The translations under genes were made by a program, and so were the position numbers. This document shows positions 1 through 64,000 of a stretch of 64,000 nucleotides of DNA, one piece after another. The notes below the pieces were generated by a model. That model saw nothing but the letters and a program-made list of their open reading frames with translations, did not search any database and was not told the DNA's origin. Source of the stretch: Trachythela sp. YZ-2020 (lineage: Eukaryota; Cnidaria; Anthozoa; Malacalcyonacea; Clavulariidae). The stretch's first letter is position 1, and each line of letters starts with the position of its first letter. The stretch covers positions 186,001 through 250,000 of the forward strand of contig JADLSH010000382.1 of the NCBI GenBank assembly GCA_016169945.1, given 5' to 3'.

Positions 1-1190
1 TGTTGACAAGTTGATGTGGTCGTCAAGTTGTGACTAGTCCGTTTCAACAAGTTTGTAGCAAGACTTGTTTTAACAAGTATGTGTCAAGTCTTCCAATAAC
101 TTGTAATGGCTTTGTTGACGGCAAAGGAGTTTTCATGCTACAGCTGAACCAATTTGAAATTGGCGAAACGGTATTATATTGATGGTTGCTAAGCGTTGTT
201 ATGCATAATGAAAGTTGTGGAGAAAGCAAGAACAGCTGAGTTTCAAGTTTCAACAGCAAAATGTGGTATAAAGTTTCCTTTGTTGAAGTTTGAAGAGAAA
301 AATGTCAAAACAATAGCTGGTAAGTGTTATATATAATAGCAAAGTTAGCATGCATGTTTTTTGTCATTACAGTAAAAAACTCAAATGTGTGAAAAATAAT
401 AACTATAGAAGTCAAAGTGATGTAATTACAAATTGTTGCCACTGAACAACATGCAGGAGAGGAATGGAAAACACTGAAATTTAAAAAAACCCCAAATACT
501 GTAGGGTTTTCAGAATATATTACAAAGGGGAAACAAAACATGAGGAAAGTTATGGTGAATAAGCTGCACATGCTCTTAGAGGATCTTGAACATTAAATTC
601 AAGAGGGCTGTTGGAAATTAGCAAGAAATGCTTGTGAAAGTCAAGTGGGTTTGGTCACTTGTCGAAAAAGTAAATTGGGCGTGGTCAAATTTGATGAATG
701 CCGTATTGCTTGCTTTTTCTAATTATGAAGCAAATATGCCATAAAGATTCACGCCATTTTCTCCGGAATAACTTGGCTGCTAAACAAGTACAATCAGGTG
801 AAAATACTGGGGATGACTTTCCCCTGTGTACCCCCTGTAAACATCACTGCAGTCATTAACAGTGGAAGTTACTTCGTTTCTTCACCAAACAAAGATGAAT
901 GTTACATTTTGAGCACATAACAGTTGAATATCCAGTTTTAGAATGCCTACATCTCTGCTGCTTCTCGTGAAAAGTTTTGTCTTGACTTATCTCTCTCAAT
1001 GTTGTGGAAACTGCTGCTGGCCTTCTCTTTTTGGGAGGGGTTTGGCCGACCTTTCTTGGAGACAACGTCTTTCTGATGTCGAGTGAGACTGTCCGCAAGA
1101 TGACTTGAAATGAATCAATTTTAGTTGATCTTTCTTTGGCACATCATGCTGAGAAAAGACGGTAAGATATACATCGGTTTATTGAACATG
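1..1190. other. Unannotated AT-rich stretch
   Basis: I see no supported gene here. The first 120 bases contain several imperfect repeats of a short motif related to caagtt/acaagt, which looks like a decayed simple repeat. The short open frames on the minus strand have no recognisable domain and no codon-like composition. The stretch ends just before the LINE-like sequence. Confidence 0.5.
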
Positions 1191-1476
1191 CCTAAACATG
1201 GCGGCTGCGAGCAGTGTTTGAGAAGGAGCTTAGCCTTGGCAATGCTACGTTTTATTCCTTGTTCGTAGTTTTAATCATTTTGGACCTTTTAAGCACTAGA
1301 GACTTTGCTGGAGTAAATAAAGACGATGAATATCTCACAAAAAAAGCAATTATCACAAAATCACAGCAAGTCCAATCTCAAGGCGTGTGGGAATGTAGTG
1401 CGAAAAGGAAGAGATCGTCAAAAGGGTGGCCTATTACAGCAATTATTCTACAGCAACATTTAAACTAATTATCCTT

Positions 1477-1506
1477 TCGCGTGATATCGAAACAAATCCT
1501 GGTTGG
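1477..1506 (+). other. 2A-like ribosome-skipping motif, degenerate
   Basis: The frame reads SRDIETNPGW. Many CR1/L2-type LINEs carry a motif ending in D-(I/V)-E-x-N-P-G-P directly before the endonuclease, and the skip needs the final proline. Here that proline is tryptophan and the residue before the Asp is Arg, so skipping should not work. That loss is inferred from the known rule. A frameshift separates the motif from the endonuclease frame. Confidence 0.6.
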
Positions 1507-2239
1507 CACGAGGAAGAAGATGAGCCTAGTGGTGATTATTTACAGCAATTATTTACTAAATGTTGCTCATATTAACATAAGAGTTTTGAGAAGTAAAGTG
1601 GAAGAAGTTAGGTTTTTGTTAAATGTTTGTCACTTTGATGTACTCGCTGTTTCGGAGACATTTCTAGACAAAAATATTAGCAATAATCAGTTAATTGTTG
1701 AAAATTATAACATCATACGTAGAGACCGTACATCTGGTCAGAAAGGCGTGGATTGTTTATTCTACACTTCAAACCAGTTATGCTAAATGAATTTAAGATC
1801 CCTTGAGAACGATTTAATCGAAGGAATATGGATCAAAATCAAAACAAGTAAGATTTCGTTTGTACTGGGAGCGGTTTATCGGCCACGTTCGGATTCTTAT
1901 TTCTTCGATCATTTTACAAAACCTTTGGGAAAAGTCTGGCTTAAGCATAATAATATTATGATTGTTGGTGACTTAAATTGTAATTATGGCGACAACCAGT
2001 CTACCATGAATGCGAAATTACAAAGTGTTTTCTCCCAGTTTGATCTTAATGTTCAGAATACAGAGCCTACTAGAGTGACCAGCTCTTCATCAACATTAAT
2101 AGATATAATAATTTCGAGTAACAAGTTGCATATTCTAAAAACAGGTAATTTAGAATTAGGAATATCTGATCATAATTATGTTGATCTATGGGTGTATAAA
2201 AACTCGCAAGAAGCGGCAACCACCCAAGTTAGTGGGTAA
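1481..2239 (+). pseudogene. LINE endonuclease (APE type), broken by an in-frame stop
   Basis: The same frame runs on both sides of a TAA at 1784-1786. Visible motifs of the exonuclease-endonuclease-phosphatase fold are the N-terminal HINIR, the metal-binding Glu in AVSETFLD, VYRPR, the catalytic GDLNCNY and the C-terminal SDH in GISDHNY. The enzyme would nick target DNA to prime reverse transcription. It lies directly after the 2A-like motif and before the RT start. Apart from the stop and the frame change upstream, the catalytic residues look preserved, so the copy is not very old. Confidence 0.85.
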
Positions 2240-3093
2240 ATGCTCGATCTTTTAAAAATTTTGATCTCGCTAAATTTCAACATGATTTGATGACTGCCCC
2301 TTGGTCAGTTTGTTCAGTCTTTCATGATCCTGATGACAACTACTTTGCTCGGTGCAAACTATTTAATTATATATGTGGTGAACATGCTCCTTATAAAGAA
2401 ATAAGCTCCTTATAAAGAAATAAAAATAAGAAGCGAGTCCCTACCTTGGATAAACCCCCAAATACGAAATCAAATGAATAAAAGGTACAAATATTTTTTG
2501 CAAGCAAAAAGCTCAAATAATCCCGAGTTATTGTTGAAATACAGAAGTTAAGAAACGAAATAACAAAAGAAGTTCGTGCCGAAAAAGAGAGTATTGGCGG
2601 TTGATAAAAAACAACAGTAATACAAATAAAACAAAATCGAATAAAATTATGGCCATCAAAAGGTCAGACGAATCGTTGGCCACGGATTATAACGAGATAG
2701 CTAATATTTTAACAACTTTTTTGCTACTATCAGGGAGAAGCTGTCAAATAATTATAACAATACTGGTAACCCTAACAATAATGATCAAATCTTACGAATT
2801 CAAAGGGTTAAACCGACAATAATGAATATTGATCTGTCTTCTGAATCTCTAAACAATGTAATTTCAAGATTGAAATAAAATAAGGCAAGTGGTTCGGTTA
2901 AAATATCAGCCAAATTACTGAAGTGCGCAAATAACGCGATAGCACCATCGCTTCTATCTTTTTAAGCAGCGCAAATACTTGTGAAGTATCATGCAAGTGG
3001 GAAACGGTAAATGTCTCTGCATTGTATAGAAAGGATGACAAGACCGATAAGGATAATTACAGGCCAATTTGCTTAATTTGTGTCCCTGGAAAG
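2240..3093 (+). pseudogene. LINE reverse transcriptase, N-terminal part (frame-broken)
   Basis: Across all three frames one can follow a linker, a helix-rich stretch (ending near YWRLIKNN), the segment NIDLSSESLNNVISRLK and then a block containing DNYRPICLICVPGKL, which corresponds to the conserved 'YRPIS' region of LINE reverse transcriptases. Several indels and stops break the frame. The RT is cut at the TTAA at 3094-3097. The rest of the catalytic domain, with its YADD box, lies at 10331-11110. Confidence 0.75.
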
Positions 3094-3097
3094 TTAA

Positions 3098-4050
3098 GAG
3101 CAGATGTCAGTAAGCGCCAAATAAATTTGAAAAATTGTGGCAAGTCGTGAAAAATCGATTTCGCGCATATGTTCAGGATTGATACCCTATTATGTCCCAA
3201 TCATCATGGTGAAGTTTATTACTGAAAATATTTTTTTGCTTTTGAGAAATAAGGATTTTTGTCGGAACGCGTAATTATGCTAATTTTTAGAACCTCAAAT
3301 TGGCCGACTTCAGTGACCTCATGTAACGAAACTATCTAGCCTTTGATAATGATAACATCATATTCCTTTTGCTTGCCATCTATACTTCATTCACGATCAT
3401 TATTGAAGATTTTGCTAATATGTGGAATTTATTACGAATTTTCTTATCAGCTATACTTTTTCTTACTGTAAAAGTAGCCTCAAAATAATGGTCATTTTAA
3501 CTATGAGCGATACAACGAAATCCAATAAGCTTCACGATTTTAAAAGACGAAGTGATGGCGATTCAAACGTTGTAAAAATTTCTTCGTGTATTTGAATCGT
3601 ATTTACGAGAGGCGAGCTCAAAGTTACGTAAAATTCAAATACCAGTGACCAACTGAAATCGACAAGATCGTGTAGTGGGTCGTCAATGAGTGACGTTACT
3701 ACCGTGTAACATTTGTAAAACTTAAGCATAAACTCTTACCTTGTATAGTTATTTAAGTTAAAAGCTTCAACTGCTGTTTATCAATTGTTTCTCAGTTTAA
3801 GAGCATCGCATCCGGTTTCGCGTAATAAAGTCAGCATGGTATAATCCGATTGTAACAAATTCTTTGACATTTCATTTCTTAAATTTCGTTGGAGTAGCAA
3901 GTTGAACTTTCTTCTCTCCTTTATTCTTGATTTTTAGCCCAGAAATGAAGTATCAAGCTGTTATTGCCAAGTCAAGGTTCATATAATGTTGGCTAGATCG
4001 TTAATCGAGATAAAGCACGGCGAATGTACAAAGTCACTTGATTGACATAC
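3098..4050 (+). repeat. Left terminal inverted repeat of the TTAA transposon
   Basis: It matches the reverse complement of 9383-10326 along its length with scattered substitutions and small indels. The outer end is GAGCAGATGTCAGTAAGC and the inner end lies near the motif cacttgattgacat. The short frames inside it are incidental. Promoter elements for the gene starting at 4118 probably lie in this arm; that is inference. Confidence 0.9.
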
Positions 4051-4117
4051 ATTGTTTTTGCAAGGTGCAAGCTAATCATTAATCAGTAGGCGCGCTTTCT
4101 CACACTAGATTCAAAAC

Positions 4118-4529
4118 ATGGAGATTTGCTGCTCTTTTAAATCTATTGTCGGTGGAATCTGTGGTTTTGACCGTAAAGATCGAGGTCATTATATACAGGT
4201 GTTGCCTCTAATGACATGCAAGAAAGACATCTCGAGTCACTTGCGGAGTTGTAAGTTTTCTGGCCCTCAAAATGAGGTGGACTTAATTTTGTGCCGTGCT
4301 GGTTTGTTCAAAGCACCAAAAAACATACACGAGATAACAATTTGTCCAAATCATCGTTCTACTCTTGGTGTTGGATGGAGTCGGGGCTGTAACTCTAGAT
4401 GTAGGGTACCCAAAGAGGTTTCTGGACACAAAGGAAAAGGAAAAATTCCAAAGGCAGACAGGGGAATTGGAAAACGCTTTTCACAGATACTGTTAAAACA
4501 CACTGGAACATTTATTCAAGTTGGTTCTG
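4118..4529 (+). CDS. Transposon gene exon 1: Cys/His-rich N-terminal domain
   Basis: The exon starts with an ATG 68 bases inside the left TIR's inner edge and ends at a consensus donor (TCTG|GTAAGT), leaving phase 1. The roughly 137 residues hold paired Cys and His (for example ICPNHR and CNSRCRVP) that could bind zinc, followed by a Lys/Gly-rich basic stretch. I read it as the DNA-binding N terminus of the transposase candidate. The phase matches the next exon at 4629. The Cys/His layout is not a standard THAP or BED finger. Confidence 0.6.
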
Positions 4530-4628
4530 GTAAGTATTAGAAAAAGTCCTCTCTACTTGGTCTACTGGTGATTTTAAGGACACAGAAGAACTTTTAACAT
4601 TGTCAAATTTACAATTCAATATATTAAG

Positions 4629-4723
4629 GAATGTGTACAAACTGTGAAAAAAAGTTAAAACAAATGCAGCCTGAAACTGATGCCGTATCAAGTATTTCAA
4701 TGGATTTTGACAAGCTTCAATTG
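4629..4723 (+). CDS. Transposon gene exon 2 (short)
   Basis: This 95-base exon begins after ATTAAG and ends at a donor TTG|GTGAGT. It completes the split codon left by exon 1 and leaves phase 0, which fits exon 3. It encodes about 31 residues beginning MCTNCEKKLKQMQ, with a CxxC pair and a charged helix. The acceptor has a weak pyrimidine tract, so the exact start is less certain than the end. Confidence 0.5.
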
Positions 4724-4812
4724 GTGAGTAAAAAATTTCTGGCATGTGAACTAAAAGAGTAAATAAAATACAACTGATTCCCCAACCAGGGTGGTAAAAA
4801 GTGGGGAATTCC

Positions 4813-5220
4813 TAGCCTGCATAGCCGGCCCTCGTTTGAAGTTAGGGCTTGATTTGAAGCAGCCATGTGGGAGGAAAGAAGGCCTGCAATCAAACCCCCA
4901 TTTCTGGAATACATGCCGTTCAATTTCTGGACTGAGAATACTAGAATTTGAATGGCGAAACATATAATTCACATGTTTATGCACAAGTGAAAACATTGTT
5001 ACATTTCTTCCTCTTGATTGACATGTTTACGCACAAGTGATGTACATTTCTTTCTGTTCGGGGTTTTCCCCTATTTCAGCTAAGTTTTTTTGGTCAATTT
5101 TCACAAGACTATTAGGGCGTGTAGTCCATAAATGGGGGTTTGATTGCAGGTCCTCTTTCCTCCCCCATGACCGCTTCGAATCAAGCCCTAACTTCAAACG
5201 AGGGCCGGCTACGCAGGCTA
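4813..5220. mobile_element. MULE-type MITE with 9-bp target duplication (in transposon intron 2)
   Basis: The two ends are inverted copies of about 115 bases that begin TAGCCTGC. Both sides carry the same 9-bp duplication GGGAATTCC (4804-4812 and 5221-5229). A 9-bp duplication and long TIRs are typical of Mutator-like elements. The element at 38139-38337 has the same first bases and also a 9-bp duplication, so the two belong to one TIR group. No ORF of note lies inside. Confidence 0.85.
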
Positions 5221-5325
5221 GGGAATTCCCAATACGCATGGCGCTTAATTTTTAAACCGTAACTACGCGTCATGGATAATTTTTTGACCCATCATACATC
5301 ACACATATTACGTTGCGATCACGTA

Positions 5326-5614
5326 CAGGGCCGCCGAGATGGGGCGGAGGGGGGGGGCAACTTGAGAGAGAGCCTAAAATTGAGCAGGTCCCGTCAAAAT
5401 GTAGGGGTCGGTGTATAAAGGGCCTACTTGCAGATTGAGAGCATTTTTGAAATTGGGGGCCCCTTTTTAAGTTAGTTCCACTTGCATTCTAGTTGGGACC
5501 CCTTATATGCCTTAGCACAGTTTTAGTCTTTTTCTGCTGTTTGAAAATAATGACGTCATAGTGCCCACAGAGAAAATTTTGCCCCGGGCCCCGCGAATTC
5601 TCTCGGCGGCCCTG
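5326..5614. mobile_element. hAT-type MITE (in transposon intron 2)
   Basis: The ends are CAGGGCCGCCGAGA and its inverse TCTCGGCGGCCCTG. The flanks ATCACGTA (5318-5325) and ATCACACA (5615-5622) look like an 8-bp duplication with two later changes. CAGGG termini with an 8-bp duplication are typical of hAT elements. The inside is G-rich and non-coding. The rest of the intron (5615-6053) holds short imperfect palindromes around the motif atcaca and no gene. Confidence 0.75.
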
Positions 5615-6053
5615 ATCACACATCATGCATCACGCGGCTTATTTGAGAATGTAATCTCAAATCACGCAGCTAATTTTGGTGCTATCATAATCACACAGAG
5701 TCTCTAAGTAATCCCGCCCAACCGCATTTCCATACCACAGAAAGCCCACTGGGCAATGAGCTGACTACAAAATCTACTACACTTAAAGCGGTGACGTCAT
5801 GATGATCATTGTGGTTAAAGTTTGAGAATTAAAGTAACCAGTGAAACAAAACTAAAAATGCATTGACACTAAATGATAATTATAGATGTTTCCAATTAAG
5901 GGGTGAGTCCGGCGCGCAAAGCATAAGTGGAAAAATCACCGGCCCTGGCGCGGCTACTAATCAATGCTCACATCTATATTTTTTTATAAACAAGATAATG
6001 TAAAAACGTAAAAAAAACGTGAATGAAATGTTGATATTTTTACATTTGTATAG

Positions 6054-7073
6054 ACAAATAAAGATCCAGAAGTCTCCCTTAAAACACCACTGATTTCAAC
6101 TCCAGTTGCATCAGCCTCTGCAGTACACGATACACCAGTGAGCCTTTATCAGCCTTCACAGGCGCCATCAGTATCTTTTATTTACGAAGAAGATAAATCC
6201 TGTGAGACACCTACAGACCACCTAAACGCATTTCTGGCATCACGCGACATAAGCCCAATCCGCCACTCCTTGACAACGTCGTGGGACACAGCGTCCTCGC
6301 GAACAAAACGGCATCACTCTCGAAAGGCGAAACAAGCTGTACAAGCATGTCTCGAAGAAATTGCGCCCCAAGACCACAAACAACTTTTTAACTCAGTCTG
6401 CAGTTCTTATAACACTTGTGTAAATATAGATTCCACTCTGCTAGACGCACTTACTGAGTGCTACAACAACGCTGGTCATTGGAGTACGCGAAGACAGATT
6501 CTGTCAATTATTGCAGATAAAGTCAGCTTTAAAGAACTACAGAGGTGGATTCCAGACCTTTCCAGGTACCGTTACAACATCGCAAGGCATCATCGTCTCT
6601 TACACGGAAGAGGTTCCGTTGTTCTTGCCCCGTCAGCAACCAGAATGTATGTTCCACCAGAAAAACTAGACCACTTTCTATCATTTATTACAAGTACGCA
6701 TGTTGTACAAGATCTGCCCTTTGGCGAAAAGTCTCTCAAATTATCCTCAAATACCGAAATTAAAGTACCAAATGTAATCAGAACAATGATCCCTGAGCAA
6801 ATTGTTAAGCAATACCAAAGTTATTGTAATGAGTCAGGCTTTGCTCCAATGAGTAGAAGCACCTTGTACCGAGTACTCAAGTTATGTTCAGCGTCGGTAC
6901 GGAAATCACTGCAAGGTTTGGATAGCTTCTCCGCTGAAGGGGCTAAAGCTTTTGAAGATCTGGAAGGGATTGTGGACAAACTTGGTGATGAATATGGAAA
7001 AGGCCTTACGTGGGCAAAAGAACAAAATGAAAAGCTAAAACTTTCCAAGAGATATCTCAAAACTGACTACAAG
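6054..7073 (+). CDS. Transposon gene exon 3: large helical domain
   Basis: The exon opens after TTTGTATAG in phase 0 and ends at AAG|GTAAGT in phase 0. It encodes about 340 residues without a stop. The first ~90 are Ser/Pro/Lys-rich and probably unstructured. The rest (from about KQAVQACLEEIAPQ) is helix-rich and includes a segment MSRSTLYRVLKLCSASVRK that looks like a helix-turn-helix. No named domain is recognised. It sits between the zinc-binding N terminus and the DDE-like region, a common place for target-recognition helices. Confidence 0.7.
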
Positions 7074-7090
7074 GTAAGTGACCATTAATA

Positions 7091-7312
7091 AAGGGGGCGC
7101 AGCCAGGATTTTCCAAACGGGGGGTGAGGGGGGGCACAAGTCCGGGAAAGCTGCAATTTATTTTGTTCCCTCACAAACACCGAACCAAAAAATAATAAAA
7201 AAAGGAAGCGAAACCAGAATGTTAAAACCAGGCTAACAGAGAGAATGGCAAATATTGTACTCGACATGATGGGAGACTACGGCCCCCTGCCACCCTTCTC
7301 GCTACGCCCCTG
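7091..7312. mobile_element. hAT-like MITE remnant in intron 3
   Basis: The 304-base intron 7074-7377 is mostly one short element: its left end reads AGGGGGCGCAGCCAGG and its right end CGCTACGCCCCTG, which are imperfect inverted copies. GGGGCGTAGCC-type ends are common on animal hAT MITEs. I could not identify a clean target duplication, so the boundaries are approximate. Confidence 0.5.
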
Positions 7313-7377
7313 AATGATTGATTGATAGACAACACATACATTGCCTTTAAAGACTTCTACGTACATCTTTCTTACAG

Positions 7378-8796
7378 GTTCACATCTCGCAAAGTTCCAC
7401 AGTACCTGATCACTGCATACGATACAGTCTTAGCTGTCCCGATGACAAAGACTACAATTCGTCTTGTGGTCATGAACATAATGAAAGGTGTGACCGCTGT
7501 GAAGTGTTTCCTGGTGTTATTTATGAGGTTGACACAGTTTTAGACAACCTTGAAGATGGAGCTGAAAAAGATGAAATGAAATATGACTTCAAGCACTCTG
7601 TTGACAAAATTGAGGCATGGAAAGCTCATCTGCTCCGTTCAATAAATCAAGACCAGTCGAGGTTAGATATTCTCCAAAATCTGGGCCCAGAGTCAGCACT
7701 CCTTGTTCTTGATTGGGCCATGAAATTTCTGCCAAGGAAGTTCCGTGAGGCCCAGAGCGATTAGTTTGGTAAACGCGGCATCAGCTGGCATATAACAGTA
7801 GCTATCCGAAGAAATGAGGAGGGGAAAATGCAAATGCTTACCTTTGTACATGCATTTGAAAAGTGCATCCAGGAAAGCGACACAGTCTTGGCAATCATTG
7901 ATAATGTCTTCAGCCAGCTTAAGTCAATTGTACCAGAAATTAAAACAGTCTTTCTTAGACAAGACAATGCTGGATGCTACCACTCTACTTCAATGTTGTT
8001 ATCAGTCCACCGAATAGCTACCAAGAACAACATCCATCTATCCCGTGTTGATTACTCTGAACCTCAAGGGGGTAAAGGATCGTGCGATCGCAAAGCAGCA
8101 ACGATAAAATGTAAAATAAAAGTTTATCACAACGAAGGTCATGATATTGAGACAGCAGAACAGATGGTAGAAGCGATAGAGTCAGCACGTGGTATGCAAG
8201 GGGTAAGGGTAACGTTACGTGGGCAGCAAACTAGCCAGTTACCTTTTCCAGTGAAATGGGAGGGAATCAGTTTTCTTAACAACATGGAACTCAGCGATGA
8301 AGGAATACGAGTCTGGAGAGCCTATGGGATAGGACACGGCAAACTCTTATTGTGGAAAGATTTCGATGTACCAGAGAATCACCAATTCCCTACCCTTAAT
8401 ACTGTAGGTGAACTTAGCGCTCGCACATCCTCCAATTCATTCACTGATGTCACCGCAAGACGACGTTCCAACAAAAGCGATGCAACAAATCAAGCTGAGA
8501 TAGTTGTGCAACAAGAAACAGCAGATGATAATTTTGAACCTGAGGACGAGAGTTTGTTCTTTTGCTCAGAAGAAGGCTGCATCAAGTCCTTCCAGAGATA
8601 TTCTTCGCTTCAAAACCACATCGACTGTGGTAAGCACGAGTACGTTTTAGAGCGTGAAACCCTGTTCGACAAGGCAATTATGATGTACGCAGCTAAACTT
8701 GAGCAAGGAGCAACTTGCGATGTGCCACAGATCTCTGAAGGCCTTCCCTCTGTGCTAGTAGATGAGCCGCCTACACTGAAAATGGGCGGGCGCTAA
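7378..8796 (+). pseudogene. Transposon gene exon 4, first part: DDE-like transposase candidate with C2H2 finger (in-frame TAG)
   Basis: The exon starts after CTTACAG in phase 0 and reads through a Cys/His cluster (SSCGHEHNERCDRCEVF, near 7455-7510). A TAG at 7762-7764 interrupts the frame, which continues unchanged to 8796. Candidate catalytic acids are the Asp in LVLDWAMKF just before the stop, the Asp in LRQDNAGCYH (near 7963) and a Glu or Asp in SEPQGGKGSCDR (near 8060-8090). This spacing fits an RNase-H-fold DDE transposase but is not proof. Near 8566-8640 there is a C2H2 finger (C-x4-C, H-x5-H). A one-base loss near 8787 shifts the frame. Confidence 0.65.
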
Positions 8797-9326
8797 AAAG
8801 TACCAAGAAGCGCAAGCGACACTCAGAAAAGCAGAAGCAATATCTACTAGAAATTTATCAGATTGGCGAGCAAACTGGTCAAAAGGCTGAACCTGTATCC
8901 GTTTCAAAAGCCATGAGAAAAGCAAAGCTGTCCAGTGGCGAACCAATGTTCACTGCCTCAGAATTTTTGACATCACAGCAAATTGCAAGTTTCTTTTCGC
9001 GTGTAACAGCAAAAAAGAAAGAATGTCAAGATTTTGATGAATTTCAAAGAGACAAACAGGAAGTTGAAACAGAGAAACTATTACAAGGTTTGCAAAATGA
9101 GGTTATTGATGTAGTTTCCACGCACCATCCAATCATGTACGACACGTACAACCTCTGCGACTATGCCTCCCGCAAGAAGCTAGACAGGTTTTCTATTTTG
9201 GTGCTAAAAGATATATGTTCCTCTTTTCAGCTAGATGTTTCTAACATCAGAGTTAAACGCAAGAAACCGTACATTGACCTAATAGTGAACTTAGTCGAAA
9301 AGTGTACATGCCAATACAAATGCTAA
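8797..9326 (+). pseudogene. Transposon gene exon 4, C-terminal part: HTH-like and SAP-like segments, out of frame
   Basis: Coding resumes in another frame right after the frameshift. A basic stretch (KSTKKRKRHSEKQ) leads into a segment with EFLTSQQIASFFSR, which looks like a homeodomain-type helix-turn-helix. The last ~50 residues (DRFSILVLKDICSSFQLDVSNIR onward, in pieces) resemble a SAP-type DNA-binding helix pair. The ORF ends 57 bases before the right TIR. All three features suggest DNA binding by the same transposase, which is disabled in this copy. Confidence 0.6.
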
Positions 9327-9382
9327 CATAATTTACTAGCGGATGAGCATTGTATACACAAGTACTACAATACCGAACAGAA

Positions 9383-10326
9383 ATGTCAATCAAGTGACAT
9401 TGTACATTCGCCGTGCTTTATCTCGATTAACGATCTAGCCAACATTATATGAACCTTGACTTGGCAATAACAGCTTGATACTTCATTTCTGGGCTAAAAA
9501 TCAAGAATAAAGGAGAGAAGAAAGTTCAACTTGCTACTCCAAAGAAATTCAAGAAATGAAATGTCAAATAATTTGTTACAATCGGATTATACCATGCTGA
9601 CTTTATTACGCGAAACCGGATGCGATGCTCTTAAACTGGGAAACAATTGATAAACAGCAGTTGAAGCTTTTAACTTCAATAACTATACAAGGTAAGAGTT
9701 TATGCTTAAGTTTTACAAATGTTACGCGGTAGTAAACGTGACTCATTGTATAACCCACTAGACTATCTTGTCGATTTCAGTTGGTCACTGGTATTTGAAT
9801 TTTACATAACTTTGACCTCGCCTCTCGTAAATACGATTCAAATACACAAATAAATTTTTACATCGTTTGAATCGCGGTCACTTCGTCTTTTAAAATCTTG
9901 AAGCTTGTTGGATTTAATTGTATCGCTCATAGTTAAAATGACAATTATTTCGAGGCTACTTTTACAGTAAGAAAAAGTATAGCTGATAAGAAAATTCGTA
10001 ATAAATTCCACATTTTAGCAAAATCTGCAATAATGATCGTGAATGAAGAATAAATGGCAAGCAAAAGGAATGTGATGTTATCATTATCAAAGGTTAGATA
10101 GTTTCGTTGCACGAGGTCACTGAAGTAGGCCAATTTGAGGCACTAAAAATTAGCATAATTACTCGTTCCGACTAAAATCCTTATTTCTCAAAAGGAAAAA
10201 AATATTTTCACTAATAAACTTCACCATGATGATTGGGACATAATAGGCTGTCAATCCTGAAAATATGAGCGAAATCGATTTTTCAAGACTTGCCACGAAT
10301 TGTTTGGTGCTTACTGACATCTGCTC
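9383..10326 (+). repeat. Right terminal inverted repeat of the TTAA transposon
   Basis: This is the reverse complement of 3098-4050 with scattered changes. It ends GCTTACTGACATCTGCTC followed by TTAA at 10327-10330. The minus-strand frame at 9945-10133 is a chance frame in the repeat. Confidence 0.9.
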
Positions 10327-10330
10327 TTAA

Positions 10331-11110
10331 TGGAATCCTGAGTGGCTTCGACAATTATAGATCATTCGGATTGCCATAATCTTCGTAACATTCATCAATG
10401 GGCTCACAAGAAGGGTCACTCAACTGAATTACTTCTCCTTAAGATGACAGAAGACTGGCGAATCGCGCGCTTGATAAAAAATTAGTTGTTGGGGTGGTAT
10501 TTGTAGGTTTTAAAAAGGCTTTTGACCCAGTTCCACATCATGCCCTCCAAAACAAACCACTAAACCAGGGGATTTCGGGAGATTTATGATCATGGATTGC
10601 AGATTTTCTACAAAAAAGACATATTGTCACAAACGTAAATGGATTTTCGTCAAGTAAAAGAGAAGTGAAATTTGGAGTTCCCCACGGATCTGTTTTGGGT
10701 CCGATTCTGTTTTCCATATTTTGTGATGATCTTCCAAATATTATACAGCACGAAAGCGGAAATATTTATATGTATGCAGATGATACTACCATATATGCAG
10801 TTGGTGTTAACCCAGATATTGTTTCTGATATTTTGAATGGAATTTTGGAAAAATTAAGTGTTTGGTGCCAGAAAATCAACTTACTCCACATCCGGGAAAA
10901 ACTGAGTATATGATATTATAGGATGCGGATGTTTCGCCGGCTCACTTAAAGCTGTAAGATTTGGAGATTATTTCTCTCAGGCACGTCTATTCATCAAGAT
11001 GCCTAGGTCTAGAAATAGATTCTGATCTCAAATGGAAAGTTCACATATCGATGCGATTATATGCTCATCCTTTATATCAGATACTTTATTGGGATGAGTA
11101 GAATAACAAC
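10331..11110 (+). pseudogene. LINE reverse transcriptase, C-terminal part (YADD box)
   Basis: This continues the LINE cut at 3094. A frame-broken segment with HKKGHSTELLLLKMTEDWR and VFVGFKKAFDPVPHH (RT motif A area) is followed by the intact frame 10665-10913 with GVPHGSVLGPILF and the catalytic YADD at 10773-10784. The LINE decays after about 11100 and no poly-A or simple-repeat tail is visible. The fit with the 5' half makes one LINE of about 2.7 kb once the inserted transposon is ignored. Confidence 0.85.
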
Positions 11111-12426
11111 ACGAGCTGGAGGAGAGAAGAGATGGCATTTTAACAGTAAAAATAATAAAAAGTGCCAGAGCAATTTTTACCACGGCTAAGGCCGCCATGT
11201 TTGCCGCCAGTCAACTTTTACGCCATGTTTTTCCTCCAGTCGCCATGTTTTTCCGCCAGTCAACTCCTAATCAACTTTTATAGTCAGCCTTGTTCACATT
11301 TTAATGGCAAGCAAATGATAAATTATGTTCTCAATTGAACATGTTGGAAACATTTATCTCATAAATGTCATATATCTATCGTCTTATTTTTTCGAAAACC
11401 TGACATTTTCATGAAAGCAGTTAAATACTTCATGTTAGCCACTGTGATGTCGAAACCACAATATAGTTATTTTGGTGTATATTTTCATGGTATATCAAAA
11501 CGTAGATATAAAGATTGATAACTAAACACTTCACAAAATATCTCCCCCCTAATTATCCACTAATAAATTCTAAATTTACAATTCCTGATGATGATACCGA
11601 GCGTCAGGTTATTGGTGTGCGAAGTTTGGGGTCATCCATGATTTTATGACTGTCTACGTGACCATGACTTGAATACATAATTTTCTAAAACATCAAAATT
11701 AACGTTAGTCTCACCGACACTATTCACTACACATATCAACAATATTGATTAGCGTTTCTTTTTGTTGAAGTTCTGTTCATTAATTCACGCCCAGGTTATC
11801 TGAACAGGATAGGGACATTGCAATAGGCCTGTTGAAGGCTGGACCTAATGTTAAACAGCATACTCATCAACAGCACCAAAAGACGAAGCCTTGAAGTGAT
11901 CGAAAAGCGTGTAATCCTATAAAGTTACAATGAATTACATACTATTATTGTAAACAGACCTCACGCTCGGTCAATAACCAATTAATATACCATAGGTAGA
12001 TATAATTATTATGATTGTTTATCATTCTTCATCATTCATATCTTATACGAATTAAAGCATTAATTATATATTAATAAAGCTTATAGACAGGCTAGACTTT
12101 TTCCGTTTGGAAAAACCACCCAAAATATTCCTGACCAGAGAGACCATTGTAGACAAACTTTACGGCGGTCCGGATGGATGCTCCCCCGGAAAATTTTGAA
12201 ATCTGTTGTCTCTGAAATGCCATTTCCTGTGTTCTGGGGAAGATTTGACATACAAAAACCTGATGTCATTTTGCATGTTTTGCATTTCAGGCAACGAAAT
12301 ATCTCACGCCTTCGTATTAAGTTATGCCACCTCGATCTTTTCTCTTTGGCGGGGGACAAACAATTTTGAGACTTACCTAAATGTTACTTATACCCAACTT
12401 AATCCGACCAAAAAGCAAACCCTATG
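11111..12426. repeat. Non-coding repeat region; 3' part matches 47.5-48.4 kb
   Basis: At 11190-11280 a short unit around gccatgttt and ccgccagtcaact is repeated several times. From about 12000 on, the sequence resembles 47480-47600 and 48340-48395 in the same orientation (shared blocks such as cattcttcatcattcata and acttatacccaacttaatcc). This repeat was the target of the large element starting at 12433. No gene is supported. Confidence 0.6.
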
Positions 12427-12432
12427 TAAATA

Positions 12433-12845
12433 GACCGGGAGCCCATAGGGTTGAGCTTAGTTGGAAAGTTAACCAACATTACTCCACATGCATGCTTATA
12501 TCGGGAAATGGACGTCTGCTAAGCACATACTGGTGGATGTAGTCAGAGGGGGCATGAGGATGAAACTCGGTAATTGAGCTAGATCAGCTTTAACCTGGTG
12601 AAACCTACTGGAAAATGTTCACCATGACCCAGTAAGTCATGAATGACCACTGCCAGACATTTTTAGCGGTGTGGTGGGCCCGCCAGACACCCCTGAATCC
12701 CCAGCCCCATAATTGAGCTAGATCAGCTTAAGAGTTAACCTGATGAAACCTATTGAAAACTGTTCACCACGACCCAGTATATCATCAATGACCACTGCCA
12801 GACATTTTTAGCGGTGAGGGTGGCCCGCCAGACCTTCCTGAATAC
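12433..12845 (+). repeat. Left end of the family A element: terminal repeat plus about two 146-bp subunits
   Basis: After the outermost inverted segment (about 130 bases), two copies of a unit follow that contain gagctagatcagctt, gttcaccacgacccag and gccagacatttttagcgg. The same unit occurs in reverse orientation at 18871-19255. Such end-to-end subterminal repeats often bind transposase; that role is inference. Confidence 0.85.
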
Positions 12846-12952
12846 CACAAAATATATATATGGGAGAGTCCGCTGTACTTATCATTTTTTGGCGCTTTCG
12901 TCTGTTTTGGATCTTTTGTTCATCGGCCCCGACGGCCGCCGAGTGGATGGAT

Positions 12953-13015
12953 ATGGATCCAGAAGAAACAAGGCCAATAGACGCTGCATCTACTAGCAAT
13001 GTTGTCAATCGAGAG
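12953..13015 (+). CDS. Putative first exon of the family A gene
   Basis: An ATG opens 21 codons (MDPEETRPIDAASTSNVVNRE) ending at a donor GAG|GTACTG in phase 0. It lies about 100 bases inside the left repeat array, where a promoter would be expected. The peptide is acidic and has no domain. The acceptor of the next exon near 13560-13590 is not clear, so the link to it is tentative. Confidence 0.35.
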
Positions 13016-13585
13016 GTACTGTATGATTAATAACTATACTCTATAGATATGTGAAGTTGGCGTGATAATTCGAAATCTGAACAATGCAAAATTCAGATAT
13101 TCATTTTGGCTGTGATTGCCCTCCATATTAATTATCATACTGAAAGAAAACTTCAAATATATTATAAATGGAATATGTGTTAAAGTTGTTGTTTTATTCC
13201 ACTAACGTATATACAAAATTATAATCAAAAAGAGCTAAAATAGAACATGAAATTCACGAAAGTTACAGCAATGTCTGAATTATTTTACGCTTCGCAGAAA
13301 AATGTGCTTCGCTATGCTAATTTGCAACCATGTTCATTTCCACAGGAAGTAAAATGTCACGCGGTTCATGAATAAATTATGAGTTAACTTATCATTAATA
13401 TAATAATTAATGTATTAAAAATACCCCGCTGATACGAGCACGACTATCGAGTGACTTTCTAATTTCGATCTTGACTAATCCGTCAAATGTATTCCCCAAA
13501 ATGTCTATTTATATGGTCAGTTCTAATATATAAAAAAATTTCACTATAGTCTATACGTTCGATTTTAACGTCTCATTTACACGAA

Positions 13586-14640
13586 TTGCGAATACCGGTA
13601 TTGCAATTCCCGTACTGCCCAACCTGTCAACACGAACGCAACACGGTTTTTATTTCTGAAATATATCACTTCCAGCACGACGACACAGAGAGGTTTCCAA
13701 CCTTTTACATTTGTCACCCGCCAATAGCGTCTACCGAAGACGAAGGCAAATTGAGAAAGTTCAGTGACAGCACATGGACCAAAATGAAGCATGCTGCGGC
13801 TTTGCGTAACAATTTTAACACAGACAAATACGTTGAGGTTACACAAAAAGTTTTAGTAAGCAGTGATAATGAATCCCTAATTCTCAGCTATCACCCTTCT
13901 AGTTATAAGAAATACAATTCAGCAAAGCGCCCGAAAGAACCCCTACCTACTGACGATGAGCCCGCAACAAGAAAGGCTTGTATCGAGACCAGACGTTGTG
14001 GCGTCCTTCCTAAGTCGGATCAGCAGGGTCTATTGAAAGGAAGAAGTATTTTCTGTGGTAACAGTCGTAAGAAGAGAAATGGAAAAGAGGAGCCCAGAAT
14101 AAAGGTATCTACAGTTGCCGGTTGTGAGTCACTTTGCCAGAGGATAAATAATTCCAAAAACGAACGTATCAAGAGTCTCATTCGCAGTGGTGTGGGCCTG
14201 ATCGCAAAGGAAGCTGAATACCACAAATCCTGCTGTGTCTGGTTCCTGAGAGAGACCGATGTTGATAATGAAGAGAAGCCTAGAGGAGAGAGTTCATGTC
14301 GTCCTATCACAATAGTGCATTTGCATCTCTGGTTTCCTTTATCCAGGACGAGGTGTTAATAAAGCATCGATCGGTATTGGTTAGCGAAATACTTGGCATG
14401 TACACCGGTGTCGGGGGAGACGAGAGAGATGTCCAGGCATACACAGCTCAAAATCTTACCATGAAGATACAAGAGCATTTGAAAGAAAAAGTCGCAATAA
14501 CATTAGTAAACCAGAGAAATGGCAACTTCATCTATAATTCCGTTATTTCAGAAGATGATGCCCGGAATCCCTGCACGAAGATGATGAACGGTATGAAGAG
14601 GATAACAAGTTAAGATGGGCTGCGCTTCATCTTAGATCTC
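13586..14640 (+). pseudogene. Family A gene, N-terminal zinc-binding part (frame-broken)
   Basis: The main frame 13586-14359 holds a Cys pair (CPTCQH), a basic middle region and then a treble-clef-like group: a Cys near GRSIFCGNSRKK and AEYHKSCCVWF about 60 residues on. The second copy of the gene at 42680-43441 shows the same order (CPVC, FHKSC, CFFC, AHKSC). A frameshift near 14300 moves coding into the frame 14296-14613, and another near 14570 shifts it again. Function unknown; probable DNA or RNA binding by zinc ribbons. Confidence 0.6.
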
Positions 14641-15048
14641 AGATTATGAACTTCCAAAAACCAAGACTCCAAACCCTGCAACAGTCCAAAATTTGAAAGA
14701 TTGCGCCGCACAGATGCCAGCACAGCTAGATCTATAGTTGGGCACACATACCAGAATGTGTTGCAAGAAGACGTAAATGCCAATAATAATCCAATTGCGT
14801 ATCGTGTAGGAAGAAACCGACGAAGTTTTGTTGGGAAGGAAAGGGGAATACCACCATTCAAAAAGTCAATCCACACAGCCAAGTTCCTCTTTCCAGCTAG
14901 ATCAGTATCTACTAGCACTTCTTCCAGAGCATCCACGTCAGCATCGTCGACTGCGGAAGAACGGGATGAAAGCAAAATACGACTAAAGATATTGGATCTT
15001 TATTGAAAATAAAGATATTAGAAGCTAATTGAAAGCAACAACACTCCA
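14641..15048 (+). pseudogene. Family A gene, poorly preserved linker
   Basis: The reading from 14640 (ending near VQNLKDCAAQMPAQLDL, about 14720) still looks like family A. Beyond about 14750 the plus-strand frame 14701-15006 is Ser/Thr-rich and shows no family similarity, so this stretch may be an insertion or heavily decayed coding. The 121-codon minus-strand frame over the same bases is the antisense shadow. Confidence 0.35.
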
Positions 15049-15774
15049 TTGTATGCTGGATTCATGAGCAAGTACATCGACAACCACTTACCACTTCAAC
15101 GAATTTGCTACATGGATCCAATATCCCGATCGCCCACCAACAATGATGTGGTAAGAGAGACGATTATCCGGACCTTGAAGGTTGCAAATGAAACTGGCCA
15201 AGATTATGCGGTTGTCACCTATGATTTGCAGGTTGCATTGAAAGCCTACTCAATTCAAGCAATCGAAACCCCTTTGTTCAACAAGCTCTTGGTCATGCTA
15301 GGCAATTTCCACATCGAGTTGGCGTTCTATGGACCAATTGGCACACTCATTAAAGAAAGTGGAATGGAATTTATTCTCACGGAAGCCGACATATTAGCGG
15401 AAGGTTCAATGATGGGATTTATCAAGGAGAAGTTCTACAGCAGATGCACTCGGATTCATGAGCCTTTGCCCAATGTCTTGGAGCAGAAACTGTATGAGCG
15501 CTTTCTCTTTGACACACCTGAAGAAGAGGATGATTCCTTCCAAGAAGTGATGTCTACAGTACCTTTAGACCCTAGACTAGCAGAGGAACACCTTTCCGAA
15601 CCAGTCGTTACCGATCATCTGCAGAGATATGAAGATTATTTCCAGTCGGTTCTCGAGGGAAATCTTGGCTCAACAGCTCAGTTCTGGGCCATTTACATCT
15701 TCCTGATCAATCGCCTCCACCGAGAACTGCAGAGATGCGTAAAGACATTAATGGCTACATTACCATCTTCCTAA
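15049..15774 (+). pseudogene. Family A gene, central domain with conserved Asp and 'LG-FHI' motif
   Basis: A 241-codon frame contains VVTYDLQVALKAYSIQ, then about 25 residues on LGNFHIELAF and IGTLIKESG, then EADILAEGSMMGF and RIHEPLPNVLE. The second copy has the same layout as VITGDQPVYAIGKQVQ, MGSLHIEMNF, IGDWLEASG (40806-41846). The conserved Asp on a hydrophobic strand followed by a helix and LHI/FHI recalls the second acidic strand of RNase-H-type transposases. This is structural inference only. Confidence 0.55.
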
Positions 15775-16570
15775 CGATGCTCTCAGTGTTCAGTGCCCTG
15801 AACCGACCAAACTACGCCAGATGGGGAACACTTTTCCTGCATAAGTTGAAAAGTGCCGGCCCGGAGTTGCGTGACGTATTGGAGAATGGTGCATTTTCCA
15901 TAAGGCGTACCAAGAAGAATTACAACCGATCCGCTGTTGACCTCTCCCTGGAGCAGACAGTAAACCGTGATGCTGGTTCACGAATGACGGGAATCGTGTT
16001 CTTCAGAAATTCTGAGAACGCAATGCGCCGTTGGTCACTGAAAATGACCCAGCGTGCTACGGCAGTCACCGAGCTAAGAACATTCGTCGGGCTTGAAATG
16101 GGAGAAAATGTAACATCTCAATGCCTTCCCTCAAGAATCAAAAGGGACAACCGTCAGATAGCCGAATTGAGTGCAAGAATTGACGAATACTGCAATCCAT
16201 TCAGAGATGATGCTCCGACTTCCTTGGTGAACGTTGCAACCAGTCAAGCAGCATCCAAACCTACTGAAACATACCTACTCAACACGCTGAAAAGAGGTAA
16301 AGACGAAAGAGACAAATTTCAAGACGAATGGAAGAGCGACAACACCCGATTTTTACAACCTGTGAAACGCACGCGGGTGCAGAACTTCGCTGCTTCACTG
16401 CTCAAAACGCGAAGAAGAAATCCAAACTACCTGCTTTTGGAAAAGCCAAAGCAAATGCTGAGAGCCTGAGGGATATGTTCGTACGAATGATCGTATTCGT
16501 TTCAGAGAAGACTGCATTAGACAGTCTCCTACACAATTACAACGTACCCACTATCACTCGCACACTGTGA
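15775..16570 (+). pseudogene. Family A gene, helical 'YARW ... DLSLEQTVN' region
   Basis: The frame 15735-16469 encodes a helix-rich segment with LNRPNYARWGTLFL, IRRTKKNYNRSAVDLSLEQT and the downstream ATSQAASKP. The second copy carries the matching VDHTHYSRWLPIFIQDL and a degraded DQAHEQNN. It overlaps the previous frame by 40 bases, so a frameshift near 15740-15770 is required. At about 16330-16570 the frame breaks again. Function unknown; these motifs always lie between the central Asp domain and the nuclease-like domain in the two copies here. Confidence 0.6.
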
Positions 16571-17036
16571 TGGGGCGCATATGAAAACTGAAAAGTCTGC
16601 TCTGCTGAGGAAGCTCGAGTCCTTACAGACGGAAACAATCACAGACGCAGAGTTACCGAGAAGTTACGTACAGGTCTATGACGGAGGACTTCTTTACATT
16701 CTGTCCTCTCGCAGACAGCTACGGGAGCATCATACGCATCAATGGCTTGAACCATGTTGTCAGTGGTATGTTCAAGGAGGGCTAGTGAAGTCAATGTTTG
16801 CATGGACAAGTATGTGGAGAACTCCATAAAGAATAGTGAAACTGTGAAAGAAAGTCTCGGAGTGCAGTTGACTCAGCATATGCAGTAACCGGGCCATAAC
16901 AGAAAATCAGACAAAGCGGGAAGAAACTTCTCACAAATGGAGTTTTCAAGAATGAATTTGCCTAGTTTCTCTTGAAAGAGTGGAAGAAGGCGAACTACTG
17001 GAATATCTTTGGTGGTAAGGCCTTGATTGCTTCTTA
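16571..17036 (+). pseudogene. Family A gene, degraded stretch before the nuclease-like domain
   Basis: Short plus-strand frames (for example 16581-16829) contain family-like pieces such as KTEKSALLRKLE and PRSYVQVYDGGLLYIL, but stops and shifts occur every few tens of codons. In the second copy this position corresponds to the start of the 39494-40201 frame, where a segment DVVFDVYTEDSLK can be read. No independent feature is supported. Confidence 0.4.
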
Positions 17037-17448
17037 TAGTGGAGAGTGATTACAGTACGTCCCCGACGAACATCGTGAAATCACTGTAACCAGCCCATTA
17101 CACCTCCAAGGCGACAATGAAGAGGCCGATACCCTGATTGCTTTCCACATTGCAAATATTAAAGCAGACGATGTCATAGTGAGAGCATCCGACACCGATG
17201 TCTTGGCGATACTTATTGGTCCTATTGGCCATGTAAGCCCAGATGACAGGACGATGGCCGACATATGCATTATCATGGACTGTGGGGTGGGAAACAGCAG
17301 AAGGTACATCAATGTGACCAACATTACTGATGTCCTAGAAGAGCGCAAACCTGGACTTCCCAGAGCACTGCCTGGATACCATGCCTTCACTGGATGTTAC
17401 TTTACGTCGGCCTTTTACAGATTAGCAAATAATTATTTATTTATGTAA
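17037..17448 (+). pseudogene. Family A gene, FEN/PIN-like nuclease domain with a lost acidic residue
   Basis: In order: QGDNEEADTLIAFHI, about 20 residues, VRASDTDVLAILIG, then about 60 residues, PGYHAFTGCYFTSAF. The pattern acidic pair, D-x-D on a hydrophobic strand, then G-C-D before a helix matches the metal-binding layout of FEN1/XPG-type PIN nucleases (E-A-E-A, D-S-D, G-x-D-Y). Here the Asp of GCD is Tyr, which should remove a metal ligand. The intron donor after TTTTACAG reads ATTAGC instead of a GT, so splicing is probably lost too. The assignment is by motif, not by search. Confidence 0.55.
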
Positions 17449-17591
17449 ACAATCGCTATTAAAAACCATACAACCAACCCAAACTTTACTTAAAAATAGA
17501 GAAAGTTGTCCGGAAAAATAGGAAAATATATTGCAATTGATATATATTTATTACCGTATTATAGTGATTGATACTATATACATTTACTGTT

Positions 17592-17842
17592 TCAGGAAAG
17601 GCAAAACTAAAGCACTCCCTATTGTTGAAAAGGACATGACTGACTGCTACGTTAACCTTTTCATCAGCATGGGTGACGTGAACAGTACTGTTGATCTAGA
17701 TGTTACATCAGAGTTTGTATGCCGAATGTACGCACAGAGCAATCTTAAAAATGTAAATGAAGCAAAACACAAGAAACTGATGCAAATGACTGGCAAAGTT
17801 GATCAGGTGATTAAAACGAGAACCGTAATTAACTTAATATAA
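17592..17842 (+). pseudogene. Family A gene, exon after the nuclease-like domain
   Basis: It opens after an acceptor TACTGTTTCAG and continues the split Arg codon from the previous exon: RKGKTKALPIVEKD. The exon reads on with DVTSEFVCRMYAQSN and KNVNEAKHKKLM. The second copy has the corresponding DVNEARRRLFTKK at 39080-39110. The frame is open for about 80 codons and then runs into non-coding sequence. Confidence 0.6.
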
Positions 17843-17889
17843 GTTGCACTAAAAATAAAAAATGGGACTGGTTGTTTTGAACTCGTACA

Positions 17890-18344
17890 ACAAGCTTGTC
17901 CCCCCCAAAAAAAAAGCTTGCCCCCGATGCATTGTCAACCTCGTTATAGCCAGTTTTGTGGTCCCATCCTGGAAATGCTGAAACACATCACAATAGCTCT
18001 AATCAACAATTTAATTGCTTTAGGAGAATCCACTGGCAAACATAAAAAAGATCGATTGTTCCTTGTTGCCACCTTCTCTTCCACCCCTCAAGATGATGAT
18101 TCAACGAGTGCAGTATGTCACAGCGTTATGGACCCATGCAATCACTGCATTTCCGGAGGAAGGTTTGTCTCCAACCGATTATGGATGGTATGCGGATGAC
18201 AACATTCTAAAGCCAACCTGGTTTGAAGGACCTGCCATACCTAACTCTGAAGAAGAAACCATTAATGGACTGCTGAGTGATTCAGACAAAGCATGGAGTG
18301 AAGAGTCCGATTCGGGAGAAGAACTAGAAGACGACGAGGACTAA
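17890..18344 (+). pseudogene. Family A gene, C-terminal tail, frame-broken
   Basis: The degraded sequence includes LPPLKMMIQRVQYVTALW, then SPTDYGWYADDN, then an acidic tail ending SDSGEELEDDED. The second copy has the equivalent LPPTKDALRQHTKRAIFQ. A proline-led helix, an aromatic block and an acidic terminus close the protein. Stops and shifts lie between 17890 and 18063. Confidence 0.5.
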
Positions 18345-18870
18345 TGACAGACAACAACTCCAGATAATTTGACATTGATTTAACCGAATTGTTGATATAT
18401 GCATTTGGCCATTTATGTTGGCTAGACAATGTTATGCTTAACTTTTTAGGTCGCTTGAATGGGGGTGGAGAGGCTGTTAGTTGCTTGTTTGCAGACGTTG
18501 TATATTTCACACCAAGCGACAAAATACTACCGTCTGCTGATCAGAACGCCAAATTGAGGTCATGTGAATTACAACGTCTGCGAGCAGGCTAGGTTGTTAG
18601 GGACCAGTCATTAATAATGGCTACATTTCATTGTACTAGCATTTCAATGTACTAGCATTTCATTTGATCTTGCAATAACCTCATTTATGAGACCGCACGT
18701 GTGAAGTATTTTCTAGTATTTACTCTTCAGATGCATATATTTTTGTTATTAGGCTGACCCTATTGATGCCAAAAAATTTGGGTCCACTACCTATTCCCAC
18801 CCACCCCCTCTGTCAGTATTAATGACCGGTCCCATGGTGCACTTGGAGGGAACATCCATCAGAGAGAATG
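18345..18870. other. Non-coding stretch inside the family A element
   Basis: It holds no gene. A short repeat aatgtactagcatttca occurs twice at about 18636-18665. The phrase agggaccagtc at 18600 recurs at about 28470, which marks another dispersed repeat. Confidence 0.5.
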
Positions 18871-19391
18871 TCTGGCAGTGGTCATTGCGCTAGACACTGT
18901 GTCATGGTGAACATTTTTAGAAGGTTTCATCAGTTTAACTCTTAAGCTGATCTAGCTCAATTATGGGGCCGGAAATTCAGGAATGTCTGGCGGTCCCACC
19001 CAACCGCTAAAAATGCCTGGCAGTGGTCATTGATGATATACTGGGTCGTGGTGAACTTTTTCCAGTAGGTTTCATCAGGTTAACTCTTAAGCTGATCTAG
19101 CTCAATTATGAGGCCGGGGATTCAGGGGTATCTGGCGGGCCCACCTCACCGCTAAAAATGTCTGACAGTGGTCATTGATGATATACTGGGTCGTGGGGAA
19201 CATTTTCCAGTAGGTTTCACCAGGTTAACGATTAAGCTGATCGAGCTCAATTATGGAGTTTCATTCTCATGCCCACCAGTATGTGCTTGGCAGACGTCCA
19301 TTTCCCGATATAAGCATGCATGTGGAGTATTGCTATGTGTATGAAAATTGGTTAATTTTCCAACTAAGCTCAACCCTATGGGCTCCCGGTC
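18871..19391 (-). repeat. Right end of the family A element: about two and a half 146-bp subunits plus terminal repeat
   Basis: Units start near 18873, 19018 and 19166, giving a period of about 146 bases. Each holds ctgatctagctcaattatg and ccgctaaaaatg. They are reverse complements of the units at 12560-12845. The outer 130 bases mirror the left terminus. Confidence 0.85.
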
Positions 19392-19828
19392 TAAAAATCC
19401 AAAAGCAGACCAAATCTATGACTCAATTTCTGACCGAAACAATTGGACTTGTGTCTGTGGTTACTGTAACATTAGAAAAATCACTATCATCTTGCAGTTG
19501 AGCGTTGCCCCATTGTACACGTAACTGGCGTTCAGTAGAAGTTTGTCTTTCCAATGGTATGACTCAAACCAAGATTCGAAAATGAAAATTTGTAGTTAAA
19601 CACAAATTAAAACGTAAAAATGCATTTGAATACCAATTTATTAAAATCAAAATGTAATAAAATAACATGAAATAAAGTAATGCAAAGTTTACGTACGAAT
19701 TATTAAATTCGACCAGATCTAGTTCGTAAGTTATTATAATAACATTACAATTAATTAAAAGAGTAGAAGGACGTTATAATTGTGGAGTAAATAGTTAAGA
19801 TTCACATTGATTCTTTTGTCAAGTGACA

Positions 19829-22800
19829 CTAAACTTGTACGTCGACCTTCTTGGATGAGTCCTTCTTCAACGAGTCCTTCTTCAATACGCAACCAAACCT
19901 CTCAAAGAGATTGCCGAATGGAATAAATTTACTTTTGTTGAACTTCTCTGTGATGGTTGATCCGGCGTCCACATCGAATAAGCTCCAATTCCTGCATGTT
20001 TAAACAGATTGCAACTATTATACAACATGTCATACAGTATAATGCAATGTGAAATATAAAATACTTATATCAACTCTCTTTATTGCTGTCGAGTAAATTG
20101 ACCTCTCATAATACAGGCTGAAACAAACTTGAGACAATGGACATGCATGGATGAAGGAAAAAGTTATAATTATGTACATCTGTAATGCAATAATGAGCGG
20201 TTCCATCCAAGAAGATCGGCCCTTAAAGTGCACATGACATGTTTGGAGATTTTACATATTTGTGATATTCAGAACATTCTAAAGCGAAATACAATACAAC
20301 ATCTTTTCTGTCTTATGAGCTGTTAAAATTACCAGAAGTAACGTCAAATAAGGCATTTTGCGGCAAGAAACAAAAGGACACTGATTTGCATTGCCTTGTT
20401 TCACGCCACTTCCGCGAACTTTAACAGGCAAAAAGACCATGAAGATGAAGTTTTTTTCAAAGAAGATGTATTGCACTTCTTTTTATAATGTTCTGAATAT
20501 CACAAATATGTAAAATCCCCAAACATTACGTGTGCACTTTAACATTCTGTTCATTCTAGTAAGATGCATAGAACTGGGATGAACAAGGTTAAAAATGTGC
20601 ATTTACTATCTATTTAGAATAATTCATGATTTCTGAATGGCTAACAGCGGACGGTGAAATCGTCATCTCAACTATATTGCTGACCGAACATGGAGTTGTG
20701 ACATCATATCGCACAACTTGACGTGCGTTTGTGTTATTCGCCTCGACTTTCAACTTCGGTACACAACACAAAATTCGGCCTTGATAATTCTTAGCAGGTA
20801 CAATGATTTCATACATGCTCAGGCCTCTGTCTAGAAAAGAGCACTCCCTTAAAAGGGAGCATTAATTTCTACAGAAACATGTTGCTATACTGCATAACAA
20901 TAAGTTATGAAATTTTAAAAACGTGCATTTCGCCTTCATACAGTGTACTTAGAGTAACAAAGACTTTCCTGCTCGGTTACTAAGAACCAATTAATGCAGA
21001 TTTCGCCAGATTTGTTCTTTTTAATTGTTCTTTATATTCGAGCGATATGTGAAAGGAAGTTCTCTACCGACTTATTTAGGTTGGGATTAAGGTAAGGGTT
21101 CGGATAAGAGTTAGTTTTGTGATTAGGGTTAGGAGTAGAATAATAATTTTCATAAATTGCGTCCTCATCTTGAATCATGATAATAATAATAATAATAATA
21201 ATAATAAACTTTATTTTTATAGAGCGCACAAATCACAATGTTCATGACGTTTTACATAATTTTGCAAAAATGAAACTAAAAGTTATTTACCTATAATATA
21301 TAAATTTTCATGCAAAACTAGGGAATTGCTGTTTCCAAGTTTATAAAAAAGGTAAGTTTTAACAGGCTTCTTAAAATGGTAATACTGGACGACTTGCGAA
21401 TATCCAATGGCAATTTATTCCAAAGTCTAGGAGCACAAACTGAGAATGCTTTATCACCATAATTATGTCTTTGTACTAGTTCTTCGCTGATATAGAAGTT
21501 CATTAGATACAGATCGTAATGATCTTGAGGATTTACAAAACTGTAATGAACTGTAATGAGTCTTATAAACTAGCAATAAGATCTTAAGAAAAAACTGAAC
21601 GGTAATGCATTGGCAGACAATGAAGATCTACTAAAACTGGAGTGATATGTTCAAAATTTACCAATCGGACAAACAATTCTAGCGGCAGTGTTTTAAACAG
21701 ATTGAAGCCTTTTCATGTGGTACTTCGCTAAGCCAAATAGAAGGGAGTTACAATAATCCAGCTTATATGTAACAAAAGCATGTACCATATGTGTAGTATG
21801 TAGATTTTCGGATCTTTGATAGGTTTCTCAGATGGTAAAACGAAGATTTGCATTTGTCAGCAACATAAATATGAAACATTATATGCTCATCAAAACCAAC
21901 ACGCAAACTTTTAACTAAAGCATGATGCAATGCTGTGTATCCAGACAAAAATACCATGCAGTTTGATATAGAATATTTTTGAATATTTTCGATCAAATGT
22001 TACATGCCGAAAATGAACGCATGTTCAATTATACGTTTACTCCTTTCTCTCAACTTTTCTCTGCCTTACTTACTACTTTCCTGCTGTTTTCTTCTTAAAT
22101 AATTGTCTGAATGACATCAAACCGCGTGTTATATCATTTGAGTACATATACCCTTGGTGGACCACAATACATTACGATTAGTTTTAATATGGCGTCGGTA
22201 TCGGTGAACATCTGAATTTAAAATGAACATACTCTACATGGATGCAAAGCAATTACACATATCTAATAAAAAAACATGGTATTGTCGTGCTCCTAGTAAA
22301 GTACAACTTACCAAGTGATAAATACGGGGTTTCCTGCACTTCTCTTGTACATAATCAGATATGAACCACTCAGATCGTCCAAGATGATGTCATCATACAA
22401 TGCTTGTAATATATTACATTCATCTTCAGCGATTGTCGCTGGAATTAACGGCAGCTCAACATGAATTGTATCGGGGCCATTGGTCAAAACCAATGATGCA
22501 TACTGGAATTGGACCATAGTATTGTATAAAGTAACAACATCGGGATCCACGATCCAAGCTGAAGAATATACGAAGGAGTTTGCTTTGAATTTTATTTACA
22601 TTTAAATTGCCTATTTTTCATACGGCTAGAATAAGACATAATTATAGTTTAGTTTTTAAAGAAGTATGAGATCGATAAATACACATTTCGATAAACGTAA
22701 TGCAACTTCCAATAAATTTTGACTTTATTGCTGGATCGTTATCAATCGTATAACACATAAAATATATCAAGAATTAGTCTATTCAACCTTAATTATCTCA

Positions 22801-23518
22801 GAGTATGTCATTTTTTGGAGAAGGATTTTTCATATTTCTGCTGTTTAGGAGATATTTGAAAATTTGTTTGTTTTCTTTGCACAAATGCTGGACGAAGGGC
22901 CTTCGCTCGAAACGTCGAAGTTCTTTCGAATTGTATTTTTCATGTAGTTTTACACAACTCAACGGCCGAATCTTAATATATAAGATACTATAGTTTTAAT
23001 TTAAGGGTCTTTTCATAAGATCGGTTTAACGAGGTGACTCGCAAAGGGCGAGATCCCGCCTAGTATACTATTTTTATATGTTTTTGAGATTTGATTCACA
23101 TGGGAACCGGGACAACCGGTTTTCCGGACTCCCGCTTGAGCGAGGCGAGATCTCGCCTTCACGGGCTTATGTGAATGCACTTAGCGGGCCTGCCCGGTAG
23201 GTTGGCCTGGGAATTGTGCCACAGCGCATGCTTTATACTCGGCCTAAAAACCGTCTAAAAAGTCAAAACAATCAGTCGCTTTTCTGCCAAAATCACGCGG
23301 GCATTTCTTGCTAGCGCCTGCCGATCTATAGCCCGCTTCATGTGAAGCAAATGACAAACTGACCCGCCAAAGTGTGCTATCCCGGCTAAGCGGGCCAGCT
23401 CGGCTCATATGAACAGGCCCTAAGAAGGAAAATAATGCAAAGTGATCTTACCGGCATTCACGCTCCAGAGTTGAACGCATGCTACGAAAAGAACTGGAAC
23501 CAAAACAGAAAATTTCAT
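19829..23518 (-). CDS. Small secreted protein, three exons, minus strand
   Basis: Exon 1 (23452-23518) encodes MKFSVLVPVLFVACVQLWSV and ends in a donor CCG|GTAAGA. Exon 2 (22312-22558) starts after TTCTTCAG and ends CTTG|GTAAGT. Exon 3 (19829-19991) starts after ACATGCAG and ends in a stop. All phases agree (1, then 2), giving about 158 residues. The N terminus is a classic signal peptide; the middle begins WIVDPDVVTLYNTM and contains IQALYDD-type acidic helices; the C terminus is Lys/Ser/Asp-rich (LKKDSLKKDSSKK). No known domain. Exons 1 and 2 recur as a broken inverted copy at 35496-36317 and exon 3 recurs at 52425-52545, so this is a small gene family. Confidence 0.7.
20227..20538. mobile_element. 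MITE with TTAA duplication (in intron 2 of the secreted-protein gene)
   Basis: The ends are inverted copies of about 85 bases, starting AGTGCACATGACATG on the left and closing CGTGTGCACT on the right. Both are flanked by TTAA (20223-20226, 20539-20542). The TIR sequence differs from that of the 7.2 kb TTAA transposon at 3098, so another TTAA-type transposase would have moved it. Confidence 0.85.
20610..20816 (-). other. Orphan ORF inside intron 2
   Basis: A 68-codon minus-strand frame (MYEIIVPAKNYQGRILCCVP at its start) sits behind a possible acceptor TTTTCTAG. Its composition looks coding, but its stop and phase do not fit the exon chain of the secreted-protein gene. It could be an alternative last exon or a remnant of another gene. 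I recognise no domain. Confidence 0.3.
21183..22010 (-). mobile_element. 5'-truncated LINE, RT C-terminal end with TAA-repeat tail
   Basis: Read on the minus strand, frame-broken pieces give SSFYHLRNLSKIRK, YKLDYCNSLLFGLAKYHMKR and finally RHNYGDKAFSVCAPRLWNKL followed by PLDIRKSSS. This is the typical C-terminal end of CR1/L2-type reverse transcriptase ORFs. The element ends in a short (TAA)n tract at 21181-21206, which is the 3' tail seen from the other strand. It lies in intron 2 of the secreted-protein gene, in antisense to 'plus' but co-oriented with that gene. Confidence 0.8.
22885..22965 (+). repeat. Dispersed repeat with a GAAACGTCGAAG core
   Basis: A block running from gggccttcgctcgaaacgtc to agttttacacaac occurs here and, with few differences, at about 37328-37390. 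The core resembles sequence near Penelope-like element ends in marine invertebrates; that link is from memory and tentative. It is non-coding. Confidence 0.5.
23005..23420. mobile_element. PIF/Harbinger-type MITE, 3-bp TAA duplication
   Basis: The right end is a near copy of GGGCCTGTTCATATGAGCC in reverse, and the left end reads GGGTCTTTTCATAAGATC. The flanks are TAA on both sides (23002-23004, 23421-23423). GGGCCTGTT-type ends with a 3-bp T-W-A duplication are the Harbinger signature. The sequence is absent from the matching place in the right arm, so it inserted after the arms were duplicated. The element at 45141-45497 belongs to the same type. Confidence 0.8.
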
Positions 23519-23814
23519 CTTGCTTGCTTCAGATTGCTTTACCGTTGGACACACTTCTATAGATGAAGAAATAATAAGATTGCATTTATCATACGGACTT
23601 TATAATTATCGCATACTGTAGGAGTTAATTACCCAGACATAATTATATACGCTAATAAAAAGGCAATGAACTCGATAAATGGATGAGAGTGATCAATAGG
23701 GAAAGCATTAAAATACGGCGCTGATTATATCATCGGAAGATTTGAATATACTATTTTAGAACTTTTACAAATAAAATCAATTATCTACTTGATTACATTA
23801 TAATTAGTATCTAA

Positions 23815-24825
23815 CGAGCAATTTGATTGGCTAATTGCGCGTGCTTTATGACGCAATAAAGAACGGCCGCTGTTCGTCTCTGCTTGTTAAACTTTCCTCG
23901 GAATTGTCAATACAATATGAACAAAATCCAAAGTCTGTCAGAAAGCAAGAAAAAGAAGACCTAAACGAGATGGAAAAAGCTAGCCAACAATGACAACGGG
24001 ACATAAACGGCGAATAAAGATTCGTAGCTGTTTCTGAGCTCGAAATATACCTTTTTGCTTGAAAGTTCGCATTCAACGGCAACAAGAAACGCGAAAATCT
24101 GTGCTATTTTGACATTCAAAGATACAAAAACTCTATTTAAACACAAACCAAACCAAATTTATCCACAGCTCTAGGTACAAAAAATTAAAAATTAAAATTA
24201 ACCATTTTGGCATTGATTTTATAGATAACACTATGTCTACAGTTTTTAAGCTGTCAAGATGCAACGACAAAAACCTACACAAATACGAAATATTATGGAT
24301 TTCTTGACAGTTTGTCTGAGAAAATTTTTTACCACCAACCATTCAACAACAAAAACACAACAAGAATATACAAACAGTACCTTCAAACAAAAACTGCCTG
24401 ATATATTTAGTTCAAGATGAAATATCCAACTTGACAGCCAATGTTGTCAAGGCAGCTTGACAAAAACCTTCGCTTTTATACCGAATCCAGGACAAAAGTG
24501 AAGCAGAACAACGAAAAACCAATCTGTCTATCATTGAGGAAAATTTTCAGCAGTTTTTATGCCTTTTTAATCCCTAATTTTTGTTGAGTTGCACGTTTTT
24601 CGCTCCTTCGCCGGTCAGAATTCAACCTTGTAGTTGTTGACAAGCAATGAAAACATTGAAAAGCAGTTATTACATGTTAGGAGAATATCAATATTGATCT
24701 TTGAACAAAATTGTTTACTGTGCTTATATACCACTTATAATATAAAAGAAATAGAAAAACTCGTCTTGTGCCTTTATGATGTGATAAAGCAATCGGAGAA
24801 CGTTGGGCTAGCACGCGGACTCGTT
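23815..24825. other. Left-arm-specific block, unidentified
   Basis: The right arm passes directly from the match of 23735-23810 to that of 24830 onward (near 34740-34790), so about 1 kb here is either an insertion in the left arm or a deletion in the right. The block has short minus-strand frames without known domains and no clear terminal repeats. Confidence 0.5.
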
Positions 24826-27800
24826 TTCTATTTCTTAAATAAAATACTTGTCTTCATTAGTGCACACTAAAGTATACTTATGCAGATACATAGTATATAT
24901 GCCTCTGTCATCCATGGCAATGTACATTACTCTTCCAGATTAAAAAATAGAATGAGTATATATATACCTTCTTTACTTGTTGAATGTATTCTGTTTCTCT
25001 CTTGTTGTGATCTTTACTGTGTCTTGTACTGTCTACTAAATGATATAACCGTACATCTTTTATACATTTTCTTTCAATAAATTCATTGTCTCTGATTGGT
25101 TGGATTTTATTTAATCTCCCCAGCTTTGTGCTTTTTGTCGGCATGAACTTGTGTTAAAGAATGTCTTATCCATATTTTTCGTTTCTAAGGAAAACTAAGA
25201 AAGCAAAGACAGCAATTTAGCTTTTAAATCGCACTTCCACGATAATTGTTTTGTTTTTAAAGAAAAGAAACATCAACCTTTCATGTTTACTGCAGATCAC
25301 GCACGCTATGCCTGGGTTTAAAATATTCTTGAAAATAACAAAATTTACCAATGAACAAGCAAACGCGAATATCTAGAACAATAGGAAAAATCAAGACAGC
25401 GACAATTGTAATTGAATCCATGATTCCATGCTTCTGTTATTTCCTGCATGAATATATTATTTGCCTGAGCGGGCCATCAATTTGACATGTAAAAGTATTG
25501 TCGTGCGATGGACTTTAAATACTTCGCCATCCTCTTTATCAGTATGTTTTAATTAATAATAATTGAATTTCCAAATTATTTCAGTTTTCCCAGATTTGTT
25601 ATAATGGCCCAATTGAGAATGCGGAGCAATGATTGCCTTTACTTTAACAGATGGAAGGAAATCTGTAGTTATTTCTTGTACATGATACTGAGCAATTTAT
25701 ATCAATTCTTTTATCTTTTACAGGTAGCCTCATAGATATAATTAAATTTGTCCGAAGACGAATTTATGTCACCATGCACTTATGCCAAATATATAGACAC
25801 GGGTTTGAACAAAACAAGATACGTATCATCATGTGAGTTAGTTAAAATATTTAAAGTGGCCGCATTAAAAGATACTCCTTGCAGTGAAGTGACCTATTTT
25901 CACTAATTATTTTAATTCCCATAGTTGAATATTTTAATGCTCTGTACTACAAAAGGTTCATCTCTTTCTGGGATAAGTGTTGAATGACTAGGTTGAAATT
26001 AGCATTGCAAATTGACTCCTTGAAATGAACAGTGAGATGGGCAAATAAAGGCTACCTTAAAACTTTAAGTGCATACCCAAATTGATATAATTGTCTGGAA
26101 ATAGGAAAAGGGGTGAGCATACACTACACCATTTTAGAAAGCATATTGGTTCAAATATAGATTCCGCCAACTACGAGACCTCAGATTTAAAACCTTTTGT
26201 ATACGAACATGTATTTTTCTTCCCTAGCGACCAGTTCAGGTTTAAAAACGATGGACACTTTCGAATGTATTTTTAGTATCCGTTTTAACCATGTAGTTTC
26301 CTATTGAATATTATACTTTTCCATCATTTGGTTTATATTATTGCATGCTAACCAAATTATTATTGTTATAGCTCTTGTTAAGTGCAATGCAATATTGTAC
26401 ACTAAATAACACAGTAGTATAAAATTTCGGGAAAATACACAATTTTTCGAAAAGTTTGACATTAGGAGTGCTAAAAACACTCGATGTTGAGTGTAAATGG
26501 GGGTTTATCGGTAATGTACATGTTGGAGGTTTTGTCCAACATTTGGGAGTGAATTTCTGCACTGAATTAACTCCTTAAAATTGAAATACTGCAAATTTTG
26601 TCATATAAAATATACACCATGAAGGGCGCATGCATGACTAGCTTATTTTGACTGTATTTAAATACGTCTGCATGATATTCCATGATAAATTTGTATTATA
26701 TTTGACAAAGCATGGTGATTCGAGCAAGTGATATGGAATATTCACGGACATTATGGTTCTGTACGAGGATTTTATATGACTATTATGGCAAAAGTGCTTA
26801 ATTAAAATATAAGTTGTAGTTGTAGTTTAACCAGATTACCTATATGTAAAATAGACAGTGAGATCTACAACATTATATTCATGTTTATCCATTTTGGATA
26901 CTCCTATTGTTTATATACTAAAAACGTCTTTGCTGATTATTCACATGTAAGATAGCTTTTTATGTCACCGACAATACATGTAAGTTAATATGTCTCAAAA
27001 GCATTCCTTTTGCTAAAAGCATTCCTTTTGCTGTGTTTGACTTTAGTCCTGCTATTCGTATAAGCAGTTAGTATAACCTTGAAAGAGATATTGTCGTATT
27101 TATAATGATCTGAAACTCCAAGTAAAGTTTCAAGCATAAAAAAAATACAAATTTATAATGAATGTTTATGAGGGCAATAGCAAAAATATTTACACGTGGT
27201 GAAAGATGGATTTTCTATTTATAATATTTATTTAAAACATGCCTGCGTGATACTATTTCCGCATTCAGTCTCAGCAACTGCATCTATATATAATTAAATA
27301 TCATGAACACTAGACTTTAATGTCGACATATATATGTTATTAGATATTCATTTTCATCAATAGTATAATACATTTCTCAGAATATACCAAATACATTGAA
27401 TATGTTGCCCAGCCAGACATTTTTATTGTCAAAAATTCGTGCATGAAATGATAGCACTTTAGATAAGCACCAATTTGCTGCACCATTGAACTTATAGGAA
27501 AAGGTAATTAAAAGTTTGCTGATTTTCCCATGAAATTTTCTGACCCACGTTTCTTTCTCACATTATTTAACAAAGACAAAGTTAACTAAAAATAATGCAG
27601 CTTAATTGTAAGTGGCGTACAGCTTTAAAGGACCGCAATAAAAAATCATTCACGAAATTCGTATGTCATTGTGAAATTGACAAATTAACAATATGAGTAA
27701 AAGGTATAGCAATTTGATGAAAGGATTCTATAATAGCAAATATAGATCAATTATCATAACCACAAAGTATTCGTTTAAAATTTTCACTGCCGTTTAAGAA

Positions 27801-29639
27801 TTTCAATAATAATGTATTAGAAACAAAATCATATATACGCAAAATATAGAAAATTTCGAAATAATAGTTGGTGAATAATATATAGGAATGTAGACTGCAA
27901 AATTGCTTATATTTCCTCAAAAAGGCATTATAGTAGTTATATTATTTTTAACCATATCCGAGCTTTATCCAAAGAATAGAAAGCAACCATCACTTTCAAA
28001 GAGGCGGACATTACTTTTAAATAAAGTTTCATAACAACATAAGCCGTCCTTCCTTCCGTCTGCTATCAGTCCTTCCGTCCATCCATATCCGCGTTTTATC
28101 CACACAGTATTATTAAAGCTGTTCCCAAATAAATTGTTGCAAGTGAGAACCTATCTTCCGGGTTGATTACCAACAAACACGGCAATTTTTTTCCCAGAAA
28201 CGTAGGTTTAATCTTGTGGTCACATGTCCACAAAAGGAATGGCCCTTACTGGATTAAAATATATTAATACGTCATTAATAAGTTATTTCAAAAACACTCG
28301 GGCCGGCAGCAATATACCCCTAACCGACATTGCATTGGTCAGCTCTTCACTGATTTGATTTTATAGGTACAAAATTAGGTTTCTGCAACTCATTAACGTG
28401 ATAGTTAGACAAAATCGTGTACAGAAGCGAAGCAGCATAATAGTGTCGTCGTATGAATCACCGTACTAAGGGACCAGTCGTTAAATATGGAGAGGGACTG
28501 GAGGAGAAACTGATTACTTGGGGAAATTTTTCAGGGCCCCAACAAAAAAAAATAAATTTTAAAGGCTCCCATTTGGCACTTTTAACAATTTCAAGACAGC
28601 ATCCCCCCACAATTGTTTAAGAATCATGAAATTGGTGAAACTTAACACTTAATAGAAATATTTCATGATATTTCTTATGATGTTAATTAACCTATGTCTA
28701 TATTTGGTATTGTTCTTTATAAAAGCGATTTATTATAGTAAAATTTTGAAATATTTGTAAGAAGTGACCACATTTCTTCATCTTGTTGAAAGAAAACTAA
28801 AGACACCCTATTTTAAAGAGTTTTTTTCCAGGACCCCCCCCCTACACAATGCAAAAATATCTCGCCTCGATATATGTATAAATACACACCTTTTCTTGCT
28901 ATCTACACATCTTACAAATACACACTGCAAGGTGTGTAATTTACTGGTACATCGCGTATAAAATAGCAAATTCACGATTCCATTCACAAATTTAAAATAT
29001 TTAATGTAGCCTACATGTAATAAACATTAAATAACAATACGCTATTTAAAATGAACAAAACTAATTACAACGCATTTTTAAACTTCAGCGAAAAACGCTC
29101 TTTATTTACACCTCTGATAGACTACATCTATATAATATTAAGGATGTCTCAAGAAAGCTCAAAACAGCATGACAACAAACTATCCAGATGCAGTAGGAAA
29201 AATCAAAACATAATAGCATGTAATGACATACGCTGAGGCATCTGATAGTTCATTATTGGTTGGGCATTTCACATGCCAACAATAAGACTTTGGATGATAT
29301 CACCTTTCGTTCCATGTAAAAACCACCCGTAATTTCATAGTCTGGCACCATTTGTTTGCTTCTTTCTTTGATAGCTAAAATTAAAAAAAAAGAAGAAATT
29401 TGAAACAAACAACAAATAGTAAATAGATTGTTAATTCCGTGTTAAATCCGCTCCCATGAGGGGGCTGAGATATGGGAATACAAGAGGGGATATTGATTTG
29501 GAGGACCATCTATGGCCAATGTATGCAATAGTGTAGGTGTGCTCTGACGGGCGAGGGGGTAATAGATCTGAAAAGAGGGCATTTCTCTTAGAGGGGTTGG
29601 GTTTATTATTATATTTGCTTTACATTCTACATTAAGTCC

Positions 29640-29850
29640 CTCTTTCCACTAAAGTACAAATAGCGGTTGGGCAAGTCAACATTCTGAGTGGGAGGAAACC
29701 GGAGTGCCCGGACAAAACGCACGACTTTCGGCAGAGCGTTGACTTACTCTTTTCACATGAGTGTGATTGAGTAAAGTCCCCAGCGAGAGTCGAACTAAAA
29801 ACTCATTGGTGAAAGGCGCTTGCTCTGACGACTGCGCCACCGAAGCCACT
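29640..29850 (-). mobile_element. tRNA-derived SINE, copy 1
   Basis: On the minus strand the head reads a tRNA-like promoter: an A-box region (TGGCGCAGTCGTCAGAGCAA) and a degenerate B box. Behind it comes a conserved body ending in a block around CCGGTTTCCTCCCACTCAG. The copy at 30510-30712 has the same architecture. The anticodon loop is not functional and the tRNA does not fold fully, so this is a SINE rather than a tRNA gene. Confidence 0.7.
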
Positions 29851-30509
29851 GAAGTACTGTAATTGGTTACTGTATTATCGGTTTAGTATTCAGTTTATTC
29901 TTCTCAGAAATAGTTACTTTTATCATCTGTTCAGAATTTCTCTGTTCAGTGCCCAAACTCTCTATTATTGTGTTAGATCAAGCTATTTCCACTACTGTGG
30001 ATCCAGCACATCTGGCTAATACAACACCCTAGTAGACCCAGAAATACACAAGGCTCAGAGCTTTTGAGTTTTTATTTGAGAGTTATTCATACTTTGTCCG
30101 ACTTTGTCCGTCTGCAATTCAATTCGTCCGCAGATTTGAGTGTTTTGTTTTTCTGTCGATTTTTGCTGTTCGTTTATGGATGAGTACAAGAAAAACTGTA
30201 ACCTGTTTATAACCTTGATAATTTCAAGCAATATATTTTGTACTTTCGTTTGGAGAAATGTCAGATATTATCTGGATTCCGCGAACAAACGCAAAGGTCA
30301 AACAAATGCATGTTTGTGTTACTACTCTTAACAAGTAAGTAAGCAGGTAAGTAAGTAAGCAGTGGTGCTTATTATCCTTATTTGCAGCTGAGAGCTAAGC
30401 TGAATTGCGAAGGACACAGCTCAACGTGACCGAGTCGAAGGCTTTCTAGGGCGCATATGGCAGCCACCTTTTGCTCGCCATCACGGAGCACAGCTACGAT
30501 TGAAGGGCC

Positions 30510-30712
30510 AGTTAGGGATTAAACCCAACCCACCCTGTCAACATTCCCTGTGGGAGGAAACCGGAGTACCCGGAGAAAACCCACGACCTTCGGCAGAGGG
30601 TTGACCAACTCTTTTTACATGGCTATCATAAATCGTCCCCAACGGGACTTGAACCCACGATATCAGAGGTGAAAGGCGCGTGCTCTGACTATTGCGCCAC
30701 CTATGCCCCATG
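30510..30712 (-). mobile_element. tRNA-derived SINE, copy 2 (better preserved)
   Basis: The minus strand starts GGGGCATAGGTGGCGCAATA with A box TGGCGCAATAGTCAGAGCAC and B box GGGTTCAAGTCCC, i.e. internal RNA polymerase III promoters. The body includes GTCGTGGGTTTTCTCCGGGT and TCCGGTTTCCTCCCACAGG. It shares this body with copy 1. A third head-only fragment lies at 56808-56880. Confidence 0.75.
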
Positions 30713-30789
30713 ACAAGCAGTCTGCATGGTCGTTTTCTATTTGAATGTAAGGCTAACATGCTCCATTTTCCTTGTTAGCATAAATTGTC

Positions 30790-31080
30790 GATATGTTATT
30801 ATTTGTAGAAATTCATTTTCATCTAATAATAATAATAATATATTTCTCCTGACAACCGATACATGAATATGTTTTTCCGACAGAATATTTTAATTATTTA
30901 AAATTCATGCATGTAAATATAGTGATGGTACTTCAGATAAGTGCTAATTTGCAGCACCATTCTGAACTCAAAAGGGAACAATTAATGGTTTCCTGTTTTT
31001 CGCATGAGCATTCTGACAAATATTAACTAAAAATGAACACTCGTAAGAAGTGGGAACAGCTTTAACAATACGGTGTGGAT
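30790..31080 (+). repeat. Direct extra copy of part of the left arm
   Basis: Blocks such as aattcattttcatc, cagataagtgctaatttgcagcaccatt and ttaactaaaaatgaa match 27340-27610 in the same orientation, whereas the true right arm carries the same segment inverted at about 31720-31900. The segment is thus present three times near the loop. That suggests a fold-back or template-switch origin of the palindrome. Confidence 0.55.
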
Positions 31081-31093
31081 AAAACGCGAATAC

Positions 31094-31190
31094 GGACGGA
31101 CGGACGGACGGACGGACGGACGGACGGACGGACGGATGGACGGACGGACGGATGGACGGACGGACGGACGGACGGAAGGACTGACAGCAG
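31094..31190. repeat. (ACGG)n microsatellite
   Basis: About 20 near-perfect tetranucleotide units of acgg, with occasional atgg variants. The left arm has only a short (ccgt/ccat) remnant at 28045-28085, so the array expanded after the arms were duplicated. Confidence 0.95.
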
Positions 31191-32399
31191 ACGGAAGGAT
31201 GGACGGCTTATGTTGTCATGAAACTATATTTAAAAGTAGCTAATATCCGCCTCTTATCCTTCGGAGTATAGCGCGGATATGGTTAAAACCTAGTTTTCAT
31301 AGCTTTAAAAGTGATGTTCGCTTTCTATTCGTTGGATAAAGCGCGGATACGGTTTAAAATAATATAACTACTATATTGCCTTTTTGAAGAAATATAAGCA
31401 ATTTTGCAGTCTACATTCCTATGTATTATTCACCAACTATTATTTCGAAATTTTCTATATTTTGCAGTATATGAATGTGTTTCTAATACATTATTATTGA
31501 AATTCTTAAAAGGTGGTGAAAATTTTAAACGAATACATTGTGGTTATGATAATTGATCTATATTTTCTATAATAGAATCCTTTCATCAAATTGCTATACC
31601 TTTTACTCATATTGTTCATTTGTCAATTTCACAATGACATACGCCATTTCGTGAATCGGATTTATTATTGCGGTCCTACAAAAAGCTGTACGCCACTTAC
31701 AATTAAGCTGCATTATTTTTAGTTAACTTTGTCTTTGTTAAATGGTGAGAAAGAAATGTGGGTCAGAAATTTTCATGGGAAAATCCGCAAACTTATATTT
31801 ACTTTTTCCTATAAGTTCAATGGTGCAGCAAATTGGTGCTTATCTAAAGTGCTATCGTTACCTGGACGAATTTTAATCTATAAAAAAGTCTGGCAGCTGG
31901 ACAACATATTCGATATATTTGGTATATTCTGAGAATAATTTGGCATGTTTTAAATAAATATTAAAATTATAAATGGAAAATGCATCTTTCACCTCATTAA
32001 TTGCACTCATAAACATTCATTATAAATTTGTATAATATTTATGCTTGAAATTATTACTTGGAGTTTCAGGTAATTATAAATACGACAATATCTATTTCAA
32101 GGTTATACTAACTGATTATACGAACAGCAGGACTAAAGTCAAACACAAAACCAGGGTTTTTAAAAGGACAAAATTCTATAATAAGGAGTGCTTTTGAGGC
32201 ATATTACAGTAAGTTACATACATTATCGGTAACGTAAAAAGCTATTTTATACATGTGAAAAGTCAGTATAGATGTTTTTGGTATATAAACAATAGGAGTA
32301 TCCAAAATGGATAAACATGAATAATGTTCTAGATTTCATTGACGTCTATTAAATTTTTATTGGCAATCCGGTTAAACTACAAGTTATATTTTAAGTACT

Positions 32400-33535
32400 T
32401 TTCTTGAATGTTCCCATACGTGGGAGTATCTTGGTTTAAGCTAGCAAGTTTTGAAAGACACTGTGTCTGTCTTACTCTTTCAACACGCTCTTTATTACAA
32501 CTAGAAATACATGCATGCAAAAACCCCTCGCCCATTTGAACCATAGTTAAGTTTGAACCGAAGAATTTACTCCCAAAAGTTATTGCAACATGAAGCACTG
32601 AGTCGACGAATGTAACCATGGTAACACGCAACATTGTAGATGTTTTATATTTTAATTTGTACAAAATCTTATTTTGTTTTTAACTATAAAATTATCAATT
32701 GTCCAACTATATAAAGTGGGTATGCTATTGTGTACTCTTGTAACATTCAACCTTAGACGTTCAATTTTCAAAAAACTTCAACTGCTTTTCGAGGAGTATT
32801 TTTATACTTCGCACTTGCTTTTTAAATTTAATGTTTTTATATTTTTCTATAACGTATTTGAATCAATATTAAAATACTCTTAAAGATCAATCAATGTTGT
32901 ATTTACCACACAGAATGATCTACACATTTTCAAATTCACAAACTATACTGCATGCTATGTTAAAAAATCGGCAAAGCAAGCATGGAAAATAGACACTTGC
33001 CTGTTTAAAACGCTCCTTTTTCGGTCTTTCGACCTTTTCTCCTCTTGTTAATTTGTCCTCTAAATAATTTTCATTTATCTTGTTTTGGAGACATAGAGAC
33101 TTACTTATAAAATGAGCGCAAAACTAATTTTGAAAAATGTTTGCAAAACGGAAGTCTTCTCTCGGCTTGAACTTGCCCATGCGCATAACTTACAAAAAGG
33201 TCCTGCCCAGTCCAGTCCTGTCCATGGCGGACGACTTTGCATTCCACAATGTTTTCACATACCCGGGTGTAAATCTCCGAGCGGAATTAATACCCTCGCA
33301 TGGCGCTTCGGGCCGGCTGGGGGATAAATTAAAAGACCTCAGATAAAACATTAATTTAAAATCTTGCTATGTACACATAAAAATTGGCGATCTAAAGATC
33401 GATTTCTCTGTAATCAGAGCCTCTTTAGTAATTCGCCATTTTGTTTTTGAAGAGGCTATATATTATTGACGAAGCTGTAATTACAGCGAAATCGATCTAG
33501 GTCGCAAATTAGATCCATCCAATTCACAAGCTAAC
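32400..33535. other. Right-arm-specific block, unidentified, containing a small hairpin
   Basis: The left arm passes from the match of 32290-32395 directly to that of 33540 (near 26800), so this 1.1 kb is private to the right arm. Near 33390-33500 it holds a 110-base fold-back whose arms read gatcgatttctctgtaat and attacagcgaaatcgatc. The plus-strand frames at 32674, 33112 and 33137 have no known domain. Confidence 0.5.
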
Positions 33536-34821
33536 ATAATAGTTATATAAAATCCTCGTTGCCATGAATATTCCATATTAATTGCTCGAATAACCATACT
33601 GTGTCAAATATAATATAAATGTATCATCGATTATCATGCAGGCGTATTATAAACACAGACTTAAGCTATTGGTCAGTATCATGTGCTGGAAATAATTGCA
33701 GAAAAATTGAATATTATTTATTACTATTTATAACTCCTTCAAGGATTTATTATTTATAACTCCTTCCATATCTTTCAAAGTATAAAGCAATCATTGCTCC
33801 GCATATGGACAATAATTAGTATTGTAAAAATCTGAGAAAAAACAATTTGGAAATTTCAATTATTATGAATGGAGACATATTGATAAAGATCTCGAGGACA
33901 AAATAACCAGACGTATATATTTATTTTTCAGGAAGTATTTAAAATCCATCGCGTGACTGTATACTTTTACCTGTCAAGTTGATGGCCCGCTCATGCAAAT
34001 AATATATCCATGCAGGAAATAGCATAAGTAATCATGGATTCAATTTGCAATTCTCGCTGTCTTGATTTTACTTATCATGTTCTAGAAATTCGCGCTTTCT
34101 TGTTCATCAGTGGCGTACCGAGCGGGCTTGTGTAGGTTGTGCGCTCGCTGAGACATAGCAACTAACATCGCTTTATTTGAGCTGCGTCGTCGGAAATTTT
34201 GGAATGAGCACTTACGCCCCCCCCCCCTATGAGTGGAAACGTTCTCAGTACGCAACTGTTGTTTACTGGTACATTCAATCGCATAGCGTGCGTGATCTGC
34301 AGTAAACATGAAAGACTGATGTCTCGTTTCTTTAAAAACAAAACAATTATCGTGGAAGTGCGACTTAAAGCTAAATTACTGTCTTTGCTCTCTTAGTTTC
34401 ACTTGGAAACGAAAAATCTGGATAAGACATTCCTTAACACAAGTTGATACCGACAAAATTACCAAGCTGAGGAGATTAAATAAAATCCAACCAATCAGGG
34501 ATGATTAATTTATTCATAGAAAATGTATAAAAGGTATACGGTTATATCGTCTAGTAGACAGAACAAGACTCAGTAAAGATCAGAACAAAAGAGAAACAGA
34601 ATACAGTCAACAAGTAAAGAAGGTATACTCGTTATATTTTTAATCTGGAAAAGTTATGTACATTGTCATGGATGACAGAGGCATATATACAATCAGTTCT
34701 ATTCTTTAGTTAATATATATCTGCATAAGTATATTTCAGTGGTCACTAATGAAGAGAAAAAATTGTATTTCCTAAAATTGTATTTTCAAATCTTCCGATG
34801 ATATCATCAGCGCCATATTTT

Positions 34822-35296
34822 CAGGGGCGCCGGAAGGAAGCCGAAGCGGCGGAGGCAGCCCCATGAAAAGGGCGCGAGCGCCGAAGGCGCGAGAAATTTG
34901 TAGGGGTGTCCGGGGATATCTTCCCCCGGAAAATTTTTTGAATCTACACTCTCTGAAATGCCATTTCCTGCATTTTGAGTGGAGATTTTACATAATTCTG
35001 ATATTAAAAAACGCAATATAAAATACACAAAAGGATGAAAGTCTACACATTTTTAAGATGATACACATATAAATCATACATTCAGATTTCCAGTTCATAA
35101 AAACCTATATACGAACTGTATGTTTCCAATTTATATAAACGTACGAGGGCTAGCCCGGTCACAATAATAATAATTTATTCATTTCAATGCACTTTATTGT
35201 TAAGAAAAAGGGCAACCGGTTGCCCCCGCGTGCCCCCGTACTATAAGGGCAGCGGGGGCAGCTGCCCCCGCTGCCCCCGTGGCTCCGGCGCCCCTG
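34822..35296. mobile_element. hAT-type MITE with perfect 8-bp duplication and known empty site
   Basis: The ends are CAGGGGCGCCGGA and its inverse TCCGGCGCCCCTG (one mismatch), and both flanks are CATATTTT (34814-34821, 35297-35304). The corresponding left-arm position (about 23712-23725, reverse complement) has a single near copy of the target with no insertion. The interior carries a GC-rich repeat (gcccccg units) and a segment (cccccggaaaattttttgaatct) shared with about 12181-12205. Confidence 0.9.
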
Positions 35297-35495
35297 CATA
35301 TTTTAATGTCTGTGCATTCCTTATTGATCACTCTCGTCCATTTGTCAAGTTGATTGCCTTTATGTTAGCGTATAATTATGTGTGGGAAATTAAATCCTGC
35401 AGTATGCATAATATTATAAAGTCCGCATAATAAATGCAGTCTTATTATTGTCTTCATTTAGAAGTGTGTCCAACGGTAAAACAGCCTGAAGCAAG

Positions 35496-36317
35496 ATGAA
35501 ATTTTCTGTTTTTTTCGTTGTTTTCGTTGCGGCAGCGTTCAACTCTGGAGTATGAATGCCTGTAAGATTACTTTGCATTTTTTCCCTTCTTAAATTGAAA
35601 CTAGTATCTTATAAATTATAAACTGATTAACTAATTAACTTAATATTGAATATATCTTTAATGGCTTAGGTAGAATTTGTTTGACTAGGAAATTTCTCTG
35701 TAGATTTGTGCAAACAAAGTAAGCAAAATTCAAAATATCTTCTAAGCAGCAGAAAATCTAAGAAAAATATGAAAAAATCCTACCCCAAGAAAATGAGGTA
35801 ACCTGAGCTAAAGATTTGAGTAGACAAATTCTTGATAGATATTTTGTGTTACGATTGACAACGATCCAGCAATGAAGTAAAATAATTAAGGGATATTTGC
35901 ATTCCGTTTATCAAAATGTGTATTTATCGATCTCATACTTCTTTAAAAACTAAACAATATGTCGCATTCTAGCTGTATAAAAAATAGTCAATTTATATGT
36001 ACCTAAAATTCAAATCAAAGTTCTTCATATATTTTTTAATGGCTTGAATCGTGGATCGCGATGTTGATGCTTTAGACACTGATATGCAGATGAATGGCGC
36101 CACCCAAATCCAGTATGCATCATTGATTTTTGCAACTCAGCCTCAGACCAATACAATTGATATTGGACAGACGTTCCCAGTAACTCCTCCACCGGCAACC
36201 GTTCACGATCACTTCAATACATTACACGAAGTGATTAATAACGTCATATTGGGCAATTTGAATGATCCACATCTGATTATGTACAGGAAAACTGCAGAAA
36301 AAGTTGTAATTTACTAG
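35496..36317 (+). pseudogene. Broken inverted copy of the secreted-protein gene (exons 1 and 2)
   Basis: Exon 1 (35496-35561) still starts MKFSVFFVVFVAAAF but is one base short of the left copy and hits a stop. Exon 2 (about 36039-36317) keeps DRDVDALDTDMQMNGATQIQ and the similar C-terminal half, but the acceptor AG has become TG, the Trp codon after it is a stop, and the 3' splice donor is not conserved. No third exon follows. It is a pseudogene diverging from 19829-23518. Confidence 0.8.
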
Positions 36318-36345
36318 GAGTACGACAATACCGTGGTTTTTCATT

Positions 36346-37320
36346 AGACAAAGTGCAATAAGCGACTTGCACTAAGATGTCACGTGACCTTAATCTGCTT
36401 AAAAGAGCAAGCATGGATTTAAAACGCGAAAGAACTATCATGAGTGGTGTTTTATTTACATTTCAGTAACTCCTCCACCGACAACAAATTATGAGTTTCA
36501 GAGTAGACTGGTAGCCATTACCTTTAAAAATCCATTCTAAAAGTTTCGAAATATGGTTAGCCTAATTTCCATAATTTGGACAAGTTGCAATATTCGTATC
36601 GCCACCGCGATTCTAGAAGGCAAATGGTTAGTTATTTTGATCAGACAAATACCAATGAATTGGCATGATAAGTTTGTTATTCAATCCAGTGCAAAAATTT
36701 GTATCTTCAATTAAAGCTAACAAAGTAATACCACAAAATATGATGGGGGACATTTTTTTTGGGACACCCTGTATGTTGCTTTCTACAAATAAATAAATTA
36801 GCATTATTTTGCAAATATTATCACTAAATTTGCATCATGCATAATATTAGCAAGTAGCTTGTTCCTGAATTATTAATAAATTATACAAAAATAATTAGTC
36901 TGATACATTGAGTACTGTATAAGTAAACAAGCTGTGAATAAAAGTCACCAAACATACTAAAAACATCAGAAAAGCTATAGATGCGTGCAGTGCATTTAGA
37001 TGCATGCTGCCAAATTAGTCCCCCACCAACTTATTTCACTTTACCTTTCCTTACTGCACATATAAATGTACATGCAGCATGATCAAGATTCAGCTCTTCA
37101 AAAGAAACAGCAATGAAAATACTCCTGTATTACTATTTAATAGGTTTTTCTGTCAAATTAACAGGCTGATGGCAATATAAAGTCCACTGGTCATACCCAA
37201 CGAAACAAAATCAACCCAGCCTGAACTATGTATTCTACAACACAAGTAATGCTACATGGGGGAATTTTACTTTTCTACAAATATATTCACCACATGATTC
37301 ACACCTTGTGGTTGGATTGT
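36346..37320. other. AT-rich non-coding stretch
   Basis: A short second match to the secreted-protein exon (acatttcagtaactcctccaccgacaac, about 36460-36487) lies 280 bases downstream of its pseudogene copy. The rest holds no supported feature. Confidence 0.5.
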
Positions 37321-37587
37321 TTTGTTGTAAGGGCCTTTGCTCGAAACGTCGAAGTATACATTGTATTTTTCAGGTAGTTTTACACAACAGTCAACCGCCT
37401 TGTTTGAATATGTGCATGACTGAAAAGCCCAGAATTGACTGCGCCTCACAATTGGATTGTTTTGATATGCGTGACTACAAAGATCAGAATCCACCACGCG
37501 CTTCACGCCTTGTGACATCTTTATGCATAAGATCTTACTAGTGTATGCAATAGAAGTTAATTAGAGACGTTTCTTACATTCCTCGAT

Positions 37588-38985
37588 TTATTCTTTGATC
37601 TTCTTCCTCAGACAATGGTCACAAAATCTACAAAATTCATCTGATATTTCCTTGTCTAAAGCACAATTGCAAAAGTTTGGGTCCTCACTAAAGACCCGCT
37701 TTGGCGTATACGATATTGTAGTGGAAAGGCAATTTGTGTTAGTGGTATAACCATGAGCTCGTAGCCCAATAAGGGAAATGTATTCATGATGGAAAACCTG
37801 TTCCCATCGACAAGAATACACAGTATTTGCTGCATACTTAGCTGTTTATCTGTTATGTTAACACGACTGAACAATGAGACAGCATTTCGAAAGCAAAGGC
37901 AGAGGTAAGCATGGATGTGGAGAACCTCAGATTTTTCAGGAACATTTTGTTCGAGCAAATCAATGAGGAACATGAAATTGTGCAAAAACATACTTGAATC
38001 CTTACCTGTAAATCTAAACTGAAACTCCCAAGAATTATTACAATTATCATCATACCACCTGAATATTTTCTTGGCCAACCAATTCAATTTGCATTCTCCT
38101 CGAAGAGCTTCAATATATTTAAAAAATGGGGTGTTCGGTAGCCTGCGAAGCAGTCGCTTTATTTTTGAGTGGTTATTATATAAATGGGCGATAAAATAAT
38201 CGGGCGGAAAAATTAGGTGGCGGATAAAATGCGCCCTCCGCCCGCTTATTTTTCCGTCCTCTAATTTTCCGCCCGATTATTTTACCGCCCATTTATATAA
38301 TAACCGCTCAAAAATAAAGCGACTGCTTCGCAGGCTAGGTGTTCGGCGGAACCTGTTTAAAAGAAGAAATAGAAGCAATATTTGAGCTGCTGAACGCTAG
38401 TTTTCAAAGATAACGATGTGCTAAAGCACACGCGTTATTTTTTAAATGTATAGTAGCGGATCAACATGGGCTCGATCAATCAATTCACCAGCTAAAGGTA
38501 TAAACTCTTGTCGCCTTCTCTGCTTGGCAATGAACGCAGTAATATTCGATCGTTTCGTTTTCTCCGTTACTTTTCTTTGGTTGACTGTCTTTTTAAAATT
38601 CTCAACTGCATTTGCAACTTTAACCCGGTTAGAATATTTCCATGGCTTCCATGTATCTGAGGATTTACAACCAAAAGTTCTAGTACCATTGCTTGAAAGT
38701 GATTTACTATCAACATATGCAAAAGTAGAAAAAAAGGTAGCACTATTGCTTAGCTCGCCTGCTAAAAATGCCAGCATTTTCATGTCGTTTGGGAGCTCTG
38801 CAAAAACAAATCTAACATCAATAGCCTTTCCTTTACATTCAATAGAATAGGAGGAGTTCTGGAGTTATGTCGGACGTCAAATTGCTCAAAAACAGCTTGA
38901 CAGCCAAACAGTTTTCTGAACAATTTGCACCGAAGAGAAGAAAGTTTTCGTTGCTGCTGAAGATGCCATGCCCCAAATCGTATTT
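37588..38985 (-). pseudogene. Family B gene, C-terminal half, broken by frameshifts and a MITE
   Basis: Read from 38985 downward: SSNENFLLFGANCSEN, a frameshift, NDMKMLAFLAGELSNSATFF, then TWKPWKYSNRVKVANAVENF and RRRQEFIPLAGELIDRAHVD, then (after a probable intron ending TTTAAACAG) a block with LAKKIFRWYDDN, FRFTGKDSSMFLHNFMFLID and finally WEQVFHHEYISLIGL with a Cys cluster at the C terminus (CNCA, CRFCDHC). I know this as a conserved multi-copy protein in cnidarians without assigned function. The N-terminal half lies at 44430-45125. Between the halves are a family A copy and other DNA. Confidence 0.6.
38139..38337. mobile_element. Palindromic MULE-type MITE inserted in family B coding sequence
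   Basis: Two arms of about 75 bases, beginning TAGCCTGCGAAGCAG, fold back on each other almost perfectly. The flanks are a perfect 9-bp duplication GGTGTTCGG (38130-38138, 38338-38346). Removing the element and one duplication restores the reading from the exon start near 38360 into KLNWLAKKIFRW. It has the same terminal bases and duplication length as the MITE at 4813-5220. Confidence 0.9.
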
Positions 38986-38989
38986 ACCC

Positions 38990-40201
38990 TCCTTGGAATA
39001 TAGCCCTCTTCGTATGCTGACGAAGAGCATCCTTCGTAGGTGGAAGATTTTCGCTTGGACAGGCCTTCTTGGTGAACAAACGTCGTCTTGCTTCATTGAC
39101 ATCAGACAGACTGCTAGTTTTGTCATATAACAAAACAACATAACGCTCAACAGCAATAAGTAGTAGGTCTTCACATGGCTCATATTGATTGCAGAGTGAT
39201 AATCAATACACAATTTAGAAGTAAGAAAATATGAACATTTGTCAGATATTTATAGAAATGTACATCATTTCATGTTCCTGTATAGAACTATATAAATATA
39301 ACATGGCACTTGTTACAAAGAGGTATATAAATATAGGATTCCACATGGTAAAATTTTTTTAAGGTTTTACCTTGAAAAAGGTTCAGTGATTTCAGGAAAT
39401 GATTTCCAGGTATTCCAACATGTCTTCTTTCCTTTGCCACAAAACGCAGAAACTGTATCACGTCCAGTGAAAGCAACCCAAAAGCGCAAACCATCACATA
39501 GATGCATACTTGTGGGCTGGCAGCCAACGTTTATATCTCCCGACACCAAATTCTATCCATAGCCCATCGATATCCAACAGATGAAAAAAGGAAACTGTAA
39601 TAACTATAACATCAGTATCCACTGCTCGTATGGCAATTTTCCGATGACCACAGCCAGCAGCATGCTTTACATGTAGAAACATACGAGTGTCTGCTTCTTC
39701 ATGGTCGCACGGAGTTACGTTATGGTGATCAATATCTCCCGAAGATACCACTTCTTTACTATCTGTTGCCACGACAACTCCTTCAAAACTTTGAATCGCA
39801 GGACAGTTAACAAGATCTTGCGCAAGTAAATGGAACAACTCTGACTTATTTTCATCAACCATTAGAAATTGCTGCCAATTTTTCCATACCGGTGTATCGT
39901 CTTTCGCAGAGATCCTGATACCTTTAGCTCTTCTTTCTCTGGTTTCTGATTTCAAACTGTCTTCTGTATAAACGTCAAAAACGACATCAACTCTTGTAAT
40001 AGTGCCTTGAGAATTCAAAATGAATGGCCAAAAGATGTTTTTATTGTACTCTCCATATGTCTTGGCAGCTGAAGATCTTGTCAATTGTACCACAGCAGCC
40101 CCATCAAACACTTTTGCTGTCACGTCTACTGGTTGAATTTCTTTAGTTTCACCAGTGAGTTCTAGGATGCTAACAAAGTCCGACTTTGTACATTTTCGCA
40201 A
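38990..40201 (-). pseudogene. Family A copy 2: FEN/PIN-like nuclease domain and C-terminal helices
   Basis: The frame 39494-40201 (235 codons) holds DVVFDVYTEDSLK at about residues 72-84, CDHEEADTRMFLH at 165-177 and AVDTDVIVI at 193-201. After a frameshift the helix block continues as VAFTGRDTVSAFCGKGKK (39549-39367), so the Asp missing in the 17.4 kb copy is present here, though its Cys is Arg. A donor CAAG|GTAAAA near 39370 and a downstream exon with DKTSSLSDVNEARRRLFTKK and PPTKDALRQHTKRAIFQ complete the tail. The order of acidic residues fits a FEN/XPG-type PIN fold; catalysis is unproven. Confidence 0.6.
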
Positions 40202-40563
40202 CTTTCCATACTCAGGAATTGAAGGAGGGTAAGAGTGGTTTTCGTGGGCAAATAAGTCAGCCAGATCGCCACTTCTTCATTGGCAGGCAACATAAAGAGA
40301 TGCATATAGTCTGCAGTCATCTTGAAGTTACCTTTAGATGCCGATACCTTTAGATGCCGATGCTCATCAATTTACCTTAGATGCCGATACCGTGTTCTTT
40401 CTACGGAAAAGAGGAAGGCTGTTTTTGGAAATGGTAAGATAGACGGACTTTTCACATGTCACAAGCCTTTTCTGAACATACTCCTTGTATTGATCTCCTC
40501 CAATTTTCTTCGCATTTCTCACGGGCTCGGCAGATTAACTAATGGTTCTTGTCATGACCTGAA
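40202..40563 (-). other. Degraded stretch inside family A copy 2
   Basis: No clear frame is left. A short direct repeat (cctttagatgccgatac, twice near 40330-40360) marks a small local duplication. It separates the nuclease-like frame from the central domain and may include a former intron. Confidence 0.45.
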
Positions 40564-41846
40564 CTAACGAGTCTTCTTCATCACTGAACGGGTTTCCAAC
40601 TTCGATAACAACTCCTTAAAATTCTTCACGTCTTTACGAAATTTGTTTTCATGAGCATCTGTGTCTTCATGGTGCCTTTTCTCTGTTTCGCATTCTTCAT
40701 TCACGTTGAAATTATTTACCAAGCGTGCAATCTCTGGGCCACCAATCATCCATTTCATCAAAGCACTCTCATTATTCAAAATACAAACTTCTCCTCCATC
40801 TGTCTTCACATCCTTATTATTCTGCTCGTGCGCTTGATCTTCTGCCGTACAAGAGAATCGTCTGTCCGTTTTCTTGTACGTAAAATGGCCTTTTTTTTTA
40901 ATTCGCTGAAGATATTTTGGTGTTTCATCTCAAGCATCTTTAGATCTTGTATGAAGATTGGTAACCATCTGGAATAATGCGTGTGGTCTACAGCAAACAT
41001 CCAAGGAACTATCTCGTCAAGGGACTTCACAAACATTTGGAAATTTGATTCTCTAAGACTTCGGATTAGCTTTAGTAGCAATGCCTCCATCTCAATCACT
41101 GTCATCCAGTATTGGAACTGAACAGATGATCGTCGTCTGTCTTCTATCCATTGATGGAAAGGAATATCTTGGTCTGCAGATTCCATGCATGCATTCCATA
41201 ACAGAAGGTAAAGGGCAGCACACGATATTTGGTGTACATAACGGGATCTTTTCACTTGATTTCCTTTAAGCACGCTGTCTGCCCTCCCTGGGGTGTTGAT
41301 GGAAGACTTAACAAGCAGATCTACCCAACCACTTGCTTCAAGCCAGTCACCAATTGCTGCGAGAAAGTTCATTTCAATATGCAGCGAGCCCATCATCATC
41401 ATCAGTTTATCCTCACCATAAAAGTCGGGATAATGCCACTGTACCTGTTTACCAATCGCATAGACTGGTTGATCTCCTGTTATGACTGCTACCTGCCCAG
41501 GGTTAATTTCTTGCAGTATGAGATTAACAATTTTCATTGTATGGCGTACCACAGCTGTTGATACCACGGACTCCTTTAGTAAGGGCAGAAGAGTCGACAG
41601 TGATTTTAGCTGAACTGCAGATAACTGATCCTGCCTCGCCTGAAATACTGACAATGAAATCCGTCCGTTTACATTACTCTTTGTCTCTCTGGAGTTATCA
41701 AAGCAGCGAACCTTTTGAAGCCACTCATCTGCCGTAAATAATCTCGAATTATCGTTATCAGATACGTCTTGTGCACAAACCTGTTGAAGTGGGTATTCCG
41801 AGGCAACTGTTTTGGTAGCAAAAACTGTTGTGTAACTCTTTGTCAA
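40564..41846 (-). pseudogene. Family A copy 2: central domain ('GDQ ... LHIE') and DQAHEQNN region
   Basis: The frame 40806-41846 (346 codons) has VAVITGDQPVYAIGKQVQ near residue 125, MGSLHIEMNF near 155, AIGDWLEASGW near 165 and FAVDHTHYSRWLPIFIQDL near 285. A frameshift near 40870 separates it from the next frame (40564-40809) with LMKWMIGGPEIARLVNNF and HHEDTDAHENKF. Same order as 15049-16570 in copy 1. The GDQ Asp on a hydrophobic strand may be a catalytic strand of an RNase-H-like fold, with the DNID motif upstream as first acid; inference. Confidence 0.6.
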
Positions 41847-41860
41847 TTCTAATGGGACAT

Positions 41861-42698
41861 TTAACCTCTCGATTTCTTTATCAAATGCGTTTCAGATTGT
41901 TCCTCCTCTGGATGTTGGAAGATGGATATGCTGGTACCATGGAAAGCTTCTGTAGCTGTCGCTGAGGATGGGTTATGGTCTATGTTATCTATTGCAGCGG
42001 TGGTAAACAATCCATTCTTAAGTGTAGCTGGACAAACAACCACCTTCTCTTGATAGACTTTACAAAGCTGCTTCGTAACTGAAAGCTCGACATCTTGTAC
42101 TCTGTCATAAGAGACACTCATTCCATAAACTGCAAGAGCTGACACGATCCATTTTTTCCGCGTTTTTGAGTGCAGCATCAATCCAGTATATAAAGGAAAA
42201 GACGTTTCATTTTTCCTCAGATGCTTGGTGGAATCTGATATGGAATTCATACGTTTCTTTTTGACTGCGTTGAAACGAATAAGTTGTGAAATAGCCACTG
42301 CAGCTTTGGCACCTTTGCTATTCACCTCATAAGCGTCGTCCTCTAGAACTGAGTGTCCAAGAATCATGCTTATTAAGCAGTATAATGACGGAGGAACAGC
42401 AGAGTGTTCACCACGTTTTCGAGAATACCGACCGATTGCGGAGTATCGCAAAAAGCTGTTTTTTGACAATATTTGTAGCCTTTGCTAAGCAAGCTACATC
42501 AGTCTGACCACTCAAGGTACAAGCATCAAATATTGCGGCTCCAACATCATTTCCCGGTGTGAGTAAGACATCCCTTCCATGTCTTGTCTCAGAAAGATCA
42601 GACAGCTTCTTAAGAAGGTCTTCTTTAAGCCTAGTGCTGTGAATCCTATCGATACTCCCTTGGGAAGCATTGTATTCGGCTAATCTCGTAGATACCAA
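41861..42698 (-). pseudogene. Family A copy 2: 'DNIDHNPSS ... FHGT' segment
   Basis: Two overlapping frames (42408-42698 and 41861-42469) make one coding path with a frameshift near 42440. Visible are GRDVLLTPGNDVGAAIFDAC, then SQLIRFNAVKKKR, YGMSVSYDRVQ, VVCPATLKNGLFTTAAIDNI and its continuation DHNPSSATATEAFHGTSISI. The D-N-I-D on a hydrophobic strand followed by a second strand looks like the first half of an RNase-H-type catalytic core. Confidence 0.6.
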
Positions 42699-43441
42699 CT
42701 CCTTAGTTCTCTAAGCTTAAAAACAGGTGTTATTTCTTCTGATGATGTAATGCATTCCCTAATGTAGTCTGCAACTTCAGTAACGACAACACCGTACAGA
42801 ATGTCATCTTCAAAATCTGCTGGTGACTTGGAACTTGTCACACGTAGCCTGTTGTAGAGAGCTTTTAAACAACTTTTATGGGCCTCGATTGCTACAAGAT
42901 CTCCCTCACTTAAGTTCGCAAGAAGCTTTTTGTCAGATAATCTTGTAGCGGAATCTCTCTTATCCAAGCCAAGTGTTTGTGCGTTACACAGTTTTGTATC
43001 AGTTTCAGGTTCATCGCAGAAAAAGCAATTTGTGATAAAATTTTGGGCAACAAAGTCCGAGCGTGTATTTTGAGATGGTAGCGAACTTTCCTCGGGGCGT
43101 TCTTCGGTTCTCCTTCTCTTGCTTGCTCGCTCATAGTGATAGTTGTCATAAATATTTCTACATGATTTGTGGAATTTAGCCTTATTCTGTATCAAATCCT
43201 GAAGTAAGTTTTCCCTTTCAATTCTTACCCTCAATGGAGTCAGTAACTGCCCAATGGTATTGAAATTTTGCAAATTTTCAACCACAGTCGAATAACTACG
43301 AGTTCCATCATCTGATGTACTGCAGACTGGGCATACTAATGGACTTGAAGATTCCTCTTCGTATATAAAGCACAGATCCCAATTGATCACTTGGCCAATG
43401 TTGGGTTGGAAAATATGGAAATGTTCCGATGCATTTAACAA
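42680..43441 (-). pseudogene. Family A copy 2: N-terminal zinc-binding domain
   Basis: A 253-codon frame starts at an ATG at 43441. It contains CPVCSTSDDG near residue 36, KFHKSCRNIYDNYHY near 95, the basic KRRRTEERPEESS, CFFCDEP near 140 and EAHKSCLKALYNR near 190. Two C-x2-C ... H-x3-C sets fit two treble-clef or ribbon zinc sites. A frameshift near 42690 breaks it from the next segment. The frame is otherwise intact over 760 bases, so this copy is younger than its many other breaks suggest, or was recently under selection. Confidence 0.65.
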
Positions 43442-44090
43442 CGAGAAACGCTTCTTAGATATCTAAATCCAACCACAACTGCAACAACAACGGTTTATAG
43501 TAGTCTACATTATATTTTTCTCAGTGATATTTCAACGCAACTTTTCAGCGGTTTTTCATTGCTTATTCCCTGAATATATTATTGTAAGCATTTCCCTTTC
43601 TCCTTATGTCAGCTTATCATATAGCCTGAGAAAAGAGTGAGAAGAGGCAGCTGTTTTCTCAGGCTAGTTATCATGCCATTTTCTGATATGACTATTTTTA
43701 GAATGGCATAATTGCGTTGTTTTTGTCAAACCTTCAATTACTTGAATTACGACGATCAAATGGCTTCCTTTTAATAAAAAGAAGCCATTTGATGGTAAAA
43801 AGTTTCTATATCATAACATATGGCTTTTGTCATATCGGCAGCATGCAATTTATATAGACGTTTTTCGCTTGAAAAACGTTATGGAATGGTAGAGCTAAAC
43901 ATGACGTTTTTACTTCCAAAATGCGCCTGTTTGGTAATGGTTTGAAAAATGGTAACACTATGAACTATCATGAAACAGTGTGGGTAGAGAAAACACACAA
44001 TTTATTGCTTTTTCCATGGTCTTGTTTACACAAACCGTGGGGGATTTAAAGTTGGATCATGTATTGAAGAACGGACCAAATAACAACATT
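43442..44090. other. Non-coding stretch with a small TAGCCTGAG hairpin
   Basis: No gene is seen. At 43623-43668 a 46-base palindrome has ends TAGCCTGAGAAAA / TTTTCTCAGGCTA, which resembles the MULE-type TIRs at 4813 and 38139. It may be a minimal relic. The block aaatggcttc..ttgatggtaaaa (about 43758-43800) is a local inverted repeat. Confidence 0.45.
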
Positions 44091-44430
44091 AAATCTTTGT
44101 AAATTTGGGTTTAAATAAATTTAATTTAATATATTTATCACTGGCAGCAACAGGAGAGAAAATATTGTTTAGTTGTATCCATTTTGATCTGAATTTCATT
44201 AGATACAAAGCCGTGATACGGATAAATTGCTGAATTGTCCATAGGGGACTGGGGCTGAGTTGGAAGGTCTAAAAATAGCATTTCGAGGCATAGCGTTGGG
44301 ATCTCGACCCTATCTTTTTCAGCACCTTCAAATCTATAAGACTGCCAATTTTCATGTTGGTATCATAAAACGCACAATTGAGGCTATTTTGGTCCTCAAC
44401 CGACCCCACTACAATGTTCAGGAAGCTTAC
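44090..44430 (-). pseudogene. Fragment of a third conserved gene ('LSPSPLWTIQQF')
   Basis: On the minus strand, immediately after family B stops matching (near 44430), the reading changes to SVEDQNSLNCAFYDTNMKIG, SLIDLKVLKKIGSRSQRYAS, a stop, then TFQLSPSPLWTIQQFIRITA and LYLMKFRSKWIQ. The motif style is of another repeated cnidarian protein family of unknown role. It is either an inserted fragment or part of the DNA that split family B. Confidence 0.4.
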
Positions 44431-45125
44431 AAGCCAAGAGCAAGCTGTGTCGTCCTTCCCGAACGGAGCACCGTCACCACCTAAAGCGACATAAAAAGTG
44501 TTAGCGTCATCAAATGTTACCTGAAATTGGCTATTACTAAGATATAATTCACCCAACTTCACCAGAAGATCTTCAATGTCACGATAACAGCCACTAACCT
44601 TTTCACTTTCCTCCAACCCAACACAAAACCTTTCACCAATAGTATATAACTTGCCAATATCTATGGACTTAATGTAAGCCATCAGCCTGTGATATATACG
44701 AACAAGTCGAGGGGTAGGACAGTTGGCAACCTTAATACGCACAGTCCCTTCTTACTAGGCACTCGTGTATAGGAAGTAGATTTATATACCGATTTATACT
44801 TATCCTTACTCATTACTCCCTTACTATAGTAAACTGATATTGACCTAAGCATATTAGAATTAGAGTGTTCAAACAAATTAAGATCTTCTTTGTAATTTTT
44901 TGGGAACACCTTCTCTTTAAATTATTTTATCTTTTTTACTCCATCGACTACATTTTCTTCCTTGCACTTCCTTTCCAATGCCTCCAACATCCCAATGGTG
45001 CCAGGCTTCAAATTTTCTACAGTTCCCCCATGTATTGCATTGACTGCTTCGATTGTTTCATTTCCCCGCTGTCTCGCTGCCTTCACTCCACAATCGGCTG
45101 ACCCTGTTGATTTTAATCGGCACAC
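44430..45125 (-). pseudogene. Family B gene, N-terminal half
   Basis: Downward from 45125: SGSADCGVKAARQRGNETIE-type start (MCRLKSTGSADCGVKAARQR), KPGTIGMLEALERKCKEENV, a frameshift near 44920, FPKNYKEDLNLFEHSNSN, KYKSVYKSTSYTRVPSKKG, a frameshift near 44740, then CPTPRLVRIYHRLMAYIKSI and finally FYVALGGDGAPFGKDDTACS. The reading ends at WLVSFLNI, and the natural continuation (GHGIFSSNENFLLFG) begins 5.4 kb away at about 38990. Two frameshifts and the split make it a pseudogene. Confidence 0.6.
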
Positions 45126-45140
45126 AAATGTTTTAATTTA

Positions 45141-45497
45141 GGGCCTGTTTATATGATCCAGGCTAGGCGGGAAGAGACAGTTGCCGAGATCCCGCTAGAA
45201 ACTCTATTGAGTGTTTATATGATCCCGCTTCTATCCCGCCTAGACGGGATCCCGCTTAGCCGGGACGAAAATTCCCATATAAACACTCTATCCCGCCTAG
45301 CCGGAATGGACATTTCTTCTGAGCATGCGTAAATCCCTTTTCTGCAAGAAAATATGACGTCAAGTATTTAACTGGCTTCATCCCGGCAATGTATTTTGTC
45401 CATATAAACACGCCATCCCGCCTAGGCGAGTTTCCCGGCTAGCTAGACGGGATGAAAACGTCCCGTCCCGCCTAGCCTGGATCATATAAACAGGCCC
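45141..45497. mobile_element. PIF/Harbinger-type MITE, TTA duplication
   Basis: The ends are GGGCCTGTTTATATGATCCA and its exact reverse complement, with TTA on both sides (45138-45140, 45498-45500). The interior is a set of inverted and direct copies of cccgcctag-type units with gtttatatgatcc repeats, so it folds strongly. No ORF. Same type as 23005-23420. Confidence 0.9.
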
Positions 45498-45500
45498 TTA

Positions 45501-46810
45501 GTTAAAACTTTGCTCAATGCAATATAGTTCTTTGTTCGCTTAATAATGTCCCTATGCGGAACCTATGCGGTATATCCTAACACTAACTGTAAACACTGAT
45601 CATAAATAACTCCTGTTGGTCACCTGTTGGTTTGCATTTCCTCTCTTTTAACTGCCAATTTGGTCATCTCAAACGACTGGCCCGATTCTTCCGCATTACT
45701 TTGCTCTCCCAAAAGCTCTTCTCTAATGTTCTCTGAGCCTTCTACTTCATTAACCAATTTTTCTGCTTAAACAATATATAAAGTGGCCTGGGTTATGGAA
45801 ACATATACTAGAATTTTAACTCATCATTAAAGTTGCACTATTGATTATCTGCCCTATTTTAATATGGACCACATGATTTTTCTCATTTAGTTGAACATGG
45901 TAGTGGCACAAGCTCAACAAGTAACCATGTCAATATGCAAGTGCCCCCCTTTCAGGAATAAGATATATAGTCTGGTGTTAGCTTTATTGAAGTCGCTCTA
46001 ACCTTTTTTATTCTTCTCTTGCACCGCGCACCATGCCAGACGCTTTTGCCGCATGTATTCACCGACATTGAAGCTCTTGTATTTTGACGCCTTCGAAACT
46101 GGCATGTTATTGCATTTTATGCGGCCGTATTAAAAATACAAAAACATACAAGTCTAAGTTAGGCTTTTATCTTCACAAAACCCAAAAAAATAAAGGATAA
46201 AGGCAACTCGGTAAGAATCCTATACAATCCAAAGTTGGATCACTTTTACGGAAGCGAACGAATGGCGCCATTACGCGCCAAAGCCCTGGAGAAGAAGCGG
46301 GCTGACGATTGGACAGTTGTGGTTACTATGGAAATTTTGATATCAAATTGAAGCTCATGAATTACCCTATGTATCAAGCATTTACCCTAATGGTCGCGGG
46401 AATCTATCGTGTAGTTATTGTGCGCAGAGTTGGGGCTAAATTTTAAAAATGTAATTCGACACCAACTTAACCTTCCGAAAATTGACGCGCAGCAGGAAAT
46501 TTTATGTAACAAATCTAACTGAACGTTTCTCGAGAAAAATGCCAAGCATTAACTCTGTACTTAAAGTATATTTATCATAATAAAACCATAAAATATACTT
46601 ATCTTTAGTCTTAGCAATAGTAATCGATGTAAAGCAAACTTGATGACCATTTATCATTCAAGAAATAAGTTCTTGTGCGAAGTCATCAAAGAGAAACAAC
46701 TTGTAAAAGTACATACAATAAAAAATGATAAAATCGTGCGCCATTATTTTTTATTAATAGGCCACTCACTCACCCGAGGCCATTCAACTCCGCCTTGTAT
46801 CCCAGAAAAA
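45501..46810. other. Non-coding stretch
   Basis: I found no domain, repeat array or RNA gene in these 1.3 kb. The frames here are short. The minus-strand decayed Myb/SANT ORF begins just after. Confidence 0.5.
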
Positions 46811-46816
46811 CCAGGT

Positions 46817-47130
46817 TCATCCCCCAAAAAGTTCAATTATTCTTTGGCTCGTTGATTTGAGCACCGGCTGTACCTTTCCTCCCTCGGTTTTTCTTTGTGA
46901 TTTTTCTTCCCTGCCTAAATGTTTTCGCGCTTCTACGCGCAGGGCTCGGCATTTCTCCTTCAAATCATTCGGTGTCCTTTTCACCGCACCAAGAGCATTC
47001 ACTCGGACTGCCAGACTTTGTTTTTAGTTTATTAGTCAACGTACTTGAATTTATCTTTAATGACTTCTATGTTTTCTTCAACAAGTTGAAGAATTAACGC
47101 TTATTCGGCGGCAGAAAAATTTGGTTTTCT
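46817..47130 (-). pseudogene. Decayed Myb/SANT-like DNA-binding ORF
   Basis: Downward from 47130 the reading is RKPNFSAAE, a stop, ALILQLVEENIEVIKDKF, two stops, TKNKVWQS, then NALGAVKRTPNDLKEKCRAL and RVEARKHLGREEKSQRKTEG, ending IIELFGG. The tryptophan-led helix and the RT-x-x-(D/E)-(L/V)-K-x-K helix fit Myb/SANT-like domains such as those partnering Harbinger transposases. Stops make it dead. No Harbinger nuclease is seen nearby. Confidence 0.6.
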
Positions 47131-48340
47131 CGCTCCTTTGCTATCTATTGGCTTTAAATTTTCCGCACTCGGCTACGTTGCAACGCATAGCAACGACCGA
47201 GAAAACCCGGTTTTCTCCGATTAAATTTGTGGAGGAAATTTATACGCCGGTTAGCGCTAAACGGCGTATAAGTTAAACCTCTTTCGTACAACCGGCCCCA
47301 GGGCGCTTAAAACAAGGGCTCGAAGATTTGGATGTAAGTATTAAACAGAAGAAGCACGTTTTGTGTAAACGGCAATGCCCTGTACTACCATAATAACCAC
47401 ATTTACCTACTGTTTATGGCATACAGATGAATTCAGAATTGCAAGAATTCTGTTTTCATCTGTGTGACATAGGTAAATAATTATAGTTATTATGGTAGCT
47501 TTTTCATTCTTCATCATTCATATTTTTATATGAACGGATTAATATGCATTAAAACTTATGCACTGGCTATAGTTCGGCTTTAGCTATCCTTAAGCAAAAA
47601 TAATGTCAACAAAAACATTCCATACCAGAGACGTTAAACTGTCAGCTTACACATATATATATACCTCAAAATATACTGGTACCTCAAAACATACTATGTA
47701 TTAAATGTCTGTGTAAGTCAGCGACAAAGACATCAACCATTTATCTAATTAGTCTAAGTGTTGTTGGTGCTGGAATTTTATCAACAATTGCAAAGTTATC
47801 AAACTGTTATGCAACTCGGGGGGGGGGAAGAAGGGTGTTTGCTGAATGCTTGTAGAATTTTCCATGTAACATCTTATAAGTATGCATACTAGAAAAATAT
47901 GTCAGAATTAAGCAGCCTTCAAAATTCAGCCAATATCTTATCTTATAATGTTTAGAGACCCTGGGGCCTGGGGCATGCTAGCGCTCGAAGGGAATTTTCC
48001 GTCTTGTCGAGGAGGGAATTTTTGTGAAGTTTTTACATTTAATAATTCACCAGTCCTCCACTTCCAACAGCCTTTCAAAACAAATTGCAAAATGGCTTGA
48101 AGAATGTTGATAAAATAATTTAACAAGCGCAATTCCTTTAATCATCTGACTGCTCAATATAGTTCGTAACATGCATGAATAAAATATAGCAATAAGTGTG
48201 CAAGACTATTATCACACAGTCCTGCACTGGTGGAGGATATATGTTGAATCTTAATTTGATTAACTGAATTCTACTGGCTAATGAAAACCTCGCCCTATTT
48301 CAAACCTGACTGGGCAACAAAATTTATCGTCATTTTTAGA
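47131..48340. repeat. Non-coding; middle part repeats sequence near 12 kb
   Basis: Short inverted repeats occur at 47400-47500 (tttacctactgtt / gtaaataattatagttattatggtag). From about 47490 the sequence resembles the left flank of the family A element (about 12000-12110). A run of G lies at 47819-47828. No gene is supported. Confidence 0.5.
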
Positions 48341-48475
48341 CTTACCTAAATATTACTTATACCCAACTTAATCCGATCAAAAAGCAAACCCTATGTAAAC
48401 ACCAAAAGCAGACAAAAAGTATCTAATCTATTCTCTAATTTCTGACCAAAACAAGTCAAGAACCCTACCAAAAAT
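48341..48475 (+). other. Empty target site matching both flanks of the 12.4-19.4 kb element
   Basis: The sequence from acttacctaaatattactta through caaaccctatgtaaa matches 12369-12430, and ccaaaagcagac through aatttctgacc matches 19399-19435. At the junction there is a single TAAACA where the filled site has TAAATA and TAAAAA. This shows the repeat before (or without) insertion. Confidence 0.8.
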
Positions 48476-48539
48476 ATTGGTACTCATTGCTATAAAACTG
48501 CAGGTTGGACTTGAGTAGTAGTGTATGTGGTTTTCGACC

Positions 48540-49005
48540 CCCTTTTTTGGGAGTGTGCAGGAGTGTGCAAGAGTGTGCGGGAGTGTGTGGGAGTGTGCAA
48601 CATCATTAACATAAACATAATTAATTATGTATTGACGTCACAATAGCGTCACGTTACCAAGTCGCGTTACCATACGCACCTTAGATTACGTTACCATCTG
48701 ATGGCGGAAGTGTGCGGGAGTGTGCGAGAGTGTGCAACATCATTAACATAAACATAATTAATTATGTATTGACGTCACAATAGCGTCACGTTACCAAGTC
48801 GCTTAACCATACGTCACCTTAGGTTACGTTACCATCTGGCGGCGGAAGTAATTAGTATGCAAAATCTATGTCGTCACAATAGCGTCACGTTACCAAGTCG
48901 CGTTACCATACGTCACCTTAGGTTACGTTACCATCTGGCGGCGGAAGTGATTAGTATACAAAATCTATGACGTCACAATAGCGTCACGTTACCAAATCGC
49001 GTTAC
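48540..49005 (+). repeat. Tandem repeat of 95-135-bp units with TGACGTCA-like cores
   Basis: About four units, each with gacgtcacaatagcgtcacg, ttaccaagtcgcg, ttaccatacg and gttaccatctgg. The first two also carry gtgtgcgggagtgtgcg and cataattaattatgtattga. The tgacgtca and gtcacgttac words recur in every unit; tgacgtca is the CRE consensus, though binding here is unproven. It ends 350 bases upstream of the GRF ORF. Confidence 0.85.
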
Positions 49006-49356
49006 TTATCACAATAGCTATAGCATCCCTATTAAGTTCCCAAGCTAATGTAAACTAAAGACACAATAGCTTAACTCATTAATGGATTAAGTCAAAAGGC
49101 TTGTTTGGGCGGAACAATCGTTAAGATGAACCATCACAATAGCTATAGCGTCCGTTTAAAGTTCCCAAGCGTCGTGTTCCAAACACAGTCCGTTTCGACA
49201 ACGATTACAACGGCAGCTTACTGGTTTTAGTACTTTGGATTTTACTCGTGAGAAGAATATACAATGACTATCGACATACTGTTCATGGCCAAGAATCAAC
49301 TTGTGCTTTGTGTCAAGATGTGTGCTTCTAGTTTTGAGAATAAAATCTTAAATTAA

Positions 49357-49868
49357 TTGACAGATGAAGAGTTTGAGAAACGGCTTCCCGTTTATGATGA
49401 CGACGAAGATATATATGTATATACTAATGAAGAGTTTATTGAAAAGGTTTGGTACGCGTGTGTCAAACATGGATATGTCTCTGAAGATTACGATATCATG
49501 GGGAAGTTTCTTGACGAAACGAAAGTCACTCCATAAGCAAATTTTGGCAATGGGGAAATGTATTCGAAGAGCCAAGACCTATTTGTCAACATGCAATGGT
49601 ATACTATGAACGAAAATTCAAGAAAGATGGACCAAACCAAAACCGTCTATTTTACTGTTGCCCCAAAGAAGACGTTTGTGGTTTCTTCGAATGGGAGAAG
49701 CAAGAACCTCGTGTGATCAGTACTGGCATCGAACTTTTCAGTAATCCACTACAATACCGATACAAGATTGAAGAAATAGAAGAGATATTTAATAGTACTA
49801 AATCTAACACTAAAGAGGCATACGCGGAATATACATTTCTTAAATCTGTTAATGCTTTAACCAGTTAA
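49357..49868 (+). CDS. GRF-type zinc-finger ORF, possibly frameshifted
   Basis: Frame 1 (49357-49536) reads EEFEKRLPVYDDDEDIYVYT, then EEFIEKVWYACVKHGYVSED, and stops after DETKVTP. Frame 3 from about 49530 reads KFWQWGNVFEEPRPICQHAM, then KDGPNQNRLFYCC and CGFFEWEKQ, and ends at 49868. The second part has the GRF zinc-finger pattern C-x-H ... N-x-x-R-x-F-Y-x-C ... C-x-F-F-x-W, a single-strand nucleic-acid-binding module. The C-terminal 35 residues are charged helix. A one-base shift or a tiny intron near 49530 must join the parts. The host of the domain is unknown. Confidence 0.6.
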
Positions 49869-50029
49869 CTTGATTAAATAGACATCTTTTAGCTGTATTT
49901 ATATATGTGACAATAAATATGTTTTAAAAAACACTGTGTTGTATGCTTTTTCGTTGCTATATGCGTCGCTAAGTCATTATAAAGCGATCCACGAATTTAT
50001 ATATTATTGAGATACCTCACTTGCCTTTT

Positions 50030-50205
50030 AACCTTTGTGGTGAAACGGTGAAATGTTTATATACAATATTTGTACATGCTTGTAAATCTCGCTTAAAAAT
50101 CACTGCTTTTCCCACTCTGCTACATCTAAAACGCTTTAAACTTTGTAAGGTTTAAATCCCTTAGTCAAGCATATACAAACATTGTATATAAACATTTAGC
50201 GTTTG
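50030..50205. repeat. Inverted repeat, about 35-bp arms
   Basis: aaatgtttatatacaatatttgta (50051 on) is mirrored by tacaaacattgtatataaacattt near 50172-50200. The loop is about 90 bases. It could form a hairpin in RNA or mark a small MITE. Confidence 0.5.
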
Positions 50206-50534
50206 TTAGGTAATTACGGGCAATTAAGATTTTCTAGCTTAAAAATTTGAATAAATTTAGAGTATATTATTTATAGGACGGGGAAATATTGTACAATGTA
50301 CATACAACACACACAGAATTAATTTTTAAAACGCATTTATTGATAATAATTTCTTTTACAGCGTTAGTAAGGTCTGCTCCTAAGAGCATATCGTTTAGGT
50401 GTCTTTTGTATCTTTAAAGAGTTCTCATATTTTTTGTCTGTCTTCGGGGGATAATCTTGCAATTGCTAAATCTTAAGGTCTCCAATCTGAAATCTACCCA
50501 ATATTAAATATATTTTTAACAAAGTAAATAAGGT

Positions 50535-52165
50535 TTGACTACGACTACGACTACGACTACGACTACGACTACGACTACGACTACGACTACGACTACGACT
50601 ACGACTACGACTACGACTACGACTACGACTACGACTACGACTACGACTACGACTACGACTACGACTACGACTACGACTACGACTACGACTACGACTACGA
50701 CTACGACTACGACTACGACTACGACTACGACTACGACTACGACTACGACTACGACTACGACTACGACTACGACTACGACTACGACTACGACTACGACTAC
50801 GACTACGACTACGACTACGACTACGACTACGACTACGACTACGACTACGACTACGACTACGACTACGACTACGACTACGACTACGACTAAGACTAAGACT
50901 AAGACTAAGACTAAGACTAAGACTATGACTATGACTATGACTATGACTATGACTATGACTATGACTATGACTATGACTATGACTATGACTATGACTATGA
51001 CTATGACTATGACTATGACTATGACTATGACTATGACTCGCGACCATGACTATGACTATGACTATGACTGCGACTATGACTCATGACTATGACTATGACT
51101 GGCGACTATGACCATGACTATGACTATGACTATGACTATGACGCGACTATGACTATGACTATGACTATGACTATGACTACGACTATGACTATGACTATGA
51201 CTATGACTATGACTATGACTATGACTATGACTATGACTATGACTATGACTATGACTATGACTATGACTATGACTATGACTATGACTATGACTATGACTAT
51301 GACTATGACTATGACTATGACTATGACTATGACTATGACTATGATTATGACTATGACTATGACTATGACTATGACTATGACTATGACTATGACTATGACT
51401 ATGACTATGACTATGACTATGACTATGACTTATGACTATGACTTAGACTTATGACTATAACTTATGACTTATGACTATGACTAGAGTCATAGACAATAGT
51501 CCATGACTATGTCATAGTCATAGTCATGGTCATGGTCATGGTCATGGTCATGGTCATGGTCATGGTCATGGTCATGGTCATGGTCATGGTCATGGTCATG
51601 GTCATGGTCATGGTCATGGTCATGGTCATGGTCCTAGTCCTAGTCCTAGTCCTAGTCATTAGTCATGGTCATGGTCATGGTCGCGGTCATGGTCGCGGCC
51701 GCGGTCGCGGTCATGGCCGCGTCGGCCGCGGTCATGCGGTCATGGTCATGGTCATGGCCGCGGTCATGGTCATGGTCATGGTCATGGTCATGGTCGCGGT
51801 CATGGTCGCGGCATGGTCATGGCCGCGGCCGCGGTCATGGTCATGGTCATGGTCGCGGTCATGGTCATGGTCATGGTCATGGTCATGGTCATAGTCATAG
51901 TCATAGTCATAGTCATAGTCATAGTCATAGTCATAGTCATAGTCATAGTCATAGTGATAGTCATAGTCATAGTCATAGTCATAGTCATAAGTCATAAGTC
52001 ATAAGTCATAAGTCATAAGTCATAAGTCATAAGTCATAAGTCATAAGTCATAAGTCATAAGTCATAAGTCATAAGTCATAAGTCATAAGTCATAAGTCAT
52101 AAGTCATAAGTCATAAGTCATAAGTCATAAGTCATAAGTCATAAGTCATTAGTCATTAGTCTTAA
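50535..52165. repeat. 1.6 kb hexanucleotide satellite that reverses orientation midway
   Basis: The array runs (GACTAC)n to 50888, a few GACTAA, (GACTAT)n to about 51480, then (ATAGTC)/(GGTCAT)n to about 51640, (CTAGTC), mixed GGTCGC/GGTCAT, (AGTCAT)n to about 51985 and (AAGTCAT)n to 52165. The units right of about 51490 are reverse complements of those on the left, so the array is a palindrome at large scale. The long repeat-only frames here (Thr, Ser-Arg, Ser-His, Met-Val runs) are artefacts. Confidence 0.95.
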
Positions 52166-52600
52166 GTCATAAAATTTGTAATTAAGCACGAACTAACCGT
52201 AAATATGCATTTGATTAAGATCGAAATGTAATAAAATAGAAAAGTAAAGCAAGGGTTATAATACAAATGATTAAATTCAACTAGATCTAGTTCGTAAGTT
52301 ATTATAATAACATTGCAAATAATTAAAAGAATAGAAGGATAGTATGCGTTATAATAATGGAGTAAAAAGTTCAGATTCACATTGATTCTTTCGTCAAATG
52401 ACACCAAACTGGTGTCTTCTTGGATTAGTCCTCACTCATTGCGCAACGAAATTTCTCAAGGAAATTGTCGGCTGGAATAAATTCATCTTTCTCGAACTTC
52501 AGTTTGATCGTTGATCGGGCATCCACATCGAATGACCTCCAATTCCTACATGTTTAAACAGATGGCAATTATTATACAACATGTCATGCAGTATAATTGC
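52166..52600 (-). repeat. Segmental copy of the 19.58-20.04 kb region
   Basis: Matches 19583-20036 in direct orientation, including tagatctagttcgtaagtta and cacattgattcttt. It contains the terminal exon of the secreted-protein family (next entry). It begins directly at the end of the satellite array. Confidence 0.8.
52425..52545 (-). CDS. Isolated third copy of the secreted-protein terminal exon
   Basis: Downward from the acceptor TTTAAACATGTAG: NWRSFDVDARSTIKLKFEKD then EFIPADNFLEKFRCAMSED and a stop. It aligns with NWSLFDVDAGSTITEKFNKS in exon 3 of the gene at 19829-23518, but lacks the Lys/Asp tail. The same phase-2 start is kept. No exons 1 or 2 are visible upstream (52.6-55 kb), so it is a lone exon or the end of a gene whose other exons lie farther off. 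Confidence 0.65.
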
Positions 52601-52853
52601 ACACAATGCCAATGGCGAAGTATTATATATGTATTAAAGTTTGTTTTTATCATGCAATTATACTAAACTAAATCAGTTCATATATAGTTCAAATGATACA
52701 GTTTTCCGGCAAATATTTAGATATTTTCTTTTAAATTCGGTAAATACAATGCCGGCATGATGGCGGCACTGTTCATTCTATAGATTCTGCTTGCCGTAAA
52801 TTTTTTATCCGGCTGTAAGTGCATGCCCTGTAAAATAATAATAATAGTAATAC

Positions 52854-52952
52854 AGTTGATGTTCTTGGGCATAAGTATGTTTTTGGCCCTCCTCAGAACT
52901 GATATGGGTCTAACTCGGGCCAAAAACATATTTATGTTCGCGAACATCAACT
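52854..52952. repeat. Fold-back element, 36-bp arms
   Basis: agttgatgttcttgggcata opens the left arm and gttcgcgaacatcaact closes the right; tttttggccc / gggccaaaaa lie innermost. Nearly perfect arms with a 27-base loop. Small MITE or hairpin. Its minus-strand frame is incidental. Confidence 0.7.
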
Positions 52953-55254
52953 AGCTATATATTGTTATATTAGACTGTTTTAAAAATGAATGAGTCATTT
53001 TAAGCAAACACAACATGTTCAATTTCTTACACCATTTCATCCTTCTTCCTGAACATTGCTAACTGCTTGGATTATCTGGAAATATGTCAATTAAAATTAA
53101 GCACTAGTTAATGACCCCAACCATTGATGACGTTTGTAGGAAAGTGATGATTTATTTTATGCTCTGATGATTGCATGATTTCCTCCTTTGGTATGTGATG
53201 CAGGAACAAAAACAGTAAAATTACTCAATGTCTGTGATATCAATGACATATTAGACAAAACAGTATCGATCTGTCGATACTAATGCTCTGAGTTTTATAT
53301 GGCCATGCAGAAAAAATGTCATCAACCTTGAGCATGCCAATGATTATGCATCTGCCATCTAATAGATCAAAGAAATGGAAAATCAGCCCAGCATATTATT
53401 ATATAAACTTGTTTAGATTTAAACAATACAAAATTATACAGAGCTTCAAAATATCATCTCACAGGTATGCTCTTCGTGCAGCTAAAGTGCACTTGCCCGT
53501 TGCTATTCACTATATTTTAATATTTACTGGTCTTCAAGACATATCACTAATATATTACACTACTTACATAGTTACCTCTGGCTCTGGTGTGCTATAAGAT
53601 ATCGAATCTGTGAAGAGACTACATTGTACTCTTTAATTACATGACTATATTCCGCTAATAGATAATCATATTCGAATATAATTTATAATGAAAAATTCAT
53701 ACAAATTTGCCTTCAAAAGTAATAATCTGAAGAGATTCATCGATCTCATCCATGCTTCGTCGAGAAAAGCAAGCTAAAAGTACTAAAAATCCCCAAAATT
53801 GAACGATAGTTTTGAAAGCTCAGAAATCGACAGAAAGCTGAGATATCGACACGTTTTCTGCCAGGCGCTAACCCGTCCCGTCGTGGGCTACGTAGCTATT
53901 ACAGTTTCCACGCGCGCGTCACGCAACCGCTTAGCACGTTCAAGCGCCTGGGTATGAGGCTGGCGGTTCGCGTCGGTTTGATACAGTATCTGTCCATTTT
54001 CAGGGGGAAACGTCGAGCTTCAAGTCACTTTTAAAATTAAGGGGAGTCCATGAACAAGATAATGTAATTGCATGCCACGCAATCATGTTTCCATCTATCC
54101 ATGTTCTCAAAATATTACAAACTTTATACGGATGCAAAAGATTAAACATTTTCAGGAAAACTCAGGTAAGCGTGTCTATATTTCTTTCTGCTGATATACA
54201 TCAAGGCGATGAGCTATTTAGTGTTCAATCTAGACGCAAGGAATTATATGGTTTCATGACTTTACTGATTTAATAACAGCACAAGTCTTCATAATGATAA
54301 ACATTCGATTAAATCGGCATTCATATATATATAGTAATTCGCTTCATGGCCATGCATGTGTTTTCTTTTGATTTGAACAATCGAAGACCTATACGAAAAC
54401 GGATGATGTACAATTGTAAACGAATTCATGATATGAAAATGGTTTTTTATATATGACAGTCACCTAATTATTGTATTTTGTTCAGAAATTATGAGCTATA
54501 CACAGACACCGGCAGTAATATTTTGATATAACAGCCTCCACATAAATTACAAAAGATTACATCCAACCTTCCCAGATATCAATTAAATATTTAAACATAC
54601 TTCAAAATATACCATACAATATTACCATGGTACTTGCAAACTACAGCTTGATATATCCATATTGGTATGTGGATTCACATCATAATGATAGATTTGGCTA
54701 GCGATAAACTTTGACAACTGTACCTGCATGAAGACTACAAAAGTTATTTTTTAAAGTTATTGATTATTCACTGAATCATAAAAACTTTGTATAGGAAGAA
54801 AATACGCAGTTCAAGTTGTAATATGTATGGTAGTGGTATTCATACAAACTGTCTTCGCTTATTGCATTGATGCCGGGCTTCCACAGCACTTTCCTTGCGG
54901 GAGTAACTTCCCAATTCTAATACTTAGCGCGCGTTATATTTCTTATTTCATCTGTGCAACACGAGCCCAAATTTAAAAAAATGAGTCAAAAAAACCGTTA
55001 TTCAGAAGAAAACTAAAGTTATATTGGTGATTTGGACTATTTTCCGTCATTTTCCGCAGTATTAGGCAACAAAATTGAGTTTAGTTTTCCCATTTTCAGA
55101 CAATTGTTCGCAAAAGTCCCTTAGACAACACAACATTTTATTATATTTTTATAGCAATTTTAAAATTAAGACGATTTAACACGTTGCTAAATTTTCTAAA
55201 CACTCCTCCTCCTCCCGTTCAATGTTGGATTTACGGACCTATTCAACTGAAATT
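52953..55254. other. Long intergenic stretch 3' of the GPCR
   Basis: No gene, repeat array or RNA gene is supported. The frames at 53316-53597 and 54085-54273 show no domain. A run of tcctcctcctcc lies just downstream of the GPCR stop (55202-55216). Confidence 0.5.
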
Positions 55255-56286
55255 TCAACATTGAATAGGTGTGAGGGAGGGGAGAGTAACGTTATGGTTG
55301 ACATTTAAAGCTACAAAATGTTCAGCGTCCGAACACTTTTGTCTAGGATTGCAGGTGTCAATAGTTTGTTCAGTAACCTGCTCTTCCTCATCAACACATT
55401 TTGGCAACTTATACAGGATTTCACTTAGCACTTCTTTGTACTCATGTCTAAACTTCGAACTGTAAATTCCATACAGGATTGGATTAATAAAGCTATTGCT
55501 CATCGCAAGCATTGTGAAGATTAAATGCGCAGCTCCAGATAGATGGTCTCCTCCAACACTTGTAAATAACATCATATAACTAATCTCAGCTGGTAACCAT
55601 CCAACGATCAAAGCAAGTGACGCTACAACAGCAATGATGGTTAATCTTCTTTTGAAATCTTCTTTGGTCAGCTTTGTAGTTTTCATTTCTCGAACTCTGT
55701 AGTACATGTGAGCGTAAAGAATGGCAATAATCGAGAATGGTACGATACTCTGCATGCAGATTTGGGCGATGGCAAAGCCATTGCCTGTTGTGGGATGTAT
55801 CCAATTGCAAGATCTTTTATCAAAGTCCATTTTGATGCTGAAGAAAACGTTGGTGTTTATAAGGAAAGCCCAGATGCAGACAAATATTATTGTAAACATG
55901 GCATGTTTGGCTTTCACCCGTCGGTAGAAATGAGGTTTCATTATTGCCAGCCAACGTTCGATCGTGAGAACAAAACATATGTAAACTGACAAGTGGCCTA
56001 AGCTGAATAACACATAACCACCCCATAATAGATCACAGTACATCATCGCTCGTGTGTAGTTTTCGGGGATCGGAGGTTGGAAAACGTATTCACTGAAGAA
56101 CATAAAAAATCCAGCGAGGAAATCTGACACGGCTAGGCTGATGATAAATATATCGAATGCAGTTTTCTTAAATTTATTGCGCATTCTGACGTAAACCCAG
56201 AGAACAAGTGCATTTCCACATATTGCTGCAATACCGATTAACGAAAACGTCAAACGCGAAATCCAACTTTCAGATGGAAAACCCAT
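55255..56286 (-). CDS. Class A (rhodopsin-like) G-protein-coupled receptor, intronless
   Basis: A 343-residue seven-helix receptor for the plasma membrane. TM1 has GNALVLW (Asn25), TM2 LAVSDFLAG (Asp55), TM3 opens with Cys84 (disulfide to Cys160 in loop 2) and ends IERWLAI (ERW at 110-112 replaces D/E-R-Y), TM6 has GWLP (230-233) and TM7 NSFINPILY (NPxxY at 268-272). A cytoplasmic tail of about 65 residues follows helix 8. No signal peptide and no intron; start chosen at the first ATG in frame, giving a short N terminus (about 10 residues). The ligand is unknown: the aminergic TM3 Asp is not evident. The type fits the large intronless receptor expansions of cnidarians. Confidence 0.93.
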   Translation of the reverse strand: MGFPSESWISRLTFSLIGIAAICGNALVLWVYVRMRNKFKKTAFDIFIISLAVSDFLAGFFMFFSEYVFQPPIPENYTRAMMYCDLLWGGYVLFSLGHLSVYICFVLTIERWLAIMKPHFYRRVKAKHAMFTIIFVCIWAFLINTNVFFSIKMDFDKRSCNWIHPTTGNGFAIAQICMQSIVPFSIIAILYAHMYYRVREMKTTKLTKEDFKRRLTIIAVVASLALIVGWLPAEISYMMLFTSVGGDHLSGAAHLIFTMLAMSNSFINPILYGIYSSKFRHEYKEVLSEILYKLPKCVDEEEQVTEQTIDTCNPRQKCSDAEHFVALNVNHNVTLPSLTPIQC

Positions 56287-57610
56287 ATTAAGGTTCTGGA
56301 AAGATAGAAGAATACTTTAATAAAGAAGCCCAAGGGTGTTTAAATAAAGCAGAATCACTTCCACGTTTGAGCGAAGATCCTTCGTCTGCTGCTGTCTATT
56401 ATTGGTTACTATATTAGTGGGCGAATGTTTATGTTTAGGCCTTGCTCATTAATCGTGGGTAGTAAGTCAGCGTTTGTCAATAAAATTCACTTTAATTAAT
56501 TCACAGAAAATTTAGTGGTATCTACATACGATATAATTTCTTCGTGCAAATTAAAATGGATCGAATTGATGCAAATATTGTTTTATAAATCTATTTCGTT
56601 TCCATGGATACGACCTGTAATTTGTGCCATATGGATCTGCTTTGTATTCCACTTCCCCTTAGAGAGTGTTTCAATTACATAAACAAAGTAAGGTTACGCC
56701 CCCTTCTCATTGCGGCTTCGACATAATTATTATATGCAAAGCAGAAGTTGTTCGGTGATAAGTTGATTGCAACACTCGAAAACAACTCAGCATTTCCGTA
56801 GTACGGTGTAACCCTGTCGAACTCAAGACTCAGAGTTGAAAGGCGCTTGTCCTGACGACTGCGTCGCCGAAGCCCCTTACTCAGTTTTGTGGTAAATACA
56901 CATCTAGTCTATTTTCACACTGACTTATACTGTATCTTGATAAACACTTGGGGGTAAAATCTTTTGATTTGGATCATTAACCTTGGTAAGGCACCACGTG
57001 TGCTGTCCTAGTGGTTCGATGAAACGGCTGCATGGTATAATAATTGGACTTTTATAACAAGTTTTAAAAAATTTTTAGTTTGGGTATGAGATATGAAAAT
57101 TATTTCACTTGGCGAAAAGAAGGATATGACACCTTCTCCTTTAATTACTACACCAAAGTTAAGAGTGGTTTAAGTACGTGTTTCTTCAAATTAGGAAAGT
57201 TTGTCAAGTTCCTCAATAACTCCTCATTAATATCATACATCTATAGTTTGCACATTTACAAATTACAAGGTTTATAAGTAGGTCGCTCAAAATTGAATCT
57301 TATATGATATTATGTAACAACTCTTCGTTCATGGGGGAGCATTCCTGGTTTTCGATCAAAGATTATTCAAGAAAGCCATGACCTGTTTCAACTTGTATTA
57401 GCTTGTCCGTGATTTCTATGTACCCGTCGCCTCGAAAGCATGCAAATATAGAATTTTGACATTATTCACTAGTTATGTTAGTTCAAAAAATGTATACAAA
57501 AAGATACAGTACTCTGCGTGCACAAATATTATATCTTCATTGCAGCAAACAAACACGTTGGAAATGAATCTTTTCCCTCACGACTAAAGCATATATATAT
57601 ATATATTTTC
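56287..57610. other. Non-coding stretch upstream of the GPCR
   Basis: It should contain the receptor's promoter (minus strand), but no clear motif stands out. A partial tRNA-derived SINE head lies at 56808-56880 (ggcgcttgtcctgacgactgcg, antisense A box). An (at)n tract lies at 57590-57606. No gene is supported. Confidence 0.5.
56808..56880 (-). mobile_element. SINE head fragment
   Basis: The antisense A-box region (gcgcttgtcctgacgactgc) and B-box-like ctcaagactcagagttg match the heads of the SINEs at 29640 and 30510. The SINE body is missing. Confidence 0.5.
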
Positions 57611-57611
57611 G

Positions 57612-58340
57612 CTTACCTCAAAACTGGTCTGCACAGGCTGTTTCATCTGTAAAAGAATCATCAGGCAGTGACAAGTATCGAAATAAATGACCGCTTATGT
57701 GCTTCCTGCCGGAACGTGTGGGTGTATGTGGGAGACAATGTGTGCATGCATGGCTTTGTTTGCGTTGCTTACGCGAAATTTGTTACGATGACGACACCGT
57801 GAAATTATTTCAGCTCTTTTTCTTCTAAACATAAATTGCACCGTTTTGATCCTCCTGTGTACGAAATATAATGTTTTAAAATTTGCCAATTAATACTGAA
57901 CTCCTTATTGTTTTCTTTCAATGTCCAAATATATTTCGAAAGTTCTGTGTCGTTTGCGTGCTTTTTATGCTGAAAAGATTTAGTGTTGTTGGCCAATCGC
58001 TCTTTGAATGTGGTTGCGGTCATGCCAATGTAATTTTTGATCGTGTTTGTGTTGCTTACTGTGACTGTTGCTTTGTATACTATGTCCCTAGTCATGCATT
58101 GTTTTTGAAGCGAGAAAATGGTGTTTTCTCTACAACTGCAATTGGTAGTGTCCCTGTCCTGTGGCTTGTTATTCCTAGATATGCGTGTATTGTGTTTAGT
58201 GATTACTGACTTGACACTGACTTGACCCCCACGTTCCGGCAGGGAGCATATAAGCGGTCATTTATTTCGATACTTGTCACTGCCTGATGATTCTTTTACA
58301 GATGAAACAGCCTGTTGCAGACCAGTGTTGAGGTAAGCGA
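57612..58340 (-). mobile_element. Penelope-like element fragment with inverted terminal copies
   Basis: The segment 57612-57720 is mirrored at 58229-58340 (cttacctcaaaactggtctg against cagaccagtgttgaggtaag; gataatcatcaggcagtgac-type block between). The part between the copies holds the 3' end of a Penelope-like ORF on the minus strand. Penelope-like elements commonly carry terminal repeats in either orientation. The reverse transcriptase part is missing. Confidence 0.75.
57805..58230 (-). pseudogene. GIY-YIG endonuclease domain of a Penelope-like element
   Basis: The frame 57805-58095 reads DIVYKATVTVSNTNTIKNYI then GMTATTFKERLANNTKSFQH, KKHANDTELSKYIWTLKENN and RCNLCLEEKE. The VYKATV ... 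NYIGMT pair corresponds to the GIY ... YIG core, the Arg of FKERL and the Glu/Leu of ELSKYIW are the expected active-site neighbours, and the CxxC end is typical of Penelope elements. Upstream, a zinc-finger-like stretch (near 58100-58190) is frame-broken. In living elements the domain nicks the target for reverse transcription. Confidence 0.85.
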
Positions 58341-59179
58341 AAATCTATAATTTGCTCTAACTATATGTTGTCGAGCACTCTTTGCGTTTCGTAGACCAAA
58401 ACCTACATGTATATATATATATATATATATATTGATCCTAGCTCAATAAATTAAACAAAATATCTTAAAATTACCTGACTGTGTAGCTAGGTTGTTATTA
58501 TAGGTGATTCTTCGGTAGTATCTTTCTCAGAAGAAAAATTTGTTGAAAACTTCTTTTATATCCAATTCCAATGCAACAAACGAATGCCAGTTAGTGTTCG
58601 CGTGACTGTCCGGTTAATTTATTAAAGCATATATATTTATATATACTGCTGTAATTGTTGCATCGTCTAAAACGCGGAATGGAACATCTGGAAAACCTGG
58701 AACAACTAGAACTACTGAAACAACTCGTCAATCTGATTTTCACTCACATTTCTCCTGATATTAATTCCTTCTGTTTGCTTTTTATATATAATATATATTG
58801 CACTGTGAGATTTTTGATCGTATTTTGTGATCCAAAGAAAGCAATTTTTCGTGCCGCCACCTCCATTCGGCATTACTAACACGTTCTAAATCTAAGTGAA
58901 ATATTCTATTTAGACAAAATCCTGCAAAATTTTACTATTATCTCAAATATTGACAATGTTGGAATCTGCCTGCGTGCGGGCCAACAACCCTGAAATCGGG
59001 GTTCGGAGATGGCCGCCAGAACATCGGGTTCGGCGTGACTGAGCACATTGTTTACGGAACTGTCGAAGCGAGCGACAAAATGTGATGTGAAATATGCGAT
59101 TTTATTCATGATTTATGTACATATATTACATTTTCTTTTATAATTGTGTGGAATATTTATTTTGGGAGGCTTTACAATA
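58341..59179. other. Non-coding stretch, possible 5' region of the BEL/Pao element
   Basis: A (TA)n microsatellite lies at 58411-58431. A denser GC block (58960-59090) with gcgggccaacaaccctgaaa could be part of a 5' LTR or leader of the retrotransposon that starts coding at 59530, but the 3' LTR is outside the window, so it cannot be tested here. No gene is supported. Confidence 0.45.
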
Positions 59180-59185
59180 ATTTTC

Positions 59186-59472
59186 AGGCCTGCTCTGGGA
59201 CGGTAACTCGCCTTAACTCGCCGCGAGATAATGCGAGTTAAGGCGATTTAAGGCGATTTAAGGAAAAATTGCGACTTTAAGCAATGCGAGTTAAGGCGAT
59301 TTAAGGCGATTTAAGGCGATTTAAGGCGACTTAAGGCGATATTGCGAGTTAAGGCGAGTTAAGGCGATTTAAGGCGATTTAAGGCGATTTAAGGAAAATT
59401 GGGACTTTTAACCGATGCGATTTAAGGCGATTTAAGGCGAGTTAAGGCGAGTTGAGGTCCCAGAGCAGGCCT
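59186..59472. mobile_element. MITE with TIRs and an internal GCGATTTAAG minisatellite
   Basis: The ends are AGGCCTGCTCTGGGAC and its reverse complement, continued by actcgccttaactcgcc. The flanks are ATTTTC on both sides (59180-59185, 59473-59478). Inside are about 20 copies of a 9-10-base unit (gcgatttaag / gcgagttaag). It lies 58 bases upstream of the BEL/Pao start codon, in its leader. Confidence 0.85.
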
Positions 59473-59529
59473 ATTTTCTATACGTTGCACCTCTGATAAA
59501 GGGATTTCATCGCGATTTAGTTCGGAAAT

Positions 59530-60570
59530 ATGGTTGCTACGAAGTCAACAAATGCGAGATTTGAGACGAAGTTGAAGCAATTACGGATTACTATGGATCG
59601 AACGAACACTGTTATCGAAACAGAACAACAAGATGCGATTGAGCGACACTGTGCTACTATCAAAACAGTCACAGATAGCATAAACGAAATGCGAATAGCT
59701 GTCGAAGAAGGAAAAATCGAAGCCGACGAAGACCTTGAGGAAATTACAGCTTGGAATGCGGGGATTGACGAGAAGCTTTTGGAAGCGGATAAGTGCATCG
59801 GCGCACTGCGAAAATGGCTAGATCAGCGTAGGAAAGAGAAAGATACTATAGTGAGAGAAGAACAAATACAATTTGAGACAAAACTTTTTGAAACAAGAAT
59901 GAAATTTGAGACGAAATTGGCCAGTGCCAAAGTGGAAACATTGACAACAAATATTAACACTCAAAATTCACAAGGTGAGTCACAACATAGAGTAATGGCT
60001 AAACTGCCGAAGTTAGTTATATCAAAATTCAGTGGAGATTTTCAAGATTGGCAAAGATTCTGGGGGCAGTTTACTGAGACGGTTGATAAAACTAGTATAC
60101 CCCCTATCACAAAATTTACCTACCTATGCGAGTTGCTAGACCCCAAGACAAAGCATGTTGTAGATTCATTGCCTTTCACCCCTGAGGGCTACAATAGAGC
60201 AAAGGCTCTCCTTCTAGATCGTTATGGGAAAGAATCAGAAATTATCAAATCACATATCAAAGACATAATGGATTTACCCTATATCCAAAATGCTAACCCA
60301 AGGAAAATCCGAGATTTCAGTGAGCGACTAAGTCATTGTGTACAAGCATTTCAAACAATGAACAAACTTAGTCAAGTCGATGGAAATGTTGCAATGACAT
60401 TAGATAAACTCTCAGCAATTCGGGAAGATCTGGTGAGGACTGACCCAGAATGGGAGAAATGGAACTTTTCTCAGTTATCGGAAGCGGTTCGTCAGTGGAC
60501 GAAGAGAAACCCTGTAGATCCAAGTCGGCCGGATAGAGAGGGGAGCGACAAACAAAGGTATTTCATTTGA
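59530..60570 (+). CDS. BEL/Pao retrotransposon gag-like region
   Basis: A 346-residue frame. Residues 1-150 are a coiled-coil-rich, charged segment (TEQQDAIERHCATIKTVTDS). From about 155 there is the gag-like core common to BEL/Pao elements (LPKLVISKFSGDFQDWQRFW, FTYLCELLDPKTKHVVDSLP, YNRAKALLLDRYGKESEIIK). It would package the RNA and form particles. The frame ends in a TGA and the zinc knuckles continue at once in another frame, so a shift or recent indel lies near 60567. Confidence 0.85.
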   Translation: MVATKSTNARFETKLKQLRITMDRTNTVIETEQQDAIERHCATIKTVTDSINEMRIAVEEGKIEADEDLEEITAWNAGIDEKLLEADKCIGALRKWLDQRRKEKDTIVREEQIQFETKLFETRMKFETKLASAKVETLTTNINTQNSQGESQHRVMAKLPKLVISKFSGDFQDWQRFWGQFTETVDKTSIPPITKFTYLCELLDPKTKHVVDSLPFTPEGYNRAKALLLDRYGKESEIIKSHIKDIMDLPYIQNANPRKIRDFSERLSHCVQAFQTMNKLSQVDGNVAMTLDKLSAIREDLVRTDPEWEKWNFSQLSEAVRQWTKRNPVDPSRPDREGSDKQRYFI

Positions 60571-60800
60571 AGTCTCGAGAATGTGTGTATTGTGGTGACG
60601 TTACTCATAAAGCAGGGAACTGCACTAAGATCACGAGTGCGTCTGAACGTAAACAAATTCTATCAAAGAACCGGTTGTGCTTTAATTGTGCGATTGGAAG
60701 CCACCGTGCAGCCACGAGTGTTCTAGTAAAGCATCATGCCAGAAATGTGGGAAACGACACCACACTTCCATCTGCAATTCATCCGAGACCCCCAAAAAGG
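60567..60800 (+). pseudogene. BEL/Pao zinc knuckles, frame-broken
   Basis: Starts RECVYCGDVTHKAGNCTKI (C-x2-C-x4-H-x4-C, a CCHC knuckle), followed by a second one, CFNCAIGSHRAA, whose last Cys falls after an indel near 60710. Nucleic-acid binding in the gag product. Confidence 0.8.
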
Positions 60801-61342
60801 AACAGGTGTTAACCACAAATCAATCAAACAAAAGCGTGTTGCCAGTAATTATCATTCAAGTTAATGGAGTCAAGTGTCGAGCGTTGATAGATTCTGGATC
60901 TGGTAGCTCATATAGTTCTGCAAAACTCGTAGACAAAGTGAAACCGATTTCAACGCAAACAAGGCAAGTAGAAATGCTCATGTCCTCCAAGAGTGTTCGC
61001 ATGGACATATATAAATTGAACACTGAATCCGTTGATGGACAGTGCCAAATGCAAGTGAAATTTATTAAAGTGAATAAACAGGAACTTCTTTCTGTTGAAA
61101 ACCCGCAAAACACTGATCTCATACGAGACCACAGCCATTTGACGGGAGTGAAAGTCACGGACAATGACACCAAACGTCAACTTCCGGTTCATGTCATCTT
61201 CGGAAGCGGGGAGTATGCACGTATCAAAACGGAAGCGAAGCCACAAGTCGGAAAGGACGGTGAACCAATTGCAGAGAAGACGAAAATGGGGTGGTTCATA
61301 ATGAGCCCTGGGACGAGTTTGATCGAAATGCAATGTTGTTAA
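60800..61342 (+). pseudogene. BEL/Pao aspartic protease
   Basis: The frame 60686-61342 reads NGVKCRALIDSGSGSSYSSA with the catalytic D-S-G motif, and later GWFIMSPG near the end, typical of the DUF1758-type protease of BEL/Pao. It would cut the polyprotein. A frameshift near 61310 leads into the next frame (61291-61629). Confidence 0.8.
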
Positions 61343-61629
61343 CGCAAACCTTGCAAAGTGATTACGAAGGTCTATATCGGATGGACGTTTTAGGACTTGA
61401 GGATACTGCAGAGAATGACCAACGATTTGTTCATGCTGAATTCAAGGAACAATTGCGTCGTGACAAGGAAGGTTGGTACGAGACCGAACTACCTTGGCGA
61501 GCAAACCATCCTGACTTGCCAATCAACAAAAACGGAAGTATACGGCGCCTAAACAAGTTGGAGCGAAATTTACAGCGAAATTATCTCACCTCGGCGTACA
61601 ACGAAATAATCGAAAGTCAAATCAAGTAG
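61291..61629 (+). pseudogene. BEL/Pao linker before the reverse transcriptase
   Basis: Continues the polyprotein (DEFDRNAMLLTQTLQSDYEG, FVHAEFKEQLRRDKEGWYET, LPWRANHPDLP) and stops at a TAG at 61627-61629; the same frame reads on with NIVEKAPLEVSGPEFYFPHK, so this stop is a simple substitution. The segment tethers the protease to the RT. Confidence 0.8.
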
Positions 61630-62165
61630 AATATCGTGGAGAAAGCCCCCCTCGAAGTCTCGGGTCCTGAGTTTTATTTCCCGCACAAACCGGTTGTGCG
61701 AGAAACGGCATCATCAACGAAGTTACGAGTCGTTTACGATGCGTCGGCGCGTGCATCTCACTGCTCTCCATCCCTTAACGAATGCTTAACCCTGAACCAC
61801 AACCCCTGAATCGACTTTGGGATGTCCTAGTCCGACAACGTGTTTATCCAGTTGCAGTAACCGGGGACATTCGCCAAGCATTCTTGCAAATACGTATGCG
61901 AGAAACCGAACGAGATGCCCTAAGATTCCATTGGCGGTCGAGTGAAGAAGGTGAAATTGAAACGTATCGGTTCACGCGAGTTCTATTCGGGCTGACCCCA
62001 TCGCCATTTCTCTTGAACGGAGTTCTCGAAGCTCATCTAGATACATGGGAAACGAGATTCCCAGACATCATGGCCGAGTTGAGAAAGAGTCTCTACGTCG
62101 ACGATCTGCTGTCGGGCGGACAAACAACCGAGCAAGCACTACACAAGAAACGTATGGCCACATAG
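61630..62165 (+). pseudogene. BEL/Pao reverse transcriptase
   Basis: Motifs in order: KLRVVYDASARAS (motif A), a frameshift near 61790, VTGDIRQAFLQIRMRETERD, TRVLFGLTPSPFLLNG and the catalytic SLYVDDLLSGG. A stop at 62163-62165 ends the frame within the palm-thumb region. The YVDD box and motif A Asp are intact, but the frame is not. Confidence 0.85.
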
Positions 62166-62620
62166 ATCCTTCAAGATGCAACTTTCGAATTACATAAATG
62201 GAACTCGAATGTCGGTGAACTTGAAGACAACAATACAATGCAATCTACACACGAACAGTCTTACGCAAAACAACAGCTGAATGTAAACGAGCAAGATTCG
62301 AAGTTGCTCGGGCTCAAGTGGAACAAGCAACATGACACGCTGAGCGTAGTAGTTCCTAAAGACGAAGTCCAATCTACCAAACGGGGAGTACTCGGAAAGT
62401 TAGCTAGAATTTATGATCCCCTGGGATTAATTTCACCAGTGACACCCACGGGAAAACAAATCTATCGAGAGGTTTGTGAATCACAATCACCTCGGGATGC
62501 ACCACTAAACGAAAACCTTCAACAACGTTGGAAGAAGTGGGAAGAAGAACGCCTAGTGAATACCAAGTGCCTCGGTCGATCACCCGGCATCAAGAAGAAA
62601 TCGAAGCGGTAGAGTTACAT
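62166..62620 (+). pseudogene. BEL/Pao RT-thumb / connection (peptidase A17-like region)
   Basis: The frame 62238-62612 has SKLLGLKWNKQHDTLSVVVP, then GKLARIYDPLGLISPVTPTG and QRWKKWEEER, the region labelled 'peptidase A17' in BEL/Pao annotations although it is a connection domain. A shift near 62570 leads to the RNase H frame. Confidence 0.8.
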
Positions 62621-63202
62621 GCATTCAGTGATGCATCGACGAGAGGAGTTGGAGCGGCTGTGTATTCGGTGGTTCATCAGCCTTCTGATACAACTCAACA
62701 ACTAGTGACTGCAAAAAGTCGTCTTGCCAAGAAGAGTCTTACGATTCCCAGACTCGAACTGGTCGCCGGACACATGGCTAATAATCTGCTTATCAATGTA
62801 CGTAATGCCCTTGATAACATTCCAACGCCACAACTATTCGGATGGGTTGACAGCACCGTCGCCTTACATTGGATACGGGGAAACGGACAGTACAAACAAT
62901 TCGTCGCTAATCGAGTTGCTAAGATACAGCTAAACAGCGAGATCCAATGGAGATATGTGCTGACAGGTGACAATCCTGCTGATCTGGCAAGCAAAGGCGG
63001 TCCGATCCAATCGACATCTCGGTGGGAGAGCGGTCCGGAATGGCTTCAAGACCGGGGTGAATGGCCAGACAACCTGGTAACGCAGTCTTCGTCAGCGTCG
63101 GAAGTCGAAGCGAAAGCGTTGAAGGAAATTCTGCGCGTTGCGAAGATCGTGGAAGATCGTGATGTCTTCGATCGCCTTCTCGAACGCATGAAATTAAGAT
63201 GA
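62528..63202 (+). pseudogene. BEL/Pao RNase H
   Basis: A 224-codon frame with HAFSDASTRGVGAAVYSVVH (first acidic strand D-A-S), SLTIPRLELVAGHMANNLL (Glu), LFGWVDSTVALHWIRGNGQY (Asp) and VLTGDNPADLASKGGP (final His/Asp loop, Asn-Pro-Ala-Asp). It degrades the RNA strand during reverse transcription. The frame is open except at its start. Confidence 0.85.
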
Positions 63203-64000
63203 GCCTTGAGAGTTGGTGCGTGGATCAGGAGGTTCATACACAACTGCAGAAATAACGAGAAGAAGTCCGGACCAATTACCACCGACGAAGTAGCCAAAGA
63301 ACGCGTTTGGTGGATTCGACGTGTACAAGAACGAGAACGAAAGGAACCACATTATTCAAAGCTTGCAGCTGAACTGGGACTACAAGTCAATGCAGATAAT
63401 TTGCTGGTATGTCGTGGGAGAATTCGAGGACAATATCCTATATTTCTTCCAAGAGAGGCGAAGTTTACAGAGAAGCTGGTTCAACTGTTGTGGATGCAAA
63501 AGATTCCGCGCAACAGCAATCACGAAGCCAGTACCTGGCCAATCACCAGAAGAACGTACCACGATCGCTGGAGCTTTCGAAGTTATCGGCACGGACTTTG
63601 CTGGTCCAATCAGATATAAGAAAAAGGGAAAGTCGTAAGGGAAATCATATTTGGCCATCTTCGCGCGTAGTCTTTAACGTGCGGTGCATTTGGAGTTATT
63701 GCCAAATATGGAGACAGAAACGTTCATACCATGTTTCAAACGGTTGATTGCACGTCGGGGCAGACGTATTATCTACTCGGACAACGGTGGAACGTTTGTG
63801 AAAGCGGCGAAGTGGATTTCTAAACTACGTAAAGATGAACGCCTGCAAAGTCTCCTCGAACAACATGAAATATTGTGGAGATTTAATTTAAGCCGCGCCC
63901 CGTGGTGGGGAGGGCAATTCGAACGACTCATTGCCGTTGTAAAGTCAGCCATGTACAAGGTATTCGGAAGTGGAATTCGTATTTGGATGGAGCTTAGCGA
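63203..64000 (+). pseudogene. BEL/Pao integrase, truncated by the window edge
   Basis: Opens with an N-terminal helical/zinc part (LAAELGLQVNADNLLVCRGR), broken by shifts near 63410 and 63560. Catalytic acids appear in FEVIGTDFAGPIR (Asp, about 63590), IIYSDNGGTFVKAA (Asp, about 63780) and WWGGQFERL (Glu, about 63920): the integrase D-D-E set. The ORF leaves the window, so the end and the 3' LTR are not visible. At least four frame breaks make this copy inactive. Confidence 0.85.

What the first reader, a model, noticed from the sequence alone, without database searches (positions are those of the whole stretch)
12433..19391. TIR-bounded element whose gene looks like a FEN/PIN nuclease rather than a standard transposase
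The element has precise inverted termini, subterminal tandem repeats and an empty site at 48.34 kb, so it moved as a unit. Its only coding content is family A, with an N-terminal zinc part, a central strand carrying a conserved Asp followed by LG-(F/L)HI, and a C-terminal set EEAD ... DTDV ... HAFTGCD that matches the metal-ligand order of FEN1/XPG-type PIN nucleases. I know of no named DNA-transposon superfamily using a PIN-like nuclease. Family identity is from motif reading.
Basis: partly seen in the sequence, partly recalled or inferred. Interest (0 to 1): 0.9.

Follow-up and report, generated by a model that had tools for sequence, protein, structure and literature searches.

The report
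Jumping gene with a flap nuclease
This is a dead copy of a jumping gene, probably in a soft coral, whose enzyme is predicted to fuse an ordinary DDE transposase with a flap-cutting nuclease like FEN1, a combination that likely belongs to the known AcademX group.

Summary
The element is real. It runs 12431-19393, 2 bp longer at each end than reported, with ~400-bp terminal inverted repeats (370 of 399 aligned positions identical) and 145-bp subterminal repeats. The empty site at 48332-48454 implies a 3-bp target duplication. Its gene is dead: frames are broken, the first DDE aspartate is deleted, and the last nuclease ligand is Tyr. Uninterrupted relatives occur in sea urchins and other animals. 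In 120 relatives each FEN/XPG metal ligand is kept in all but 0-2 of the 110-115 that reach it. A high-confidence model (pLDDT 90) places that region on Exo1/FEN1/XRN structures, so the PIN/FEN reading holds. "Rather than a standard transposase" is not supported: upstream in the same protein lies a predicted RNase H fold with D, D and E in canonical places, resembling P-element, ISCth4 and Hermes transposases. "No named superfamily" is not supported either: AcademX is described as an Academ lineage encoding a nuclease and making 3-4 bp duplications. I judge this a new member of that kind; no Repbase Academ sequence could be compared. Likely mechanism: DDE cuts and joins 3' ends while the flap nuclease cuts the 5' strand. 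That role is inferred and untested.

The parts
12431..19393 (+). whole element, TAGACC...GGTCTA; outer ends 2 bp beyond the reported ones
12428..12430 (.). left copy of inferred 3-bp target duplication AAA
   Evidence: joined flanks carry three extra bases against the empty site
19394..19396 (.). right copy of inferred 3-bp target duplication AAA
12431..12846 (+). left terminal inverted repeat including subterminal 145-bp repeats
18867..19393 (-). right terminal inverted repeat including 2.7 copies of a 145-bp tandem repeat
48332..48454 (+). empty paralogous target site
12947..18341 (+). transposase pseudogene, several exons, broken frames and stops
13712..14236 (+). N-terminal Cys/His (zinc-like) part: CH.., FC.., YHKSC
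   Evidence: read by eye against relatives
14722..14743 (+). place where about 125 residues, including the first DDE Asp (WDNxD), are missing
15211..15225 (+). VVTYD, predicted second catalytic Asp
15298..15312 (+). LGNFH, conserved His
15933..15956 (+). AVDLSLEQ, predicted catalytic Glu
16668..16688 (+). VQVYDGG, first ligand of FEN-like domain
16796..16840 (+). VCMDKY..SIKNSE, second ligand and Lys of FEN-like domain
17119..17133 (+). EEADT, third ligand pair
17191..17202 (+). DTDV, fourth ligand pair
17380..17400 (+). HAFTGCY; the Asp kept in 109 of 110 relatives is Tyr here
38987..43387 (-). second, distant pseudogene of the same architecture, no terminal repeats found

Best explanation
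Window 12431-19393 is a decayed DNA transposon with long terminal inverted repeats whose one recognised gene belongs to a family of proteins predicted to join a DDE (RNase H-fold) transposase to a FEN1/XPG-like flap nuclease, and it is likely a member of the AcademX lineage. How it likely works (inferred, not shown): the N-terminal zinc and winged-helix-like parts bind the terminal and subterminal repeats. The DDE site exposes the 3' ends and joins them to target cuts three bases apart, giving the 3-bp duplication. The FEN-like site cuts or trims the 5' strand at the single/double-strand junction, freeing the element or removing flank flaps. This copy cannot do so itself: frames are broken and both active sites have lost a residue. 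I put about 0.85 on the AcademX assignment and about 0.45 on the 5'-strand role of the nuclease.
Confidence: 0.8

Rival explanations
1. A nuclease-only transposon: the PIN/FEN domain is the sole catalytic engine and there is no DDE transposase.
For: FEN-like fold and conserved ligands. The first DDE Asp is absent from this copy, which hides the DDE triad. Structural support for the DDE half is moderate.
Against: The family has D, D and E in RNase H order, kept in 87 of 89, 109 of 111 and 119 of 119 relatives that reach them, and transposase structural matches. A 3-bp duplication fits DDE-type staggered joining.
Confidence: 0.04
2. A DDE + FEN transposon lineage outside Academ, not yet named.
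For: No direct sequence comparison with Academ was possible. Among relatives Pfam shows only DUF6589, in part of them, and no paper in the library names DUF6589.
Against: Nuclease, 3-bp TSD and DDE fit what is in print for AcademX. Academ is common in bivalve genomes.
Confidence: 0.12
3. A host gene fragment picked up by a transposon with long inverted repeats; the protein is not the transposase.
For: Named relatives are annotated only as uncharacterized or hypothetical proteins; TIRs were not checked around any relative.
Against: The protein itself has a predicted transposase fold, a second decayed copy lies in the same window, and no other gene was recognised in the element (six pieces scanned; not every ORF).
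Confidence: 0.04

Closest known systems
AcademX lineage of the Academ superfamily (Kojima)
   Same: DDE superfamily, encodes a nuclease, 3 or 4 bp TSD (passages of PMC10045372 and PMC9587614)
   Different: No tested feature differs; direct sequence comparison was not possible. That the Academ nuclease is XPG-type is recalled, not read in a call
AcademH lineage
   Same: Same superfamily
   Different: Encodes a helicase and makes 9-10 bp TSDs; here a nuclease-like domain and a 3-bp TSD
Drosophila P-element transposase
   Different: No FEN-like domain in P, and 8-bp duplications there (recalled)
FEN1 / Exo1 / XPG / XRN nucleases
   Different: Host repair or RNA-decay enzymes, not fused to a transposase; 10-14% identity
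Tn7 TnsA + TnsB (recalled)
   Same: Works like it, if the proposed role is right: one nuclease per strand
   Different: Two proteins; TnsA has a restriction-enzyme fold, not PIN (recalled)

Membership tests
AcademX (Academ superfamily) | 3- or 4-bp target site duplication | tested here: met
   3 bp (AAA) by comparison with the empty site, one copy; definition from PMC10045372 (passage)
AcademX (Academ superfamily) | encodes a nuclease (XPG type recalled) | tested here: met
   FEN/XPG/Exo1 fold and conserved ligands in relatives; fold only, activity untested; the copy itself is broken
AcademX (Academ superfamily) | DDD/E transposase | tested here: met
AcademX (Academ superfamily) | sequence similarity to Repbase Academ transposases | not testable with these tools
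   no Repbase sequences on hand; AcademH paper not held
AcademX (Academ superfamily) | terminal inverted repeats (feature recalled) | tested here: met
   370 of 399 aligned positions
FEN1/XPG 5' nuclease superfamily (PIN-like) | fold and seven acidic metal ligands (recalled set) | tested here: met
   in relatives; in this copy the last ligand is Tyr
FEN1/XPG 5' nuclease superfamily (PIN-like) | flap or 5' nuclease activity | not testable with these tools
   needs an assay
AcademH | helicase domain and 9-10 bp TSD | tested here: not met
   3-bp TSD; no helicase among Pfam matches of six window pieces or six relatives scanned
P superfamily | P-type transposase sequence and 8-bp TSD (recalled) | tested here: not met
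   3-bp TSD; 8% identity to 6pe2; no P-type transposase Pfam match in six window pieces or six relatives

The most novel reading that the evidence does not exclude
A one-protein division of labour: the DDE domain handles only the 3' strand while a fused FEN-like flap nuclease, not the DDE site, cuts the 5' strand or removes flank flaps. This would be a eukaryotic, single-chain counterpart of Tn7's TnsB/TnsA, and it could explain why AcademX makes short 3-4 bp duplications where helicase-bearing AcademH makes 9-10 bp ones.
Probability: 0.35. Interest if true: 0.65.

Novelty: new member of a known kind. Interest (0 to 1): 0.35.

Why it matters
The individual element is ordinary: one dead copy of a widespread family that Pfam shows only as DUF6589 and that sequence records call uncharacterized. 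What is worth having is the confident model of the family, with a DDE transposase and a FEN-like nuclease in one chain and both sets of active-site residues conserved. It makes a question directly testable: why a transposase carries a second, structure-specific nuclease.

Tried and rejected
Pfam on the window's own pieces, the read-through C-terminus and the second copy gave only sub-threshold matches. The window copy's C-terminus against PDB sequences gave only unrelated rows at E 0.67 or worse. Profile-against-PDB search gave weak Exo1 rows (E 0.93-2.3) beside an unrelated ribosomal protein S3 (E 0.8 and 2.4): consistent with the fold, not evidence alone. A viral-contig scan for the family found no relatives, nor did a TIR 17-mer. 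The DDE-half Foldseek search had no significant match. No long terminal repeats were found around the second copy between 36.5 and 44.5 kb. Ten literature searches turned up no paper that I saw to describe an XPG- or PIN-bearing transposase, and none in the library pairs the whole word Academ with XPG; the AcademH paper, the Yuan-Wessler paper and the Kojima review are not held. Considered and rejected: a TA duplication with ends at GACC; by the letters the joined flanks would then carry seven extra bases where a TA duplication predicts two.

Full report
What was claimed. A TIR-bounded element at 12433-19391 whose gene looks like a FEN/PIN nuclease rather than a transposase, with no named superfamily like it.

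The element. The exact 12-mer ends are present. The inverted match begins two bases further out, at TAGACC, so the element spans 12431-19393. Aligned over 420 bp from each end, the two arms are identical at 370 of 399 positions. A 145-bp repeat lies inside each end. The paralogous empty site at 48332-48454 aligns with the two joined flanks at 106 of 127 columns, and the joined flanks carry three extra bases at the junction. The simplest reading is a 3-bp duplication, AAA. This rests on one copy, and in that placement the two bases next to the duplication differ between the sites.

The gene. Reading frames run from about 12947 to 18341 on the + strand. Uninterrupted relatives align across 13697-18314. 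No other gene was recognised inside; six open pieces were scanned against Pfam, not every ORF. The copy is dead: several frame changes and stops, about 125 residues missing near 14734, and HAFTGCY where relatives have HAFTGCD. The missing stretch holds the first catalytic Asp (WDNNDAN, residue 491 of P0001). A second, distant pseudogene of the same family lies at 38987-43387 on the - strand, best matched by P0118 of the 120 proteins tried; no long terminal repeats were found round it.

The family. One search with the read-through gave 131 matches among the 7997 candidates scored, 120 listed. Named ones come from sea urchins, a sea cucumber, shrimp and crab, limpet, priapulid, sea anemone, butterfly and firefly. 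Two are uninterrupted gene models at 60-63% identity: S. purpuratus LOC105437992, 1705 aa, and Lytechinus, 1621 aa. Pfam sees DUF6589 in four of six relatives scanned, two of these below its cut-off. For modelling I aligned 88 of the 120; conserved residues were counted on these and then on all 120. On all 120, of the rows that have a letter at each place: FEN-type ligands 114 of 115, 114 of 115, 112 of 113, 111 of 113, 111 of 111, 111 of 111 and 109 of 110; transposase Asp, Asp, Glu 87 of 89, 109 of 111 and 119 of 119. A strict seven-ligand string, written after seeing the motif, occurs in 98 of the 120 and in 0 of 600 shuffles of them.

What it is. But the protein also carries a predicted DDE transposase, which the deletion in this copy hides. 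And a named lineage of this description exists: a 2023 paper states that AcademX makes 3 or 4 bp duplications and AcademH 9 or 10, and links the difference to the nuclease and helicase they encode (PMC10045372, passage). Academ is listed as a DDD/E superfamily (PMC9587614, passage) and is frequent in bivalves with a mean length of 5565 bp (PMC10294476, passages). That the Academ nuclease is an XPG nuclease is my recollection of Repbase and of the AcademH paper; neither could be opened. I could not compare sequences with a Repbase Academ element.

How it likely works. Shown: repeats, empty site, conserved residues. Predicted: the two folds. Inferred: end binding by the zinc and winged-helix-like parts, 3'-end cutting and joining by DDE, and 5'-strand cutting or flap removal by the FEN-like domain. 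FEN-family enzymes act at single/double-strand junctions (established knowledge), which such transposition intermediates offer. No assay tests this.

Host. A GPCR gene at 55258-56316 is 65% identical to one of the octocoral Dendronephthya gigantea, the closest match with an organism name (unnamed ones reach 69%), so an octocoral is likely. The own-genome search did not complete (13 tries ending), so copy number and other insertion sites are unknown.

Noticed in passing
38987-43387 (-): Second decayed gene of the same DDE + FEN architecture, from a distant subfamily (30-37% to P0118 in its four long pieces), no long TIRs found.
   Followed up: partly
3094-10330: Inverted copies of ~950 bp, 94% identical, at 3094-4048 and 9383-10330 flank open frames at 6054-9323 (no Pfam family above cut-off in the three scanned); looks like another long-TIR transposon with ends TTAAGAGCAG.
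   Followed up: partly
27374-31935: Inverted copies of ~630 bp, 91% identical, about 3.3 kb apart; possible third TIR element.
   Followed up: no
38139-38337: Near-perfect foldback, 73-nt arms 97% complementary with a 53-nt loop, just downstream of the second family gene.
   Followed up: no
59521-63616 (+): BEL/Pao-type retrotransposon remains: DUF1759, RVT_1, Peptidase_A17.
   Followed up: partly
1787-2236 (+): LINE-type endonuclease piece (Exo_endo_phos_2).
   Followed up: no
50536-52172: Long short-unit tandem array reading as dipeptide repeats in several frames.
   Followed up: no
55258-56316 (-): Rhodopsin-type GPCR in one open frame, closest organism-named relative in the octocoral Dendronephthya gigantea.
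   Followed up: yes
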